Source: Streptomyces sp. NBC_00775 (lineage in GTDB: Bacteria > Actinomycetota > Actinomycetes > Streptomycetales > Streptomycetaceae). From it: a DNA stretch of 64,000 nucleotides. The stretch is from the NCBI RefSeq assembly GCF_036347135.1, contig NZ_CP108938.1, forward strand, positions 5,828,001-5,892,000. The letters run 5' to 3'. Of this stretch, positions 1 to 64,000 are shown one piece after another (position 1 is the first letter of the stretch; the number at the start of each line of letters is the position of its first letter). Below the pieces are notes generated by a model. It worked only from the letters and a program-made list of their open reading frames with translations. It was not told the DNA's origin and searched no databases. The position numbers and the translations under genes were made by a program.

Positions 1-1
1 A

Positions 2-1321
2 CTGCTCATCCTCGGCCCCAACCGCACGTTCCTCTCGTACATCTCGGAGGTCCTGCCCGCCCTCGGCGAGACAGGCGTACGGCAGTCGACGATCGGGGAC
101 GAGATCGCCCGGCACCCGGTGACGGCGCAGGACGACGAGCGTGCGGCCGTCGTCAAGCACGATCCCCGGATGGCGGAGGTGCTGCGCCGGGCTCTGTACG
201 GGAACATCGGCAGGCCCGCCGACTCCCTCGCCGTACCGGACGGCTCGTACTGCTGGCGGGTCCCCGTCGGCGTACTCCGTCGCATCGTGGACGACGTACG
301 CGCCGAGGAACCCCCGTACGCCGTCGGGCGCGAGCGGGTGCGGACGCGGGCCGTGCGGTACGTACAGGAGCAGGCCGAACGGCGTGCCTGGCCGTGCACG
401 AACGCCTGGCTGCAGAAGATCTCGCGGGCCCGGCCGGTCGGCGCGTACGTCGAAGCGGTGTGGCCCAAGGTGCGTGCGGAGGAGCTCGTCGCCGGGTTGC
501 TCACCGACCCCGACGCGCTCGCCGCGGCGGCGGACGGGGTCCTGGACGCGGACGAGCAGAAGGCGGTCCTGTGGGCGAAGCCGCCGCGTTCGTGGAAGTC
601 GGCGCGGTGGTCCGCTGCCGATCTCGTCCTCCTCGACGAGGTCGCCGGGCTCATCGAACACCCCGAGGGATACGGGCACTTGGTCATCGACGAGGCCCAG
701 GACCTGTCGCCGATGGAGTGCCGGGCGATCGCACGGCGGGCGTCGTTCGGATCGCTGACGGTGCTCGGCGACCTCGCGCAGGGCACGACGCCGTGGGCGG
801 CGCGGGAATGGGGCGACCTCCTCGGCCACCTGGGGAAGCCGGACGCCGCGGTCGTACCGCTGACGACCGGCTTCCGGGTGCCCGGTGCCGTCGTGGAACT
901 CGCCAACCGGCTGCTGGCCCGGCTGGATGTGGCGGTGCCGCCCGCTCAGTCCCTGCGCCGGGACGGCGAGTTGAGGATCCGGGCGGTGTCCGACGTCCTG
1001 CCCGCGACCGTCTCCGCCGTGCGCGACGCGCTCACGCACGAGGGCTCCGTCGGGGTGATCGCCGCCGACGCGGATGTCGTACGCGTACGGGAGGCACTCG
1101 GCGCCGAGGGGATCGCGGCGGCGGGCCCCGACGAACTGGGCGCGCGCGTCGCGGTGCTGCCCGCCGCTCTCGCCAAGGGACTTGAGTACGACCATGTCGT
1201 GGCCGTCGAACCGGCGGCCGTTGCGGAGGCGGAGGCACGGGGGCTGCACCGGCTGTACGTGGTGCTGACGCGGGCGGTGTCCCGGCTGGACGTGGTGCAC
1301 TCACGCCCGCTCCCCTGGTGA
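2..1321 (+). CDS. HelD/HelR-family RNA polymerase recycling motor ATPase, 3' part
   Basis: The frame is open from the window edge, so the N-terminal part lies outside. The visible 439 residues start with GPNRTFLSYI, the conserved GPN strand of HelD proteins, and carry a UvrD-type Walker B (VIDEAQDLSP) followed by helicase motifs (LGDLAQGT, TGFRVP, LYVVLTRA). HelD/HelR proteins are SF1 ATPases that pull stalled or rifamycin-bound RNA polymerase off DNA. In Streptomyces the HelR subtype contributes to rifamycin tolerance, but the subtype cannot be decided from this fragment. The truncation is caused only by the window edge. The next gene is convergent, 64 bp away. Confidence 0.85.
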   Translation: MLILGPNRTFLSYISEVLPALGETGVRQSTIGDEIARHPVTAQDDERAAVVKHDPRMAEVLRRALYGNIGRPADSLAVPDGSYCWRVPVGVLRRIVDDVRAEEPPYAVGRERVRTRAVRYVQEQAERRAWPCTNAWLQKISRARPVGAYVEAVWPKVRAEELVAGLLTDPDALAAAADGVLDADEQKAVLWAKPPRSWKSARWSAADLVLLDEVAGLIEHPEGYGHLVIDEAQDLSPMECRAIARRASFGSLTVLGDLAQGTTPWAAREWGDLLGHLGKPDAAVVPLTTGFRVPGAVVELANRLLARLDVAVPPAQSLRRDGELRIRAVSDVLPATVSAVRDALTHEGSVGVIAADADVVRVREALGAEGIAAAGPDELGARVAVLPAALAKGLEYDHVVAVEPAAVAEAEARGLHRLYVVLTRAVSRLDVVHSRPLPW

Positions 1322-1385
1322 GTGACCAGAGGCCGGTAACCAACGGCAAGTAACCAGTGGCCAGTTACCCGTCACCTGTCACCTG

Positions 1386-2054
1386 TCACCAGGGGATCGG
1401 CGCGCCGTCGCGGAAGAAGCCGCCGGTGGGGCCGTCGTCCGGGAGGGTGGCCGCCCAGACGACGCTCGCGGCACCCTCCTCGACCGGCCGGCCGCCGGGT
1501 CCGCCCATGTCCGTGGCGACCCAGCCCGGGCAGACGGCGTTCACCAGGACCCCGTCGGCGCGCAGCTCGGCGGCGAGCATGCGGGTGAGGGCGTTGAGGG
1601 CCGTCTTGGTCGCGGAGTACGCCGGGGTGCCGCCGCCCATGCTCGCCAGGGACGCGGCCTCGCTGGAGACGTTGACGATGCGCGGGTGTGCGCCGGCACG
1701 GAGAAGGGGGAGCAGCGCCTGGGTCAGCCGCCAGGGGCCGTACAGATTCGTCTCCGCCGCCTCGCGTACGACGTCCAGGTCGGCGGTGGTGGCGTGTTGC
1801 CAGGTGTCGTACGTGATCGCCGCGTTGTTGATCAGGACGTCGAGGGCGGTGAGGTCCCGGGCTGCCGCGTCGATGTCCGCCGGGGAGGTGACGTCGAGGC
1901 GGAGGGGGCGGGCGTTCGGCCCGACGTCCTCGGCCGCCGCCCTGGCCGCCTCGGCGGAACGCGCCGTGACGTACACGGTGTGCCCCGCGGCGGCCAGCTG
2001 CCGGGCGACTTCGTGGCCGATACCGCGGTTGGCGCCGGTGACGAGGGCGATCAC
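1386..2054 (-). CDS. SDR family NAD(P)-dependent oxidoreductase
   Basis: A classical short-chain dehydrogenase of 222 residues. The cofactor motif TGANRGIG is at the N-terminus, NNA is near residue 80 and the active-site YSATK near residue 145, so an NAD(P)-linked alcohol/ketone conversion is expected; the substrate is unknown. I chose the GTG at 2054 because it overlaps the stop of the upstream gene as GTGA and places VIALVTGANRG at the N-terminus, as in family members. An ATG 10 codons upstream at 2084 is the alternative. It is translationally coupled to the hemerythrin-domain reductase just upstream. Confidence 0.85.
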   Translation of the reverse strand: MIALVTGANRGIGHEVARQLAAAGHTVYVTARSAEAARAAAEDVGPNARPLRLDVTSPADIDAAARDLTALDVLINNAAITYDTWQHATTADLDVVREAAETNLYGPWRLTQALLPLLRAGAHPRIVNVSSEAASLASMGGGTPAYSATKTALNALTRMLAAELRADGVLVNAVCPGWVATDMGGPGGRPVEEGAASVVWAATLPDDGPTGGFFRDGAPIPW

Positions 2055-2935
2055 TCGACGGCCCCGGCCGCCGGGTCCGTCCATGCCGCCGGTGCTGTCG
2101 CTGGGGTCAGAAGTGGGATCAACTGCTCTTCCTCGTACGTCAGATGGGCTTCGAGGTCGGCGGTCAGGCGTTCCACCTCGGAGAGTACGTGACCGGGGTC
2201 CGCGTCCTCGGCAGCGACAACCCGGCGGAGCTCTTCGAGGAGGCCCGCGATCCGTTCGTGTTCCTGGCGCAGGCGGTCCAGGGCCGGGGCAAGTTCGGGA
2301 TGGCGGCCGGCGAGGAACGGGAAGATGCCGAGCTCCTCGCCGGTGTGGTGGTTGTGGAGGCCCTGGCAGAGGGTGAGGCAGTTGACGGGGAGCTGGGCGC
2401 CGAGCGCCGGCCCCTGCTCCGCGACCTCCTTGCGCACCAGGGCGAGTTCACGCCGGAAGGCGTCGTGGACGACCTTCAGGGCGTCCGCCATGGAGCCCGC
2501 GTTGACGTTCGGCGGGCCGTCCTTCGGGATCGCGTGCAGGGCGACGACGGGGATGACACGAGCCGTCTTCGCCTGGTACTCCGCCCACCCCGGGTCGGCC
2601 TCCACCGCGCGGGCGAAGACGGCGTCACGTTCGGCGCCTTCGAGTACGACCGCATCCGCCTCGTAGGTGAAGACACCGTCCTCGACGGTCAGCCGCGGGT
2701 TCGCGACGAGATTGTGGAACCAGTCGGGGTGCTGGGGCGCGCCCCCGGCCGACGCGATGACGAGCACGCGCTCGCCGCCGTCGGGGTAGAAGCCGACGGG
2801 GGTCGTGTGCGGGGTTCCCGTCCGTGCGCCGGTGGTTGTCAGCAGGAGCAGCCGGGCTCCTTCGAAATAACCGCCGACGCGTCCGTTGTTGGCGCGGAAT
2901 TCATCGATGACCTGCTCATTGAAGGGGTTGGGCAT
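2051..2935 (-). CDS. Deazaflavin-type nitroreductase with C-terminal hemerythrin domain
   Basis: 294 residues in two parts. Residues about 1-140 match the Ddn-like nitroreductase/F420-dependent family (RVGGYFEGARLLLLTTTGA, GFYPDGGERVLVIASAGG). Residues about 150-290 form a four-helix hemerythrin-type domain with His and Glu ligands (CLTLCQGLHNHHTGEE, HLTYEEEQLIP), which in this family binds a di-iron centre sensing oxygen or redox. The start MPNPFNEQVIDEF is the usual one; an in-frame ATG 49 codons upstream only adds low-complexity sequence. It is the first gene of a two-gene operon with the SDR at 1386-2054. The function is probably F420-dependent reduction linked to redox or oxygen sensing; the substrate is unknown. 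Confidence 0.85.
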   Translation of the reverse strand: MPNPFNEQVIDEFRANNGRVGGYFEGARLLLLTTTGARTGTPHTTPVGFYPDGGERVLVIASAGGAPQHPDWFHNLVANPRLTVEDGVFTYEADAVVLEGAERDAVFARAVEADPGWAEYQAKTARVIPVVALHAIPKDGPPNVNAGSMADALKVVHDAFRRELALVRKEVAEQGPALGAQLPVNCLTLCQGLHNHHTGEELGIFPFLAGRHPELAPALDRLRQEHERIAGLLEELRRVVAAEDADPGHVLSEVERLTADLEAHLTYEEEQLIPLLTPATAPAAWTDPAAGAVE

Positions 2936-3274
2936 TCGCTGCTTTCTTTTGTTTTCGGGCAGGAGGAATTGCCGCGGGGCGAATGCGGCGTGCATGCGGC
3001 GCGCATGTGGATTGATCGCAGCCCGCGGTGCGGAATGTGGTGCGTGAAGGCGCGCTCCGTCCCCAACAGGGGGTGCGCACAAGGAAGGCGTACGAAGACG
3101 TCGTACGAAGAAAGCGCAGGCGGGGCTCTACCCCGCCCCGGCCTCACTCGGAGGCCGGGCAACCAACTCGCTCACGGCACAAGGCCGACCCGGCAGTCAT
3201 GGACGTCACGCTAATGCCGGGTGCGGCCTTAATGCAATGGGCTATTCCCTGCCCAAGCGATTTCGCGCATATTT
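2936..3274. other. Intergenic region between two minus-strand genes, no gene seen
   Basis: About 340 bp that is less GC-rich than its surroundings (around 3230-3290). It must hold the promoter of the reductase-hemerythrin operon. I see no convincing ORF, hairpin or ECF41-type promoter in it. Confidence 0.4.
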
Positions 3275-4162
3275 TCAGGCATCCAGGGCGGCGACTTCCA
3301 GTTCGCCGAGGCGGTCCGGGTCTGCGATGACGTCGATTCCGGTGATCAGGTCGTCGTCCGTGAGCGTGAAGGTCAGGACCAGGCGGAGGCGGCCGAGGGG
3401 GGCCATGGCCAGGCCGACCGTTCCGTCGAGAAGGGCGGGGCCGGTGAAGTGGGCGCGGCCGGTGGCGGCCATCGCGCCCTTGGCGACGGTGATCGCGCCG
3501 CTGACGACGACCGGTTCCGGGGTGGGGATGACGAACGTGTCGGCGTGCAGGACGACGTCTGGGTGGAGGAGGGCGACCAGGGCCTCGAAGTCGCCGCCGC
3601 GGGTCGCGGCGAGGAAGGCGTCGACGACGCGGCGCCGGCGGGTCAGATCGGCCTCGGGCAGCGGGGAGGCTCCCTTGACCCGGCGCCGGGCGCGGCTCGC
3701 GAGCTGCCGTACGGCGGCGGGTGAGCGTTCGAGCATCGGGCCGATGTCGTCGAAGGGCACGGCGAACATGTCGTGCAGGACGAAGGCGAGCCGTTCCGCG
3801 GGAGAGAGCGTGTCGAGGACGACGAGCAGGGCGACGCCGACGGAGTCGGCCAGCACGGCTTCCTCTTCCGGGTCGCCGCCGTCCTCCGGGGCGACGGCCG
3901 GGTCGGTGAGCCGTACGTCGAGAGGTTCCTCGCGCTGCCGTTCGCGCGTGCGCAGCAGGTTCAGGCACACCCGCGCCACGACCGTGGTCAGCCACCCGGC
4001 GATGTTCTCGATGTCGTCGGTGTCGGCACGGCTGGCGCGCAACCAGGCTTCCTGGAGCGCGTCATCGGCCTCGCTCACCGAGCCGAGCATCCGGTAGGCC
4101 ACCGCCCGCAGATGCGTCCGGTGCTCCTCGAAACGCTCCGCCAGCCATGCGCTCTCGCCCAC
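3275..4162 (-). CDS. ECF sigma factor with C-terminal SnoaL-like domain (ECF41/SigJ type), copy 1
   Basis: 295 residues. Sigma-2 is near residues 10-75 (LRAVAYRMLGSVSEADDALQ), sigma-4 near 110-165 (LSPAERLAFVLHDMF with a helix-turn-helix after it), and a SnoaL-like domain fills 180-295. The fused SnoaL domain is the hallmark of ECF41-type sigma factors, where it replaces a separate anti-sigma factor as regulator. The C-terminal tail ADPDRL resembles the NPDKL motif of the family, but the DGGGK motif is not clear. The start is GTG at 4162. The gene is divergent from an NAD(P)-binding oxidoreductase whose upstream DNA carries a matching promoter at 4165-4191. Confidence 0.9.
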   Translation of the reverse strand: MGESAWLAERFEEHRTHLRAVAYRMLGSVSEADDALQEAWLRASRADTDDIENIAGWLTTVVARVCLNLLRTRERQREEPLDVRLTDPAVAPEDGGDPEEEAVLADSVGVALLVVLDTLSPAERLAFVLHDMFAVPFDDIGPMLERSPAAVRQLASRARRRVKGASPLPEADLTRRRRVVDAFLAATRGGDFEALVALLHPDVVLHADTFVIPTPEPVVVSGAITVAKGAMAATGRAHFTGPALLDGTVGLAMAPLGRLRLVLTFTLTDDDLITGIDVIADPDRLGELEVAALDA

Positions 4163-4164
4163 CG

Positions 4165-4191
4165 TGTCACATTCCTTCCGCGCGGGGTGTC
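4165..4191 (+). promoter_or_regulatory. ECF41-type promoter TGTCACA-N16-TGTC upstream of the 4269 oxidoreductase
   Basis: TGTCACA at 4165-4171 is followed by exactly 16 bases and TGTC at 4188-4191. The published ECF41 target consensus is TGTCACA-N16-CGTC, so one base differs. It lies 78 bp before the oxidoreductase ATG and starts two bases beyond the divergent sigma-factor start codon, the typical ECF41 arrangement. Identical spacing occurs at two further sites in the window. Confidence 0.75.
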
Positions 4192-4268
4192 AGAGGAATA
4201 GAACACCGAGAACCCGCTGAGGGGACAGGGGTTTCCAACCTCCCGTCCTCACGAACCTGGGAGCAGCC

Positions 4269-5039
4269 ATGACCTCCACCCCCGCAACCGTCCTGGTCAC
4301 CGGCGGCACCGGCACGCTCGGAAGCCTTGCCGTCCCGCTGCTGCGGGAGGCCGGCCGCGACGTACGGGTGCTGAGCCGGCACGCCCGCGAGGCCACCGAC
4401 GGCGTCGAGTACGTGGCCGTCGACCTGTTGAAGGGCGAGGGCATCGACGCCGCGCTGACCGGCGTCGACACCGTCCTGCACCTCGCGGGCGGCCCCAAGG
4501 GCGACGACATCGCGACCCGCAACCTGGTGCGGGCCGCGCGGACCGCGGGCGTACGGCACCTCGTGTACATCTCGGTCGTCGGCGCGGACCGCGTCCCGCT
4601 GGCCTGGCTCAGGTCGAAGCTGGACGCCGAGCGGACCATCGCGGAATCCGGGGTGCCGTGGACGACACTGCGGGCCGCCCAGTTCCACGAGTTGACGCTG
4701 AAGATGGTGCAGACGATGGCGAAGATGCCGGTCTTCCCGGTCCCCGGCGGGCTGCGCCTCCAGCCGGTCGACGCGCGCGACGTCGCGGCCCGCATCGCCG
4801 AACTCACCCTCGGCAGCCCGGCCGGCCTGGTGCCCGACCTCACCGGACCCCAGGTGTACGGCCTGGACGACCTGGCCCGCGGCTACCTCAAGGCCCGCGG
4901 CAAGCGCCGCCCGATGATGCCGCTCCGCATCCCCGGCAAGGCGGGACGCGCCTACCGCGCGGGCGACAACCTGACGCTGGCCGGAGCGGACACCGGCAAG
5001 CGGAGTTGGGAGGACTTCTTGGCGGAGCGGGTGGGCTGA
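4269..5039 (+). CDS. NmrA-like/atypical SDR NAD(P)-binding oxidoreductase, ECF41 partner
   Basis: 256 residues. The N-terminus LVTGGTGTLGSLAVPLLREA is an extended-type dinucleotide-binding fold, and YISVVGAD follows near residue 100. The family includes NAD(P)H-dependent quinone/flavin reductases and redox sensors; the true substrate is unknown. The ATG at 4269 is preceded by GGGAG at 6-bp spacing. It is the divergent neighbour of ECF41 copy 1 and follows an ECF41-type promoter, so it is probably the direct target of that sigma factor (the 'oxidoreductase' class of the COE genes linked to ECF41). Confidence 0.88.
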   Translation: MTSTPATVLVTGGTGTLGSLAVPLLREAGRDVRVLSRHAREATDGVEYVAVDLLKGEGIDAALTGVDTVLHLAGGPKGDDIATRNLVRAARTAGVRHLVYISVVGADRVPLAWLRSKLDAERTIAESGVPWTTLRAAQFHELTLKMVQTMAKMPVFPVPGGLRLQPVDARDVAARIAELTLGSPAGLVPDLTGPQVYGLDDLARGYLKARGKRRPMMPLRIPGKAGRAYRAGDNLTLAGADTGKRSWEDFLAERVG

Positions 5040-5148
5040 GCGGCGCCGGGTGAGCCGTGTGAGGGGAGCCGGGGAGGTGCGGGTGCTTGCCGTGCGCGCG
5101 GCGGAAATCCCCTCCACCCCGCCGCTCACCCGTCCATATGATCACCGA

Positions 5149-5697
5149 ATGATCGAAGGCAAGCTGGTACGGCTCAGGGCGCTGCGCGCCGACGACGTGG
5201 ACGCCCAGGTGCGCTGGCGCAACGACCCCGAGGTCGTGCACTGGGCCACCGGCGGTGACCCGCTCTTCGGCCCGGTCACCCGGGAGGCGGTGGCGCACTT
5301 CCACGAGGTCCGTCTGCGCGACGACCCGCGCGCGCAGCAGACGTTCACCGTGGAGGACCTGGCCGACGGCCGTGCGATCGGCATGGTCGACTACCGCGAC
5401 CTCGACTCCTTCGCCGGCCGGGCGACGGTCGGTATCACCATCGGCGAACGCGACCGCTGGGGCGGCGGCTACGGCTCCGAGGCCCTCCGCCTGCTGCTGG
5501 ACCACCTCTTCGGCGCCCTGCGACTGCACCGCGTCGAACTCGACACCTGGAGCGGCAACGAGCGTGCCCTGCGCGCCTTCCGCGCGATCGGGTTCGTGGA
5601 GGAGGGACGGCGCCGGGAGAGCGTACGCGTGGGCGGCAAGTGGTACGACGGCGTGGAGTTCGGACTCCTCCGGGAGGAGTGGACGTCCCGGGGCTGA
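5149..5697 (+). CDS. GNAT family N-acetyltransferase
   Basis: 182 residues resembling RimJ/RimL-type acetyltransferases: VRLRALRADDVDAQVRW at the start, an acetyl-CoA loop GGGYGSEALRLLL near residue 105, and HRVELDTWSGNERALRAF near 125. It transfers acetyl groups to an unknown amine. I took the ATG at 5149 because MIEGKLVRLRALR is the normal family N-terminus; upstream in-frame starts add unrelated residues. A separate gene from its neighbours is likely, with 109 bp on the left and 50 bp on the right. Confidence 0.88.
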   Translation: MIEGKLVRLRALRADDVDAQVRWRNDPEVVHWATGGDPLFGPVTREAVAHFHEVRLRDDPRAQQTFTVEDLADGRAIGMVDYRDLDSFAGRATVGITIGERDRWGGGYGSEALRLLLDHLFGALRLHRVELDTWSGNERALRAFRAIGFVEEGRRRESVRVGGKWYDGVEFGLLREEWTSRG

Positions 5698-5711
5698 GGG
5701 GCCGTAGAGAG

Positions 5712-5747
5712 CACGTCTATCCTGCGGTTCACGTCTATCCTGCGGTT
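5712..5747 (+). repeat. Perfect 18-bp tandem duplication containing a -10-like element
   Basis: CACGTCTATCCTGCGGTT occurs twice head to tail (5712-5729 and 5730-5747) and ends exactly at the ATG of the next gene. Each copy contains TATCCT. The second (5736-5741) sits 7 bases before the ATG, the right distance for a leaderless transcript starting at the ATG. Confidence 0.8.
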
Positions 5748-6311
5748 ATGGACGGAAATGCGCCGCGTCCACTTCTCTTCCTCGACGTCGACGGACCACT
5801 CATCCCGTTCGGGGCAGGGCCGGAGCAGTACCCGGACGGATACCCGACGTACCCGGCACTCCCGGCACCCCCGGTGTCCCCGATGCGCCGGACCGGCCTC
5901 GGGCCCCAGCCGGCCGCGGTGAACCCACTGCTGACCAGGATCAATCCGGCCCATGGCCCGCGACTGGCGGCGTTGCCGTGCGATCTGGTGTGGGCCACGA
6001 CCTGGATGGCTGACGCGAACGAGTGCGTCGCGCCGTGGCTCGGCCTGCCGGAACTGCCCTTCGTGGTCTGGCCGGACCCCTCCGACTCCGACGAGGCCGA
6101 GTGGGGTGCGCCGCACTGGAAGACCCGCCCGCTCGTCCACTGGGCGTCCGGCCGCGACTTCCTCTGGGTCGACGACGAGATCACCGACGCCGACCGGACC
6201 TGGGTCGCCGCGCACCACCGTGGGCGAGCACTGCTGCATCGCGTGGATCACCGCCACGGCCTCACGGACGCGGACTTCGCCGCCCTCGAAGAGTGGCTGA
6301 CTCATTTCTGA
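5748..6311 (+). CDS. HAD-domain protein (Swiss-army-knife RNA repair type)
   Basis: 187 residues starting with PRPLLFLDVDGPLIPFG, the DxD nucleophile motif of the HAD superfamily. WATTWMADANE (motif II) is near residue 85 and WVDDEI (motif III/IV acidic pair) near 140. This layout matches the HAD-type domain called 'Swiss Army Knife RNA repair', whose members are mostly single-domain proteins of unknown role in actinobacteria. The start is supported by the conserved N-terminus and by the -10-like element directly upstream, which suggests leaderless translation. No partner gene is evident. Confidence 0.8.
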   Translation: MDGNAPRPLLFLDVDGPLIPFGAGPEQYPDGYPTYPALPAPPVSPMRRTGLGPQPAAVNPLLTRINPAHGPRLAALPCDLVWATTWMADANECVAPWLGLPELPFVVWPDPSDSDEAEWGAPHWKTRPLVHWASGRDFLWVDDEITDADRTWVAAHHRGRALLHRVDHRHGLTDADFAALEEWLTHF

Positions 6312-6372
6312 GGGCGGTTCCAGGCGTCCGTATCCTCGTGATCGTCGGCGCCGGTGTCCGTGAGGGCCTCCG

Positions 6373-8775
<2,403 letters not shown>

Positions 8776-9004
8776 CGTGTCTCCCTCTCGTGGGCCTCTT
8801 GGGCGGGGCCGCCTTCGCGGTCTCCGTCGGCGTCGCCTGGATCGACCTGACTGGCTTCGAGTAGCCGGCCGCGAGTAGTACGTCCGTTTTTGGCCGCGAC
8901 CGCCGGACGGCTCGGCGGAGCGCGTTGAAGCCTGTGACGGTCAGGCTAGTTGCGGCTTCGTGCCCCGCGCTTCTCGAATCCTGATCGGTACGGGAATCCT
9001 GCCC

Positions 9005-9051
9005 GGTCCGGTGGTCCGGTGGTCCGGTGGTCTCGTGGTCCTGTGGTCCGG
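9005..9051. repeat. 8-bp tandem repeat (GGTCCGGT type, six units)
   Basis: Three perfect GGTCCGGT units (9005-9028) are followed by three degenerate ones (GGTCTCGT, GGTCCTGT, GGTCCGG) in the spacer just beyond the 3' end of the sigma-factor gene. The rest of the 283-bp gap 8776-9058 shows no gene. Confidence 0.75.
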
Positions 9052-9058
9052 AAGGCGG

Positions 9059-9994
9059 TCAGCTCTTCCGGTCGACCGGTGGCCGGCTCGCCTCTCTCGC
9101 CTCGCGGGTGACCGCCCAGGCGTCCGCCACCGGACCCACGTGCCCGAGCTTGTCGGGGTTGATGACCGAGCGGATCGCCTGGATCCGTCCGTCGAGGATG
9201 TCGAGCCCCAAGGTGTTGACGACCTTGCCGTCCCGGTCGCGGAAGACCGCGCCCGGCTGGCCGTTCACCTCCTGCGGCTCCACCACGCCGCCGATACGGA
9301 CGAACGGCGTGGCGATCGCGGCGAGCAGCCGGGCCACGTTCTCGGCGCCGAAGATGCCGCTGCCCCACTGCGGGGCCTTGCCGCCGCTGTCCCCGACCAT
9401 CGACACGTCGGCGGCGAGCAGCTCCCGCAGCCCGTCGACGTCCCCTTCTCTGAACGCGTCGAAGAATCGCCCGGCGAGTTCCTCGCGCTCCCTGCGGTCG
9501 GCCTCGAACCGGGGCCGGCCCGCGTCCATGTGGCGCCGCGCCCGCACCGCCAGCTGGCGGCACGCAGCCTCCGAGCGCCCGACCGCCGACGCGACCTCGG
9601 GGAAGCCGAAGCAGAACACCTCCCGCAGGACGAAGACGGCGCGCTCCAGCGGGCTGAGCCGCTCCAGCAGCAACAGGGCCGCCATCGACACGGAGTCGGC
9701 CAGCTCCGCCGACCGCGCCGGATCCTCGTAGGGGTCGGTCAGCAGCGGCTCGGGGAACCACGATCCGACGTACTCCTCCCGCCGGACACGGGCCGAGCGC
9801 AGTACGTCGATCGAGACCCGGGTGACCACGGCCGAGAGGAAGGCCTTGGCCGACGCGGGCTGTGCCCGGGAGGCCGCGAAGCGCAGCCAGCTCTCCTGGA
9901 CCGCGTCCTCGGCCTCGCTCACGCTGCCCAGGATCCGGTAGGCGATCGAGAACAGCAGCGGTCGTAGCTCCTCGAACTCCTCGGTCCGGGTCAC
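9059..9994 (-). CDS. ECF41-type sigma factor with C-terminal SnoaL-like domain, copy 2
   Basis: 311 residues. Sigma-2 is near 15-80 (LFSIAYRILGSVSEAEDAVQ), sigma-4 near 125-185 (LSPLERAVFVLREVF), and a SnoaL-like domain follows. It carries the two ECF41 hallmark motifs in near-canonical form: DSGGK near residue 218 (consensus DGGGK) and NPDKL near residue 285. The GTG at 9994 overlaps the upstream epimerase stop as GTGA, so the two genes are co-translated. Expected role: a one-component regulator in which the SnoaL domain controls sigma activity, directing transcription of its own operon and perhaps other TGTCACA promoters nearby. Confidence 0.92.
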   Translation of the reverse strand: MTRTEEFEELRPLLFSIAYRILGSVSEAEDAVQESWLRFAASRAQPASAKAFLSAVVTRVSIDVLRSARVRREEYVGSWFPEPLLTDPYEDPARSAELADSVSMAALLLLERLSPLERAVFVLREVFCFGFPEVASAVGRSEAACRQLAVRARRHMDAGRPRFEADRREREELAGRFFDAFREGDVDGLRELLAADVSMVGDSGGKAPQWGSGIFGAENVARLLAAIATPFVRIGGVVEPQEVNGQPGAVFRDRDGKVVNTLGLDILDGRIQAIRSVINPDKLGHVGPVADAWAVTREAREASRPPVDRKS

Positions 9995-10923
9995 GCCAGC
10001 TCCTCCTTGAAGCCCTGGCGCCACGAGGGGTAGCGCGGTTCCCAGCCGAGCTCCCGCCTGGCCTTGGCGTTGGAGAAGCCGCGCCCCTCGGTCATCATCA
10101 CCACCGCCTGTTCCCCGGCCAGCAGCCGGGCCAGCCACTTGGGCACCCGCATCGGCCGCTTCGCCCCCGCGCACGCCGCGAGGTACGGCAGCCACTCGCT
10201 CGCCGGGGCCGGGTCGTCGTCCACGATGTTGAACACGCCCCTCGCCTTCTGCTCCACGGCCAGGACGGTAGCGCTCGCCGCGTCGTCGAGATGCACCCAC
10301 GAGCTGTAGCCGGTGGAGCGCCCGACGAGCGGGAACTGCCGCTTGCGGATGAGCTCGACCTGGTCGTCGATGGCGTACGGCCCGTAGAACGCGCCGTATC
10401 GCATCACCGCGCCGCCGGCCTTGAGGACCACCTCCTCGACGTGGCGTATCGCCTCCATCCCCGCCTGCGCGGCCGTTCCCGTCATCAGGTCCAGCGGGTC
10501 CTCCTCGGTCTTGACCCAGCCGCCCTGGCGGATGCCGTTCCAGCTGGCGTAGCCCTGCGCGACGACATGGGAGACGCCGGTCGCCTCGGCGGCTGCCAGC
10601 AGGTGGTCCGTCCCCTCGGTGCGCAGCCGGTTGGTGGTGGCGAACCAGCGGTCCGGGTGCTTCAGATCGGGCTTGCCGGCGTGAGTGAGGCTGATGGCGG
10701 TCATCTGGTGCACGATCACGTCGGGCCTGGCCGCGGCCACCGCCTCACCGACCGACACCGCGTCCAGCCCGTCCATCACGACCCCCACCGCGCCCAGCTG
10801 CTCCAGCAGGCCCAGCTTGGCCGCGCTCGTCGTCGAAGCCGTCACCTGGTGCTCCCGGGCCACGAGCTGCGGCACCAGCCGCCGCCCCAGGACCCCGGCC
10901 CCGCCTGCCACGAACACCCGCAT
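9991..10923 (-). CDS. NAD-dependent epimerase/dehydratase family protein, ECF41 partner
   Basis: 310 residues of the extended SDR fold: VFVAGGAGVLGRRLVPQL at the N-terminus and the region around YGAFYGPYAIDDQ near residue 175. Members act on nucleotide sugars or related carbonyls; the substrate is unknown. ATGs at 10923 and 10929 are both possible with similar upstream purine-rich sites; I prefer 10923 because MRVFVAGG begins the Rossmann strand. It forms an operon with ECF41 copy 2 (4-bp overlap) and lies behind a perfect ECF41 promoter on this strand at 10994-11020. This is the 'epimerase' class of COE target genes. Confidence 0.88.
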   Translation of the reverse strand: MRVFVAGGAGVLGRRLVPQLVAREHQVTASTTSAAKLGLLEQLGAVGVVMDGLDAVSVGEAVAAARPDVIVHQMTAISLTHAGKPDLKHPDRWFATTNRLRTEGTDHLLAAAEATGVSHVVAQGYASWNGIRQGGWVKTEEDPLDLMTGTAAQAGMEAIRHVEEVVLKAGGAVMRYGAFYGPYAIDDQVELIRKRQFPLVGRSTGYSSWVHLDDAASATVLAVEQKARGVFNIVDDDPAPASEWLPYLAACAGAKRPMRVPKWLARLLAGEQAVVMMTEGRGFSNAKARRELGWEPRYPSWRQGFKEELA

Positions 10924-10942
10924 GACCATCACCTTTACCTTC

Positions 10943-10975
10943 CTGATTCCGGCCTGATTCCGGCCTGACTCCGGC
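10943..10975. repeat. 11-bp tandem repeat, three units
   Basis: CTGATTCCGGC occurs three times in a row (the third copy has one substitution) in the 5' leader between the ECF41 promoter and the epimerase start. Confidence 0.8.
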
Positions 10976-10993
10976 ATTGGCTCTCATCCCGGA

Positions 10994-11020
10994 GACGAGA
11001 CAGCCCGGGCGTCTGTGACA
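10994..11020 (-). promoter_or_regulatory. ECF41 promoter TGTCACA-N16-CGTC of the epimerase-sigma operon
   Basis: Read on the minus strand, TGTCACA (11020 to 11014), 16 bases, then CGTC (10997 to 10994): a perfect match to the published ECF41 consensus. It is about 70 bp before the epimerase start codon. Confidence 0.8.
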
Positions 11021-11101
11021 TGGGGAGCGAGGACAGGCGGGTGGCGATGGTGGCTGTGACACGGGAAGCGAGGACAGGCGCAGGCGGGTGGCGATCGTGG
11101 A
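11014..11101. repeat. Imperfect tandem duplication (41 and 47 bp) in a divergent ECF41 promoter region
   Basis: Copy A is 11014-11054 and copy B is 11055-11101. They are identical except for about four substitutions and a 6-bp insertion (CAGGCG) in copy B. Each begins with TGTGACA, the -35 element of the leftward ECF41 promoter. Only copy A has CGTC at the correct 16-bp distance. The second copy is followed directly by the rightward TGTCACA at 11102. Confidence 0.85.
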
Positions 11102-11128
11102 TGTCACATACGCGGGCCCGGCGGTGTC
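11102..11128 (+). promoter_or_regulatory. ECF41-type promoter TGTCACA-N16-TGTC of the decarboxylase-sigma operon
   Basis: TGTCACA at 11102-11108, exactly 16 bases, then TGTC at 11125-11128. It has the same spacing and the same -10 variant as the site at 4165-4191. Transcription would start near 11135, which favours the downstream start codon at 11186 over the ATG at 11132. Confidence 0.75.
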
Positions 11129-11149
11129 TTCATGCCGAACAGCCCAACA

Positions 11150-11175
11150 GGCAGATGTCCAAGGCAGATGTCCAA
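11150..11175. repeat. Perfect 13-bp tandem duplication in a 5' leader
   Basis: GGCAGATGTCCAA occurs twice head to tail just before the AAGGAGG ribosome binding site (11174-11180) of the next gene. Confidence 0.8.
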
Positions 11176-11185
11176 GGAGGACACC

Positions 11186-11764
11186 ATGGCGCTACGCGTC
11201 CCGAAGGCTGAGCTTCCCGCCGAGCTCAGCGAAAACATGATCAAGCAGCTCGGTGCCGTTCCGGAGCCCGTCGAGGTGGTGTGGCACAGCCCCAAGGTCG
11301 CCACGTCCAACCTGGAGTTCTCGGCCAAGCTGGCCGAGTGGGACGCGGCCGACGCGAGCCTCAAGTCGTTCGCGCACATGGCCGTCGCGGCACAGGTCGG
11401 CTGCGGCTGGTGCCTCGACGTCGGCTACTTCCAGGCGCAGAACCAGAACCTGGACCTGGCCAAGGCGAGCCAGGTGCCGCGCTGGCGGGAGTCGGAGGTG
11501 TTCACGCCGCTGGAGCGGGACGTGCTGGAGTACGCCGAGGCGATGACGAACACGCCGCCGACCGTCACCGACGAGCTGCATGCGAGCCTGCTCGACCGGC
11601 TCGGCCCGGCCGCGATGGTCGAGCTCACCGCGTACATCGCCTTCGTCAACATGGCGACCAGGAACAACAATGCGAACGGGATCACCTCGCAGGGCTTCTC
11701 CGATGCCTGCGAGATTCCGCTCGTCGCGCGGCCGGAGAACTCCGACGTAGCGTCGACGGTATGA
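11186..11764 (+). CDS. Carboxymuconolactone decarboxylase family protein, ECF41 partner
   Basis: 192 residues of the AhpD-like fold. The redox-active pair is in AAQVGCGWCLDVGYFQAQ near residue 75, a CxxC with a following acidic/His environment as in alkylhydroperoxidase-type members. The likely role is peroxidase or thiol-redox activity rather than true decarboxylation. The start is fixed by AAGGAGG five bases upstream. The stop overlaps the following ECF41 gene (ATGA), and the gene follows an ECF41-type promoter, so it is the presumed target ('C' of the COE classes) of that sigma factor. Confidence 0.9.
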   Translation: MALRVPKAELPAELSENMIKQLGAVPEPVEVVWHSPKVATSNLEFSAKLAEWDAADASLKSFAHMAVAAQVGCGWCLDVGYFQAQNQNLDLAKASQVPRWRESEVFTPLERDVLEYAEAMTNTPPTVTDELHASLLDRLGPAAMVELTAYIAFVNMATRNNNANGITSQGFSDACEIPLVARPENSDVASTV

Positions 11765-12627
11765 CCGAGGACCCGTTCGTCGCCCATCGCAGCCTGCTGT
11801 TCACGGTCGCCTACGAGATGCTCGGGTCGGCGGCCGACGCGGAGGACGTGCTCCAGGAGTCCTGGCTGCGGTGGGCCGACGTCGACCAGACGCAGGTGCG
11901 TGACCCGCGGGCGTACCTCGTCCGGATCGTCACGCGGCAAGCGCTCAACCGCCTGCGGACGTTGTCGCGCAGCCGCGAGGAATACGTCGGCGAGTGGCTG
12001 CCGGAACCCCTGCTGACCAGTCCTGATGTCGCCGAGGACATCGAACTCGCGGAGAGCGTGTCGATCGCGATGCTGACCGTCCTGGAAACGCTCGGGCCGA
12101 CGGAGCGGGCGGTGTTCGTGCTCCGCGAGGTCTTCGACATGCCGTACGGCGAGATCGCCGAGGCCATCGGGAAGTCCTCGGCCACGGTGCGGCAGATCGC
12201 CCGGCGCTCACGCGAGCATGTGGCGGCTCGGCGGCCACGGGCGCAGGTGAGCCGGTCGGAGCAACAGGCCGTGGTGGAGCGGTTCCTGGCCTCGTTGCGC
12301 ACCGGGCAGTTGCAGGAGCTGATGGAGGTCATGGCGCCGGATGTGGTCCTGATCGCCGATGGCGGCGGGTTCGCGGCCGCCGCGCTGGCTCCGATCCACG
12401 GGGCCGAACTGGTGGCGACGGTGCTCGCGCGCGCGGACCGGGTGGCGGCCGCGTTCGAGACGACGACGGTGTGGCTCAACGGCGCGCCCGCCGGCCGGTT
12501 CGAGGTCGACGGCGAGCCGACCGCGGTGAGCCTCGTGGTGGAGAACGGGCAGGTCACCCGGATCTACCTGATGAGAAACCCGCGGAAGCTGACGCGGCTG
12601 GACGAACCGGCCGAACTCGCCAGGTAG
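11761..12627 (+). CDS. ECF41-type sigma factor with C-terminal SnoaL-like domain, copy 3
   Basis: 288 residues. Sigma-2 is near 8-75 (LLFTVAYEMLGSAADAEDVL), sigma-4 near 115-170 (LGPTERAVFVLREVFDMPYG), and a SnoaL-like domain occupies about 180-288. ECF41 motifs are present but altered: DGGGF near residue 201 (consensus DGGGK) and NPRKL near residue 276 (consensus NPDKL). The ATG overlaps the upstream decarboxylase stop by 4 bp, indicating one transcript. The replaced Lys in DGGGK may change how the C-terminal domain controls activity. Confidence 0.92.
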   Translation: MTEDPFVAHRSLLFTVAYEMLGSAADAEDVLQESWLRWADVDQTQVRDPRAYLVRIVTRQALNRLRTLSRSREEYVGEWLPEPLLTSPDVAEDIELAESVSIAMLTVLETLGPTERAVFVLREVFDMPYGEIAEAIGKSSATVRQIARRSREHVAARRPRAQVSRSEQQAVVERFLASLRTGQLQELMEVMAPDVVLIADGGGFAAAALAPIHGAELVATVLARADRVAAAFETTTVWLNGAPAGRFEVDGEPTAVSLVVENGQVTRIYLMRNPRKLTRLDEPAELAR

Positions 12628-12645
12628 ACCCGCTGCGGCTCCGGC

Positions 12646-12679
12646 AAGGAGAGGAAGGCGTTAAGGAGAGGAAGGCGTT
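12646..12679. repeat. Perfect 17-bp tandem duplication between converging genes
   Basis: AAGGAGAGGAAGGCGTT occurs twice head to tail (12646-12662, 12663-12679). The second copy reaches into the stop codon of the convergent acetyltransferase gene. Confidence 0.85.
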
Positions 12680-13559
12680 ACTGAGCGACCTCCGGTTCGG
12701 TGTACGCGAAGTCGTACACGGCCCATTCGGTGATCGGGAGGTACCCGATGCGCTGGTAGAGGGCGTTGCTGGTGGGGTTGGCCGGGTTCGCGTGCAGCAC
12801 GACGTCCGTGGCGCCCGCGGCCAGCGCGGCCCGGCTCACCTCGACCGTCGCGGCGCCCGCGTAGCCGTGACCGCGCAGGTGGGCCGGGGTGTAGACGGGG
12901 TCCACCTGGATCACGCCGGCGACCATCGGGTTCACGCCTGCCATGGAGACGGGCGTGCCGTCCGGGCTCTCCCAGAAGGTGAAGCGTTTGTCGGCGAAGC
13001 GTGTGCCGGCCCAGGAGTCGGCGTCGATGGTGACGACTTCCCCGACGTCCGTCGCGAACTCACGGCACCACCGCATGAGTTGCTCCTGGTCCTGCTCGCC
13101 CACGGGCCGGCCCCGGCCCGCTGGGACCGGCTGCGGTGGGGTGAGCGTGCCGAGGCGGTACAGGCGGATCCGTGTGCGGAGTGCCGGCGTCGCGCCTGTG
13201 TGCCGCTGCCAGGCCTCGGCGAAGGCGGTGGCGGTGTCGTGGGCCGCGCTGACGTAGGGAAGGGAGTGACCGAGGGCGGCCAGGTGGGCGGCGAGGAGGT
13301 CGGCCTGCTCGGGGGTGAGGGGGGTGAGGCCCAGGCCGAGGGACGGGAGGCGGTGGAGGGTGGCGCGGACCTCGCCCGCTCGCTCCAGCCGGCCGAAGAG
13401 GGGGGCTTGGGTGCCGTATGCGGCCGCCCCGCGTGTGCGCAGTCTCTCGATCGCTGTCAGCGGCGTGACGTGCAGGGCGGGCCGTGAGCGCAGGAACTCT
13501 CCGGCCCGGGCGAGAAAGTCGTCGACGTCTTCGGTGAGGTGCCAGTCATCCGGGCGCAT
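12678..13559 (-). CDS. GNAT family N-acetyltransferase (two-domain)
   Basis: 293 residues. The C-terminal GNAT domain is clear: VDPVYTPAHLRGHGYAGAAT near residue 220 is the acetyl-CoA loop, and HANPANPTSNALYQRIGY near 260 is the typical end. The N-terminal half is a degenerate GNAT-like domain, as in other two-domain actinobacterial members. The substrate is unknown. The ATG at 13559 has only a weak ribosome binding site (GGAAA). It is convergent with ECF41 copy 3. Confidence 0.85.
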   Translation of the reverse strand: MRPDDWHLTEDVDDFLARAGEFLRSRPALHVTPLTAIERLRTRGAAAYGTQAPLFGRLERAGEVRATLHRLPSLGLGLTPLTPEQADLLAAHLAALGHSLPYVSAAHDTATAFAEAWQRHTGATPALRTRIRLYRLGTLTPPQPVPAGRGRPVGEQDQEQLMRWCREFATDVGEVVTIDADSWAGTRFADKRFTFWESPDGTPVSMAGVNPMVAGVIQVDPVYTPAHLRGHGYAGAATVEVSRAALAAGATDVVLHANPANPTSNALYQRIGYLPITEWAVYDFAYTEPEVAQ

Positions 13560-13676
13560 GCTTCATGATTTCCGATGCGCTCGACGCGGGGATCGCGAAT
13601 GCCCGAAGAGCGCCGCATCCGACGTGCCGACCCTCGGCGAGCCCTGCCGGGCCTGGAGTTGACGCTGCGTCACCCG

Positions 13677-14063
13677 TTACGGGGTGAGCCGCACGCGGAT
13701 GCCCAGCGTCCCGTCCGCTCCCCGGCGCAGTCGGCTGTCGAGAATCATGAGGCGGCCGAGGATGCCGTACTTGCGGGCGATGAGCGAGCGGTAGCGGGCG
13801 CCGGTTGCCTTGTCGGCGATCTCGGCGGTGGCCGGGATCTGGTCCCCCGTCGGGTTGCCGCGCAGGTCGCAGGGGCCGACGAGGATGTCGCCGCGTGCCC
13901 GGATCCGCTTGACCTTCCAGGAGTCTGCGGGGGTCCGCACGCCCAGCGTGTCACCGTCGCGCACCACCCACACCGGGGTGGTGACCGGGGTGCCGTTCTT
14001 GCGGTAGCTGGTGACGAGCAGGTACTTGCCGGCGCCGAGCCGTTCCAGCAGCGTGTCGTCCAT
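13677..14063 (-). CDS. PPOX-class F420-dependent oxidoreductase
   Basis: 128 residues of the split-barrel FMN/F420-binding fold: LLVTSYRKNGTPVTTPVWVV near residue 12 and SWKVKRIRARGDILVGPCD near 45, both typical of TIGR03666-like F420 reductases. I chose MDDTLLERL at 14063, with AAGGAG 12 bases upstream; a GTG at 14108 with no ribosome binding site is the alternative. With the DJ-1-like and SDR genes it forms a string of minus-strand redox genes, but the gaps of 131 and 224 bp argue against one tight operon. Confidence 0.85.
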   Translation of the reverse strand: MDDTLLERLGAGKYLLVTSYRKNGTPVTTPVWVVRDGDTLGVRTPADSWKVKRIRARGDILVGPCDLRGNPTGDQIPATAEIADKATGARYRSLIARKYGILGRLMILDSRLRRGADGTLGIRVRLTP

Positions 14064-14194
14064 GGTGCGTTTCTGCTCCTTGTTATTGCGTTCGGGGTCG
14101 TTGGCCACTTGGGCGGCGTACTGCGATGTCAGTTCGGGGGCAGCCTTCGTGCTCTCGGCCTGAGGGGAGTACGGGTGCAGCTCGATTTGGCTTG

Positions 14195-14902
14195 TTACTC
14201 GGTCTCGGCCAAGGCGGCGAGAATCAAGTCGCTGACGGCCTTGGTGGACACCGGGTTCTGGCCTGTGATCAGGCGGCCGTCGCGCACGGCGTGCGGCGTC
14301 ATCGGGACGGTGGAGCGCACGTATGTGGCTCCCTTCGCGCGCAATTCGTCCTCCAGCAGGAACGGCACCCTGCTCTTCACGCCGGCCAGTCTTTCCTCGA
14401 CCGTCGCGAAGCCGGTGACGGTGCGGTTCCGTACGAGCGGATTCCCGTCGGCATCACGGAGGTTGATGAGGGCGCAGGCGCCATGGCAGACCGAGGAGAC
14501 GATGCCGCCCCCGGCGTGGATGGCCTCGGCTGTTCGCCGCAGGTCGGCGTTGTCGGGAAAGTCCCACATGGTGCCGTGCCCGCCCGTGAAGAAGATCGTG
14601 GAGTAGTCGTCCGGATCTGCGTCGGCCACGGAAGCAGTGGACTTCAGGGAGGTCATGAAGGCCGGGTCGGCTCGATAATCGCGAACCGTCCGGTCGGCGA
14701 ACAAGCGGCCGAGGCTTCGAGGATCGAGTGGCACCTCGCCGCCGGCCGGGCTGACCACATCCACGGTGTGGCCGTCTGCCACCGCCTTGTCGTGGAAATG
14801 GACGAGTTCACCGAGCCAGAGGCCGGTCAGGTGCTTGCTCGCCCCGTAGGTGGCCTGATTGGTCACCACCGCCAGAATTTTCTTCCGTCTCACTTTTCCC
14901 AC
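14195..14902 (-). CDS. DJ-1/PfpI (Hsp31-like) family protein
   Basis: 235 residues. The nucleophile elbow SSVCHGACAL near residue 140 carries the conserved Cys-His of this superfamily, with FFTGGHGTMWDF near residue 105 and a glutamate-containing N-terminal region (WLGELVHFHDKA). Relatives act as glyoxalase III/methylglyoxal hydratases, protein deglycases or chaperones. The annotated start is GTG at 14902; another GTG three codons on is also possible. It is probably stress related. Confidence 0.85.
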   Translation of the reverse strand: MGKVRRKKILAVVTNQATYGASKHLTGLWLGELVHFHDKAVADGHTVDVVSPAGGEVPLDPRSLGRLFADRTVRDYRADPAFMTSLKSTASVADADPDDYSTIFFTGGHGTMWDFPDNADLRRTAEAIHAGGGIVSSVCHGACALINLRDADGNPLVRNRTVTGFATVEERLAGVKSRVPFLLEDELRAKGATYVRSTVPMTPHAVRDGRLITGQNPVSTKAVSDLILAALAETE

Positions 14903-15126
14903 AGTTCCTTTCGGTCAACTACGCATCGCCGCCTGAGGCGTCGACCGTGACGAACTCCTGGTCGGCGCCTCAGGCGGCGGTCGGCACTGAGCCCAGCCGA
15001 TGTAGACGCCTGCCATGAAGCGCAGGCAGACGCGGACGATGGTGTCGGCCGGCGTGACAGGTGAGAGGGGTGTGGGCCGCCATCACGCCTCCTTGCCCGC
15101 CTCGGGGTTGGCCACGGGGATGGTGT

Positions 15127-15894
15127 TCAGCCCTGCTCGGTGGGGCGTACGAGCATCTCGTTGACGGCGACGTGCCGGGGGCGGGTGGCGATGTAGCCGA
15201 TGGCGTCGGCGATGTCCTGGCTCTGCAGCCGCTCGATGTCGCCCAGGCCGGCCACGATCAGCTGCTGGACGACTTCCGAGTTGTGGGTGCGCAGTTCGGT
15301 GTCGACGCTGCCCGGCTCGACGACGGACACGCGGACGTGCTGGCGCCCCAGTTCCTGGCGCAGTGCCTCGCTGAAGCCTCCGACGCCGAACTTGGTGGCG
15401 CTGTACACGGCGGACATGGCGAAGGCGGTGCGGCCGTTCACCGAGCTGATGTTGATGATGTCGGCGACCTGGCGCGGCGCGTCGGCGGCGGCCTTGACCA
15501 GGTGGGGGACGGCCGCGTGGGTGGTGTACATCAGGCCCATGAGGTTGATGTCGATCATGCGCTGCCAGTCGTTCAGGTCCGCGCCGGGGGTGGGCCCGAG
15601 GAGCATGAGGCCGGCGTTGTTGACCAGGATGTCCAGGCGGCCAAGGCCCTCGACGGTCCGCTCGACCGCTTCCGCGGCGGCCTGGGCGGTGGTGATGTCG
15701 GCGGGCACGACCAGAGCCTTCCCGCCCTCCTCGGAGATTTCCGTGGCGAGGCCGGTGAGCCGGTCCTCGCGCCGTCCGACCAGGGCCACGGAGGCGCCCT
15801 CGCGGGCGAGCTCCAGCGCGGTGGCGTGGCCGATGCCGCTGGAGGCTCCGGTGACCAGGGCGACGGTTCCTTCAAGACGACGAGTCTGCGTCAT
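15127..15894 (-). CDS. SDR family oxidoreductase divergent from a TetR regulator
   Basis: 255 residues, classical SDR: TGASSGIG at residue 15, NNAG near 90, and the catalytic Ser of NISSVNG near 150 with YSATK near 165. The substrate is unknown. A TetR regulator is transcribed divergently 160 bp away, so it is likely the repressor of this gene. The ATG at 15894 begins MTQTRRLEGTVALVTG, the usual family start. Confidence 0.88.
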   Translation of the reverse strand: MTQTRRLEGTVALVTGASSGIGHATALELAREGASVALVGRREDRLTGLATEISEEGGKALVVPADITTAQAAAEAVERTVEGLGRLDILVNNAGLMLLGPTPGADLNDWQRMIDINLMGLMYTTHAAVPHLVKAAADAPRQVADIINISSVNGRTAFAMSAVYSATKFGVGGFSEALRQELGRQHVRVSVVEPGSVDTELRTHNSEVVQQLIVAGLGDIERLQSQDIADAIGYIATRPRHVAVNEMLVRPTEQG

Positions 15895-15939
15895 GGTTCA
15901 AGCCTTTCGATGAACGGCCGCGTTGTAGTGGGCCGTACG

Positions 15940-15970
15940 GGATACGGGTCGTAGGGGATACGGGTCGTAC
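15940..15970. promoter_or_regulatory. Direct repeat, candidate TetR operator
   Basis: GGGATACGGGTCGTA occurs at 15940-15954 and 15956-15970, with CCGTACGG-type palindromic ends on both sides (GTACGG at the left, GTACGGG at the right). It lies between the divergent SDR and TetR genes. Assignment as the operator is inference from position and symmetry. Confidence 0.45.
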
Positions 15971-16054
15971 GGGACAGGGGGAAGACAGCCCTGCCGGCGA
16001 GGGCCGTACAGGGGTGGAGGCCGCTCAAGGCAGGGCCGAGGGCACAATGGGGAG

Positions 16055-16663
16055 GTGAGCAGCACTGGGCAGAAGACCACCGACGCCAAGCATCAGCAGA
16101 GCACGGTCGAGGGAGACCTGCCGCCTCGCGAACGCCTGGTCAGGGCCGCGTCGCGGCTGTTCTACTACGAGGGCGTACGCGCGATCGGTGTGGAGCGGCT
16201 GATCGCCGAGGCCGGGGTGACGAAGGCGACCTTCTACCGGCACTTCGCCGCCAAGGACGACCTTGTCGTGGCCTATCTGCTGACCAAGGACGCCTACTAC
16301 AAGGACGTGGCCGAACCACTGGCCGCCGCGCACCCGCCCGCGGAAGCGATCGACCGGATCTTCGAGGCGATCGCCGAGCACGCCCGTGAGCGTGGCTTTC
16401 GGGGATCGCCGTTCATGAACGCGGCCGCCGAGTACCCGGACGCCACCCATCCGGTCCGCGGCCTGGTGACATCTCACCGGGACTGGATCCGCACCCTCTT
16501 CCAGGAACTGCTCACCCGGCTCGGCCACACCGACCCCAAGTCGGCCGCCGGCGCCCTGCTGATGCTGTACGACGGAGCGATGGCGGCCGGCTACCTGGAC
16601 GACTCGACGGCCGCCCACAAGACCCTGCTGGACGCGGTCCGCCTGATCCGATCGGGAGGCTGA
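16055..16663 (+). CDS. TetR/AcrR family transcriptional regulator
   Basis: 202 residues. The N-terminal helix-turn-helix (RLFYYEGVRAIGVERLIAEA followed by GVTKATFYRHFAAKDDLV, residues about 35-75) is typical TetR; the C-terminal ligand-binding domain ends near 200. The GTG at 16055 is preceded closely by GGGGAG. Placed divergently from the SDR gene, it probably represses that gene and itself; the ligand is unknown. Confidence 0.9.
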   Translation: MSSTGQKTTDAKHQQSTVEGDLPPRERLVRAASRLFYYEGVRAIGVERLIAEAGVTKATFYRHFAAKDDLVVAYLLTKDAYYKDVAEPLAAAHPPAEAIDRIFEAIAEHARERGFRGSPFMNAAAEYPDATHPVRGLVTSHRDWIRTLFQELLTRLGHTDPKSAAGALLMLYDGAMAAGYLDDSTAAHKTLLDAVRLIRSGG

Positions 16664-17193
16664 CCCCATCGAGGCCGCGCGAAACACCGGCCCCCTGTTG
16701 GACCCCGGGCAAGCCAGGGCGCGGATTGGCTTCATGGAGCTTTCATCTCTGTTCGACGTGCACCGGGACCCACTGGCAGTCGCTTGCCTGGTTGGCAGTC
16801 CCGTCCGGAAGGCCGAGACGCCCACCCTCAAGAGGTAGGAAGACCGGTCGTTCTACCTCTCGACGATAACCCCCCTTGGCGTCCTCGCGCCAGCGGTCGA
16901 GCGGCTTGTGGGATCCCTCACGGGCTGCTGCTGCCTCGGTGGGCCTTCCCGGCTTGCGTGGCCGAACTCGCCTGCTCCCTGCGGGCGCCCGTCGAGAGGT
17001 ATCGCCAACCGCCCGAAAATCCGTGGAACCGCACCCTCGTGTGCCGTTACCGTTCTCGCGCCCACAGTCGCCCTGTCAAGGACGTGCCGTTGTACACCAA
17101 GTGAGACCCCCCGAGCGCTGATCCGTCGCGCGTCGCACCTGTGCGCCGCGCTCCTTTTCGCTGCGGTCTTCTCACTGGAACCGGTGTATTTCT
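16664..17193. other. 530-bp gap without a convincing gene, containing a 30-bp inverted repeat
   Basis: No ORF here has a family signature. The one structured element is AGAGGTAG (16831-16838), GACCGGTC (16842-16849, itself palindromic) and CTACCTCT (16853-16860): an almost complete 30-bp inverted repeat. It is too far from the TetR stop codon to be an ordinary terminator and could be a regulator site. Confidence 0.5.
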
Positions 17194-17646
17194 GTGTCCA
17201 AGAACTGGGTGGTCGTGCCCACCTGCCTGCCGATCGTTCTCCGCCGTTGCCACAGGTGCGCCTCCGGGCGCTTCCGGCCGAACGGCAAGTTCCGCGTCAA
17301 CGCGAACCACAAGCTCCTCGACGCCTGGCTCCTCGCGCTGTGCACCGGGTGCGGGGACACCGCCAAGGTCACTGTCCTGGAGCGGGTGAACGTGCGTTCC
17401 GTACGGCCCGAGGTCCTGAGGCTGCTGCACGGCAACGCCCCCGGCCTGGCAGCCGCGCTGCTCCAGGACCCGGTCATGCGGCGCCGCGACGTGGGCGGCT
17501 CGGGTCGAACTGGGCGGCCGGCCTGGCAGTCGCCGTACGGTCCGCCGTCGCACCGGGCGCGCCGCGGCCGGTGGGCGCCTGTGCCGGGGTTGGCCTGGCC
17601 TCGGTCCGCTCTGCGGCGGGGATACCGGTGTGACCGGTGCGTCTGA
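17194..17646 (+). CDS. DUF1062 domain protein, C-terminus apparently frameshifted
   Basis: The first 100 residues fit DUF1062: CHRCASGRFRPNGKFRVNAN, then a second CxxC (CTGCGDTAKVTVLERV), suggesting a zinc ribbon, and GLAAALLQDPVMRRR. From residue about 103 the sequence becomes Arg/Pro/Gly-rich and no longer resembles the family (usually about 170-200 residues), while traces of the expected continuation appear in other frames (for example a DW-like NWAAG around 17500 in the +1 frame). Read as a GTG start at 17194. Either a sequencing/assembly frameshift or a decaying gene. Confidence 0.6.
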   Translation: MSKNWVVVPTCLPIVLRRCHRCASGRFRPNGKFRVNANHKLLDAWLLALCTGCGDTAKVTVLERVNVRSVRPEVLRLLHGNAPGLAAALLQDPVMRRRDVGGSGRTGRPAWQSPYGPPSHRARRGRWAPVPGLAWPRSALRRGYRCDRCV

Positions 17647-17697
17647 GCGCCGAAGGTTCGTGCTCGGCCTCACTCCTCCGCCCGAGTGGCGTGGCGC

Positions 17698-17726
17698 ACT
17701 ATTGCAAGCAAGGTGCTTGCAATAGT
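17698..17726. promoter_or_regulatory. Perfect 12-bp inverted repeat upstream of the XRE regulator, candidate operator
   Basis: ACTATTGCAAGC (17698-17709), 5-bp spacer AAGGT, GCTTGCAATAGT (17715-17726). It is AT-rich in a very GC-rich region and ends 27 bp before the regulator ATG, overlapping the expected promoter. It is most simply an autoregulatory binding site of the XRE protein (inference). Confidence 0.65.
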
Positions 17727-17753
17727 TAGCGGAGTTGGTGCAAGGTAGGAGGC

Positions 17754-18257
17754 ATGGCATCGCTCAACGTCGGCAATCTTGGTGAGTATCTGCGGGAACA
17801 GCGGCGCAGCGCGCAGCTGTCACTGCGGCAGCTCGCCGACGCCGCCGGCGTGTCCAATCCGTATCTGAGCCAGATCGAGCGCGGGCTGCGCAAGCCGAGC
17901 GCGGAGGTGTTGCAGCAGGTCGCCAAGGCGCTGCGGATCTCCGCCGAGACGCTGTACGTGCGGGCCGGCATCCTCGACGCCGAGCGGGACCGGGACGAGG
18001 TGGAGACGCGCGCCGTCATCCTCGCCGATCCCACGCTGAACGAGCGGCAGAAGCAGGTGCTGCTCCAGATCTACGAGTCCTTCCGCAAGGAGAACGGGTT
18101 CGAGATCACGCAGGAAGCGCCCCAGGATGCGACCTCGGACGCGAACCAGGGCGTGGCGCAGGACATATCGGATGCCCAGCACCCGCAGGACACCGCCGCC
18201 CGCGGCCCCCGCACGGCCGACGGCAGCGATGCCGATCCGCAGCAGACCGCCAGTTGA
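17754..18257 (+). CDS. XRE-family helix-turn-helix regulator upstream of hbhA-like gene
   Basis: 167 residues. HTH_3 domain at about 8-65 (LGEYLREQRRSAQLSLRQLA, GVSNPYLSQIERGLRKPS), a helical middle, and an acidic/polar disordered tail. ATG at 17754 with AGGAGG upstream. The order regulator, HbhA-like protein, DUF2516 membrane protein is the same as Rv0474-Rv0475-Rv0476 in M. tuberculosis, so the gene is part of an old actinobacterial block. An inverted repeat directly upstream suggests autoregulation. Confidence 0.9.
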   Translation: MASLNVGNLGEYLREQRRSAQLSLRQLADAAGVSNPYLSQIERGLRKPSAEVLQQVAKALRISAETLYVRAGILDAERDRDEVETRAVILADPTLNERQKQVLLQIYESFRKENGFEITQEAPQDATSDANQGVAQDISDAQHPQDTAARGPRTADGSDADPQQTAS

Positions 18258-18346
18258 ACAGCACCGCCGGAAAGACCACCGACAGGCCGGTCCGTCGCCG
18301 ATCACCAAAACCCTCAGCTGAAAGCGAATACCGGAGGACCATCGCC

Positions 18347-18937
18347 ATGGCCATCACCGACGACATCCGCAAGGCCGCCACGGACCCGACCCCGCTCTAC
18401 TTCCTCGCCGGCACCGCCGACCTGGCCGTCCAGCAGGCCAAGAAGGTCCCCGGCATCGTGGAGCAGATCCGCGCCGAGGCCCCGGCGCGCATCGAGACCG
18501 TGAAGAACATCGACCCGAACGCCGTCCAGGAGAAGGCCGCCGCCCGCGCCAAGGAGGCGCAGGAGACCATCCAGGCCAAGGTGACGGAGTTCATCGGCAC
18601 CCTCGACACCGACCTGAAGAAGCTCGGTGAGTCCGCTCAGGACCTCGCCCTGCGCGGTGTCGGCGTCGCCGCCGAGTACGCCGTCAAGGCCCGGGAGACG
18701 TACGAGAAGGTCGCCGAGCACGGCGAGCAGACCGTGAAGACCTGGCGCGGCGAGGCCGCCGAGGAGATCGAGGAGCTGGCCGCGGTCGTCGAGCCGAAGG
18801 CCGAGCCGGTCGAGGTCAAGGGCGAGGAGCAGCCGGCCGAGGCCGCCGCCGAGCCCGCCGCGGCCAAGAAGACGGCCGCCAAGAAGGCCCCGGCCCGCAA
18901 GGCCACCGCCAAGAAGACGACGTCGCCCGCCAAGTAG
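18347..18937 (+). CDS. Heparin-binding haemagglutinin (HbhA)-like lysine-rich protein
   Basis: 196 residues, mostly long amphipathic helices (coiled-coil, residues about 20-140), ending in a Lys/Ala/Pro-rich tail (KKTAAKKAPARKATAKKT) like that of mycobacterial HbhA, which binds polyanions. GGAGGA precedes the ATG at 18347. There is no signal peptide. In Streptomyces the role is unknown; a structural, lipid- or polyanion-associated function is plausible. It is preceded by the XRE regulator gene and followed by a strong terminator at 18972-19004. Confidence 0.8.
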   Translation: MAITDDIRKAATDPTPLYFLAGTADLAVQQAKKVPGIVEQIRAEAPARIETVKNIDPNAVQEKAAARAKEAQETIQAKVTEFIGTLDTDLKKLGESAQDLALRGVGVAAEYAVKARETYEKVAEHGEQTVKTWRGEAAEEIEELAAVVEPKAEPVEVKGEEQPAEAAAEPAAAKKTAAKKAPARKATAKKTTSPAK

Positions 18938-18971
18938 GCGAGCGACGGCAAGACCGTTTCGCCGTACGAAG

Positions 18972-19004
18972 ACGGGCCGGGCACTCTCAGAGTTCCCGGC
19001 CCGT
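18972..19004 (+). terminator. Intrinsic-type hairpin after the HbhA-like gene
   Basis: ACGGGCCGGG (18972-18981) pairs with CCCGGCCCGT (18995-19004), and the loop itself pairs (ACTCT/AGAGT), giving a stem of about 15 bp. Confidence 0.75.
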
Positions 19005-19045
19005 TCTCCGGGTACGGTGGCCGTAGAGACGATTCGACCCGGGCG

Positions 19046-19393
19046 GTGGGCATTGTGCTGTTGACGGCATTCGGCGGCTTCATGTGGCTGATCTTCACGG
19101 CCATGCTGGTGCTCGCCGTGGTGGCACTGGTGTTGGCCGCGGTGGCCCGCGAGGACGCCTACCGCGCTGCTGACAAGCAGAACAAGATGTTCTGGCTGAT
19201 CATCCTCGGTATCACGGTGGCCGTGAACCTCTGGGTCCCGATGCTCTTCGTGCAGATCGCGGGCCTGGTCGCCACGATCGTCTTCTTCGTCGACGTCCGT
19301 CCCGCCCTCCGCCAGGTCTCCGGCGGCGGCCGCGGCCGCCGCGGCGGAAGCAGCAGCGACGGCCCGTACGGGCCCTACAACGGCGGCCGCTGA
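19046..19393 (+). CDS. DUF2516 family membrane protein
   Basis: 115 residues with three hydrophobic segments (about 5-35, 50-70 and 70-85) and a Gly/Arg/Ser-rich tail, matching DUF2516 (M. tuberculosis Rv0476 type). The function is unknown. The start may be GTG at 19046 or GTG at 19055; the family usually starts just before the first membrane segment. It is the third member of the conserved regulator-HbhA-DUF2516 block. Confidence 0.85.
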   Translation: MGIVLLTAFGGFMWLIFTAMLVLAVVALVLAAVAREDAYRAADKQNKMFWLIILGITVAVNLWVPMLFVQIAGLVATIVFFVDVRPALRQVSGGGRGRRGGSSSDGPYGPYNGGR

Positions 19394-19435
19394 CCCCCGT
19401 CCCTGACCCCCGTCAGGGACTCCCGTGACCCCCCG

Positions 19436-20764
19436 TCAGGGAGTCCGGTCCAGCAGCAGCACCGCCACGTCGTCCGTCAGTTCCCCGCCGTTGAGCGCGC
19501 GCACCTCGCTCACCGCCGCGCGCAGCAGTTCCTCGCCCTCCAGCCCCTGGGCGAGCTGACGGCGGACCAAGTCCACCATGCCGTCCTGGCCGAGCCGTTC
19601 CTTGCCCTCGCCGATGTGGCCCTCGATCAGACCGTCGGTGTAGAGCATCAGGCTCCAGGCGGCGCCCAGCTCCACCTGCATCCGCGGCCAGCGGGCGTGC
19701 GGCACCAGACCGAGCGCCGGTCCGTTGTTCTCGTACGGCAGGAGTTCGGCGGGCCGGCCCGGGCGGGAGATCAGCGGGGACGGGTGGCCGGCCAGGCAGA
19801 GCCCGGCGCGGCGGCCGTCCGGTGCGATGTCCACGGTGCAGACCGTCGCGAAGATCTCGTCGTTCTCACGCTCGTGCTCCAGGACCTGCTGGAGGGTCGA
19901 GAGGAGTTCGTCTCCGCACAGGCCCGCGAACGTCAGCGCGCGCCAGGCGATGCGCAGCTCCACGCCGAGCGCCGCCTCGTCGGGCCCGTGCCCGCAGACG
20001 TCACCGATCATCGCGTGCACGGTTCCGTCGGGCGTACGGACGGTGTCGTAGAAGTCGCCGCCGAGCAGCGCGCGGGAGCGGCCCGGGCGGTAGCGCGCGG
20101 CGAAGCGCAGCGGGGAACCCTCCAGGAGGGGCGTCGGCAGCAGACCGCGCTCCAGGCGTGCGTTCTCCTGGGCGCGCAGCTTCGACTCGGTGAGCCGTCG
20201 CTCGGCCTTGTCGGAACGTTTCCGCTCCACCGCGTACCGGATCGCGCGGCTCAGCAGCCGTCCGTCCAGTTCGTCACGGAAGAGGTAGTCCTGGGCGCCG
20301 ACGCGCACCGCCTCCGCGCCGCGCTCGGCGTCCCCCGACGCGGTGAGCGCGAGGACGGCGTGCTGGGGCGCGAGCCGCAGCACATGCTTGAGCGTGGCCA
20401 GCTCGTCGTCGCCGGCGGCGGCGCGGCCCGACACCGGCAGGGCGAGGTCGAGCAGGATGCAGTGGACGTCGTCGGTCAGCAGCCGCTCGGCCTCGGTGAG
20501 GTTGCGGGCGGTACGGATACGGATCGGCTTGCCCGCCGCGTCGAGCATGTCGGGCACGCCGAGCGAACCGGCCGGGTCGTCCTCGATGACCAGCAGGGTC
20601 AGGTTGGTGGTGCTGTCGAGAGGGCTGGTGGCGCGAGGCGCCGGTGCTGCCAGGGTCGGGCCGCCGGCAGGTTCTCCGGAGGGGCCGCCGGGCGAGAACG
20701 CGGCTAGAGCCTGACCACTCTCCACGGCCGGGATCGCTCTCTGCCGCGGTACGGGTACGGGCAT
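19436..20764 (-). CDS. Response-regulator-fused PP2C (RsbU/SpoIIE-type) phosphatase
   Basis: 442 residues. A receiver domain spans about 50-170 (LLVIEDDPAG acidic pair, CILLDLALP with the phospho-acceptor Asp, ALTAS), then a helical linker and a PP2C domain about 225-440 (GGDFYDTVRT, MIGDVCGHGPDEAAL, LYTDGLIEGH, LTDDVAVLLL). Such proteins dephosphorylate anti-sigma-factor antagonists and so release stress sigma factors. The receiver lacks the usual switch Lys (DYLFRDE has Arg), so it may be regulated atypically. The ATG at 20764 has GGAAGGAA upstream; an upstream in-frame start at 20836 is less likely. Confidence 0.88.
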   Translation of the reverse strand: MPVPVPRQRAIPAVESGQALAAFSPGGPSGEPAGGPTLAAPAPRATSPLDSTTNLTLLVIEDDPAGSLGVPDMLDAAGKPIRIRTARNLTEAERLLTDDVHCILLDLALPVSGRAAAGDDELATLKHVLRLAPQHAVLALTASGDAERGAEAVRVGAQDYLFRDELDGRLLSRAIRYAVERKRSDKAERRLTESKLRAQENARLERGLLPTPLLEGSPLRFAARYRPGRSRALLGGDFYDTVRTPDGTVHAMIGDVCGHGPDEAALGVELRIAWRALTFAGLCGDELLSTLQQVLEHERENDEIFATVCTVDIAPDGRRAGLCLAGHPSPLISRPGRPAELLPYENNGPALGLVPHARWPRMQVELGAAWSLMLYTDGLIEGHIGEGKERLGQDGMVDLVRRQLAQGLEGEELLRAAVSEVRALNGGELTDDVAVLLLDRTP

Positions 20765-21136
20765 CGTCTGGGTTCCTTCCCTCCCCCCGAGGGCGTGGTG
20801 GGGCGAAGGTCCTCGACACCCACCGACGGGGACCATAGCGCCAGCCGGTGCCGCAACGGAATGGTGTGCGGCACGGCGTCCGGCAGATGGCCACCGTCAT
20901 ATGCCGCATCCTGTACCGCACTTGGACAGGATGCGGGTTCACCTGGGATGACGAAGGTCACGTCCCGGAGGTTGATCCGGGAGGGCAACCGTGTGGTGCG
21001 TCACGTGGGGCGCGTCACCTGGGGTGCCTCATTTGGGTACGCGGCCGGTCCACACAGGGTGGGTACGGCGCCGATCCGCCCGGGATTGGGATGAGATGGG
21101 AGGGGATGGGTACGCCGGCGATCCCCGCGGCAGACG
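20765..21136. other. 372-bp intergenic region, no gene seen
   Basis: It must contain the promoter of the REC-PP2C gene (both flanking genes are on the minus strand). A repeated CACGTGGGGCGCGTCACCTGGG-like stretch lies around 20989-21030; no clear terminator or operator could be defined. Confidence 0.3.
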
Positions 21137-22222
21137 TCACGCGTCCGGTCGTACGACCCCCAGGATCGGCATCGACCCGGCTCCCGTGATCGTCACCGTC
21201 CGCCCGGGCCTCGGGGCGTGCACGATCGCGCCGTCCCCTATGTACATCCCGACATGGCTGGCGTCGTCGAAGTAGATGATCAGGTCGCCGGGGCGCATGT
21301 CCTTGATGTCGACGCGGGTGAGCTGCTTCCACTGCTCCTGCGAGGTGCGGGGGATGCCGTGTCCGGCGGAGGCCCAGGCCTGGGAGGTCAGCCCCGAGCA
21401 GTCGTACGACCCCGGGCCCTCGGCTCCCCACTCGTACGGCTTGCCGATCTGGCCGGTCGCGTACTTCACGGCCTTCTTGCCCTGCTCGGACGCCTTGCTG
21501 TTGATCTCCGCGAGGACGCCGGAGCTCAGCCAGGCGGTCTGTGCCTGGTAGGCGGCCTCTTCCTCCAGCTTCGCCAGCCGCTCCTTCTCCTCCTTCTCCA
21601 GCTGGGACTCCAGCTTCTCGGCGTCGGCGATCCGCTCCTTGATCTTCTTCTTGGCCTCGGCCTTGGTCTTGCGGTTGGCCTCCAGCTTCTTCCACTGCGC
21701 GGAGGCGTCCTTCGCGTACTGCTCCAAGTCCTGCTGGGTGCGGGTCATCTCCGCGAGCAGCCCCTTGGCCGCGTGCTCGCCCTGCCGCACGCGCCCCGCG
21801 CCGTCCAGGAACTCCTGCGGGTCGTCGCTCAGCCACAGCCGGGCCTCGGGCGGCAGCCCGCCCCCGCGGTACTGCGCACGGGCCGCGGCGCCCGCGCGGT
21901 CCTTCAACTTGTCCAGTTTCGCCTGGCCCTTGACGATCTCGCGGGCCAGATCGACGATCTCGGCGGACTGCTTCTGGGCCTTCTCCTCCGCCGCGTTGTA
22001 CGCGTCCGTGGCCACCGCCGCCGCGTGGTAGAGCTTGTCGAGCTTCTTGCGGACGGCTTCAAGGTCCTTGTTGCTCACGGGTGTTGGTGTAGCCGTGGGG
22101 GTCCGGGTCGGTGTGGGTGTCGGGCTCGCATACGCCACGCCGGGTGCCGCCAGCACCGCGCAGGCACATGCGCACGCCAGGGCCATGGCCATCGTGGTCA
22201 GGCTCCGCTTGCCGGATCCCAT
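21137..22222 (-). CDS. Secreted NlpC/P60 (C40) peptidoglycan endopeptidase
   Basis: 361 residues: Sec-type signal peptide (1-32, ending VAYAS), a Thr/Pro linker (PTPTPTRTPTATPTP), a long coiled coil (about 50-240, Lys/Glu-rich) and a C-terminal NlpC/P60 domain with the catalytic Cys in YDCSGLTSQAW, His in DDASHVGMYIG and a third polar residue in IVHAPRPG. This is the RipA-like layout; it cleaves peptide cross-links during growth or division. The start ATG at 22222 follows GGAG. No c-di-AMP riboswitch was recognisable in the 5' region. Confidence 0.9.
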   Translation of the reverse strand: MGSGKRSLTTMAMALACACACAVLAAPGVAYASPTPTPTRTPTATPTPVSNKDLEAVRKKLDKLYHAAAVATDAYNAAEEKAQKQSAEIVDLAREIVKGQAKLDKLKDRAGAAARAQYRGGGLPPEARLWLSDDPQEFLDGAGRVRQGEHAAKGLLAEMTRTQQDLEQYAKDASAQWKKLEANRKTKAEAKKKIKERIADAEKLESQLEKEEKERLAKLEEEAAYQAQTAWLSSGVLAEINSKASEQGKKAVKYATGQIGKPYEWGAEGPGSYDCSGLTSQAWASAGHGIPRTSQEQWKQLTRVDIKDMRPGDLIIYFDDASHVGMYIGDGAIVHAPRPGRTVTITGAGSMPILGVVRPDA

Positions 22223-22465
22223 TACTCCGCCCCCCAACTGATTTACCGTCAGTAACTTACGGACGCCTGGGGGATCGTGCCATGTCGACGCGCAATGCGA
22301 CAGAGGCGGGCAAGAACTCCCTTCCCCCCAGCCCGCCTCCACAAGACGATCTCCCCGCCTGTGTGACGAACCAGTCACGGAGTTCGTTCCCCGCAGGTCA
22401 GGCGCCTGTATCGGCCAGGCACGCGCCGCCGCGCACCCCGAACGGTCCCTCGGCGCGGGCCGCGA

Positions 22466-23284
22466 TCACCTGCGCGGCGCCAACGCCTCCCAGCGCACGG
22501 TGACTTCGCCCTGCCGCCAGCGCGTCACCCCGTCCGCCACCGGCCAGCCGGCCGTCAGGTCGCGGACCGCGCGTATCCAGCGCTGCCGGGCGCCGTACGA
22601 GGCGTAGGGCGCGGCGGACGCCCAGGCGCGGTCGAAGTCGCGCAGGAACGCGTGTACGGGTTCGCCCGGGACATTGCGGTGGATGAGGGCCTTCGGCAGA
22701 CGTTCGGCGAGGTCGGACGGGCGGTCCAGGGAGCCGAGGCGGGTGGCGAAGGTGACCGTGCGGGGGCCCTCCGGGCCGAGGGCGACCCAGACGTGCCGGC
22801 GGCCGATCTCGTCGCACGTGCCCTCGACGAGCAGGCCGCCCCGGGAGCCGGTCGCGGGGTTCGCCGGTGCGAGGCGGGCGCACAGGCGCTGCCACACCTC
22901 GGCCACCTGCTCCTCGTCGTACTGGCGCAGTACGTTCGCCGCGCGGATGAGTGCCGGGCTGCCCTGCACCGGTACCTCGAAGCCGCCGTGCCGGAAGACG
23001 AGACCCTCGCGCTCGTACGGGCGCGCGGCCGCCACCCTTGCCGGTTCGATCTCGACGCCCACCACGCGCGCGCGGGGGGCGACGGTGCGCAGCCGCGCCA
23101 GCAGCTCGACCGCGGTCCAGGGGGCGGCGCCGTAGCCGAGGTCGACCGCCACGGGGTCGGTGGCGCGGCGGAGTTCGGCGCCGTGCACCGCCGCGATCCA
23201 GCGGTCCATGCGGCGCAGCCGGTTGGGGTTCGTCGTCCCACGCGTCACGGTCCCCACGGGGCGGGACGCTGCGCGGGCTGTCAT
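22466..23284 (-). CDS. Class I SAM-dependent methyltransferase
   Basis: 272 residues. The SAM-binding motif I is VAVDLGYGAAPWTAVELLAR near residue 45, followed by VVGVEIEPARVAAAR near 75 (motif II). The substrate is not evident. Similar proteins are conserved beside mshA in streptomycetes. It is divergent from mshA, with the dispersed palindrome at 23337-23362 between them. Confidence 0.8.
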   Translation of the reverse strand: MTARAASRPVGTVTRGTTNPNRLRRMDRWIAAVHGAELRRATDPVAVDLGYGAAPWTAVELLARLRTVAPRARVVGVEIEPARVAAARPYEREGLVFRHGGFEVPVQGSPALIRAANVLRQYDEEQVAEVWQRLCARLAPANPATGSRGGLLVEGTCDEIGRRHVWVALGPEGPRTVTFATRLGSLDRPSDLAERLPKALIHRNVPGEPVHAFLRDFDRAWASAAPYASYGARQRWIRAVRDLTAGWPVADGVTRWRQGEVTVRWEALAPRR

Positions 23285-23336
23285 ACGTACGAGGGTATGC
23301 GCCCGTCTGGGGGCACCCTGCGCTGGTGCCCAGGCC

Positions 23337-23397
23337 CCCCGCGCCCCTTAAGGGGCGCGGGGAACTGCGCGAGCAACCCCCACCCACCCGCAGCCAA
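23337..23397. repeat. Dispersed palindrome with conserved tail, copy 1
   Basis: CCCCGCGCCCCTTAAGGGGCGCGGGG (26 bp) is a perfect palindrome, followed by GAACTGCGC and a tail of the type AACCCCCACCCACCCGCAGCCAA. The same hairpin and tail occur at 40250-40336 and 44807-44888. Here it lies between divergent genes, so it cannot simply be a terminator. Confidence 0.85.
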
Positions 23398-23456
23398 CAC
23401 GCAACCCGCCCCACCCTCGAACGGTTGAGCGACACCCGGTAATGATTCGGCAAAGA

Positions 23457-23483
23457 GGAAATGGAGCAGCACCCTCCGGCGTT
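23457..23483 (+). promoter_or_regulatory. Candidate sigma-R promoter of mshA
   Basis: GGAAA (23457-23461), 19 bases, GTT (23481-23483), compared with the SigR consensus GGAAT-N18/19-GTT. mshA is a known SigR target in S. coelicolor, which makes this plausible despite the mismatch. Confidence 0.4.
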
Positions 23484-23486
23484 CCC

Positions 23487-23519
23487 CCTGTCGGAGGGCG
23501 CACTGCACCCTCCGACAGG
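23487..23519 (+). promoter_or_regulatory. Perfect 12-bp inverted repeat in the mshA leader
   Basis: CCTGTCGGAGGG (23487-23498), 9-nt loop, CCCTCCGACAGG (23508-23519), ending 27 bp before the mshA GTG. It could fold as an RNA hairpin or serve as an operator. Confidence 0.6.
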
Positions 23520-23546
23520 CATGCCCGCAGCGAGGAGGAACGCCAC

Positions 23547-24884
23547 GTGAGCCAGTACGTCGGCAGGCTCGGGCGACGCTCCCCGGCGGCGCCCTCCCGG
23601 CTCAGGCTGCACCGCAGGCCCCGTCGCGTCGCGATGCTCTCCGTGCACACCTCACCCCTGCACCAGCCCGGCACGGGCGACGCGGGCGGCATGAACGTGT
23701 ACATCGTGGAGCTCGCCCAGCGCCTCGCCGCGATCAACATCGAGGTCGAGATCTTCACGCGGGCCACCACGGCCGCCCTGCCGCCGACCGTCGAGCTCGC
23801 GCCCGGCGTCCTCGTCCGGCACGTCGATGCCGGCCCCTACGAAGGCCTCGCCAAGGAAGAGCTACCCGCCCAGCTGTGCGCCTTCACGCACGGCGTCATG
23901 CAGGCCTGGGCCGGTCACCGCCCCGGCTACTACGACCTGGTGCACTCCCACTACTGGCTCTCCGGCCACGTCGGCTGGCTCGCCGCCGAGCGCTGGGGCG
24001 CCCCCCTGGTGCACGCGATGCACACCATGGCCAAGGTCAAGAACGCCGCGCTGGCCGAGGGGGACACCCCCGAGCCCGCCGCCCGTGTCATCGGCGAGAC
24101 CCAGATCGTGCGCGCCGCCGACCGCCTCATCGCGAACACCGCGGAGGAGGCCGACGAACTCGTACGCCACTACGAAGCCGACCCCGGCAAGGTCGCCGTC
24201 GTCCACCCGGGCGTGAACCTGGACCGCTTCCGGCCCGCCGACGGCCGCGCCGCCGCCCGTGCCCGCCTCGGCCTTCCGCAGGACGCCCTGATCCCCCTCT
24301 TCGCGGGCCGCATACAGCCCCTGAAGGCCCCCGACGTGCTGCTGCGCGCGATCGCCGTCCTCCTGGACGAGCGCCCCGAGCTGCGCTCGCACATCGTGGT
24401 CCCCATAGTGGGCGGTCCCAGCGGCAGCGGTCTCGCCAAGCCCGAGGGGCTGCAGAAGCTCGCCGCGCGGCTCGGTGTCGCCGACGTCGTACGCTTCCGG
24501 CCGCCCGTCGGGCAGGAGCAGCTCGCGGACTGGTTCCGGGCCGCGTCGGTGCTGGTCATGCCCTCGTACAGCGAGTCCTTCGGGCTGGTCGCCATAGAGG
24601 CACAGGCGGCCGGTACGCCGGTGATCGCGGCCGAGGTCGGCGGGCTGCCCGTCGCCGTGCGCCACCAGGAGACCGGCTTCCTGGTCAAGGGCCACGATCC
24701 CGCCGCCTACGCGCGCGTGCTGCGCGATTTCGCGGACGACGAGACGCTTGCGGCACGGATGGGAGCCGCCGCCGCGCGCCACGCGGAGCACTTCGGCTGG
24801 GACACCGCCGCGGCGGCCACGGCGGACGTCTACACGGCGGCGATGCAGGCCCACAGGCGTCGCGTACGCTCCCACCATGGCTGA
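23547..24884 (+). CDS. mshA: D-inositol-3-phosphate glycosyltransferase MshA
   Basis: 445 residues. It transfers GlcNAc from UDP-GlcNAc to 1L-myo-inositol-1-phosphate, the first step of mycothiol synthesis. GT4 family features: HTSPLHQPGTGDAGGMN near residue 35 (donor/acceptor loop), HSHYWLSG near 135, FAGRIQPLKAPDVL near 255, and the EX7E region SESFGLVAIEAQAAGTPV near 350. The GTG start at 23547 is preceded by GAGGAGGA at proper spacing. It overlaps the downstream YbjN gene by 8 bp. Length and motifs fit MshA rather than a general GT4. Confidence 0.95.
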   Translation: MSQYVGRLGRRSPAAPSRLRLHRRPRRVAMLSVHTSPLHQPGTGDAGGMNVYIVELAQRLAAINIEVEIFTRATTAALPPTVELAPGVLVRHVDAGPYEGLAKEELPAQLCAFTHGVMQAWAGHRPGYYDLVHSHYWLSGHVGWLAAERWGAPLVHAMHTMAKVKNAALAEGDTPEPAARVIGETQIVRAADRLIANTAEEADELVRHYEADPGKVAVVHPGVNLDRFRPADGRAAARARLGLPQDALIPLFAGRIQPLKAPDVLLRAIAVLLDERPELRSHIVVPIVGGPSGSGLAKPEGLQKLAARLGVADVVRFRPPVGQEQLADWFRAASVLVMPSYSESFGLVAIEAQAAGTPVIAAEVGGLPVAVRHQETGFLVKGHDPAAYARVLRDFADDETLAARMGAAAARHAEHFGWDTAAAATADVYTAAMQAHRRRVRSHHG

Positions 24885-25377
24885 CGTACAGCAGGCGGCG
24901 CAGGTCGTCGAGGGGGTCCTGAAGGACGCCGAACTCGAATGGGAGAGCCCCGAGAGCGGCCACTACGTGGTGAAGCTCCCCGGCACCCGCAAGCTGTCGA
25001 CGACCGTCTCGCTGATCGTCGGCCGGCACTCGCTGTCGCTGAACGCCTTCGTGATCCGCCACCCCGACGAGAACGAACCGGGCGTCCACCGCTGGCTCCT
25101 GGAGCGCAACCTCAAGCTCTATGGGGTCGGTTACGCGGTCGACCCCCTCGGCGACATCTATGTGACCGGAAAACTGCCGCTGGCCGCCGTCACCCCGGAC
25201 GAGATCGACCGCCTCCTCGGCTCGGTCCTGGAGGCCGCCGACGGATCGTTCAACACGCTCCTTGAGCTCGGTTTCGCCTCCGCGATCCGCAAGGAGTACG
25301 CCTGGCGGGTGTCCCGCGGCGAGTCGACCCGCAACCTGGACGCGTTCACACATCTGACTCAGCGCCCCGCCAACTGA
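24877..25377 (+). CDS. YbjN domain-containing protein
   Basis: 166 residues of the YbjN / type III chaperone-like fold, formerly called 'sensory transduction regulator'. The start MADVQQAAQVVEGVLKDAEL overlaps the end of mshA by 8 bp, so the two are co-transcribed, an arrangement conserved in streptomycetes. No catalytic motif is visible, and the function is unknown. Confidence 0.85.
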   Translation: MADVQQAAQVVEGVLKDAELEWESPESGHYVVKLPGTRKLSTTVSLIVGRHSLSLNAFVIRHPDENEPGVHRWLLERNLKLYGVGYAVDPLGDIYVTGKLPLAAVTPDEIDRLLGSVLEAADGSFNTLLELGFASAIRKEYAWRVSRGESTRNLDAFTHLTQRPAN

Positions 25378-25504
25378 CCTCCCTCGCCCACTGATTAGCA
25401 GCTGCATGACCCCTTCCCAGCCTGGGGTCCCCGTGGCATGCTCACCGCCGACGCAGATCTGAACGTCGTTCACATCCATGGAAAGCGATGGAGGGCGGAC
25501 GGAC

Positions 25505-27250
25505 ATGAGCAATGGGTATGGGCGCAACGGTTATAGGCGCGACGGGTATGGGCGCAACGGGTATTCGGGCATCACCAGACGCAGCCTGCTCGGCGGCGCC
25601 ACAGCCGTGGTGGCCGTCGCCGTGACCGGCGGAACGGCGACAGCCGCCGCGCCGTCCGCACCGCCCTCACCATCCGCACCACAAGGGCAAGTGCCCGCCC
25701 TCTGGAGGGAGTTCACCCGCACCCCCTTCACCCACCCGCAGATCCCGTACGTCGGCAGGTCCGGCCGCGACGGCGGGGCGACGCGCTTCCCCCGCCGGCC
25801 CGTCGTGGCCGACGTACGCGACTACGGAGCCGTGGCCGACGACGGCACCACGGACTGCGCCCCCGCGATCAACCGTGCCATCGCTGCCGCCGGAAGGGCC
25901 GGCGGTGGCACGGTTCTCATCCCGCCCGGCACCTTCCGCATCGACGACCTGATCCGCGTCGGGCACTCGAACGTCGTACTGCGCGGCGCCGGCAGCGACC
26001 GTACGAAGCTGTACGCCACCAAGAACCTCACCGAGCTGATCGGCGTCTACGGATCCCGTTACGGCGGCGACAAGTCGTCCTGGTCCTGGGCGGGCGGACT
26101 CATCTGGTTCTGCCCGACGGACCGCTTCACGACGCTGACGACCGCCATCAAGGCGAAGGCCTGGCCCTTCGAGGGCTGGACCGGCAACAAGCGCGACGAG
26201 TGGCAGACGCTGACGACCGTCGAACCCGCACGCCAGGGCTCCTGGACGGTGACGGTCGCCGACGCCTCCGCGCTGAAGCCGGGCAGGCTGGTCCTCCTGC
26301 GCCTCGCCGACGACGCCGGCCACACGCTCCTGGAGCACATGGCGGGCGGCGGCCCGGGCCCCGAGGCGTACTACTGGGACGACAAGACGAAACTGACGTC
26401 GTACGTCCCCTACGAGTGGCCCGTCCGCATCGCGCACGTCCACGGCCGCAAAGTCACCCTCGAACGACCCCTCCCGCTCGACGTACGCCCCGAATGGGAC
26501 CCGCGTCTGACCACCCACGTACAGGAACTGACCGGCTCGGGAGTCGAGGGCCTCACCCTGGAGGCCGTGGAAACCCCGCAGTCCCCGCACCTCCTCGACA
26601 AGGGCTACAACGGGGTCGTCTTCCAGTGCGCGTACGACTGCTGGGCCGACGACATCGTCGTACGCCATGTCGACAACGGCTTCGGCCTCGTCGCCGCCTC
26701 CGCCTGCACCCTGCGCCGTACGACGGTCGCGGGCCGCGGCTCGCACCACCCGTACTTCTGCCGCGAGGGCTCGCACGACAACCTCATCGAGGACTTCACG
26801 ATCGAGCAGCGCACGGTCCCGGCCCCCGCCGGAACCCAGCTCCACGGCATCAACGTCGAGGGCCTGTCCTCCTCCAACGTCTGGTCGCGCGGCGAGATGC
26901 AGATGGGCACCTTCGACTCCCACCGGGGCATGCCCTTCGCCAACGTCCGCACGGACATCACGGTGAACAACAACGGCCGCCACGGCGGCGACGCCAGCGC
27001 GGGACCGTTGTTCGGCGCCCGCTTCACCCACTGGAACATCCGCGTCACCAACGCCCGCGCCGGCCTGATGAAGATCGACGGCCTCGCGCCCTACTCCGCC
27101 ACCGTGGGCGTCAACGAGGTGACGGAGTTCGACCAGACCGACGTACCCGACTTCACCGGAGACCTGCACGCGCGCGTGGAGCTGTACGGCACCACCGACG
27201 TCGTACGCCCGCGGAATCTGTACGAGGCTCAGCGCGAGCTGGAGCGATAG
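25505..27250 (+). CDS. Tat-exported right-handed beta-helix (pectate-lyase-like) protein
   Basis: 581 residues. N-terminal NGYGRNGY/RRDGYGRNGY repeats precede a twin-arginine signal (TRRSLLGGATAVVAVAV). The mature part starts with a pectate lyase 3 / GH28-related segment (DVRDYGAVADDGTTDCAPAI near 110) and continues with beta-helix rungs to about 560. Such proteins bind or cleave acidic polysaccharides; the catalytic residues are not certain. GGAGGG precedes the ATG at 25505. Its end overlaps the convergent AraC gene by 22 bp. Confidence 0.82.
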   Translation: MSNGYGRNGYRRDGYGRNGYSGITRRSLLGGATAVVAVAVTGGTATAAAPSAPPSPSAPQGQVPALWREFTRTPFTHPQIPYVGRSGRDGGATRFPRRPVVADVRDYGAVADDGTTDCAPAINRAIAAAGRAGGGTVLIPPGTFRIDDLIRVGHSNVVLRGAGSDRTKLYATKNLTELIGVYGSRYGGDKSSWSWAGGLIWFCPTDRFTTLTTAIKAKAWPFEGWTGNKRDEWQTLTTVEPARQGSWTVTVADASALKPGRLVLLRLADDAGHTLLEHMAGGGPGPEAYYWDDKTKLTSYVPYEWPVRIAHVHGRKVTLERPLPLDVRPEWDPRLTTHVQELTGSGVEGLTLEAVETPQSPHLLDKGYNGVVFQCAYDCWADDIVVRHVDNGFGLVAASACTLRRTTVAGRGSHHPYFCREGSHDNLIEDFTIEQRTVPAPAGTQLHGINVEGLSSSNVWSRGEMQMGTFDSHRGMPFANVRTDITVNNNGRHGGDASAGPLFGARFTHWNIRVTNARAGLMKIDGLAPYSATVGVNEVTEFDQTDVPDFTGDLHARVELYGTTDVVRPRNLYEAQRELER

Positions 27251-28071
27251 CGACCGGGGGAGACCCCCACCAACCGCCCGAAGTGGCGCGTCAGATGGGA
27301 CTGGTCGTAGAAGCCGGTCGCCGTGGCCACTTCGGCCGGCTTTCCGCCCTCCAGGAGGAGCCGGCGGGCGCGGTCGACACGGCGGGACATCAGGTACTGG
27401 TGCGGGGCGATGCCGTACGCACCGCTGAACGCCCGTACCAGGTGGGCTGGATGGGCGTGCACGAGCTCGGCCGCCTCGTCGAGGGCGATGCCCTGGACGA
27501 GGCGTGCGTCGAGGAGTTCACGCAGGCGGACCGCGAGCGGAGGGTCGGCGCGCGGGAGTTCCCGGGTGATCCGGGGGCGCAGATGGCCGCGCAGCCGCTC
27601 GGCGATCAGGGTCAGCCTGCTCGCGGCCTCCAGCTCGTCCCCGGGGTGCCCGAGCGCCGTGTGCAACTGCCCGACGCGGCGCCGCAGTACGGGATCCACC
27701 ACGTCGGGCCCGTCCACCGCGGGCCCGATGAGTTCCTCGGCGAGATGCGTGCTGTCGAGATACAGGACCCGCTTGCGGAAACCGTGCTCAGTGGCCGGCG
27801 ACCCGTTGTGCGGCACGTGCGGCGGCAGCAGCGACACCGTGTCGTGCGGGGTGCCGTGCTCATGCCGGTCGAGGTCGTACCGCACGGCACCGTCGTCGAC
27901 GATCAGCAGCGTCCACGCCTCGTGTACGTGCATGGGGTACGCGTACTCGGTGTAGTGGGCGTGGAAGACCTCCACGACACCCGGGATGTGCGGGCGCCAT
28001 GCGGTGATCTCCCGCTGAGGGGCCGGAAGGGCCGGAAGGGCCTGAGGGGCCTGAGGGGCCTGAGGGGCCAT
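27229..28071 (-). CDS. AraC family transcriptional regulator
   Basis: 280 residues: an N-terminal AraC-type cupin (HYTEYAYPMHVHEAWTLLIV near 35) and two helix-turn-helix motifs at the C-terminus (ALDEAAELVHAHPAHLVRAF and VATATGFYDQSHLTRHFGRL). The first 20 residues are an APQ/ALP repeat produced by a 9-bp tandem repeat, so the true start could lie further in. It is divergent from a DUF2000 gene by 49 bp, which it probably regulates. Confidence 0.88.
   Translation of the reverse strand: MAPQAPQAPQALPALPAPQREITAWRPHIPGVVEVFHAHYTEYAYPMHVHEAWTLLIVDDGAVRYDLDRHEHGTPHDTVSLLPPHVPHNGSPATEHGFRKRVLYLDSTHLAEELIGPAVDGPDVVDPVLRRRVGQLHTALGHPGDELEAASRLTLIAERLRGHLRPRITRELPRADPPLAVRLRELLDARLVQGIALDEAAELVHAHPAHLVRAFSGAYGIAPHQYLMSRRVDRARRLLLEGGKPAEVATATGFYDQSHLTRHFGRLVGVSPGRYRSSSR
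28020..28064. repeat. 9-bp tandem repeat at the 5' end of the AraC gene
   Basis: Two GGGCCGGAA units are followed by three GGGCCTGAG units; read on the minus strand they encode the APQAPQAPQALPALPAP N-terminus of the regulator. Confidence 0.85.
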
Positions 28072-28120
28072 GCAAAGAACGTACAAGACGATGTCGTACG
28101 GCGTCGGACAGTCTCGGTGC

Positions 28121-28546
28121 ATGAGTGAGCAGCCCATCCGCTTCGACACCAAGATCGCCGTACTGCTGCGGGAGGACCTGGAGACCTGGCAACGACTTAA
28201 TGTGACCGCTTTTCTGGTCAGCGGCCTGGGGACGGCGGTTCCCGAGGTGATCGGAGAGCCGTACGCCGACGCGGACGAGGTCGCCTATCTGCCGATGTTC
28301 CGCCAGCCGGTCCTCGTCTTCGAGGGCACCAAGGAGACGTTGACGGCAGCCCACGCGCGCGTGCTGTCCCGCGCCCTGCCCCGAGCCGCCTTCACCTCCG
28401 ACCTCTTCACCACCGGCAACGACCGCGACAACCGGGCGGCCGTGCGGGCCGTACCGACGGGGGAGCTGGACCTTGTGGGGCTCGCGGTGTACGGGCCGCG
28501 GAACGCGGTGGACAAGGTGATGAAGGGGGCGCGGATGCACCCCTAG
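28121..28546 (+). CDS. DUF2000 family protein
   Basis: 141 residues, DUF2000: FDTKIAVLLREDLETWQRLN at the start, then a second strand-rich half (YLPMFRQPVLVFEG). DUF2000 proteins have no established function and are repeatedly found next to AraC regulators, as here. The spacer to the divergent AraC gene contains GTAC-bounded sequence (28081-28099) that could be the operator. Confidence 0.8.
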   Translation: MSEQPIRFDTKIAVLLREDLETWQRLNVTAFLVSGLGTAVPEVIGEPYADADEVAYLPMFRQPVLVFEGTKETLTAAHARVLSRALPRAAFTSDLFTTGNDRDNRAAVRAVPTGELDLVGLAVYGPRNAVDKVMKGARMHP

Positions 28547-28612
28547 ACCGGGGCGACCGGACCGGGACGACCAGATGGGGACGGCTAGATGGGGACGGCC
28601 AGACGGGGGCGG

Positions 28613-29866
28613 CTAGACCGGAGTGACCTCCGCCCGCGCCGTCGTCGGGGTCTCCACGACCGTCTCCTCCACCGGAAGCCGCCGCATCAGCACCCCATAC
28701 CCGACCCCCGCCCCCGTACCCACCACCGCGCACAGCCCCCACAGCCACTCCGCGCCGAACCGGTCGATGACGACGCCGGACATCAGCGGGGCGACGAGCG
28801 CGGCGAGGGACCAGGACAGGGTGTACATGCCCTGGTAGCGGCCGCGGCCGTGCAGCGGGGATAGCCGGACGACGAGCCCCGTCTGGGTGGGCGCGTTGAC
28901 GATCTCCGCCAGGGTCCACACGCACACAGTGAGGGCGAAGACGCCGACCGATCCGGCGAAGGCGGTGAGCCCGAAGCCGTACCCGGCGAGCAGGGACGAG
29001 ATGACCAGCAGCCGCTTCGGGTCCCGGTGCTCGATGAAGCGCGTGACGGGGATCTGCAACGCCACGATCAGCACCCCGTTGACGGCGACCGCCATGCCGT
29101 AGTCGGCGGGGGTGAAGCCCGCCGCGCCCATCGCGACCGGCAGTCCGACGGAGCCCTGCTGGAAGACGAGGGCGACGAGGAAGGACAGCCCGACGACGCT
29201 CATGTAGCGCCCGTCGCGCAGGACGGTTCCGAGGCCGACGGCGGGTTCGGAGGCGGCCTTGGCCGTGAGGACCGGCTTGGACTCCGGCAGCTTCGCGAAG
29301 ATGACGAGCGCGCAGATCAGGGTCATGCCGGCCTCGATGAGGAAGCCCGCGAGATAGCTGAACTCGGCGATGAATCCGGCCCCCATGGAGGAGACGGCGA
29401 AGCCGAGGTTGATGGCCCAGTAGTTGAGGGAGAACGCGCGGACGCGGTCCTCGGGCCGGACGATGTCGGCCATCATCGCCTGCACGGCGGGCCGCGAGGC
29501 GTTGGAAGCCATCCCCACCAGGAAGGCGACGGCGGCGATCGCCACCGGGTGGTGCATAAAACCGAGCAGCGCGACGGAGAAGGCCGTCGACACCTGCGCG
29601 ATGAGCAGGGTGGGCCGCCGCCCGAGCCGGTCGGTCATCACGCCGGCGCCGAGCGAGGAGACGACGCCGCCGAGGCCGTGCAGCGACGCCACGAGACCGG
29701 CGTACGAGGCGGAGTAGCCGCGGTCGAGCGTCAGGTACAGCGCCATGAAGGTGGCGACGAAAGCACCGAGCCGGTTGACGAGTGTGCTGGTCCACAGCCA
29801 CCAGAACTCGCGGGGGAGCCCCGAGACGGTCTCTCGGGCAGCGCGTCTCATGACGGCGAATGGCAT
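28613..29866 (-). CDS. MFS transporter
   Basis: 417 residues with about 12 membrane segments. The MFS signature DRLGRRPTLLIAQ near residue 80 lies between helices 2 and 3, so an efflux-type drug/metabolite transporter is likely; the substrate is unknown. The downstream flank 28550-28612 contains degenerate GGGGACGGCYAGA repeats. It is divergent from gpmA. Confidence 0.88.
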   Translation of the reverse strand: MPFAVMRRAARETVSGLPREFWWLWTSTLVNRLGAFVATFMALYLTLDRGYSASYAGLVASLHGLGGVVSSLGAGVMTDRLGRRPTLLIAQVSTAFSVALLGFMHHPVAIAAVAFLVGMASNASRPAVQAMMADIVRPEDRVRAFSLNYWAINLGFAVSSMGAGFIAEFSYLAGFLIEAGMTLICALVIFAKLPESKPVLTAKAASEPAVGLGTVLRDGRYMSVVGLSFLVALVFQQGSVGLPVAMGAAGFTPADYGMAVAVNGVLIVALQIPVTRFIEHRDPKRLLVISSLLAGYGFGLTAFAGSVGVFALTVCVWTLAEIVNAPTQTGLVVRLSPLHGRGRYQGMYTLSWSLAALVAPLMSGVVIDRFGAEWLWGLCAVVGTGAGVGYGVLMRRLPVEETVVETPTTARAEVTPV

Positions 29867-30018
29867 GGCTGGTCCCCCACGGACGTAAGCGGCTCAGGCG
29901 GTGAGCACAACTTACGAGTCGGGGCTGTCGGGGAGCCACTCAATTAACAGATGCCGTCAACTGTCCGGTCTGCGGGCGCGTGAGCGAGGGGACGAAGGCT
30001 TCCATTACGCTCGTACGC

Positions 30019-30780
30019 ATGGCCGACGCACCGTACAAGCTGATCCTCCTCCGCCACGGCGAGAGCGAATGGAACGCGAAGAACCTGTTCACCGGTTGGG
30101 TGGACGTCAATCTCAACGAGAAGGGCGAGAAGGAGGCAGTCCGCGGCGGTGAGCTGCTCAAGGACGCCGGCCTGCTGCCCGACGTGGTCCACACCTCGCT
30201 CCAGAAGCGCGCGATCCGCACCGCCCAGCTCGCGCTGGAGTCCGCAGACCGCCACTGGATCCCGGTCCACCGCTCCTGGCGCCTGAACGAGCGCCACTAC
30301 GGCGCCCTCCAGGGCAAGGACAAGGCCCAGACCCTCGCCGAGTTCGGCGAGGAGCAGTTCATGCTGTGGCGCCGCTCGTACGACACCCCGCCGCCGGCGC
30401 TCGAGGACGGCACGGAGTTCTCCCAGTCGGACGACCCGCGCTACGCGTCGATCCCGCCGGAGCTGCGCCCCCGCACGGAGTGCCTGAAGGACGTCGTCGT
30501 CCGCATGCTCCCGTACTGGTACGACGGCATCGTCCCCGACCTCCTCGCGGGCCGCACGGTCCTGGTCGCGGCCCACGGCAACAGCCTCCGCGCCCTCGTC
30601 AAGCACCTCGACGGCATCTCCGACGCCGACATCGCGGGCCTGAACATCCCGACGGGCATCCCCCTCGCCTACGAGCTGGACGCCGACTTCAAGCCCGTCA
30701 ACCCTGGCGGCACCTACCTCGACCCGGAGGCGGCCGCGGCCGCCATCGAGGCGGTCAAGAACCAGGGCAAGAAGAAGTAG
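30019..30780 (+). CDS. gpmA: 2,3-bisphosphoglycerate-dependent phosphoglycerate mutase
   Basis: 253 residues; interconverts 3- and 2-phosphoglycerate in glycolysis. The RHGESEWN motif near residue 12 contains the phospho-His, [13 protein letters not shown] is near 92, and the second catalytic His is in [10 protein letters not shown] near 187. Length and sequence match the Streptomyces enzyme studied as SCO4209. ATG at 30019; a TACGCT box 7 bases upstream suggests a leaderless message. A strong terminator follows. Confidence 0.95.
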
Positions 30781-30791
30781 AGAACGTGATC

Positions 30792-30834
30792 ATGCCTCCC
30801 ACCTGCGCATACGGCGCGGATGGGAGGCATTTTC
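30792..30834 (+). terminator. Rho-independent-type terminator of gpmA
   Basis: ATGCCTCCCA (30792-30801) and TGGGAGGCAT (30821-30830) form a perfect 10-bp stem, followed by TTT. Confidence 0.85.
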
Positions 30835-30858
30835 GCGTTCTGGGACCACTCTGGGCCG

Positions 30859-30951
30859 TCAGCCCTCGGGCTCCTGTCGCCGGAGGGCCTGGCCGAGAGC
30901 CTTCCGAGCACGCTCCCGACTGCTGGGCATGAGATGCGCGTACACCTTCAC
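30859..30951 (-). pseudogene. Remnant of a tyrosine integrase C-terminus
   Basis: Only about 30 codons are recognisable: VYAHLMPSSRERARKAL followed by a short charged tail and stop, the standard C-terminal end of actinobacterial phage/ICE tyrosine recombinases, including the region of the catalytic Tyr. Upstream in the same frame the sequence loses all resemblance. It suggests a past integration or deletion event between gpmA and the glycine-rich gene. Confidence 0.5.
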
Positions 30952-31256
30952 GCCCGGTGACATCAACGCCGACGCACACAGGAGGGCAACCGCAGACGGG
31001 TTGGTCGTCGCCACGGGGCGGTTACCCTCGCCATCCCTCTTACGGGGCATCGGCGCACGCGCCAACGGATCACAGGACCGAGTTCGGGGTCGGGCAGCGT
31101 CTGGTCGGTGGATCGCGGGCGGTATGACGGTGTGTCTGTACGGTCGCACAGGGCGGGTGTGGCTTGATCGTTGGGCGGTCCCGGCAGGGGCCTGAACACC
31201 AACCGACGTCCGTGGCACGTGCTGAGTGCCGCGCTCTTTGTCGAGGAGTTTCCCTC

Positions 31257-32531
31257 GTGAGACCGACCCTGCAACATGCCATGTTCCATCGTCGTGGTGC
31301 CGGAGCCGCGGGTGAGCGGAGGCGCCCGGCCAGGCGTGCTGCCGTCCTGCTCGCCACGGTGGCGCTGCCGGCGGCCCTGGTGGTGCCCACGGCCACGCCC
31401 GCTGCTGCGGCGGTGCCCGTGACCGTCACCTTCAACGCGGGCGCCGACCAGCCCTTCACCGTCCCGGCCGGCGTCACCCAACTGACCGTCACCGCCACAG
31501 GTGCCGCGGGCCAGAACGGGGGCAACGGCGGCACAGGCGGCAACGGCGCCACCGTCACCGGCACCGTCACCGTGCCGCCCAGCACCACCACCCTCTATGT
31601 CAACGTCGGCACGGGCGGGGGCGCCGGCGGCGGAGGGGGGTCTACGGGCGGTGCCGGCGGCGGTTCCAGCGACGTCCGCACCTGCAGCTCGGCCGGCCCC
31701 GGCTGCACCCTGACCGGCGTCCCCGGCACCGACCCCCGCCTCATCGTCGCGGGCGGCGGAGGAGGCGGCGGAAGCGGCTTCAGCGGATTCCCCAACCTGG
31801 AGGCCACCGGCGGAGACGCCGGAAACACCGGGGGTGCCGGCGGCGACAGAATGGACAGCGGCCAGGGCGGCGGCGGCGGAACCCAGACCGCCGGCGGCGC
31901 GGGCGGAGCCGCATGCCCCTTCGGCGGTACATCCGGCACTCCGGGCACAGGCGGTGCGGGCGGCAACGGCGGAGGCGGCTTCGGGGCCGGCGGAGGCGGG
32001 GGCGGCTGGTTCGGTGGAGGCGGCGGCGGAGGCTGCAACCGTCTCCATAACCCCCCTCCCACTTTCGGCCCCGGTGGCGGCGGTGGTGCGTCGAACCGCG
32101 TCCCCACGGGTGGTACCTCCGGACCTGCAGCGGGACCGGCCCAGGTGACCATCACCTACGAGCCGGTTCCCCTCACCTGCGCGACCGCCACGCCGACCAT
32201 CACCGGCACCAACGGCCGCGACTTCCTGGTCGGCACTCCCGGCGACGATGTGATCTTCGCTCTCGGCGGCAGCGATGCGGTCGAGGGCCGCGGTGGCAAC
32301 GACCTCATCTGCGGCGGCGACGGCAACGACTCCCTCACCGGCGGTGACGGCAACGACCGCATCGAGGGTGGCAACGGCGCCGACAGCCTGAACGGCAACA
32401 ACGGCAACGACGCCCTCTTCGGCGGCCCCGGCAACGACGCCCTCAACGGCGGCCCCGGTACCAACACCAACGACGGCGGCACCGGCACCAACGCCTGTTC
32501 CAACCCCTCCACCGGACCCGGCTGCGTCTGA
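31257..32531 (+). CDS. Secreted glycine-rich protein with C-terminal RTX-type calcium-binding repeats
   Basis: 424 residues. The signal peptide ends near residue 45 (PTATPAAAAVPVTV). A beta-rich segment follows (FTVPAGVTQLTVTATGAAG), then about 200 residues of very Gly-rich sequence like the Gly_rich family, and a C-terminal block (about 325-410) of GGxGND repeats (GGNDLICGGDGNDSLTGGDG and similar), the RTX Ca-binding beta-roll. The GTG at 31257 is preceded by GAGGAG. Probably a calcium-folded cell-surface or matrix protein. It ends with two short Cys-containing segments. Confidence 0.85.
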   Translation: MRPTLQHAMFHRRGAGAAGERRRPARRAAVLLATVALPAALVVPTATPAAAAVPVTVTFNAGADQPFTVPAGVTQLTVTATGAAGQNGGNGGTGGNGATVTGTVTVPPSTTTLYVNVGTGGGAGGGGGSTGGAGGGSSDVRTCSSAGPGCTLTGVPGTDPRLIVAGGGGGGGSGFSGFPNLEATGGDAGNTGGAGGDRMDSGQGGGGGTQTAGGAGGAACPFGGTSGTPGTGGAGGNGGGGFGAGGGGGGWFGGGGGGGCNRLHNPPPTFGPGGGGGASNRVPTGGTSGPAAGPAQVTITYEPVPLTCATATPTITGTNGRDFLVGTPGDDVIFALGGSDAVEGRGGNDLICGGDGNDSLTGGDGNDRIEGGNGADSLNGNNGNDALFGGPGNDALNGGPGTNTNDGGTGTNACSNPSTGPGCV

Positions 32532-32570
32532 CCCACCCCACACGCCGCCGACCTGATCGACGGACATCAG

Positions 32571-32626
32571 AAACGGGCCCCGGCGCACCCCTCGTCGCAG
32601 CGGCGACCAACGCACGAGGCCCGTTT
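32571..32626. terminator. Hairpin after the glycine-rich gene
   Basis: AAACGGGCC (32571-32579) pairs perfectly with GGCCCGTTT (32618-32626), with a 38-nt loop that can pair partially. It can act for transcripts from either side. Confidence 0.6.
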
Positions 32627-32970
32627 CAGAGCTTTGTCCATCCGAGGCGAGTAAGCCTGCTCGCACGCGGCAGGACGGGCTGTGGGCGTCGGTTCCGTGT
32701 TCGCGGAAGGCTTGGGCGACCACGCAGGACCGGTCGTTGTAGAGGTGATCCAGGGCACAGGCCGGGTGCCGGCGGAGGGAGAACTCGTCGTCATCGGGTT
32801 CGGTGAAGTCGATCTATGTGCTTCTGACCTCGATGAACCCGTCCATGTCCGTTCCCATGGCCGGATTGTGCAGGTCAGGGCCCCACCCCGTCACGCGGTT
32901 ATGCGGTTATGCGGTCACGCGGTCACGCGGTCGTGGGGTCATGGGCCCGTGGCCATGGGGACCGTGGCCG
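32627..32970. other. 344-bp gap with an 8-bp tandem repeat, no gene seen
   Basis: No ORF with a recognisable family. 32895-32942 holds six 8-bp units (GCGGTTAT twice, GCGGTCAC twice, then two degenerate). A minus-strand open stretch 32640-32810 might be gene debris but matched nothing I know. Confidence 0.4.
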
Positions 32971-33219
32971 TCATATCGACAGCGGCACCGGATGGATCTC
33001 GTCCGGCGCGTGGCCGGTGCGTTCGTGGATGCGCTGGATCGCCTCGGCCGAGGGGGCCGAGGAGAGGCAGTACACCGTGCCGGACTCCGGGTCCGCCCAG
33101 GCCCTCTCGAAGTGCACGCCCTCGTCCTTCTCGATGGCGAGGTCGGCCTTGTGTGCCTGCATGAGCTGATCTGCGGTGATGCCCGCCATTCCGTGGTGGA
33201 CGTCCATGAACTGCGTCAT
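32971..33219 (-). CDS. SCO4226-type nickel-binding protein (DUF4242 family)
   Basis: 82 residues, closely resembling S. coelicolor SCO4226, a ferredoxin-like-fold protein shown to bind nickel: start TQFMDVHHGMAGITADQL, then LAIEKDEGVHFERAWADPESG and IQRIHERTGHAPDEIH. The His residues in DVHHGM, VHFERAW and HERTGH are the likely metal ligands. AAGGAGG precedes the ATG at 33219. Next to it is a Cys-rich small protein, and phoU follows, as in S. coelicolor. Confidence 0.92.
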   Translation of the reverse strand: MTQFMDVHHGMAGITADQLMQAHKADLAIEKDEGVHFERAWADPESGTVYCLSSAPSAEAIQRIHERTGHAPDEIHPVPLSI

Positions 33220-33326
33220 GGCCTCCCCACCTCCTTCTTATGCGTCCTTATGCGTCGCCTCTCACCTTGTTTCCTCTCCTCCATGCTGCGCCTTTACGGC
33301 GGCGGGGGCGACCCTCGAAGCATGAA

Positions 33327-33358
33327 GAAGGGCCCCGCCATGAGTGGCGGGGCCCTTC
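33327..33358. terminator. Strong bidirectional hairpin
   Basis: GAAGGGCCCCGCCA (33327-33340), loop TGAG, TGGCGGGGCCCTTC (33345-33358): a perfect 14-bp stem directly after the Cys-rich gene on the minus strand. Confidence 0.85.
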
Positions 33359-33372
33359 GGTGTCGTACGAGA

Positions 33373-33525
33373 TCAGCCGCACTGGCACGGATTGCCCGAC
33401 TGGCAGCCGCACCCGCAGCCGGAGCCGCAGCCGCAGGCGGCGAACAAGGGGAGGCTCTTGATCTCGGCGGGCTGCTCGGTGTCACCGTTCTGCGTGGGAT
33501 CGGTCGTGCTGGGGGATTCGGCCAT
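33373..33525 (-). CDS. 50-residue Cys-rich peptide, candidate metal-binding protein
   Basis: The ATG at 33525 has an excellent ribosome binding site (AAGGAGGG, 4-5 bases upstream), which supports translation. The first 29 residues are polar; the last 20 hold seven Cys in CGCG/CGCGC/CQCG patterns, resembling metallothionein-like metal clusters. It has no known family that I recognise. It is transcribed in the same direction as the nickel-binding protein gene and followed by a strong hairpin, so it is probably its own unit. A role in metal storage or delivery is inference from Cys content and neighbourhood. Confidence 0.75.
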   Translation of the reverse strand: MAESPSTTDPTQNGDTEQPAEIKSLPLFAACGCGSGCGCGCQSGNPCQCG

Positions 33526-33667
33526 GGGTCCCTCCTTCAGACACGAAGGTGTGCGAGGCACACTGCACCGCACAGCTCCTGGCACCCATTGCATGCCCAC
33601 TGGGGCGGGTGCATCAACGGCGCACACTCGGCGCACTGAGGCTTGCACGCGCCCCCGGAGCGGGCAC

Positions 33668-34357
33668 TCAGGCCCCCTCCACCCCCGTCACCGGCTGGAT
33701 GTCCGCCTGGAGCTCGTCCGCGTGCTCACCCGTGACCAGGAACACCACGCGCTTGGCCACGGACACCGCGTGGTCGGCGAAACGCTCGTAGTAGCGGCCG
33801 AGCAGGGTCACGTCGACGGCCGTCTCGATGCCGTGCTTCCAGCGGTCGTCCAGCAGGTGCTGGAAGAGCGTGCGGTGCAGCAGGTCCATCTCGTCGTCGT
33901 CCTGCTCCAGCTGGAGGGCGAGGTCGACGTCCTTGGTGATGACGACCTCGGCCGCCTTCGCCATCAGGCGCTGCGCGAGCTGGCCCATCTCCAGGACCGT
34001 GGCGTGCAGGTCGTGCGGGACCGCGCGCTCGGGGAAGCGCAGCCGGGCCAGCTTCGCCACATGCTGGGCCAGGTCGCCGGAGCGCTCCAGGTCCGCGGAC
34101 ATACGGAGCGAGGTGACGACGATACGGAGGTCCGTGGCCACCGGCTGCTGGCGGGCCAGCAGGGCTATCGCCCGGGCCTCCAGGTCGTGCTGAAGATCGT
34201 CGACCTTCTGGTCGGCCGCGATGACGCTCTCGGCCAGCTTCAGGTCGGAGTCGAGGATGGCCGTCGTGGCGCGCCCGATCGCCGACCCGACGAGCCGGGC
34301 CATCTCGACCAGGCCCTCGCCGATCGAGTCCAGTTCCTCGTGGTACGCGTCCCGCAT
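33668..34357 (-). CDS. phoU: Phosphate signalling complex protein PhoU
   Basis: 229 residues, two PhoU three-helix repeats (LVGSAIGRATTAILDSDL near 22; MAKAAEVVITKDVDLAL near 132) with acidic metal-site motifs (ERSGDLAQHVAK near 90 and ERFADHAVSVAKR near 195). PhoU couples the Pst phosphate transporter to the PhoR kinase and keeps it silent when phosphate is plentiful. It is divergent from phoR-phoP and shares a PHO box region with them. Confidence 0.96.
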   Translation of the reverse strand: MRDAYHEELDSIGEGLVEMARLVGSAIGRATTAILDSDLKLAESVIAADQKVDDLQHDLEARAIALLARQQPVATDLRIVVTSLRMSADLERSGDLAQHVAKLARLRFPERAVPHDLHATVLEMGQLAQRLMAKAAEVVITKDVDLALQLEQDDDEMDLLHRTLFQHLLDDRWKHGIETAVDVTLLGRYYERFADHAVSVAKRVVFLVTGEHADELQADIQPVTGVEGA

Positions 34358-34474
34358 CAGGTTGTCCCTCTCTTACGTCTTCATCGGGGGTTCCGGGGAG
34401 CCAGAGCCTGTCGAAACGGGCGCTGTGAACCCCACGCTCCCACGTTCCGTCCCGTACGCGTCCGTTTCCGGCAT

Positions 34475-34507
34475 CCCAAATGAACCATCACTAGCTCCTA
34501 GGTGAAC
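34475..34507 (-). promoter_or_regulatory. PHO box between phoU and phoR-phoP
   Basis: On the minus strand two 11-bp direct-repeat units, GTTCACCTAGG (34507 to 34497) and GTTCATTTGGG (34485 to 34475), are separated by one further 11-bp unit. This is the arrangement bound by PhoP in Streptomyces. Confidence 0.8.
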
Positions 34508-34580
34508 TCTGGGCGACGAGTGTTCGAGCTCGCACCCGGATGGCTGTGGCCAGCGGCGACGACATGCCTAACCTGGGTGC

Positions 34581-35858
34581 ATGGACGTGAACGCGGCGGT
34601 CGCCGCAGCGGCAGCGATCGCCGGAGTACTGACCGGTGTCATCGCCATGCTGGCGTTCCGCTGGAGCGAGCGCGACCAGAAACGCCCGACCCGCACGTCG
34701 CTGCACACGGACCCGGTGCTTCCGCCGGGTGTCGACACCGTGCTGTCCGTGCTCCGGTCCTCGGCGGTCGTGCTCGACGAGGCGGACGCCGTGGTCAAGG
34801 CCAGCTCGGCGGCGTACGCCCTCGGGCTGGTGCGCGGCGGCAAGCTGGCCGTCGAGCCGATGCTCCAGATGGCGCGTGACACCCGTCGCGACGGGGAGAT
34901 ACGCCAGGTGGAGCTGGATCTGCCGAGGCGCGGGACGGGGAGGGGAGAAGCCCTCGCCGTCTCCGCACGTGTGGCGCCCCTCGGGTCGCGGCTGGTGCTC
35001 CTGCTCGTGGAGGACCTCACCGAGGCCCGGCGCATCGAGGCCGTACGACGCGACTTCGTCGCGAACGTCAGCCATGAGCTCAAGACCCCGGTGGGCGCGC
35101 TCTCGCTCCTCTCCGAGGCTGTCATGGACGCCTCCGACGACCCCGAGGCCGTCGAACGCTTCGCCGGACGCATGCAGATAGAGGCCACCCGGCTCACCAA
35201 CCTCGTACAGGAGCTCATCGACCTCTCCCGGGTCCAGAACGACGACCCCCTGGAGGACGCCGAGCCCGTACGCGTCGACGAACTCGTCGCCGAGGCGATC
35301 GACCGCTGCCGCCACCAGGCCGGCACCAAGCAGATCACCATGGCCGCGGGCGGCACCGCCGACCTGAGCATCTGGGGAAACCGGGGCCAGCTGGCCGCCG
35401 CCCTCGGAAACCTCGTCGAGAACGCCGTCAACTACTCGCCCGCCCGCACCCGGGTGGGTATAGCCGCGCGCCGGGTGACCGCGCCCGGCGGAGACCTCAT
35501 CGAGATCGCCGTGACCGACCAGGGCATCGGCATCTCGGAGAAGGACCGGGAGCGCGTCTTCGAGCGCTTCTACCGCGTGGACCCGGCCCGCTCCCGCCAA
35601 ACGGGCGGTACGGGCCTCGGTCTCGCGATCGTCAAGCACGTGGCCGCCTCGCATGCCGGGGAGGTCACGGTGTGGAGCTCCGAGGGTCAGGGCTCCACGT
35701 TCACCCTGAGGCTGCCGGAGGCGGGTGCGGCCCGCGACCGCCTGACCGATCACCACATGCCCGGACTCGACCAGGAGGACGAGACCGAGCAGCCTGACGG
35801 GACGACCACCGTCACATCCCCGTACGAACCGCTTCCCGCTCCGGAGGTCCTTCCGTGA
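34581..35858 (+). CDS. phoR: Phosphate sensor histidine kinase PhoR
   Basis: 425 residues: one N-terminal membrane helix (about 5-27), a PAS-like region (about 55-150), HisKA with the phospho-His in FVANVSHELKTPVG near 170, and HATPase (LVENAVNYS, TDQGIGISEKDRE, GTGLGLAIVKH). It phosphorylates PhoP at low phosphate. Its last bases overlap phoP (GTGA), so both are translated from one message under PHO-box control. Confidence 0.95.
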   Translation: MDVNAAVAAAAAIAGVLTGVIAMLAFRWSERDQKRPTRTSLHTDPVLPPGVDTVLSVLRSSAVVLDEADAVVKASSAAYALGLVRGGKLAVEPMLQMARDTRRDGEIRQVELDLPRRGTGRGEALAVSARVAPLGSRLVLLLVEDLTEARRIEAVRRDFVANVSHELKTPVGALSLLSEAVMDASDDPEAVERFAGRMQIEATRLTNLVQELIDLSRVQNDDPLEDAEPVRVDELVAEAIDRCRHQAGTKQITMAAGGTADLSIWGNRGQLAAALGNLVENAVNYSPARTRVGIAARRVTAPGGDLIEIAVTDQGIGISEKDRERVFERFYRVDPARSRQTGGTGLGLAIVKHVAASHAGEVTVWSSEGQGSTFTLRLPEAGAARDRLTDHHMPGLDQEDETEQPDGTTTVTSPYEPLPAPEVLP

Positions 35859-36535
35859 CCCGTGTGCTCGTCGTCGAGGACGAGGAGTCCTTCTCCGACG
35901 CCCTGTCGTACATGCTCCGCAAGGAGGGCTTCGAGGTCGCCATCGCGACCACCGGGCCCGACGGACTCGACGAGTTCGAGCGCAACGGCGCCGACCTCGT
36001 CCTCCTCGACCTGATGCTGCCGGGGCTGCCCGGCACGGAGGTCTGCCGCCAGCTGCGCGGCCGCTCCAACGTCCCGGTGATCATGGTCACCGCCAAGGAC
36101 AGCGAGATCGACAAGGTCGTCGGGCTGGAAATAGGAGCCGACGACTACGTGACGAAGCCCTTCTCGTCGCGTGAGCTCGTCGCCCGCATCCGCGCCGTGC
36201 TCCGCCGTCGTGGCGAGCCCGAGGAGGTCACCCCGGCCGCCCTGGAGGCCGGTCCGGTCCGCATGGACGTCGACCGCCACGTGGTCACCGTCTCCGGCTC
36301 CAAGGTCGACCTCCCCCTGAAGGAGTTCGACCTCCTGGAGATGCTGCTCCGCAACGCGGGCCGCGTACTGACCCGCATGCAGCTCATCGACCGGGTCTGG
36401 GGCGCCGACTACGTAGGCGACACCAAGACCCTCGACGTCCACGTCAAGCGCCTGCGCGCGAAGATCGAGCCTGACCCGGGCGCGCCGCGGTACCTGGTGA
36501 CGGTGCGGGGGCTGGGGTACAAGTTCGAGCCGTAA
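35855..36535 (+). CDS. phoP: Phosphate response regulator PhoP
   Basis: 226 residues of the OmpR/PhoB class. The receiver has the phospho-Asp in VLLDLMLPG near residue 51 and the switch Lys in VTKPFSSRELV near 101; the winged helix-turn-helix fills 130-226 (RVWGADYVGDTKTLDVHVKR). It activates phosphate scavenging genes and represses secondary metabolism and nitrogen genes in Streptomyces. The GTG start overlaps the end of phoR. A terminator-like hairpin follows at 36566-36600. Confidence 0.96.
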   Translation: MTRVLVVEDEESFSDALSYMLRKEGFEVAIATTGPDGLDEFERNGADLVLLDLMLPGLPGTEVCRQLRGRSNVPVIMVTAKDSEIDKVVGLEIGADDYVTKPFSSRELVARIRAVLRRRGEPEEVTPAALEAGPVRMDVDRHVVTVSGSKVDLPLKEFDLLEMLLRNAGRVLTRMQLIDRVWGADYVGDTKTLDVHVKRLRAKIEPDPGAPRYLVTVRGLGYKFEP

Positions 36536-36565
36536 ACCGACCCCCACGCGCGCGTGAGGCACGAC

Positions 36566-36600
36566 GAAGGGCGGCACCCCCTGGAGGGGTCCCGCCCTTC
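36566..36600. terminator. Hairpin between convergent phoP and lipoprotein gene
   Basis: GAAGGGCGG (36566-36574) pairs with CCGCCCTTC (36592-36600), and the loop also contains CCCC/GGGG pairing. Probably serves both strands. Confidence 0.8.
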
Positions 36601-36635
36601 GCGCGTTGTACGAGGTTGATCTCGGCGTACGCCGG

Positions 36636-37316
36636 TCAGTTGCCGGAAGCCGACTCCGAGGCGTTCGCCGTGGCCGTGCCCGCGACCGTCGTGCTCGACG
36701 ACGTCACGTCCGTGGGCGTCTCCGAGACGGACTCGGACGGGGAGCCCGAGGCGGACTCGGAAGGCCCGGTGGTCGCGGAGGCCGAGGCGTCCGGCGCGGC
36801 CGGGATGTCGCTCGGGCCCCACTTGGTGAAGTAGCTCTCGGCCGGGACGACGAAGGCGCGCAGGCTCACGGCACCGGTCTTGCTGAAGCCGAAGGTGACC
36901 TTCTGGGCGTTGCCGTCCCTGACGGCCTCACCGGGGTTGGTCAGCGCGGCGGAGGCGTTGCCCTTGCCGCCGAGGACGACGGAGCCGCCGGCCGGGATGG
37001 TCAGCTTGCCCTTGCCGTCGGCGGGCGTGATCTCGGCGGTGCCGTCACCGCCGACGTTGATCGAGTCCAGGGTCTGGTCGCTGCTGCCGTTGTTGAACAG
37101 CGTCGCGGAGATCACCGCCGGGCCCGTGGCCGTCGTGTTGGGCTGGGTGATGACCAGGGCGTTCTGGACCTTGATGTCGCCGACGGTGGTCGCCGCGTTG
37201 TCAGGCTTCACCTCAAGCGTCTGGGCGTCGTTGCCGGCCGCGCACGCGGAGAGCGAGGCGATCGAGAACGCGATGGCGGCGGCGGCGAGGGCGCCGCGTC
37301 GAAGGCTGCTGCTCAC
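36636..37316 (-). CDS. Lipoprotein (copper-chaperone-like beta fold)
   Basis: 226 residues. Lipoprotein signal with lipobox LSAC near residue 22-25, then a beta-rich domain (about 30-165) with ALVITQPNTTATGPAVISATL and a GDGTAEITPADGKGKLTIP region, and a Ser/Thr/Pro-rich C-terminus. It resembles secreted proteins of the PCu_A/DUF461-like type, but Met/His copper ligands are not obvious. Conserved next to phoRP in streptomycetes; the function is unknown. Confidence 0.8.
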   Translation of the reverse strand: MSSSLRRGALAAAAIAFSIASLSACAAGNDAQTLEVKPDNAATTVGDIKVQNALVITQPNTTATGPAVISATLFNNGSSDQTLDSINVGGDGTAEITPADGKGKLTIPAGGSVVLGGKGNASAALTNPGEAVRDGNAQKVTFGFSKTGAVSLRAFVVPAESYFTKWGPSDIPAAPDASASATTGPSESASGSPSESVSETPTDVTSSSTTVAGTATANASESASGN

Positions 37317-38064
37317 GGCGGCGGCAACTCCTTGAACGTGGGCGAAGCAGGACGACTTCGTTGTAAAGCCGCCCTAAGGGTCTGTCAGCGGCCTTAGGTT
37401 ACCGAGCCGTTCCCATGCCACCGCACCCGACCCGCCTCTTACCGCGCACGGGCTGTCATCCGCGTGCCGACGGGCTGCCATTCGCGCACCGGCCGGGGGC
37501 TGTCGTCCGCGCACTGGCCGGGGCTGTCGTCCGCGCGCCGCCGGGCTTCCTTGCGCCCGGTGTGCGCCCCGTCCGTCGCACACTGTTCCTCCGGCTCATC
37601 GGCTACTTTGGGCGCGCACTCGTCCGCCATTCACATAAGTACCCCCGGCATCCACTTGCGGATTTTCCCGTAAGGAGTCGTAAGGGCGCGTAAGGAATGC
37701 ATGGCGGTCCCGAAAATTGATCATCGGCTGTTCAAGAGGTTGATCATCGGCCGCCTTGATCAATTCCGGATTCGTCTCGTACTCGACTCCGGTCACCGAA
37801 CGGAGTAGCGGAAGTCGCGCTCTTGGAGCTGGACAAACCGGTACGTTCACCCCCTGGTCAGGGGCTTCCGTTGTGTGTAACGTGCGCGTTTCTCTTCCCC
37901 TGGACAGCGGCTCCGACCTGCGAATACCCCCTTCCGATCGCCCCTCGCAGCACGTTCCTGTTGCGGTTGTCAAGCCCCGAGATATGCCCTGACCTGCGAA
38001 AACGCCATTCAGAAGACGCAGTATCCGTGTTACCCTGGATAGCCACGGAAGGGGTACCTGTCAC
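37317..38064. other. 748-bp intergenic region upstream of carD with repeats and a promoter
   Basis: No gene found. 37480-37550 has repeated GGGGCTGTCGTCCGCGC units. TTGATCA occurs three times (37717-37723, 37740-37746, 37756-37762), with the TTGATCATCGGC copies 23 bp apart. The carD promoter is near the right end. Confidence 0.5.
38008..38036 (+). promoter_or_regulatory. Candidate housekeeping promoter of carD
   Basis: TTCAGA (38008-38013), 17-bp spacer, TACCCT (38031-38036), 29 bp before the carD ATG. It matches the vegetative pattern TTGAC/TAnnnT reasonably. Confidence 0.5.
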
Positions 38065-38547
38065 ATGACGTTCAAGGTTGGCGACACCGTGGTCTATCCC
38101 CATCACGGGGCCGCGCTGATCGAGGCCATCGAAACTCGCCAGATCAAAGGCGTGGACAAGACCTACTTGGTGCTGAAGGTCGCCCAGGGCGACCTGACGG
38201 TACGTGTGCCAGCGGACAATGCGGAGTTCGTCGGCGTGCGTGATGTGGTCGGTCAGGACGGGCTGGACCGGGTCTTCGAGGTGCTGCGCGCGCCGTACGC
38301 CGAGGAGCCCACGAACTGGTCGCGTCGTTACAAGGCAAATCTGGAGAAGCTCGCCTCCGGCGATGTCATCAAGGTCGCGGAAGTCGTCCGTGACCTGTGG
38401 CGTCGTGAGCGCGAGCGTGGACTCTCCGCCGGTGAGAAGCGCATGCTCGCCAAGGCCCGCCAGATTCTGGTGAGCGAGCTCGCCCTCGCGGAGAACACGA
38501 ACGAGGACAAGGCCGAGGCCCTGCTCGACGAGGTTCTCGCGTCCTGA
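38065..38547 (+). CDS. carD: CarD family RNA polymerase-binding regulator
   Basis: 160 residues. The N-terminal RID domain ([20 protein letters not shown]) contacts the beta subunit, and the C-terminal helical DNA-binding part ([36 protein letters not shown]) contains the Trp that stabilises the open complex. It stimulates open-complex formation, especially at rRNA promoters. It precedes ispD-ispF-cysS-rlmB, the same order as in mycobacteria, although 381 bp separate it from ispD here. Confidence 0.95.
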
Positions 38548-38928
38548 CGCTGGCAGTCGCCGAGACAGTCTTTATCGTCCCGACGTACACAGTCGCCGAG
38601 ACGGCAGTCGTCTTGACGTACGGACAAGCCCGCGCAGCTGCGCAATGAAATGCCGCGGTGCCCGATGACGCAATTGCTGTCGCCGGGCGCTGCGGCATGT
38701 TCATACCCGCGCCCATTCGGTATACCGGATGTTCACTCGGTATACGTATACCGACGTACCCGCATATCCCCTACCTGGCATGCCCGGCCCGGGCAGTTCG
38801 CTCGACCGGATGTGTCACGGAAGGGTCCCCGGTCAAGCGTCGCGCCCGGCACACCCCCAGCTCTACGAGCGGGGGGCACGCCCAGGCCATACCCATACCG
38901 GCCGAGCACACAAACCTGACAGGAACCG
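38548..38928. promoter_or_regulatory. ispD upstream region with GTATAC palindromes
   Basis: TCGGTATACGTATACCGA (38738-38755) is a perfect 18-bp palindrome, and CGGTATACCG (38719-38728) lies 10 bp upstream of it: three GTATAC cores in 37 bp, AT-richer than the surroundings. It looks like an operator for an unidentified regulator of the isoprenoid/cysS block. CAGTCGCCGAGAC is repeated near 38554 and 38590. Confidence 0.5.
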
Positions 38929-39681
38929 ATGTCTGACGTTTCGCGCCCTTCGCCGTCGGGGGCACGTACCGCGGCCGTGATTCCGGCCGCCGGCAGGGGC
39001 GTGCGCCTCGGCCCGGGCGCCCCCAAAGCGCTTCGCGCGCTGAACGGCACGCCGATGCTCATTCACGCGGTCCGCGCGATGGCCGCGTCCCGCGCCGTCT
39101 CGCTGGTCGTCGTCGTGGCCCCGCCCGAGGGCGCGGCCGAGGTGAAGACGCTGCTCGACGCGCACGCGCTGCCCGAGCGCACCGACTTCCTGGTCGTGCC
39201 CGGCGGTGACAGCCGCCAGGAGTCCGTGAAGTACGGGCTCGACGCGCTGCCGCCCGGCATCGACATCGTCCTCGTACATGACGCGGCCCGCCCGCTCGTG
39301 CCCGTCGACACCGTGGACGCCGTCATCGAGGCCGTACGGGACGGGGCTCCCGCCGTCGTCCCCGCACTGCCGCTCGCCGACACCGTCAAGGAGGTCGAGC
39401 CCGCGGCCGTCCCCGGTGCTCCCGAGCCCGTCGTGGCCACGCCCGAGCGGGCGCGGTTGCGGGCCGTGCAGACGCCGCAGGGGTTCGACCGCGAGACGCT
39501 CGTACGGGCCCACGAGACCGTCACCGACAACGTGACCGACGACGCGAGCATGGTCGAGCAGCTGGGGCTGCGGGTTGTGGTGGTGCCCGGGCACGAGGAG
39601 GCGTTCAAGGTGACGCGGCCGTTGGATCTTGTGCTGGCGGAGGCGGTTCTCGCGCGGCGGAGGCTGAACGATGGGTTCTGA
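38929..39681 (+). CDS. ispD: 2-C-methyl-D-erythritol 4-phosphate cytidylyltransferase
   Basis: 250 residues; forms CDP-methylerythritol in the MEP isoprenoid pathway. The CTP-binding motif [16 protein letters not shown] is near residue 20, with [12 protein letters not shown] near 115 and [10 protein letters not shown] near 203. It overlaps ispF by 11 bp. ATG at 38929; upstream DNA holds GTATAC palindromes. Confidence 0.93.
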
Positions 39682-40174
39682 GGGAGCCGCTGGGCCGGTG
39701 ATCCCGCTCGTCGGGATCGGCACGGACATTCACGCCTTCGAGGAAGGGCGTGAGCTGTGGTGTGCCGGGCTGTTGTGGGAGGGGGAGGGCGCCGGGCTTG
39801 CCGGGCACTCCGACGCGGACGTCGTCGCGCATGCGGCGTGCAACGCGTTGTTCTCCGCGGCGGGGCTCGGTGACCTCGGGGCGCACTTCGGGACCGGGCG
39901 GCCCGAGTGGTCCGGGGCGTCGGGGGTCACGCTGCTGACGGAGGCCGCGCGGATCGTGCGGGCGGCGGGGTTTGTCATCGGGAATGTCGCTGTGCAGGTG
40001 GTCGGGCCGCGTCCGAAGATCGGGAAGCGGCGGGACGAGGCGCAGAAGATTCTGTCGGATGCGGTGGGGGCTCCTGTGTCGGTGTCCGGGGCCACGACGG
40101 ATGGGCTGGGTTTTCCGGGGCGGGACGAGGGGCTGATGGCTGTGGCTACGGCGTTGGTCGTACGGGTGGGCTGA
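39671..40174 (+). CDS. ispF: 2-C-methyl-D-erythritol 2,4-cyclodiphosphate synthase
   Basis: 167 residues; makes MEcPP in the MEP pathway. Zinc ligands and motifs are visible: GIGTDIHAF near residue 17, [13 protein letters not shown] near 42, [12 protein letters not shown] near 62. The ATG at 39671 lies inside the end of ispD, so the two are coupled. A downstream gap to cysS contains a long palindrome and no gene. Confidence 0.93.
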
Positions 40175-40222
40175 GGCCGGGCGGTTCCTCGCCCCCGCCG
40201 CCCCTACCCGTCCCATCCGTTC

Positions 40223-40336
40223 CTGGGGGCTGCGCCCCCAGACCCCCCTAAAAGATTGCGCAGTTCCCCGCGCCCCTAAAAGGGGCGCGGGGAACTGCGC
40301 AATCTTTTGCACCAGCCCCCATCCACCCGCAGCCAA
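40223..40336. repeat. Two hairpins and conserved tail after ispF (dispersed palindrome, copy 2)
   Basis: CTGGGGGC/GCCCCCAG form a first hairpin (40223-40241). Then a perfect 28-bp stem: 40250-40277 (starting AAAAGATTGCGCAG) against 40281-40308, with loop AAA. The tail ACCAGCCCCCATCCACCCGC (40311-40330) followed by AGCCAA matches the tails of copies 1 and 3. The first part may terminate the ispDF transcript. Confidence 0.88.
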
Positions 40337-40474
40337 AGAACCCACCCCCCGGAGTCGAAGGCGGCGGGGGCGAGAGAAGGCTGGGTGGGGCGGAGTCAGG
40401 TGTATGTCACGAATACGTGCTGCTTGGGTCGGAAGGGTCGCGGGGCACTACCCAGGGGCCACTACCCTGGAGTG

Positions 40475-41875
40475 GTGACGATTCGCCTGTACGACACCAG
40501 CGCCCGGCAGATCCGTGACTTCACCCCGCTCGTGCCGGGTTGTGTCTCGATCTACCTGTGTGGCGCCACCGTGCAGGCCGCACCCCACATCGGGCACATC
40601 CGCTCGGGGCTGAACTTCGACATCATGCGCCGCTGGTTCGAGCACCGCGGGTACGACGTCACGTTCATCCGCAACGTGACCGACATCGACGACAAGATCA
40701 TCACCAAGTCGGCCGAGCAGGGCCGCCCTTGGTGGTCGATCGGGTACGAGAACGAGCGGGCCTTCAACGACGGGTACTCCGTGCTCGGCTGCCTGCCGCC
40801 CTCCTACGAGCCGCGCGCCACCGGCCACATCACCGAGATGGTCGAGATGATGCGCGGGCTCATCGAGCGCGGGCACGCGTACGAGGCCGACGGGAACGTC
40901 TACTTCGACGTACGGTCCTTCCCCGAATACCTCCGGCTGTCCAACCAGGAGCTGGACAACCTGCTCCAGCCCTCCGGCGAGGGCGAGACCGGCAAGCGGG
41001 ACTCGCGCGACTTCGCCATGTGGAAGGCCGCCAAGCCCGGTGAGCCCAGCTGGGAGACGCCGTGGGGGCGGGGGCGTCCCGGCTGGCATCTCGAGTGCTC
41101 CGCCATGGCCCACAAGTACCTGGGCTCCGCGTTCGACATCCACGGCGGCGGGCTCGACCTGATCTTCCCGCACCACGAGAACGAGATCGCCCAGGCCAAG
41201 GCCTACGGCGACGAGTTCGCCAAGTACTGGGTGCACAACGCCTGGGTCACCATGAGCGGCGAGAAGATGTCGAAGTCCCTCGGGAACTCGGTCCTCGTCA
41301 GCGAGATGGTCAAGCACTGGCGGCCCATCGTGCTGCGCTACTACCTCGGCACCCCGCACTACCGCTCGATGATCGAGTACAGCGAAGACGCCCTGCGCGA
41401 GGCCGAGTCGGCGTTCGCGCGTATCGAGGGCTTCGTGCAGCGCGTGGTCGAGAAGGCGGGGGGCGTCGTCGAGCCCGCCGCCGAGGTGCCGCCCGCCTTC
41501 GCCGAGGCCATGGACGACGACCTGGGTGTGCCGCAGGCGCTCGCCATCGTGCACACCACCGTGCGGCAGGGGAACTCCGCCCTCGCCGCCGACGACAAGG
41601 AAGCCGCCGTGGCACGGCTGGCCGAGGTGCGGGCCATGCTCGGCATCCTCGGGCTCGACCCGCTCGACCCGCAGTGGGTCGGCGAGGGCGACCGCGGCGA
41701 GGACCTGCACGGCGTTGTCGACACCCTCGTCCGGATGGTCCTCGACCAGCGCGAGGCCGCCCGGACCCGCAAGGACTGGGCGACCGCGGACGCCATCCGC
41801 GACCAGCTCAACCAGTCGGGCCTGGTCATCGAGGACGGTCCGCAGGGGCCGCGCTGGACGCTCGGCCCACGCTGA
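40475..41875 (+). CDS. cysS: Cysteinyl-tRNA synthetase
   Basis: 466 residues, class I aminoacyl-tRNA synthetase. The HIGH motif is in [11 protein letters not shown] near residue 38, the zinc-binding Cys/His set includes CGATV and HECSAM-like LECSAM with [14 protein letters not shown], and KMSKS is in [11 protein letters not shown] near 270. Two adjacent GTG codons (40472, 40475) can start it; the second gives [12 protein letters not shown], the usual N-terminus. This is CysS, not MshC: the length and tRNA-binding C-terminus ([17 protein letters not shown]) fit the synthetase. Confidence 0.92.
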
Positions 41876-42039
41876 GCGCCCGCTGCGTCGGCTCCGGCCG
41901 ACCCCCCGTCGACCCCCGTCGACCTTGATCGATTGTGCCGCCCGGGCCTCCGGGCGGCACACTTCATAGACGTACGCATTTTGAAGAGCGTCAGCTCTCC
42001 TCAGTAGAGCGCCAGCTCTCACACACAGACAGGTAGGTC

Positions 42040-42981
42040 ATGGCCGCTAACAACCGCCGCATGTCCGGCAAGAAGGGCGCGCAGGTCGGCAGTGGCGGCC
42101 AGCGACGCCGGGGCCTTGAAGGCAAGGGCCCGACCCCGCCCGCCGAGATGCGCAAGGGGCACAAGAAGAACCGCATCGCGGGCGCCAAGGCGAAGCAGGC
42201 CGTGCGCCGCCCCGCGCCCAAGGGGCGCGGCGGCAAGGGCACGTCCGAGATGGTCGTCGGGCGCAACTCCGTCGTCGAGGCGCTGCGCGAGGGCGTGCCC
42301 GCGTCGATGCTGTACGTCCAGCAGTTCATCGACAACGACGAGCGGGTGCGTGAAGCCCTTCAGCTCGTGGGTGAGCGCGGCGGCATCCACCTCATGGAGG
42401 CGCCGCGTCCCGAGCTCGACCGCATGACCAATGGGCTCAACCACCAGGGTCTCGTCCTCCAGGTCCCGCCGTACGAGTACGCGCACCCGGAGGACCTCGT
42501 CGCCGCCGCGTTCGACGAGGGCCAGGACCCGCTGATCGTCGCCCTCGACGGGGTGACCGACCCGCGCAACCTCGGTGCCGTCGTCCGCTCCGTCTCCGCC
42601 TTCGGCGGCCACGGCGTCGTCGTGCCCGAGCGCCGCGCGGCCGGCATGACCGCCGGCGCCTGGAAGACGTCCGCCGGCGCCGCGGCCCGTACGCCCGTCG
42701 CCCGCGCCTCGAACCTGACGCGCGCCCTGGAGGCGTACAAGAAGGCGGGTCTCGTGGTGGTCGGTCTCGCCGCCGACGGTGAGGCCCAGATCGGTGAGCT
42801 GGAGGCCCTCGGGGGTCCCGTCGTCATCGTCGTCGGCAGCGAGGGCAAGGGGCTGTCGCGGCTCGTCGGCGAGACCTGTGACTTCCGCGTGCGGATTCCG
42901 ATGCCGGGCGGCACGGAGTCGCTGAATGCCGGTGTGGCGGCGGGAGTTGTGCTGTACGAGGCGGCGCGGCGACGCGCCTGA
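42040..42981 (+). CDS. rlmB: 23S rRNA (guanosine-2'-O-)-methyltransferase RlmB
   Basis: 313 residues of the SPOUT/TrmH class. There is a long Lys/Arg-rich N-terminal extension (1-70), an L30e-like domain ([20 protein letters not shown]), and the knotted methyltransferase with motifs [15 protein letters not shown] near 170, [15 protein letters not shown] near 265 and [15 protein letters not shown] near 290. It 2'-O-methylates the peptidyl-transferase-loop G2251 equivalent. It follows cysS at 164 bp, the conserved actinobacterial order. Confidence 0.93.
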
Positions 42982-43119
42982 GCATGACGACCGCGCACCT
43001 GAACACATGTGTGCGTAGTCACCCCCGTGGGGTAATCGGGATGTTCGGGATGACCTTGACGCGGTCCGGACAGATCGGCGCGGTCAAAGCAGTGTCCTAA
43101 ACACACATCACTCGGTTAG

Positions 43120-44790
43120 ATGAGTGTGGACACCAGAACACCCCGCACACCCACGGGGGACCGCTCGTCGGGATTCGACGACGCTCCCGCGCTGAGCATG
43201 GTGAAGGTGCCGAGCGATCCGGCGCAGGTCATCGTCAATCATGCGAGCTTCCGCGTGCAGCTAGGAGTCGCGTCGCGGAGCCAATCCCCGCGTGTCGCAC
43301 GGCACTTGAGTGCCGGCGACGACACCGCGCGGATCCCCGTCGTCGGTACGGCGGGCAGAGCGGGCGCGGCCGGTCCGGCCGCCGGGGCCCGCCGCCGCGC
43401 CCCCGTCGTCTGGAGCGGGAAGTCCGCGCCGGACGACACCGGCGCCCACCGGCTGCTCCAGGCCGTGCGGAGCACGAGCCTGCGCCACGGCTCCGCCGAC
43501 CCGGCGGGCGACGCCGGCGCGACCCAGGTCATCCCGCGCATCGACGAACACGGCGGCTACGACCGCGATCTGACCGTCGAGACGGTCGAGACGCCCCTCG
43601 TCGGCAGCCAGCGCAGTCACGACTCCGGCGAGCCCCGGCTGCTGCCGCACATGCGCACCGTGGACAGCGCCTACGACGAACCCCGGTACGCGGGCGGCGA
43701 GTTCGAGGACGACGCGTACGCGTACGAGGGCGACGACGGCGACGACGGCGACGAGCGCGACGCACGGGCCAAGCGGCACGGCGCCGACCCCGTCCGGCAC
43801 GCGTACTACCCCGGCCGCCGTATGAACCTCGGCGTGGTGCTGCTCCCGCTGCGCGTCTTCCTCGGGTTCATCTCCATCTACGCCGGCATGGGCAAGCTCT
43901 GCGACCCCGTCTACTTCGACGGCGGCAAGCGCGGCTCCATGGTGAAGTGGCTGAACACGCTGCACCCCTGGGAAGTCGCCGAGCCGCTGCGGCAGTTCGC
44001 GCTCCAGCACCCCGTCGGCTCCGGGCTCGTCATCGCCTTCCTCCAGGTCATCGTGGGCGTCCTCACGGTGCTCGGGCTGTGGCAGCGGGTCGCCGCCGTC
44101 GTCGGCGCGATGCTGTCGGCGGCGCTCATCGTGACCGTCAGCTGGAAGACGGTGCCCGTGTACGACGCGCCGGACATCATCTACCTCGCCGCCTGGTCCC
44201 CGCTGATCATCGCGGGCGCCCCCGTCTACTCCGTCGACGGACGCCTCGCGAGCGAGGCCTGGCGGAACCTCGGGCCGCGCGCCGACATCTGGGAACTGCG
44301 GCACCGAGTGCTGCGCCGCGGCGCGCTCGTCACGACCGTCGCCGTCGGCCTCACCCTGCTCATCGGCTCGCTCCTCGGCGGCGCCGTCCGCGACGCCGAC
44401 CGAATCGTCGTGCCGGGGCCCGGCGAGGCTCCGCGCAACGAACTGCCCGGGTCCCCGCTTCCCGAGACGCCCGGCAAGCGGCAGCACAAGGCCACGCCGT
44501 CGGCCTCCGAGTCGCCCACCCAGGGCAGCTCCTCGTCGCCGTCAGGGGCGGCCACCACGCCGGGGGCGGTCCATGAGACCGGCACGGTCAGCAGTGGGCC
44601 CAGCCAGACGCAGGGCAGCGGGCAGGCTCCGCCTCAGCAGTCGTCGCCGGTGAATCAGGCGCCGAGTACCAGTGCGGGGCCGACGTCCGGTGGGGGTACG
44701 TCGAGTGGCGGCTCCACCGGTGGGTCTCCGAGCGGCGGTACCGGTGGGTCCACGGGGCAGCCGGGGCTTGTGGGTGGTCTTCTCGGGTGA
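43120..44790 (+). CDS. DoxX family membrane protein with long disordered flanks
   Basis: 556 residues. The DoxX core with four membrane segments lies at about 235-410 (LGVVLLPLRVFLGFISIYAG; PVGSGLVIAFLQVIVGVLTV; VVGAMLSAALIVTVSW; a further helix near 405). A 230-residue acidic N-terminus precedes it, and a Ser/Gly/Pro-rich C-terminus of 130 residues follows. DoxX proteins are membrane redox or thiol/quinone-linked subunits. Only the core is conserved; the tails look extracellular or intrinsically disordered. It stands at the end of the cysS-rlmB run. Confidence 0.85.
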   Translation: MSVDTRTPRTPTGDRSSGFDDAPALSMVKVPSDPAQVIVNHASFRVQLGVASRSQSPRVARHLSAGDDTARIPVVGTAGRAGAAGPAAGARRRAPVVWSGKSAPDDTGAHRLLQAVRSTSLRHGSADPAGDAGATQVIPRIDEHGGYDRDLTVETVETPLVGSQRSHDSGEPRLLPHMRTVDSAYDEPRYAGGEFEDDAYAYEGDDGDDGDERDARAKRHGADPVRHAYYPGRRMNLGVVLLPLRVFLGFISIYAGMGKLCDPVYFDGGKRGSMVKWLNTLHPWEVAEPLRQFALQHPVGSGLVIAFLQVIVGVLTVLGLWQRVAAVVGAMLSAALIVTVSWKTVPVYDAPDIIYLAAWSPLIIAGAPVYSVDGRLASEAWRNLGPRADIWELRHRVLRRGALVTTVAVGLTLLIGSLLGGAVRDADRIVVPGPGEAPRNELPGSPLPETPGKRQHKATPSASESPTQGSSSSPSGAATTPGAVHETGTVSSGPSQTQGSGQAPPQQSSPVNQAPSTSAGPTSGGGTSSGGSTGGSPSGGTGGSTGQPGLVGGLLG

Positions 44791-44806
44791 CCCCCGCTAG
44801 ACGGAC

Positions 44807-44888
44807 GATTGCGCAGTTCCCCGCGCCCCTTTTAGGGGCGCGGGGAACTGCGCAATCTTTTGCACCAGCCCCCACCCACCCGCAGCCA
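44807..44888. repeat. Dispersed palindrome with conserved tail, copy 3
   Basis: A 24-bp perfect stem (44807-44830 starting GATTGCGCAGTTCC, against 44834-44857) with loop TTT, then the CACCAGCCCCCACCCACCCG tail and AGCCAA. Between converging genes, so here it could terminate both. Confidence 0.88.
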
Positions 44889-44914
44889 AACAATCAACCC
44901 CAAGGGACGCGGCC

Positions 44915-45646
44915 TCAGCGGCCCAGCGCCGCCAGTTCCTTCGCCGCCTCCGTGAGGTCCTTCGCCGTGTCGATGGCGCGCCAGTACGCGCCCTGCGGGA
45001 GCGAGAAGCCGGCCAGGCGGCGCTCGCGGGCCAGGTGCGGGAACGTGGTGCGCTCGTGGTCGCCGCGCTCGGGGAGCAGGTCGGCGAACTCGGCGGAGAA
45101 GACGTAGACGCCCGCGTTGATCTCGTACGTGGTCGGCGGGGACTCGATGAAGTCCGTCACGCGCCCGAAGTCGTCCGTCTCGACGGCGCCCCACGGGATG
45201 CGGGGACGGGCGAGGGCGAGGGTCGCCACGGCGTCGCGCTCGGTGTGGAAGTCCGCCATGTCGCGCAGCGAGAAACGGGTCCAGATGTCGCCGTTCGTCG
45301 CGTACCAGGGCTGGTCCGGGTGCGGGAGGTGCGCGGCGGCGTACTTGAGGCCGCCGCCGCGGCCGAGGGGCTCCGTCTCGACGACCGTCGTGACGTTGAC
45401 GGGGAGGTCGGCGGAGTCCAGCCACTTCTGCAGGACCTCGGCGAGGTGGCCGCAGGAGACGACGACGTCGGTCACGCCCTCTTCGGCGAGCCAGGTCAAC
45501 TGGTGGCCGATGATCGGGGTCCCGGTGCCGGGGATCTCGACCATCGGCTTGGGCCGGTCGTCGGTGTACGGGCGCAGCCGGGAGCCCTGGCCACCGGCCA
45601 GCACAACGGCTTGAACGGGGCGCGACGCGGCGTTCGGATCGGTCAT
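44915..45646 (-). CDS. Sugar-phosphate nucleotidyltransferase
   Basis: 243 residues. The NTP-binding signature LAGGQGSRLRPYTDDRPKPM near residue 18 is typical of GlmU/RmlA/GDP-mannose pyrophosphorylase-like enzymes, followed by ATNGDIWTRF (metal site) near 115 and EPLGRGGGLKYA near 90. It makes an NDP-sugar; which one is unknown. There is no C-terminal beta-helix acetyltransferase, so it is not GlmU. Convergent to the DoxX gene. Confidence 0.85.
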   Translation of the reverse strand: MTDPNAASRPVQAVVLAGGQGSRLRPYTDDRPKPMVEIPGTGTPIIGHQLTWLAEEGVTDVVVSCGHLAEVLQKWLDSADLPVNVTTVVETEPLGRGGGLKYAAAHLPHPDQPWYATNGDIWTRFSLRDMADFHTERDAVATLALARPRIPWGAVETDDFGRVTDFIESPPTTYEINAGVYVFSAEFADLLPERGDHERTTFPHLARERRLAGFSLPQGAYWRAIDTAKDLTEAAKELAALGR

Positions 45647-45759
45647 GACCGAACTGTACGTGGCGCCCCGCTCGCGGCTTCTGGCGGCAACCGTTCCTTA
45701 ATCAGCCGTTACCTGACGGACCGGAATCAGCCCTTTTGTGGCGGTGGGAGGTAAGCGGC

Positions 45760-46218
45760 TCAGAAGTGCGTGGCCGCGACCCCCGAGGCGAAGGACGTGT
45801 CACAGACGGGGCGTGCGAAGGACTGGGCGCGCGTGGGGCCGTACGCGCGGACCGCGGCGCGGCCCAGGGCCCGGGCGATGGAGACGCAGTGCTTCGCGAG
45901 CGAGGGGCGCCCGTTCACCGCCTCCTGGAGGTGGGTGAGCGCGACGCCCGGGTTCTTCTCCTGGAGCTCCAGCAGGAGCTTGTCGCGCAGGACGTCCTGG
46001 GGGGCCCGGGAGACGGCTCGGGTGGAGACATCCGACGAGGTCGCTTCGGACGCGGTGAGCACCGAGTTCGAGGGGTTCCCCGACCAGTTGACTCGGGTGA
46101 CCGCGAGGGTCCCGGAGAGCACCAGGACGACAGGCAGAACGAAGGCGAGGGTGCGGCCGACCCGGCGGGCGGGGCCGCGGCCACGCCGGGTCTGTTGGTT
46201 AGTGGTGGAGTGCTTCAC
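45760..46218 (-). CDS. Small membrane-anchored/exported hypothetical protein
   Basis: 152 residues: a basic N-terminus, one hydrophobic segment (about 24-42, TLAFVLPVVLVLSGTLAV) and a 110-residue extracytoplasmic part with a Cys pair (KHCVSIARALGR and RPVCDTS) that could form a disulphide. No known family is recognised. It is conserved between a nucleotidyltransferase and msiK in streptomycetes as I recall; the function is unknown. Confidence 0.7.
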   Translation of the reverse strand: MKHSTTNQQTRRGRGPARRVGRTLAFVLPVVLVLSGTLAVTRVNWSGNPSNSVLTASEATSSDVSTRAVSRAPQDVLRDKLLLELQEKNPGVALTHLQEAVNGRPSLAKHCVSIARALGRAAVRAYGPTRAQSFARPVCDTSFASGVAATHF

Positions 46219-46356
46219 GCGAGTGAGGGTAGCGCGGGGTGATGATTTGGCGACATTTAGTAATCAGTTCGGGGGATACGGGAACGGTTTTTGTGGGGTA
46301 GCGCGTTGACGTACACGTATCGAAATGACCGGCTTGCCGGGGTATTTGTCGACAAC

Positions 46357-46392
46357 GAAGAGGGCCCCGCAGCAGGCTGCGGGGCCCTCTTC
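46357..46392 (-). terminator. Strong hairpin after msiK
   Basis: GAAGAGGGCCCCGCAGC (46357-46373) pairs perfectly with GCTGCGGGGCCCTCTTC (46376-46392). A 17-bp stem just past the msiK stop on the minus strand. Confidence 0.85.
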
Positions 46393-46469
46393 GTCAACTT
46401 GGGTGAATTCCACCCTTACGGGGTGTCGAACCCCACCGATTGGCTCGGGCGCCCCGGGCGCCCGGGGCC

Positions 46470-47606
<1,137 letters not shown>

Positions 47607-47695
47607 GGTGAGGGGCCCCCTTCACCGGCAGGAACGTGCCGGACGATCCGAGTAAAGGTGGTGATCCGCTACGGAAGGTTCCCCAGCGGTGATGC

Positions 47696-47709
47696 GTGGT
47701 GTAGTCCAC
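47696..47709 (-). promoter_or_regulatory. Candidate DasR-responsive element upstream of msiK
   Basis: GTGGTGTAGTCCAC matches the dre core GTGGTCTAGACCAC at 12 of 14 positions. It is 90 bp from the msiK start. MsiK's role in GlcNAc/chitobiose uptake makes DasR control sensible, but this is inference. Confidence 0.4.
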
Positions 47710-47866
47710 AAGAGTGAACTGGGTCAGGACGGTACCTGCCGTTCACTCGGTCTGTCAGTACCCGAGGCCCTGTGAACTTCGCGGAAATTTTCGACAGGGG
47801 CCCGCTGTGACGTGGGTACACTGCTCGGGCACGTATGCGGCGGGTGCACCACGCGCGCGTGTGCAG

Positions 47867-47941
47867 GCCTCCTTAGCTCAGTCCGGCCAGAGCAACGCAC
47901 TTGTAATGCGTAGGTCGTCGGTTCGAATCCGACAGGAGGCT
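47867..47941 (+). tRNA. tRNA-Thr (anticodon TGT)
   Basis: Acceptor stem GCCTCCT/AGGAGGC is perfect, the anticodon loop is CTTGTAA within GCA...TGC, the T-arm is GTCGGTTCGAATCCGAC, and the discriminator is T, followed by an encoded CCA (47942-47944). Confidence 0.95.
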
Positions 47942-48213
47942 CCATGAACTACCTGGACACGCCCCCGCGATCTGCGGGGGCCCCAGGATCTCCATGACGG
48001 TTCGGGGTCTCGTCCAACGGCCAGAGGGCCGTGCGCGGCACGTTGTGCGCCTCCTTCGCTCCGGCGACTTCCTGTGGTGCCGATCAGGCCGAGATGAGTG
48101 TGCTTGACGCAGGCTGGCGCCAGATTTCGAACGCGGAGATCCCACCATCCCCTGGAGGGGGATATTCCAGGGGTTCATCAAGAAAAAATGGTCGGGAAGG
48201 CGGTCGCGTCGAA

Positions 48214-49032
48214 TCAAGCGCGAGGCGGTTTTCGTGTGACGGAATCATTCTTGTTTCCGAGGCGCTCCGGAGATGTGTGGACGGAGCGCTGCCGATGGCG
48301 GGACACGCTCTGGCGAGGCGGTCGGGTCAGCGTGATCTGACGGACCAATTGCTGGAAGCAGGTCAGGGACGCGAGGGCCGGTACGACGCCTGCGGCTACA
48401 CCGATGAAGGTCCTGTCGGCGTCGGCCACGCAAAACACCATGGCGACGGAGGAAAACAGCAGAACTACGTACCACGAGTGCACAGCCCGGTGTTGGTGCA
48501 GGGCGGCTCGCAGGATGGAGAGCGAGGCCACCATCCAGGGGCCGTAGACCAGGAGAGGCCACCAGGGGCCCGTGCCGCTCTGCGTAGCGGACGCGATGTG
48601 CCGCAGAGGCGTGTAGGCCACCATGCCACCGAAGACGCTCACCATCGAAACGATGACGGCAGCGAATGCGGCGATCACGAAGCTGACGGTCTGCAGCCAT
48701 GTGAAGCGGGGTTTGCGGACCCGCACCTTCCGATGTCCGGTCGAGGAACGCCGGAGGGGCGGCAACTCGGCAGTGATCTGTACCAGGTTGTCCATCGAGT
48801 CACTGGCGAAGCCGTCGCCGCACGACGGCTCGCCGCGAGGTGGCGGCACGGTGGCCTCATGCTCCGCCGTCGCGGCATCCTGTAGGAGGTAGGTGAGTTC
48901 CTCGACCGGGTCCCAGCCCTGTTCGTACAGGGCGTCGACAGAATTGCTGTGCCGGCCCGTACTTGTCCCGATGGGGTATTCGGGATGTTTTTCATATCGG
49001 GCGAAGGGGAGATCTGTATATTCGTTATTCAT
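48214..49032 (-). CDS. DUF2637-like membrane protein
   Basis: 272 residues: a cytoplasmic N-terminal half (1-105) with few features, then four membrane segments (about 108-132, 155-180, 182-203 and 207-230) and a basic C-terminus. The segment order and the motif ILRAALHQHRAVHSWYVVLL resemble Streptomyces DUF2637/SpdB-like membrane proteins, some of which lie in plasmid-transfer or phage-like regions. The ATG at 49032 has a weak ribosome binding site. It is 15 bp downstream of a 94-residue gene, an operon. Confidence 0.65.
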   Translation of the reverse strand: MNNEYTDLPFARYEKHPEYPIGTSTGRHSNSVDALYEQGWDPVEELTYLLQDAATAEHEATVPPPRGEPSCGDGFASDSMDNLVQITAELPPLRRSSTGHRKVRVRKPRFTWLQTVSFVIAAFAAVIVSMVSVFGGMVAYTPLRHIASATQSGTGPWWPLLVYGPWMVASLSILRAALHQHRAVHSWYVVLLFSSVAMVFCVADADRTFIGVAAGVVPALASLTCFQQLVRQITLTRPPRQSVSRHRQRSVHTSPERLGNKNDSVTRKPPRA

Positions 49033-49047
49033 GGAAATTCCGCCCCG

Positions 49048-49332
49048 TCACGCGAGGGTCGCGCAGTGGCCGGAGCGCGCCTGGTCGTTCCACCGCTGGC
49101 TGAGTTCCTCCTGAACTACGTCCAGCGCCTTCAGGAAATCACCGAACAGCGACTCGGTGACCCGCAGTTCGACCCGTGCGCCATCTCCGTGCAAAGTGCT
49201 GCAGGCGTCAGGGGATGAGTACGCGGCGGCAGGCGTGTAGGTGTATCGCCCGACTGTCACGGCACGGGACGCGACCACCCTCCTCGCCGTCGTTCCGGAG
49301 AGGGCTAGGCCAAGAGGGGTTGCTTTCGTCAT
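49048..49332 (-). CDS. Hypothetical protein, 94 residues
   Basis: No family recognised. Basic N-terminal third, Thr/Tyr-rich middle (GRYTYTPAAAYSSPDACSTL), and a helical end (LFGDFLKALDVVQEELSQRW). It is tightly followed by the DUF2637-like gene, so the two form an operon. Base composition drops in the 5' flank. Confidence 0.55.
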   Translation of the reverse strand: MTKATPLGLALSGTTARRVVASRAVTVGRYTYTPAAAYSSPDACSTLHGDGARVELRVTESLFGDFLKALDVVQEELSQRWNDQARSGHCATLA

Positions 49333-49448
49333 ATTCCGCTAACGCTGCTCCCCTCCTTCAGATGTGAGGCAAAAGAGTGAGCGCGTAATTCGAAGGAAGT
49401 ATTCACGAAAGCGTCTTTAATTAAACGAAGCTGATGGGTTCCCGCTCC

Positions 49449-49928
49449 TCAGGGGGTCGCGCCGAGGGCGGCCAGTGCCCCGTCCGTGAGCCGGTACACC
49501 GTCCACTCGTCCTGCGCCCGCGCGCCCAGCGACTCGTAGAAGTCGATCGACGGGCGGTTCCAGTTCAGGACGGACCACTCCAGGCGCTGGTATCCGCGCT
49601 CCACGCAGATCCGGGCCAGCTCCGTCAGCAGCGCCTTGCCGTGGCCGGCGCCGCGGGCCTCGGGGCGTACGTACAGGTCCTCCAGGTAGATGCCATGGAC
49701 GCCGCGCCAGGTAGAGAAGTTCAGGAACCACAGGGCGAAGCCGGCCGGCTCGCCCGTCGTGTCGTCCACCGCGATGTGCGCGTACGCGGCTGGGTGCGCG
49801 CCGAAGAGCGCCTCGCGCAGTTGCTCCGGGGTCGCCTTCGCCTCCTCCAGGGCCTTCTCGTATTCGGCCAGTTCACGGACCAGGGCGTGGATGACGGGGA
49901 TGTCGTCGGGGGTCGCGGTGCGAATCAT
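49449..49928 (-). CDS. GNAT family N-acetyltransferase
   Basis: 159 residues, Spd/diamine-acetyltransferase-like: VRELAEYEKALEEAKATPEQ near residue 18 and LEDLYVRPEARGAGHGKALL near 85 (acetyl-CoA loop), WNRPSIDFYESLGA near 128. The substrate may be a polyamine or amino compound. Only 9 bp separate it from the upstream kinase gene, so they are likely one transcript. Confidence 0.88.
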   Translation of the reverse strand: MIRTATPDDIPVIHALVRELAEYEKALEEAKATPEQLREALFGAHPAAYAHIAVDDTTGEPAGFALWFLNFSTWRGVHGIYLEDLYVRPEARGAGHGKALLTELARICVERGYQRLEWSVLNWNRPSIDFYESLGARAQDEWTVYRLTDGALAALGATP

Positions 49929-49937
49929 GGGGGGAGG

Positions 49938-50825
49938 CTAGCTGTGGGTGTCGCGCAGGCGCCGCCCGATTTCGAGGTGGTCCGGGACCAGGGGGCGGCC
50001 GTCCTCGATCTCCCAGAGGGAGTTCTGCAGGACGCGGCCGAGGGTCCAGGCGCGGGCCCGCTGCCGGTCGAGGCCCAGTACGTCTGTCATCGCGTCGAAG
50101 CGCCAGTGGATCTCGTCGGCGTCGAAGCGGTTGTCCAGGGCGGGGAAGAGTTCGAAACCGGGGTCGCCCGCCAGGGGTTTGGGATCGATGGCGAGCCAGG
50201 GCTCGCGGTCTGCGGCGAGGACGTTGTCGTAGTGGAGGTCCCAGTGCAGGAGGCGGTCGCCGGGTTCGGCCGCCACCTCGCGTACGGCCGCCGCGCAGTC
50301 CTCGATCAGCCGGCGGTCCGAGGGGTCGGGGATGCGCCGCAGGGCCCGGGGGACCCGGTCCAGCATCGCCGCCGTGAGGTCGCCGAGCCGTCGCAGTCCC
50401 TCGGGGGCCGGTGCCGCCGTCAGCCGGGCCAGCAGCCGTGCGATGACCAGGGCCGCCTCCCGCGAGTCCGGCAGGTACGTCAGCATCCGCGCGGCGTCCA
50501 GCCGTTCGAGCAGCAGGGTGCCCGTGTCGTCGTCGTACTCCAGCAGCCGTACGGCCCCGTCGCCGTCCCACTCCCTCAGGGCGACCGGTTCTCCGGCGCA
50601 CTCCTCGTCCGGGAACTGGAGCTTGAGCGCGGCGCGGCTCCCGTCGGACCGGACCACGGGAAGCACGAGCGCGCACATGCCGTACATCGAGGGCCCTTCG
50701 ATCCGCAGCCCCCACCGCTCCAGGAACTCCGCCGCCAGCGCCGGCAGCCCGGCGATGAAGTCCCGTCCCGCCGCCCCGTTGTACTTGAACTGTGTGGCCG
50801 CCAGCTCATCCGGAATGTCGATCAC
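49938..50825 (-). CDS. Aminoglycoside/hydroxyurea-type phosphotransferase
   Basis: 295 residues of the APH(6)/Hur family: Brenner motif LLHWDLHYDNVLAADREPW near residue 190 with catalytic Asp, and AIDPKPLAGDPGFELFP near 210 binding Mg. Such enzymes phosphorylate streptomycin-like aminoglycosides or hydroxyurea; the true substrate is unknown. I use the GTG at 50825, because a promoter (ATGACT, 17 bp, TAGTGT at 50838 to 50833) would start transcription at it, giving a leaderless message. The ATG at 50861 would lie inside that promoter. Confidence 0.82.
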   Translation of the reverse strand: MIDIPDELAATQFKYNGAAGRDFIAGLPALAAEFLERWGLRIEGPSMYGMCALVLPVVRSDGSRAALKLQFPDEECAGEPVALREWDGDGAVRLLEYDDDTGTLLLERLDAARMLTYLPDSREAALVIARLLARLTAAPAPEGLRRLGDLTAAMLDRVPRALRRIPDPSDRRLIEDCAAAVREVAAEPGDRLLHWDLHYDNVLAADREPWLAIDPKPLAGDPGFELFPALDNRFDADEIHWRFDAMTDVLGLDRQRARAWTLGRVLQNSLWEIEDGRPLVPDHLEIGRRLRDTHS

Positions 50826-50832
50826 GTGCGGG

Positions 50833-50861
50833 ACACTAAGGGCGTGCGGGAATCGAGTCAT
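50833..50861 (-). promoter_or_regulatory. Candidate leaderless promoter of the phosphotransferase gene
   Basis: On the minus strand ATGACT (50861 to 50856), 17-bp spacer, TAGTGT (50838 to 50833). The expected start site falls at the GTG (50825). Confidence 0.45.
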
Positions 50862-51513
50862 GCGAATTAGCCGGGGCTTCCACAGGGTGTGGACGTACAT
50901 GCGCGGTGCCCCCGGTACGTACGTCTGGCTGGGGATCCTCTTCGTCACCACGGTGGCTGTGCACCAGATGTCGCCGGAGTTCGAGGAGCAGTTCCTGCGG
51001 CAGCGGTCCACCAACATCCATGAGCTGTCGAACAATCCGGTGCGGGTGCTGATCTCCAGTGCGATGTGGATCGATGGCGGGCACTGGTTGCCGTATGCCG
51101 TGCTGTACAGCGTTTTCCATGCGCCGGCGGAGCGCTGGCTGGGTACCGCGCGGTGGCTGGCCGTCTGTGTGGCCGCGCATGTCCTGGCGACGCTGATCAG
51201 TGAGGGGGCGCTGCTGCTCGCGATCCGGCACGGGGTGGCTCCGCACTCGGCGGTCAACACTCTGGACGTCGGGGTGAGTTACGCGCTGGCGGGGGTGATC
51301 GCGATCCTGACGTACCGGATCGCGGCGCCCTGGCGGTATCCGTATCTGGCGGTGGTTCTCGCCGTCTACGGGCTGCCGATGTTCTCCAGCCCCACCTTCA
51401 CCGATTTCGGGCATTTCATCTCGGTGGTGATCGGTCTGGCGTGCTATCCGCTGGTCAGAGGCCGTGGAAAAGCATGGAATCCGAAGGAGACAGTGGCCGC
51501 TCCGAGGGGTTAA
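50860..51513 (+). CDS. Rhomboid-like membrane protein
   Basis: 217 residues with about six membrane segments (first VWLGILFVTTVAVHQM near 22, then WLAVCVAAHVLATLISEG near 105). It resembles the actinobacterial rhomboid-like family; the GxSx active site of true rhomboid proteases is not obvious, so it may be catalytically inactive. Divergent from the phosphotransferase gene; its ATG (50860) shares CATG with a rejected start of that gene. Confidence 0.7.
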   Translation: MRISRGFHRVWTYMRGAPGTYVWLGILFVTTVAVHQMSPEFEEQFLRQRSTNIHELSNNPVRVLISSAMWIDGGHWLPYAVLYSVFHAPAERWLGTARWLAVCVAAHVLATLISEGALLLAIRHGVAPHSAVNTLDVGVSYALAGVIAILTYRIAAPWRYPYLAVVLAVYGLPMFSSPTFTDFGHFISVVIGLACYPLVRGRGKAWNPKETVAAPRG

Positions 51514-51523
51514 CGTCCCGGCC

Positions 51524-52921
51524 ATGAGCAGCAGCACGGTCAATGGCGGCATCTCCTTCTGGTACGCGGACGACGGCCTTCCCGAGACGCGGGAGCCCCT
51601 GCCCGGTGACGCGTCCGCCGACGTCGTCATCGTCGGCGGCGGCTACACGGGACTGTGGACCGCGTACTACCTGAAGAAGGCGGCCCCCTTTCTCCGTATC
51701 ACCGTCCTGGAGCAGAAGTTCTGCGGCTATGGGGCCTCGGGGCGGAACGGCGGGTGGCTGTACAACGGGATCGCGGGGCGCGACCGGTACGCGAAGCTGC
51801 ACGGCAAGGAGGCGGCCGTCCGTCTTCAGCAGGCGATGAACGAGACGGTCGACGAGGTGGTGCGGGTCGCCGCCGAGGAGGGTATCGACGCCGATGTCCA
51901 TCAGGGCGGCGTCCTCGAAGTCGCGTACACCCCCGCCCAGTTGGCGCGGCTCAAGGACTCCCACGCGCACGAGCTGTCGTACGGCGAGAAGGACCGTGAG
52001 CTGTACGGCGCGAAGGAGACCGCCGAGCGGATCCGGGTCGCGGACGCGGTGGGCTCGACCTGGACTCCGCACGGGGCGCGGCTGCACCCGGTGAAGCTCG
52101 TCAAGGGGCTCGCCGCGGCCGTCGAGGCGCTCGGCGTGACCATTCACGAGCAGACGCCGGTCACGGAGATCCGGCCGAAGCACGCGGTGACGCCGTACGG
52201 GACCGTCCGCGCGCCGTACATCCTGCGCTGCACGGAGGGCTTCACCGCGGGCCTCAAGGGCCAGAAGCGCACCTGGCTGCCCATGAACTCGTCGATGATC
52301 GCGACCGAGCCGCTGACCGCGGAGCAGTGGGAGACCATCGGCTGGGAGGGGCGCGAGACGCTCGGCGACATGGCGCACGCGTACATGTACGCGCAGCGCA
52401 CCGCCGACGACCGCATCGCGCTCGGCGGCCGAGGGGTCCCGTACCGCTTCGGCTCGCGCATCGACAACGACGGCCGTACGCAGGACGCGACCATCGAGGC
52501 ACTGTACGAGATCCTGGTGCGCTTCTTCCCGTCCCTGACCGGGGTGGAGGTGGCGCACGCCTGGTCGGGTGTCCTCGGCGTGCCGCGCGACTGGTGCGCC
52601 ACGGTGACGCTGGACCGCTCCACGGGCCTCGGCTGGGCCGGCGGCTATGTCGGCTCCGGCGTCGCCACCACCAACCTCGCCGCGCGCACGCTCCGCGACC
52701 TGGTCCAGCAGGACTCCGGCCAGTCCGGCGCGACGGACCTGACCGGCCTCCCGTGGGTCAACCACAAGGTCCGCAAGTGGGAGCCGGAGCCCTTCCGCTG
52801 GATCGGCGTGCACGGCATGTACGCGACGTACCGCACCGCCGACCGCCGCGAACTGACCACGCACAGCGCGGAGTCGTCGCGACTGGCCCGGGTGGCGGAC
52901 CGGGTGGCCGGGCGGCACTGA
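51524..52921 (+). CDS. FAD-dependent oxidoreductase (DAO family)
   Basis: 465 residues. FAD-binding GGGYTGLWTAYYLKKA near residue 38, then LEQKFCGYGASGRNGGWLYN near 65 (the covalent/flavin loop of amino-acid oxidase-like enzymes), and GWAGGYVGSGVATTNLAART near 385 as the C-terminal FAD contact. The substrate is an amine or amino acid; unknown. The ATG at 51524 is 10 bp after the rhomboid-like stop. Confidence 0.88.
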   Translation: MSSSTVNGGISFWYADDGLPETREPLPGDASADVVIVGGGYTGLWTAYYLKKAAPFLRITVLEQKFCGYGASGRNGGWLYNGIAGRDRYAKLHGKEAAVRLQQAMNETVDEVVRVAAEEGIDADVHQGGVLEVAYTPAQLARLKDSHAHELSYGEKDRELYGAKETAERIRVADAVGSTWTPHGARLHPVKLVKGLAAAVEALGVTIHEQTPVTEIRPKHAVTPYGTVRAPYILRCTEGFTAGLKGQKRTWLPMNSSMIATEPLTAEQWETIGWEGRETLGDMAHAYMYAQRTADDRIALGGRGVPYRFGSRIDNDGRTQDATIEALYEILVRFFPSLTGVEVAHAWSGVLGVPRDWCATVTLDRSTGLGWAGGYVGSGVATTNLAARTLRDLVQQDSGQSGATDLTGLPWVNHKVRKWEPEPFRWIGVHGMYATYRTADRRELTTHSAESSRLARVADRVAGRH

Positions 52922-52954
52922 CAGCTGCGGCGCCGGGTGGCCCCGGCGCCGGGG

Positions 52955-54583
52955 TCAGATCACCGGCTCGGGTACGGGTGTGCCCGCGGGCGCGCGCTTG
53001 GGGGGCTTCGCCGTGACCATCAGGCCCGCGACCAGGCCGGCCAGGAGCATGATGCCGACGGCCCACCAGATGGCGACGGTGTAGCCGTGGACGATGCCCT
53101 CCTTCGTGATCAGGGCCTGCTGGGCGGGGTCGTGGAGGTGGGCGGCGATGTACGCCGCGCTGCTGGTGGTGGCGATGGTGTTCAGGAGGGACGTGCCGAT
53201 CGAACCTCCCACCTGCTGCGAGGTGTTGACGGTCGCGGAGGTGACGCCGGCGTCCTGCGGAGCGACTCCGGCGGTGGCGGTGGCGAAGACCGGCATGAAG
53301 GTCAGGCCCATACCGAGGCCCATCAGGACCATGCCGGGCAGGATGTGGCTCGCGTACGCGGAGTGGGCCGTGAGCTGGGTGAAGACCAGCATTCCGGAGG
53401 CCGCGAGGACCATGCCGGGGACCATCAGCATGCGGGGCGCCACGCGGCTCATCAGCCGGGCCGAGATCTGCGTCGAGCCGGTGATGATCGCGGCCGTCAG
53501 GGGCAGGTAGGCCATGCCCGTCTTCACGGGCGAGTAGCCGAGGACGACCTGGAGGTAGTAGGTCAGGAAGAGGAACATCCCGAACATGCCCATGACGGCG
53601 AGGGCCATCGTCAGGAAGCAGCCCGCGCGGTTGCGGTCCTTGACGATGTGCAGGGGGAGGAGGGGGCTCGGGGCCCTGTTCTGCCACCACACGAAGATCG
53701 TGAGCAGCACGACGCCCACACCGAGCAGGGCCAGGACCAGCGGGTCCGTCCAGCCGCGCGGCTCGGCCTCGCTGAACCCGTAGACGATCGCGACGAGTCC
53801 GCCGCAGCCCAGCGCCGCGCCGGGTACGTCGAGCCGGACATCCTTGTGGCCCGGGTGGGCGCGCAGCAGTGCCGACGCGCCGAAGACCGCGATGATCGCG
53901 ATGGGGATGTTGACGTACAGACACCAGCGCCAGTTCAGGTACTCCGTCAGCAGCCCGCCCGCGATGAAGCCGATGGCCGAACCGCTGCCCGCCAGCGCGC
54001 CGTAGACGCCGAAGGCCTTTCCGCGCTCCTTCGGGTCGGTGAACGTGGTGGTCAGCAGGCTGAGCGCGGAGGGGGCCAGTACGGCGGCGAACGCGCCCTG
54101 GAGCGCGCGGGCGCCGAAGAGCATGCCGGGGCTGGTGGCCGCGCCGCCCAGCGCGGAAGCGGCGGCGAAGCCGATCAGACCGAAGATGAAGGTGCGCTTG
54201 CGGCCGACCAGGTCCGCGATCCGGCCGCCGAGCAGCAGGAGGCCGCCGAAGGCCAGCGTGTATGCCGTGATCACCCACTGGCGGTTGCCGTCCGACATGC
54301 CCAGATCGCGCTGTGCGGAAGGGAGCGCGATGTTCACGATGGTCGCGTCCAGGACGACCATCAGCTGCGCGAGGGCGATGATCACCAGACCCCACCAGCG
54401 GCGGGGGTCGGCGCCTTCGGGAGCCCCGGGTTCACCTGTTCGGGTGACGCTCACGTGGTCAGAAGACCATGAATCGGGATGTATCGCATCTTCGGTTCCG
54501 AGGCGTATCGCGTCTTCGGCTCCCTGGCGTATCAGGTCTTCGGCTCCCTGGCTTGTCGCACCTTCGGTTCCATGGCTGGTCAT
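52955..54583 (-). CDS. MFS drug exporter (DHA2/EmrB-QacA type)
   Basis: 542 residues with 14 membrane segments; the DHA2 signature MVVLDATIVNIALPSAQRDL near residue 78 and DLVGRKRTFIFG near 125. The start ATG at 54583 overlaps the stop of the upstream quinone oxidoreductase (ATGA), so the pair is one SoxR-controlled operon. The first 43 residues are four 8-residue repeats (GAEDLIRQ, GAEDAIRL types). A GTG at 54454 (VSVTRTGEPG) would give a more conventional N-terminus and is the alternative start. Confidence 0.85.
   Translation of the reverse strand: MTSHGTEGATSQGAEDLIRQGAEDAIRLGTEDAIHPDSWSSDHVSVTRTGEPGAPEGADPRRWWGLVIIALAQLMVVLDATIVNIALPSAQRDLGMSDGNRQWVITAYTLAFGGLLLLGGRIADLVGRKRTFIFGLIGFAAASALGGAATSPGMLFGARALQGAFAAVLAPSALSLLTTTFTDPKERGKAFGVYGALAGSGSAIGFIAGGLLTEYLNWRWCLYVNIPIAIIAVFGASALLRAHPGHKDVRLDVPGAALGCGGLVAIVYGFSEAEPRGWTDPLVLALLGVGVVLLTIFVWWQNRAPSPLLPLHIVKDRNRAGCFLTMALAVMGMFGMFLFLTYYLQVVLGYSPVKTGMAYLPLTAAIITGSTQISARLMSRVAPRMLMVPGMVLAASGMLVFTQLTAHSAYASHILPGMVLMGLGMGLTFMPVFATATAGVAPQDAGVTSATVNTSQQVGGSIGTSLLNTIATTSSAAYIAAHLHDPAQQALITKEGIVHGYTVAIWWAVGIMLLAGLVAGLMVTAKPPKRAPAGTPVPEPVI
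54481..54576 (-). repeat. Four 24-bp tandem repeats inside the MFS gene
   Basis: Units at 54481-54504, 54505-54528, 54529-54552 and 54553-54576 share the TCTTCGG(T/C)TCC core. They encode the 8-residue repeats at the N-terminus of the exporter. Confidence 0.85.
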
Positions 54584-55560
54584 GGCTCCAGCACCACCTT
54601 TCCGATCGTGCCTCGGGTTTCCAGCGCCCGGTGGGCGGCGGCGGCCTCGGTGAGCGGGAAGCGGGTCACGGCCGGGGTGAGGCGGCCGGCGGCCGCTTCG
54701 GCGAGGGCGCGCAGTTCCAGGGTGCGTACGGGACTGGGGCCGCCCGCCTTCCGCAGCATCACGGGGCCGAGCACCTGTTCGGTGACGCCCTCGACGATCA
54801 GCGGCTCTCCGCCCTGGATGCCCTTGCCGGACCAACCGAAGACGAGGTGTCGGCCGCCGGGGCCCAGGAGGCCGACGGCCGCGCGGGCGACATCGCCGCC
54901 GACGCCGTCGAAGACGACCGTGGCCGTGCGTGGGCCGAGGTGGGCGCGGACCTGTTCCGGCCAGGTGGTGTCCTTGTAGTCGACGGCCAGGTCCGCGCCG
55001 TTCTCGCGCACCAGGGCCACCTTCTCCGGGCCGCCGGCGAGGCCGATCACGGTGGCGCCCGCGTGCCGCGCGTACTGCACGAGCAGGGTGCCGATGCCAC
55101 CCGCGGCGGCGAGGACGACGGCCACGGAACCGGGGCCGAGCTCGGCGAACTGCACGATCCCCATGGCCGTACGGCCTGTTCCGATCATGGCGACGGCCTG
55201 GGCGAAGTCCAGGTTCTCGGGGATCTCGTGGAGGCGGTCGACATCGGTGACGGCCAGTTCGGCGTAGCCCCCGGGCGCGAAGCCGAGGTGGGCGACGACG
55301 CGTTTGCCGAGCCAGAGCGCGGCGACGCCCTCGCCGAGGGACTCGACGGTTCCGGCGACCTCGCGGCCGGGGATCGTCGGCAGCGAAGTGGGTGCGGGGG
55401 CCGGGCCCTGCATGCCTTCGCGCAGGGCCGCGTCCAGGAGGTGGACGCCCGCCGCGGCCACGGCGATACGGACCTGGCCGGGGCCCGGCTCGGGATCCTC
55501 GGTCTTCTCGTGCGTGAGGTTCTCGGCCGGGCCGAAGGCGTGCAGGCGGATCGCTTGCAT
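54580..55560 (-). CDS. NADPH:quinone oxidoreductase (zinc-type MDR), SoxR target (SCO4266-like)
   Basis: 326 residues, medium-chain dehydrogenase fold without the structural zinc motifs. AAGGIGTLLVQYARHAGATV near 150 is the NADPH motif; the N-terminal half has the GroES-like domain (AVAAAGVHLLDAALREGM, IPGREVAGTVESLGEG). Position and upstream SoxR box match S. coelicolor SCO4266, a known SoxR-regulon member. It detoxifies redox-cycling quinones. The start ATG at 55560 is 61 bp downstream of the box. Operon with the MFS exporter. Confidence 0.92.
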   Translation of the reverse strand: MQAIRLHAFGPAENLTHEKTEDPEPGPGQVRIAVAAAGVHLLDAALREGMQGPAPAPTSLPTIPGREVAGTVESLGEGVAALWLGKRVVAHLGFAPGGYAELAVTDVDRLHEIPENLDFAQAVAMIGTGRTAMGIVQFAELGPGSVAVVLAAAGGIGTLLVQYARHAGATVIGLAGGPEKVALVRENGADLAVDYKDTTWPEQVRAHLGPRTATVVFDGVGGDVARAAVGLLGPGGRHLVFGWSGKGIQGGEPLIVEGVTEQVLGPVMLRKAGGPSPVRTLELRALAEAAAGRLTPAVTRFPLTEAAAAHRALETRGTIGKVVLEP

Positions 55561-55620
55561 GGGTGGGCTCCCCTGGGGTTCGCGGAAGTTCGCGACGGTT
55601 CGTAGAAGGTCCACTTTTCA

Positions 55621-55640
55621 ACCTCAAGCATGCTTGAGGT
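55621..55640 (-). promoter_or_regulatory. SoxR box (perfect 20-bp palindrome)
   Basis: ACCTCAAGCATGCTTGAGGT is an exact palindrome matching the SoxR/MerR operator form CCTCAAG-N4-CTTGAGG. On the minus strand it sits between a -35 TTGACC (ending inside the box) and AAAAGT 19 bases further, the long spacer expected for MerR-type activation. It also covers the stop codon of the upstream FAD gene. Confidence 0.85.
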
Positions 55641-56790
55641 CAAGGCGTTCGCGGATCCTGAAGGCCAGGGCGACCGCTTCCAGCGCGCTGTTGAAGGAGA
55701 CCTCCGAGAGCACGCCGGGCGCGGCGACCTGGTCGCCCGCCAGATAGACGCCGTCGCCGCGGTCGATGGAGGGCCGGTCGCGCCAGCTGGTGCCGGGCAG
55801 ATCGACCGCGCCCGTACGGCCGCCCGCGACCGCCTCGCGCCGCCAGGTGACGCGCTCGCGCCAGCCCTCGAAGGCGAGGTCGAGGAGGCGCTCGGCGCGG
55901 ACGGCGCCGGCGGCTCGGGACTCGTGCGGGGCGATCGGGATCTGGCCCTGGATGAGCTGTTCCCCGGCCGGGGCGAGGGTGCGGTCCTGCGCGGTGAACC
56001 TCTCGATCCAGCCGGGCGCGTCCAGGTCGGAGACGGCGAACGCGTCGCCGCGGCGGGTGCGGACCGCCAGGTCGATGAGGGCGGTGCGGCCGCTGGTCCA
56101 GGTCAGCGAGTCGTCCCTGAGGAGGCGGCGGGCGGAGGCGAGGGAGGTGGCGACGATGACGGGACCCCGGTCGACGGGGAGGGCGTCGATCCGGGCCAGG
56201 GTCTCCATGCGCACGCCGAGATTCCATGCCCGGGCGGCCATCCGGTCGATGACACTCGCCCAGCCGCCCCTCGGGTAGTGGGCCTCCGGGGGCAGCCTCG
56301 TGGCGCGGCGCAGCCGTTCCTGCACGAACGCCGCGGAGAGGGAACCGGGGTCGTGGTGGAAGAGGGCGACGGCGGAGTAGTGCGCGGCGGCCCGGGCGCC
56401 TTCCTCTCCCGCCTGTTCGGTGGCCCAGGTCAGGAAGTCGGCGTCCACGGGGGCCTGTTGGGAGGTCCGGCGCAGCAGCTTGAGCATGGAGAAGGGCGGG
56501 GTGCGGCGCAGGGTGCCCTTGTGGTGCAGCCGCAGCCGGGCGGCTTCCAGGGGCGGGACCGGGGCGAGCGGTCCGATCAGGTCCCGCTGCTTGAGCCAGG
56601 TCCAGTGCGGGCCGCCGCTGTAGAGGGCGTGGGGGCCTTCGTTGGTCTTGTACGGGCCTTCGGCGGTCCGCGCCCGCCCGCCGAGGGTGTGGTGGGCTTC
56701 GTACACGGTGACCTTGGCACCGGCTTCGGCGGCGGTGATCGCTGCGGTGAGGCCGGCGAAGCCGCCGCCGATGACGGTGAGGTGGTGCAT
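55624..56790 (-). CDS. NAD(P)/FAD-dependent oxidoreductase (phytoene-desaturase-like)
   Basis: 388 residues. The N-terminal FAD motif is TVIGGGFAGLTAAITAAEAG near residue 6, with ARTAEGPYKTNEGPHALYSG near 42, as in protoporphyrinogen oxidase/phytoene desaturase-type flavoproteins. The C-terminus ends GDGVYLAGDQVAAPGVLSEV, the second FAD contact. The substrate is unknown. Its last four codons and stop (LKHA) are encoded by the SoxR box of the next gene. Confidence 0.85.
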   Translation of the reverse strand: MHHLTVIGGGFAGLTAAITAAEAGAKVTVYEAHHTLGGRARTAEGPYKTNEGPHALYSGGPHWTWLKQRDLIGPLAPVPPLEAARLRLHHKGTLRRTPPFSMLKLLRRTSQQAPVDADFLTWATEQAGEEGARAAAHYSAVALFHHDPGSLSAAFVQERLRRATRLPPEAHYPRGGWASVIDRMAARAWNLGVRMETLARIDALPVDRGPVIVATSLASARRLLRDDSLTWTSGRTALIDLAVRTRRGDAFAVSDLDAPGWIERFTAQDRTLAPAGEQLIQGQIPIAPHESRAAGAVRAERLLDLAFEGWRERVTWRREAVAGGRTGAVDLPGTSWRDRPSIDRGDGVYLAGDQVAAPGVLSEVSFNSALEAVALAFRIRERLDLKHA

Positions 56791-56927
56791 GGCTGGGTCT
56801 CCCTCGGGTTGGGTCGCCTTTCTGTGAGTACGACTGGTTGAGGGCACTGGAATGTGACATCGGGGCCGGATTCTTTTTGTCTTTGCAGGTCAGGGGGATT
56901 GTCAGTGGGGGCGTGCAGGATGGGGGC

Positions 56928-57650
56928 ATGGTGAGGCGAGCGGGCGGTGGCGGCGGCGGTGGGGCCGGTGGGGTCGGCGGGGCTGGGGTGAAGGCGGCGC
57001 GGCGGCCGGAGGTGCGGCTGCCGGCGCTGGAGTCGTACGACGGGTTCGGGCTGGAGCCGGACGGGGATTACGACGGGCTGGAGTTCCGGGAGGTGGACTT
57101 CGTCGGGCAGGACGGCGGGGGCGCCCGCTTCATGGACTGCGCGCTGACGGGGTGCGCGCTGGACGAGACGCGGCTGCACCATGCGCGCGTCCTGGACTCG
57201 GTCCTGACGGGCATACGGGGTGTGGGCACCGATCTCGCCGAGTCGACGCTGCGTGATGTCGAGCTGGTGGACGCCCGGCTGGGCGGGGTGCAGTTGCACG
57301 GCTCCGTGCTGGAGCGTGTCCTGGTCCGCGGCGGCAAGATCGACTATCTGAACCTGCGCAAGGCCCGGCTCAAGGACGTCGTCTTCGAGGGGTGTGTCCT
57401 TGTCGAGCCGGACTTCGGGGGTGCCCGCCTGGAGCGTGTCGAGTTCGTGGACTGCGTCCTCAAGGGGGCGGACTTCACGTCGGCGACGCTTACGGACGTG
57501 GATCTGCGCGGGGCGGCGGAGCTGGACGTCGCGCGGGGGGTGGACCGGCTGGCGGGGGCGGTGATCAGTGCGGGGCAACTGCTGGATCTGGCGCCGGTGT
57601 TGGCCGCGTCTATGGGGATTCGGGTGGAGGGTGGTGGCGGAGAGGGCTGA
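56928..57650 (+). CDS. Pentapeptide repeat protein
   Basis: 240 residues. A Gly-rich N-terminus (1-20) is followed by about 8-9 turns of the A(D/N)LXX pentapeptide pattern (for example ESTLRDVELVDARLGGVQLH, ARLERVEFVDCVLKGADFTS) from residue 70 to 205, forming a quadrilateral helix that mimics DNA; family members (Qnr/MfpA types) protect DNA gyrase from drugs or toxins. No toxin gene is adjacent. ATG at 56928. Confidence 0.85.
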   Translation: MVRRAGGGGGGGAGGVGGAGVKAARRPEVRLPALESYDGFGLEPDGDYDGLEFREVDFVGQDGGGARFMDCALTGCALDETRLHHARVLDSVLTGIRGVGTDLAESTLRDVELVDARLGGVQLHGSVLERVLVRGGKIDYLNLRKARLKDVVFEGCVLVEPDFGGARLERVEFVDCVLKGADFTSATLTDVDLRGAAELDVARGVDRLAGAVISAGQLLDLAPVLAASMGIRVEGGGGEG

Positions 57651-58018
57651 TTCGGGTTTCGCCGCCGTTGTGGGGGCGCGCGGTGTGGGGGCGCGCGGTG
57701 TGGTGCGTGGGGCAGGGCCGGGTCGGGGGTATCCGTCCTCGGTCTGGCGCGGAATCGGTTGGGTTTTAAGGGGGCGGCGTTGACGCGCCATCCGCTGCGG
57801 GCGGACACCCCCGACCCGGCCCCTCGGCGCCGTCAGCGGCCGCCGGTGCGTGGGGGTGTGCGTTCCGCCCCCCGTACTCGGTTCCTTGGCGCCGTCGGCG
57901 GTTGGCGGTGGGGGGTGTGCGTCCCCCCGTCCGCACCCGGTGCCTTGGCGCTGTCAGCGGCTGGCGGTGTGTGGGGGGTGTGCGTTCTTGTTCTGGCTTC
58001 GCTCTCCTCCGGACGGTC
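57651..58018. repeat. Three imperfect ~60-bp tandem repeats after the pentapeptide gene
   Basis: Three copies of CTTGGCGCCGTCAGCGG followed by (C/T)GGCGGTG, a G-run, TGTGCGT and a C-run, starting at 57823, 57884 and 57943 (periods 61 and 59 bp), end the region before the next gene. No ORF with homology seen in 57651-58018. Confidence 0.8.
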
Positions 58019-58552
58019 CTAGGAGAGTCTGGGGAAGCGGGCCTCCAGTGTCCAGATCGCCGGGTTGTCGCGGAGCGGCTCGTGCAGGTCGGTGAGGTCG
58101 GCGAGGAGGTCGTGGAGGAAGTCGCGGGCCTCTCGGCGGAGTTCGGAGTGGGAGAAGGTCAGCGGTTCCTCGTCGCGGTGCATCCAGTCGGCCTCGATGT
58201 CCACCCAGCCGAAGCGGCGCTCGAAGAGCATGCGGTCGGTGGATTCGGTGAAGTCGAGCTCCGCGTGCTGGGGGCGGGAGGCGCGGCTGCCGCGCGGGTC
58301 CTGGTCGAGTTGCTCCACGATGTCGCACAGCGCCCACGCGAAGTCGAGAACCGGTACCCATCCCCAGGCTGTGGACAGCTCCCGGTCCGCCTTGGTGTCG
58401 GCGAGGTAGACGTCGCCGCAGAACAGGTCGTGGCGGAGTGCGTGGACGTCCGCCCGGCGGTAGTCCGTCTGGGGCGGGTCCGGGAAGCGGTTGGAGAGGG
58501 CGTAGCCGATGTCGAGCACGTATGTGATGGTGTCATGCCCTCGTAGAATCAT
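58019..58552 (-). CDS. Hypothetical protein (177 residues)
   Basis: No known domain recognised. The sequence is compact and well conserved looking: YVLDIGYALSNRFPDPPQTD at the start, WGWVPVLDFAWALCDIVEQL near 85, ERRFGWVDIEADWM near 125, and a helical end. Rich in Asp and Trp; possibly a binding or immunity-type protein. The ATG at 58552 faces the start of the M1 peptidase gene across one CATG; a further-in GTG at VLDIGYAL is possible. Confidence 0.7.
   Translation of the reverse strand: MILRGHDTITYVLDIGYALSNRFPDPPQTDYRRADVHALRHDLFCGDVYLADTKADRELSTAWGWVPVLDFAWALCDIVEQLDQDPRGSRASRPQHAELDFTESTDRMLFERRFGWVDIEADWMHRDEEPLTFSHSELRREARDFLHDLLADLTDLHEPLRDNPAIWTLEARFPRLS
58545..58550 (+). promoter_or_regulatory. 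-10 element TAGAAT, probably leaderless promoter of the M1 peptidase gene
   Basis: A perfect vegetative -10 (TAGAAT) immediately before the ATG at 58551. A start site 7 bases further falls on the GTG at 58557, which could be the real start codon. Confidence 0.45.
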
Positions 58553-59963
58553 GGGTGTGCCCCGATCTTCCGCCACCGTCCCCTTTGCCCTGGCGCTCGC
58601 CGTCGTCCTGACCGCGTGCGGTGGAGGGGGCGTGCACGGGAAACCCGGCGCGTCCGGTGTCCGTGATCCGTACTTTCCGAAGATGGGCAACGGGGGGTAC
58701 GACGTCAGTCACTACGGGCTGACACTGTCGTACGACCCGCGCCGCAAGCATCTCGACGGTACGGCTGAGATCACGGCTCGGGCCACGCAGAACCTCAGTG
58801 CTTTCCACCTCGATCTCAAGGGGCTGGACGTCGAGAGCGTCACCGTCGAGGGCAAGGCGGCCCGGTGGAACCGGGACGGCCAGGAGCTGACCGTGCGCCC
58901 GCACGACGACCTCGACAAGGGGGAGACGTTCCGGGCGACGGTCCGGTACTCGGGCCCGCCCGAGACGATCACCGACCCGGACACCTCGGAGGAGGGCTGG
59001 CTGCGCACGGCCGACGGCGCGGTGGGGCTGGGGGAGCCGACGGGTTCGATGGCGTGGTTCCCCGGCAACCACCACCCCTCAGACAAGGCGTCGTACGACA
59101 TCAGGATCACCGTTCCGGAGGGGCTCAAGGCCGTTTCCAATGGTGAGTTGATGAGTGAGACGACCGCCAAGGGGCGTCGGACTTTTGACTGGCACGCCGC
59201 CGAACCGATGGCGAGCTATGTCGCGACGCTTGCGATCGGCAAGTACGACATCACCCGCTCGACTACGAAGAACGGGCTGCCGGTGTACGTCGCCGTGGAC
59301 CCGACGCAGGTGAAGGCCAGCAAGAAGGTGCTCGCCCAGATCCCCGAGATCATGGACTGGGAGGAGTACAACTTCGGCCCGTACCCCTTCTCCTCGACCG
59401 GCGCGATCGTGGACCGCGGCGACGACGCGGGCTATGCCCTGGAGAGCCAGACCCGGCCCTTCTTCCCCGGCGCCCCCGACACCGAGACCCTCGTCCACGA
59501 ACTGGCCCACCAGTGGTACGGCGACTCGGTGACGCCCGAGTCCTGGCGGGACATGTGGCTCAACGAGGGCTTCGCCACGTACGCGGAGTGGCTGTGGCAG
59601 GAGGACCACGACGGCGACACGGCCGACGAGATCTTCAACTCCCTCTACAAGGGCGACTATTACGACGACCCCGCCGACAATGAGGCCGTTTGGGCCTTTC
59701 CCCCGGCGAAGCCCTCCAGCGCGGCGCACATCTCCGACAGCCCGGTCTACGAGCGCGGTGCGATGGTCCTCCACAAGATCCGCCAGGCCGTCGGCGACGA
59801 CACGTTCTACGACATCATCCAGGGCTGGGCCGCCACCCACCGCCACGGCAACGCGGACACCGACGACTTCACGGCGTACGTCGAGAAGAAGGCGCCCGAC
59901 AAGGACTTCGCGGAGATCTGGAAGGACTGGCTGTACGGGGAGGGGAAGCCGGACCACCCGTGA
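58551..59963 (+). CDS. M1 family zinc metallopeptidase, lipoprotein
   Basis: 470 residues. The lipobox LTAC near residue 23 makes it a secreted lipoprotein. Catalytic signature VHELAHQWYGDS near residue 310 (HExxH), with the third zinc ligand Glu in LNEGFATYAEW 18 residues on; YALESQTRP near 290 replaces the usual GAMEN substrate motif, as in other actinobacterial secreted M1 peptidases. An aminopeptidase acting outside the membrane. See the -10 element for the alternative start. Confidence 0.92.
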   Translation: MGVPRSSATVPFALALAVVLTACGGGGVHGKPGASGVRDPYFPKMGNGGYDVSHYGLTLSYDPRRKHLDGTAEITARATQNLSAFHLDLKGLDVESVTVEGKAARWNRDGQELTVRPHDDLDKGETFRATVRYSGPPETITDPDTSEEGWLRTADGAVGLGEPTGSMAWFPGNHHPSDKASYDIRITVPEGLKAVSNGELMSETTAKGRRTFDWHAAEPMASYVATLAIGKYDITRSTTKNGLPVYVAVDPTQVKASKKVLAQIPEIMDWEEYNFGPYPFSSTGAIVDRGDDAGYALESQTRPFFPGAPDTETLVHELAHQWYGDSVTPESWRDMWLNEGFATYAEWLWQEDHDGDTADEIFNSLYKGDYYDDPADNEAVWAFPPAKPSSAAHISDSPVYERGAMVLHKIRQAVGDDTFYDIIQGWAATHRHGNADTDDFTAYVEKKAPDKDFAEIWKDWLYGEGKPDHP

Positions 59964-60009
59964 GGAGGAGGGGTGGCCCGGCTTGGTCGTGACGGGTGTG
60001 CCGTAGCGG

Positions 60010-61656
60010 CTAGTTCACGTTGACCGCGGTCCAGGCCGAGGCGACGGCCTGGTACTCGGCGCTGCTCGCGCCGTACAGGTCGCTCGCCGCCTTGAGGGTG
60101 GCGACGCGGGCGCCCGCGTAGTCCGTGGAGGACGTGAAGTACGTGGTCAGGGCCTTGTACCAGATCTGGTCGGCCTTGGCGCGGCCGATGCCGGTGACCG
60201 TGGAGCCGTTGTACGTGGGCGAGTTGTAGCTGACGCCGTTGATGGTCTTCGCGCCGCTGCCCTCGCTCAGCAGGTAGAAGAAGTGGTTGGCGACGCCCGA
60301 GGAGTAGTGCACATCGAGGCGGCCGACCGTGCGGGACCAGTAGTCGGCGGAGCCGCCGTCCTTGCTGGGCTTGTCCATGTAGCGCAGCGGGGTGCCGTCG
60401 CCGTTGATGTCGATCTTCTCGCCGATGAGGTAGTCGCCCACGTCGGAGGAGTTGTTCGCGTAGAACTCGACCGAGGTGCCGAAGATATCGGAGGTCGCCT
60501 CGTTGAGACCGCCGGACTCGCGGGTGTACTTCAGCCCGGCGGTGGCGGCGGTCAGGCCGTGGCTCATCTCGTGCCCGGCGACGTCGAGCGAGGTCAGCGG
60601 GTGGGTGTTGCTGATGCCGTCGCCGTACGTCATGCAGAAGCAGCTGTCGGACCAGAAGGCGTTGACGTACGCGCTGCCGTAGTGGACGCGGGAGTAGGCG
60701 GCCTTGCCGTCGCCGGCGATGCCGTTGCGGTTGAACGCGGACTTGTAGAAGTCCCAGGTCACGGCGGCGCCGTAGGCGGCGTCGACGGCCGCGGTCTGGC
60801 GGTTGGCGGGGGTGCCGTCGCCCCAGCTGTCGTCCGCGTCGTGGAAGAGGGTGCCCGTGCCGGTCGTACCGCCGTTGAGGTCGTACGTCTTGTGGCCGCC
60901 GCGGCCTCCGTCGGTCAGGTCGTAGCCGCCGGAGGTGGAGGCGGTGCTGCCGACGGTGACGGTGCCGCTGTACTCGCTGGTGCCCGTGCCGGTGTCGATG
61001 GCCTCGTAGCCGTACAGCTTCTTGCCGGTGGCGGCGTCGGTGATGACGTGCAGCTCGCTCGGGGTGCCGTCCTTCTGTACGCCCTTGACGACGGACTCGT
61101 ACGCGAGGACCGGCTTGGCCGGGACGGCCCAGACGATCTTGCGGGTGGTGGTGGAGGTGGTCTTCGCGGCGGACTTCTCGGAACTTGCCGCGCTCAGGGC
61201 GGACTTCTTCGCGGCGGACGCGGATACGGCGGCCGCGGTGGACGCGACGGATATCCGGGCCTTGGCCGCCTTGTCCACGCCTTTGAGGTGGCCGCTCTTC
61301 GTCACATGCGTGACCAGGTCGCCGCCGAGGACGGGCAGTCCGGCGTACGTCCGCTCGTAGCGGGTGTGGACGGTGCCGTTCGCGTCCTTGACGACATCCC
61401 GGACGACGAGCTTCTCCTGGGCGCCGAGCCCGAGCTCCCCGGCGGTCGAAACGGCGTCGGCCTGGGCCGACTTGATGGCCGCCACGCGGGCCGACGCGCT
61501 CAGCGGCAGGGCGGTCGCCCCGCTGGTGTGCTCCGGGGCGGCGGTGGCCGACCCGTTCTGCACGGCGAGCACGACCATCGCGGCGGACGCGGCGAGGGCG
61601 GCGGCACGCAGTGCGGTCTTGCGCGGGGTGTGCGCGGCACGGGAGTGCAGTCTCAC
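60010..61656 (-). CDS. Secreted M4 (thermolysin-type) metallopeptidase
   Basis: 548 residues: signal peptide (1-45), FTP/propeptide domain (about 60-190, SARVAAIKSAQADAVSTAG, YERTYAGLPVLGGDLV), and M4 catalytic domain with HEMSH near 375 (HExxH), the second-ligand Glu in SGGLNEATSDIFGT 19 residues later, and catalytic His in GVANHFFYLL near 480. An extracellular neutral protease, made as a zymogen. The GTG at 61656 has AAGGAG at 6-bp spacing and excludes the upstream ORF extension. Confidence 0.93.
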   Translation of the reverse strand: MRLHSRAAHTPRKTALRAAALAASAAMVVLAVQNGSATAAPEHTSGATALPLSASARVAAIKSAQADAVSTAGELGLGAQEKLVVRDVVKDANGTVHTRYERTYAGLPVLGGDLVTHVTKSGHLKGVDKAAKARISVASTAAAVSASAAKKSALSAASSEKSAAKTTSTTTRKIVWAVPAKPVLAYESVVKGVQKDGTPSELHVITDAATGKKLYGYEAIDTGTGTSEYSGTVTVGSTASTSGGYDLTDGGRGGHKTYDLNGGTTGTGTLFHDADDSWGDGTPANRQTAAVDAAYGAAVTWDFYKSAFNRNGIAGDGKAAYSRVHYGSAYVNAFWSDSCFCMTYGDGISNTHPLTSLDVAGHEMSHGLTAATAGLKYTRESGGLNEATSDIFGTSVEFYANNSSDVGDYLIGEKIDINGDGTPLRYMDKPSKDGGSADYWSRTVGRLDVHYSSGVANHFFYLLSEGSGAKTINGVSYNSPTYNGSTVTGIGRAKADQIWYKALTTYFTSSTDYAGARVATLKAASDLYGASSAEYQAVASAWTAVNVN

Positions 61657-61829
61657 TCGAACTCCTTCAGACAAGCCACAGATGAGCCACAACGGACTCA
61701 CAGGCGTGGGGCATGAGGGTGGGGCCTGAGGGGAAGTGCGAGGAGAGGGTGACACCTGACACCCCCTGTTTGACAGGGGGCGGTCAACTTTTTACATGTT
61801 CGTATCCGAAAGCCGTGCGCTCGGCTCCG
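61657..61829. other. Promoter-side gap of the M4 peptidase
   Basis: About 170 bp holding the promoter of the peptidase; CACCTGACACCCCCTGTTTG (61755 region) with TTTGACAGGGGG is the most A/T-rich part. Nothing else defined. Confidence 0.3.
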
Positions 61830-62048
61830 CTATGCGGGCGGCCGGAATGTATCCAACTCGGCGAGCAGCAGGCCGATCCACGGGTCGGGGTCGGCCGGGT
61901 CGGGATGGCGGGCGAGGGCGAGAGGGAGGAGGGTGAGACGCGCGCGGTGCAAGCTGTCGGGGGCGACGGTGGGACGGGGGGACTGGCCATCGCGCCTCTT
62001 CGGGCGGATGCGGTCGAGCGCATGGCATCGAGGCTGGGTGTCTGCCAC
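61830..62048 (-). CDS. Possible small protein (72 residues)
   Basis: A GTG start with an excellent ribosome binding site (GGGAGG, 5 bases upstream) and codon use like real genes support it. The protein is Arg/Pro-rich then ends with a helical LGLLLAELDTF-like stretch (IGLLLAELDTFRPPA). No family recognised. It is divergent from the Nudix-like gene, 42 bp away. Only moderately supported. Confidence 0.4.
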   Translation of the reverse strand: MADTQPRCHALDRIRPKRRDGQSPRPTVAPDSLHRARLTLLPLALARHPDPADPDPWIGLLLAELDTFRPPA

Positions 62049-62090
62049 GCTTGCCTCCCGGCTGAAGGGTGACTCCTGTCAGGGGTTCCG

Positions 62091-63335
62091 ATGACACGGC
62101 GACGAACGTCCGATTGGCGCGAGGCTCGGTTCAGGCAACTGCACGCGTATGTCAGCCAGTTGGTTGCCCCCCTCATCACCAAGTCTCTTGAGGAGCAGTC
62201 CGGCGACATCGCGGTTCCCGGTCTCCCGCTGCTCACCCGCCGGGGCTGGATCCCGCGCAGACCGCTCCCGCTGGACCAGGTTCAGCTGAACTACTCCGCG
62301 CCCCGCGCCGACACCTTCGACGCGGCCAAGCGGCTGCTGGCGCCCTACTGGCCGGCCGTCGAGGGGATGCGCGTCCCCACGTACTCCGCCGCCGTGCTCC
62401 AGTTCGCGAAGCCGCCCATGTTCTTCGACGCTCCGTCGTTCCGCCTGCTCGGCCTTGATCCGACGGCCTCGGAACGGACGGGCCGTTCGACCGCCCTCCA
62501 GTTCACCATGGGGTCGTACTACGACTGGATCGACACGGGCGAGGCGCTCGGTTACGAGGCCGCCAAGCGCTATGCGGAGTCCGGCGGTGCCTCGATCATC
62601 GGCCCCTACCGTGAGTCCCTTAGGGGGCCCTTCGACTTCGCCGGCCGGTGTGCGACGCCCGGCATCAACACGCTCACCATCCGTGCGTCACGGCGCCGTT
62701 CGTTCTTCTATCTGCACCGGCGCACCTCGGTGGCCACCGCCCGTGGCACCGTCCACGTGGTCCCGGCGGGCGAGTTCCAGCCCTCCGGCGGTGACACCGA
62801 GGGACACGCCGTGGGAGGAGCCGACCTCGACGTGCGGTCCACGATCATCCGGGAGTACATGGAGGAGATCCTCGGACGCCCCGACGTGATCAATCCGACG
62901 GAGCACGTCACACCGGTCGACTTCATGTCCGACCCGGAGTACGCCGCCGTGGAGTCGGCTCTGCGCGGGGGCGGTGCCCAGTGCCACTACCTGGGAACCG
63001 GGCTCTACCCGCTCACGTGGAAGCCCGAGATCCTCATGGTGTGCGTCTTCGACGAGCGGCTCTTCGACCGGGTTTTCGCGGAGATGTTCAACTCGGTGCA
63101 AGAAGGCGACCTTGAGGGCCCGGGCGGCCGGCTGCTGGACGAGGACGACCGTCTCCCGGGCACGATCCACTTCCTCTTCGGCCCCAGGAAACGCCCTTAT
63201 CAGGGACTGCCCTTCGACGAGGAAACCGTCGCGAGCTACGCGAACGACCCGACCACCCTGCCCGCGGCACGGGCCTGTCTGAAGCTGGCCTGGCAGCATC
63301 GGGGACACCTGAACATCCCGACGGCCCGAACCTGA
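62091..63335 (+). CDS. Protein with Nudix-like C-terminal half, unknown function
   Basis: 414 residues. The N-terminal half (1-190) has no recognised domain. Around residue 200-290, FFYLHRRTSV, VHVVPAGEFQPSG and IIREYMEEILGRPD resemble a Nudix fold with a Nudix-box-like RExxEExxG stretch, as found C-terminal to some regulators in streptomycetes. The function is not known. The ATG at 62091 has only AGGGG upstream. It is followed after 10 bp by a HAD hydrolase gene, so they form an operon. Confidence 0.65.
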   Translation: MTRRRTSDWREARFRQLHAYVSQLVAPLITKSLEEQSGDIAVPGLPLLTRRGWIPRRPLPLDQVQLNYSAPRADTFDAAKRLLAPYWPAVEGMRVPTYSAAVLQFAKPPMFFDAPSFRLLGLDPTASERTGRSTALQFTMGSYYDWIDTGEALGYEAAKRYAESGGASIIGPYRESLRGPFDFAGRCATPGINTLTIRASRRRSFFYLHRRTSVATARGTVHVVPAGEFQPSGGDTEGHAVGGADLDVRSTIIREYMEEILGRPDVINPTEHVTPVDFMSDPEYAAVESALRGGGAQCHYLGTGLYPLTWKPEILMVCVFDERLFDRVFAEMFNSVQEGDLEGPGGRLLDEDDRLPGTIHFLFGPRKRPYQGLPFDEETVASYANDPTTLPAARACLKLAWQHRGHLNIPTART

Positions 63336-63345
63336 AGGAGAACCC

Positions 63346-63963
63346 ATGGCGGACGCTTCGGCTTCGCACCGACCCGGCTGGCTGCTCTGCGACTTCGCCG
63401 GTGTGCTCGGCCTGCATCAGCCGGAGGAACTGCGGCAGCGGATGGCCGCGGTCGCGCACGCCGAGTTCGGGCCCTTCTGGGAGGCCTACTGGGCCGAACG
63501 CCAGGCGTACGACGCCGGCGACCTCTCCCGCGGGGACTACTGGAAGCGGGTCGGGGCCCGGATCGACGCCGACTGGCCCGAGGCCCTGATCGTTACCCTG
63601 GACGAACTCGACGTCGAGAGCTGGCTGTTCCCCAACCAGGAGACGCTGCGGGTGGTCGCGGAGATGAGGGCGGCGGGCACGCGGCTGGCCGTGCTGTCCA
63701 ACGCCCCCCTCTCCCTGGGCGCCGCCCTGCGCGCGCTGGCCTGGCTGGAGCCGTTCGACCAGGTGATCTGCAGCAGCGAGATCCGTGCCGCGAAGCCCGA
63801 TCCGGCCGCCTATCTGACGGCGCTGGAGATCCTGGGGGCCACCGCGGACGAGGTCGTCTTCGTGGACGACCGCCAGGTCAATGTCGAGGGCGCAGCGGTC
63901 CTCGGAATCCGGTCCGTGCTCTTCTCCGACGCGGCCCGGCTCCGCCGCGATCTGCTCGGCTGA
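63346..63963 (+). CDS. HAD-IA family hydrolase-like protein
   Basis: 205 residues. HAD motifs: LLCDFAGVLGL at residue 13 (the nucleophile Asp is present but the second Asp of DxD is Ala), LAVLSNAPLSLG (motif II) near 115, KPDPAAYLTAL (motif III Lys) near 147, VFVDDRQVNVEGA (motif IV) near 168. The missing general-acid Asp is typical of HAD proteins that form an ester intermediate without phosphatase activity (haloacid dehalogenase/epoxide-hydrolase-N-like), so phosphatase action is doubtful. GAAGGAGAA precedes the ATG. Its downstream neighbour is beyond the window. Confidence 0.82.
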   Translation: MADASASHRPGWLLCDFAGVLGLHQPEELRQRMAAVAHAEFGPFWEAYWAERQAYDAGDLSRGDYWKRVGARIDADWPEALIVTLDELDVESWLFPNQETLRVVAEMRAAGTRLAVLSNAPLSLGAALRALAWLEPFDQVICSSEIRAAKPDPAAYLTALEILGATADEVVFVDDRQVNVEGAAVLGIRSVLFSDAARLRRDLLG

Positions 63964-64000
63964 CCGGCCAGGGAAACGGATGGTCGGGCAGATGCTGGTA

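Follow-up and report, generated by a model that had tools for sequence, protein, structure and literature searches.

Three ECF41-type sigma factor modules gathered at one chromosomal spot in Streptomyces sp. NBC_00775, and a candidate one-residue code for the first base of the -10 element

Introduction

Do three sigma factors of one kind, which lie close together on a chromosome and are linked to promoters with the same -35 element, form a single regulatory circuit, or do they act apart? This question is raised by a 64-kb stretch of the chromosome of Streptomyces sp. NBC_00775 (GCF_036347135.1, NZ_CP108938.1, positions 5,828,001-5,892,000), which was analyzed as a whole and is subsequently designated the window. 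The studied ECF41 proteins Ecf41Bli and Ecf41Rsp are described, in the parts of Wecke 2012 (PMC3426412) used here, as possessing a long C-terminal extension, an adjacent COE gene and a TGTCACA-N16-CGTC promoter, with no adjoining anti-sigma factor. In the same source, Streptomyces genomes are credited with no fewer than 4 ECF41 sigma factors and at most 13, and ECF groups 41 and 42 are reported among the most orthogonal ones (PMC3817407, in part). The initial annotation of the locus had assigned all three COE classes (carboxymuconolactone decarboxylase, oxidoreductase and epimerase) to the partner genes and suggested an integrated redox-response locus, or sigma factors reading each other's promoters.

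Results

Open reading frames at positions 3275-4162 (minus strand, sigma1), 9059-9994 (minus strand, sigma2) and 11761-12627 (plus strand, sigma3) match the NCBIfam SigX4/SigJ models nearly end to end, confirming the three SigJ-like ECF sigma factors at the annotated places. The proposed fusion to a SnoaL domain is backed by these full-length matches and by structure 5xe7 (Mycobacterium tuberculosis SigJ), which is the best solved relative by sequence of each of the three; however, Pfam SnoaL_2 stays under its gathering score in all of them (E = 0.0031, 1.6e-4 and 0.0018 for sigma1, sigma2 and sigma3, respectively). Ten full-length SigX4-type genes are present in the genome and 3 of these 10 fall within 8.6 kb (P = 2.6e-4 under uniform placement). 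A fourth such gene is located just beyond the window at genome position 5896499, with a motif site at 5896346. No anti-sigma family was detected among the module neighbors scanned with Pfam, a scan covering small ORFs in part. Modules 1 and 2 are separated by a gene for an ABC-type ATPase, which we take to be UvrA-like (6373-8775, minus strand; Pfam scan and genome comparison).

Two of the sigma factors are canonical ECF41 members and exceed both the SigX4 and the SigJ cut-off. Sigma2 carries a WLPEP-type linker (WFPEP), DSGGK and NPDKL, and its start overlaps by 4 nt with an epimerase-class partner gene (9991-10923, minus strand; ORF and Pfam), which is preceded by a TGTCACA-N16-CGTC promoter at 10994-11020 on the minus strand (exact motif scan). 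Sigma3 carries WLPEP, DGGGF and the NPDKL-type motif NPRKL, and its start overlaps by 4 nt with the stop codon of a carboxymuconolactone decarboxylase (CMD)-family partner gene (11186-11764, plus strand; Pfam; 192 aa with a CGWC motif). The exact scan places the promoter of this pair, TGTCACA-N16-TGTC, at 11102-11128 on the plus strand. The CMD start given in the ORF list, 11132, is only 4 nt beyond the -10 element and thus too near to it; therefore, we moved the start to 11186, which has a ribosome-binding site.

Sigma1 represents a divergent SigJ-like ECF subtype according to its ORF, the NCBIfam models and the alignment. It scores under the SigX4 cut-off (209.7 vs 323.25 bits) and under that of SigJ (242.4 vs 271 bits), lacks the WLPEP linker, has DPDRL in place of NPDKL and is devoid of the DGGGK stretch seen in the other sigmas of the alignment. 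Together with two further copies from its own genome it forms a subgroup sharing 56-59% identity, as compared to 30-36% with the other seven copies. The COE gene adjacent to sigma1 possesses an ECF41 promoter, TGTCACA-N16-TGTC at 4165-4191 on the plus strand (exact motif scan). This gene (4269-5039, plus strand) is transcribed divergently from sigma1, which has no exact promoter site of its own, and encodes an NAD(P)-binding/NmrA-class protein (NAD_binding_10 PF13460, NmrA PF05368, Epimerase PF01370). As defined in the sections of PMC3426412 at hand, class E comprises NmrA and Epimerase domains, and the oxidoreductase class FMN/FAD-type enzymes. The NmrA-class partner therefore belongs to class E rather than to the oxidoreductases, and the partners at the locus are C, E and E instead of one of each class.

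All three annotated promoters were recovered by the exact scan and are backed by phylogenetic footprints. In the 64-kb window TGTCACA-N15-17-YGTC has 3 exact sites as compared to 0.17 expected from shuffles. Genome-wide, 23 exact sites face 9 for the backwards control, so that a single match elsewhere in the genome is weak evidence. A genome-wide regulon drawn from the exact sites was discarded, as a crude filter gave a downstream gene for 8 of the 23 and missed two known genes; regulon claims are accordingly limited to COE and sigma genes. Among CMD-sigma3 loci, 72 of 75 usable ones (of 80) carry the promoter, 56 of them in exact form (shuffled 0.70); no site was found at the remaining three (L111, L131, L162). 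The epimerase promoter has a site in 9/11 rows (8/10 distinct ones, the window counted; shuffled 0.01), and 26/28 sigma2 orthologues without epimerase also have one (shuffled 0.24). For the NmrA-class gene, 13/19 rows have a site (shuffled 0.04); six of the 19 rows are repeat entries of the same places, which leaves 8 of 13 distinct places including the window, and five genes without a site. Orphan target genes, CMD genes at genome positions 715107 and 726616 among them, carry these promoters away from any sigma gene, a distribution that points to action of the sigma factors in trans. The -35 elements of the epimerase and CMD promoters face each other, 81 bp apart, and the stretch between these promoters (11008-11108) contains imperfect repeats at spacings of 41 and 47 bp. 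Inside these repeats lies an additional minus-strand -35 element, TGTCACA at 11055-11061, with no YGTC at a distance of N15-17. At a foreign locus with the same divergent pair (L152), no such repeat was seen by eye.

Promoter type tracks the lineage of the sigma factor and not the target gene. Sigma2-type factors go with CGTC no matter whether the partner gene belongs to the epimerase class, codes for a CMD (L059, L062) or is DoxX-like (L200). Sigma3-type and most sigma1-type factors go with TGTC or GGTC, and 71/72 sigma3-linked CMD sites end in GGTGTC. One alignment column, number 63, covaries with the first -10 base. Among 154 sigma-promoter pairs, in which each sigma was assumed to go with the nearest site, D is paired with C in 48/48 cases and N with T or G in 103/104 (T 94, G 9, and C once, at L190); T and A are each paired with C once. 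This column ranks first of 274-284 columns at 60, 70, 80 and 90% clustering, the items having been chosen independently of it. Covariation was restricted to genes with a site, i.e. 153 of 207 examined with some places counted twice; sites were present at 16/37 sigma1-type genes and upstream at 12/24 plasmid loci. In the window, Asp63 of sigma2 (codon at 9806-9808, minus strand) is the candidate reader of C in CGTC and Asn63 of sigma3 (11947-11949, plus strand) that of T in TGTC, both by covariation; the alignment assigns Asn68 of sigma1 (3959-3961, minus strand) to the same column.

The chromosomal spot is variable in content. A block (8862-17681) comprising modules 2 and 3 as well as GNAT, DJ-1/PfpI, SDR and TetR genes is missing at the same place in the close relatives G040 and G212, which are collinear with the window over positions 1-8861 and then from 17682 onward; close relatives retain sigma1 at the spot without sigma2 and sigma3. 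Insertion at a tRNA gene was rejected as an origin: the sole tRNA gene in the window is at 47867 and no repeat pairs the block ends. The border of the spot is marked by an HTH gene (17754-18257, plus strand) found in 149/150 same-genus genomes, which served as core anchor of the survey. Across 120 genomes the spot recurs as an ECF41 neighborhood (10 genes vs 1.7 expected), while 111/120 surveyed sites, some of them short stretches, hold no such gene. Differing subsets occur there, such as sigma1 with sigma2 (G208, G284) or with sigma3 (G276), and orientation and order of the modules vary. Sigma2 and sigma3 orthologues (E <= 1e-110) are both present in 32 genomes, on one contig in 19 and on separate contigs, with undefined distance, in 13; they lie within 20 kb of each other only in the present genome, the next-nearest pair among the 19 being 36 kb apart (G194). 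A conserved three-module locus was therefore rejected, and the result speaks against the modules being kept together elsewhere, the absence of which the initial annotation had named as refuting its reading. In genome G119 a partial sigma2 match (E = 2.4e-95, outside the 1e-110 list) is found 8.4 kb from sigma3. Pairs within 10 kb exist in 4/13 other complete genomes (0.99 expected, P = 0.019), hence clustering is not peculiar to this strain.

Discussion

The modules are of known kinds and are gathered at one chromosomal spot. We consider it probable that they represent three independent ECF41-type one-component modules, which did not arise as a single circuit. In each, a cytoplasmic sigma factor would be restrained by its own SnoaL-like tail, by analogy with studied ECF41 proteins, and would switch on the adjoining enzyme gene from the TGTCACA-N16-XGTC promoter. 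Modules 2 and 3 appear to be enzyme-sigma operons, in which case the sigma factor would also raise its own level. The modules probably reached the variable spot by separate arrivals. With the -35 element common to all three, the first -10 base is predicted to separate CGTC (sigma2) from TGTC or GGTC (sigma1, sigma3), and each factor may, beyond the adjoining gene, also control in trans those unlinked orphan genes whose promoters belong to its class.

That the three sigma factors share promoters and the cluster serves one integrated redox response appears quite improbable to us, even though the -35 elements are identical, RQ.A.R.R is kept in the presumed -35-binding helix of all three, and two of these elements face each other over 81 bp. 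The -10 base and column 63 set sigma2 apart, sigma2 and sigma3 are neighbors in 0/31 other genomes (on different contigs in 13/32), and in G040 and G212 the block is absent. From its Asp and its -10 base, sigma2 is predicted to be insulated from both others, making free crosstalk among all three unlikely; cross-reading as initially suggested retains a place between sigma1 and sigma3, which have both the Asn residue and GGTGTC in common. An ancestor with several ECF41 modules at the spot, most lineages having lost some, is likewise unlikely, if slightly less so. It would account for the differing subsets, and the sigma2 tree is compatible with a single origin at the site. However, most surveyed sites are empty, some stretches being short, and order and orientation vary; the three sigma2 copies at the site form one clade in 0/200 bootstrap trees, the window copy grouping apart from those of G208 and G284, and L152 shares the epimerase-sigma2/CMD-sigma3 pair but nothing else of positions 8700-18000.

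We moderately favor the idea that a one-residue code for the first -10 base (Asp63 for C, Asn for T or G) keeps co-resident ECF41 paralogues apart. For Ecf41Bli, whose published promoter ends in TTGTT, this code predicts Asn instead of Asp. Residue and base might instead differ merely by shared descent, without contact, given that most pairs stem from three large lineages and 15-17 groups are left at 70% clustering. We regard this as doubtful, since column 63 outranks all others despite common descent and residue and base switch together inside lineages: the sigma3-type factor at L161 has D and GGCGTC, and L009 (D, CGTC) differs in both from its 67% relative L251 (N, GGTC). The rule also holds in other phyla. 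As an independent check, Sinorhizobium meliloti RpoE9, whose promoter start has been mapped (PMC6180224, in part), carries D at column 63, and its promoter string recurs upstream in another strain (L358). Furthermore, N92 of SigH, which aligns to column 63 counting from W81, hydrogen-bonds to DNA in this region according to the relevant portion of PMC6411747, with the mismatch that it touches the -11 base pair while column 63 tracks -12. The chemistry would agree: on the base, an amino group (C) would be available to Asp, and a carbonyl (T or G) to Asn. In the portions of the ECF41 literature covered by our search, no residue rule of this sort was found. If true, the code would let ECF41 modules with a common -35 element accumulate at one spot without cross-firing, and would help to match orphan targets to sigma factors and to design orthogonal switches; a rule of two letters and one residue makes avoidance of cross-reading directly testable.

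The modules resemble those of Ecf41Bli and Ecf41Rsp in the long C-terminal extension, the adjoining COE gene and the TGTCACA-N16 promoter. They differ in being three at one place, in the missing hallmark motifs of sigma1, in orphan targets situated apart from sigma genes, and in having two -10 classes rather than the one consensus given for ECF41 in the consulted part of PMC3426412. RpoE9/SMb20029 is likewise an ECF41 sigma factor encoded downstream of a CMD gene, with a mapped CTCGTC promoter and D63, but it is proteobacterial and a single module with one detected target (PMC6180224, as far as covered). Sigma1 resembles the ECF56 factor SigG1 of S. tsukubaensis, a SnoaL-tailed ECF without NPDKL; SigG1 is described in the available part of PMC7730460 as controlled by a separate anti-sigma factor, RsfG, whereas the neighbors of sigma1 in the window are the NmrA-class enzyme and an F420-type reductase. 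M. tuberculosis SigJ, the nearest solved structure (5xe7), has D at the position of column 63 in the printed alignment.

Sigma genes, partner genes and promoters

ORF listing and profile matches confirmed the three sigma genes of the initial annotation, sigma1 (3275-4162, minus strand), sigma2 (9059-9994, minus strand) and sigma3 (11761-12627, plus strand), as members of the SigX4/SigJ families. Sigma2 and sigma3 pass the curated cut-offs of both SigX4 and SigJ, sigma1 passes only the general ECF cut-off, and Pfam SnoaL_2 stayed below threshold in all three, whose best solved relative by sequence is M. tuberculosis SigJ. The epimerase gene (9991-10923, minus strand) precedes sigma2, and the carboxymuconolactone decarboxylase-family gene (CMD; start corrected to 11186, end 11764, plus strand; CGWC motif present) precedes sigma3, each with a 4-nt overlap; the NmrA-class gene (4269-5039, plus strand) and sigma1 are arranged divergently. 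All three classes of ECF41 partners (carboxymuconolactone decarboxylase, oxidoreductase, epimerase) had been thought to be present, but the definition in PMC3426412 gives one class C and two class E partners. Beside sigma1, a single ORF (2051-3082) combines an F420H2-dependent quinone reductase domain and a hemerythrin domain.

Exact promoter matches in the 64 kb are the three that had been claimed and no others (0.17 expected). Imperfect repeats at 11008-11108 duplicate the minus-strand -35 element without a -10 element at the usual spacing, and are possibly a decoy site. A further Streptomyces contig (L152) carries the same divergent epimerase-sigma2/CMD-sigma3 pair with promoters facing; by eye, window-type repeats are absent there.

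The -10 element goes with the sigma lineage

Among 80 CMD-sigma3 loci, 75 of which had a usable CMD, TGTCA-type sites were found in 72 of the 75 (shuffled 0.70) and exact TGTCACA in 56 (shuffled 0.15); 71 of the 72 sites end in GGTGTC and one in GGCGTC. The 39 epimerase loci yielded 11 rows with a match, nine of them with a site, mostly ending in TCTCGTC (shuffled 0.01); the two rows lacking a site are 35% and 61% matches. A CGTC site was also present in 26/28 sigma2 orthologues lacking the epimerase (shuffled 0.24). Where checked, the intervening gene at such loci is a CMD (L059 and L062 by Pfam, L069 by eye); at an 82% sigma2 paralogue in the window genome (L200) it is DoxX-like. Since CMD has CGTC beside sigma2-type genes, whereas it has TGTC beside sigma3, the -10 element goes with the sigma factor and not with the target. 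For the NmrA class, 36 loci gave 19 rows with the gene and 13 sites ending in TGTC or GGTC (shuffled 0.04; 8/13 when counted by distinct place). In L061, a degenerate second sigma2-like copy (2689-3441) lies in tandem with an intact one and has its own TGTCACC-CTCGTC site.

A candidate specificity residue

Alignment of 88 sigma3, 35 sigma2 and 34 sigma1 sequences revealed D versus N at one column within the part that reads the -10 element (sigma2 D63, sigma3 N63, sigma1 N68). Of 207 sigma genes examined, some places being covered twice, 153 had a site by set rules (16/37 for sigma1-type genes); pair L009 was added by hand. D occurred with C as first base of the -10 element in 48/48 pairs; N was paired with T 94 times, with G nine times and with C once; the rarer residues T and A each occurred once, with C. 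The column ranked first of 274-284 by both measures, cluster-weighted at 60, 70, 80 and 90% identity. Plasmid loci had an upstream site in 12/24 cases, and 12/12 fit (five N with T, seven D with C), including alphaproteobacteria, one betaproteobacterium and one cyanobacterium, whose site is 1.4 kb off. A Chloroflexi member of the sigma3 lineage has D and a GGCGTC site. Likewise, S. meliloti RpoE9, whose promoter is mapped as CTCGTC in PMC6180224, has D (strain USDA1106 sequence).

Counted from SigH W81, the column corresponds to SigH N92, which hydrogen-bonds the -11 pair according to PMC6411747; this register agrees with the mention there of an Arg in SigJ where SigH has N88. Contact and covariation are offset by one base, -11 in SigH versus -12 here. 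C and T/G present opposite hydrogen-bonding faces, which would match Asp for C and Asn for T/G. Judged from sequence, such a testable residue rule would argue against free crosstalk for sigma2.

Promoters without an adjacent sigma gene

Epimerase genes at the anchor spot without such a sigma gene in the stretch covered (G024, G049, G063, G067, G104) had a TGTCACA promoter ending in CGTC in 5/5 genomes. In the window genome, the CMD genes (Pfam) at 715107 (L032) and 726616 (L033) have ECF41-type promoters and no adjacent sigma gene; the closest of its ten sigma genes is 12 kb away from the former and 24 kb from the latter, and both lie within 25 kb of sigma gene L007 (702177). Any transcription from these orphan promoters would have to depend on a sigma factor encoded elsewhere, acting in trans. 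An HxlR-type regulator gene follows the orphan epimerase in G063 (L276, Pfam) and G104 (L317, by eye).

An unusual, non-conserved cluster at a variable spot

The window spans C1:5828001-5892000 of a genome of 11.1 Mb in one contig. This genome has ten full-length SigX4-type genes, and under uniform placement three inside 8.6 kb have P = 2.6e-4. Across 14 complete genomes with 129 such genes, seven pairs lie at most 10 kb apart versus 1.08 expected (four versus 0.99 with the window genome left out, P = 0.019). Among 392 same-genus genomes, sigma3 was found in 58 and sigma2 in 132 (E <= 1e-110); sigma1-type matches are common (at least 269, E <= 1e-80). Conservation of the genes together was not borne out: of 32 genomes with sigma2 and sigma3, 13 have them on different contigs, and among the 19 with both on a single contig the window genome alone has them within 20 kb. 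The cluster is an unusual, non-conserved gathering of known modules.

Close relatives G040 and G212, with 92% identical sigma1, are collinear with window positions 1-8861 and from 17682 onward, and lack the 8.8 kb bearing the sigma2 and sigma3 modules. The same spot holds sigma1 with an inverted sigma2-epimerase in G208, with sigma2 in G284 and with CMD-sigma3 in G276. It is bordered by a core HTH gene (149/150 genomes), upstream of which stretches from G001-G120, some shortened by contig ends, contained no such sigma gene in 111/120, one in eight and two in one; at the density of the 14 complete genomes, 1.73 genes would be expected in these 1.99 Mb, where 10 were found (P = 1.4e-5; 8.1e-5 with G040 left out). 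Sigma2 copies at the spot formed a single clade in 0/200 bootstrap trees, and the tree still leaves room for one shared origin of these copies. On our reading, such modules have been gained and lost at this spot repeatedly. A fourth such gene, of the sigma1 subtype (L201, C1:5896499-5897320), lies close to the right-hand end of the window, outside it, with a TGTCACA-CGTC site at 5896346, and G040 has a further gene of this kind about 62 kb from its sigma1.
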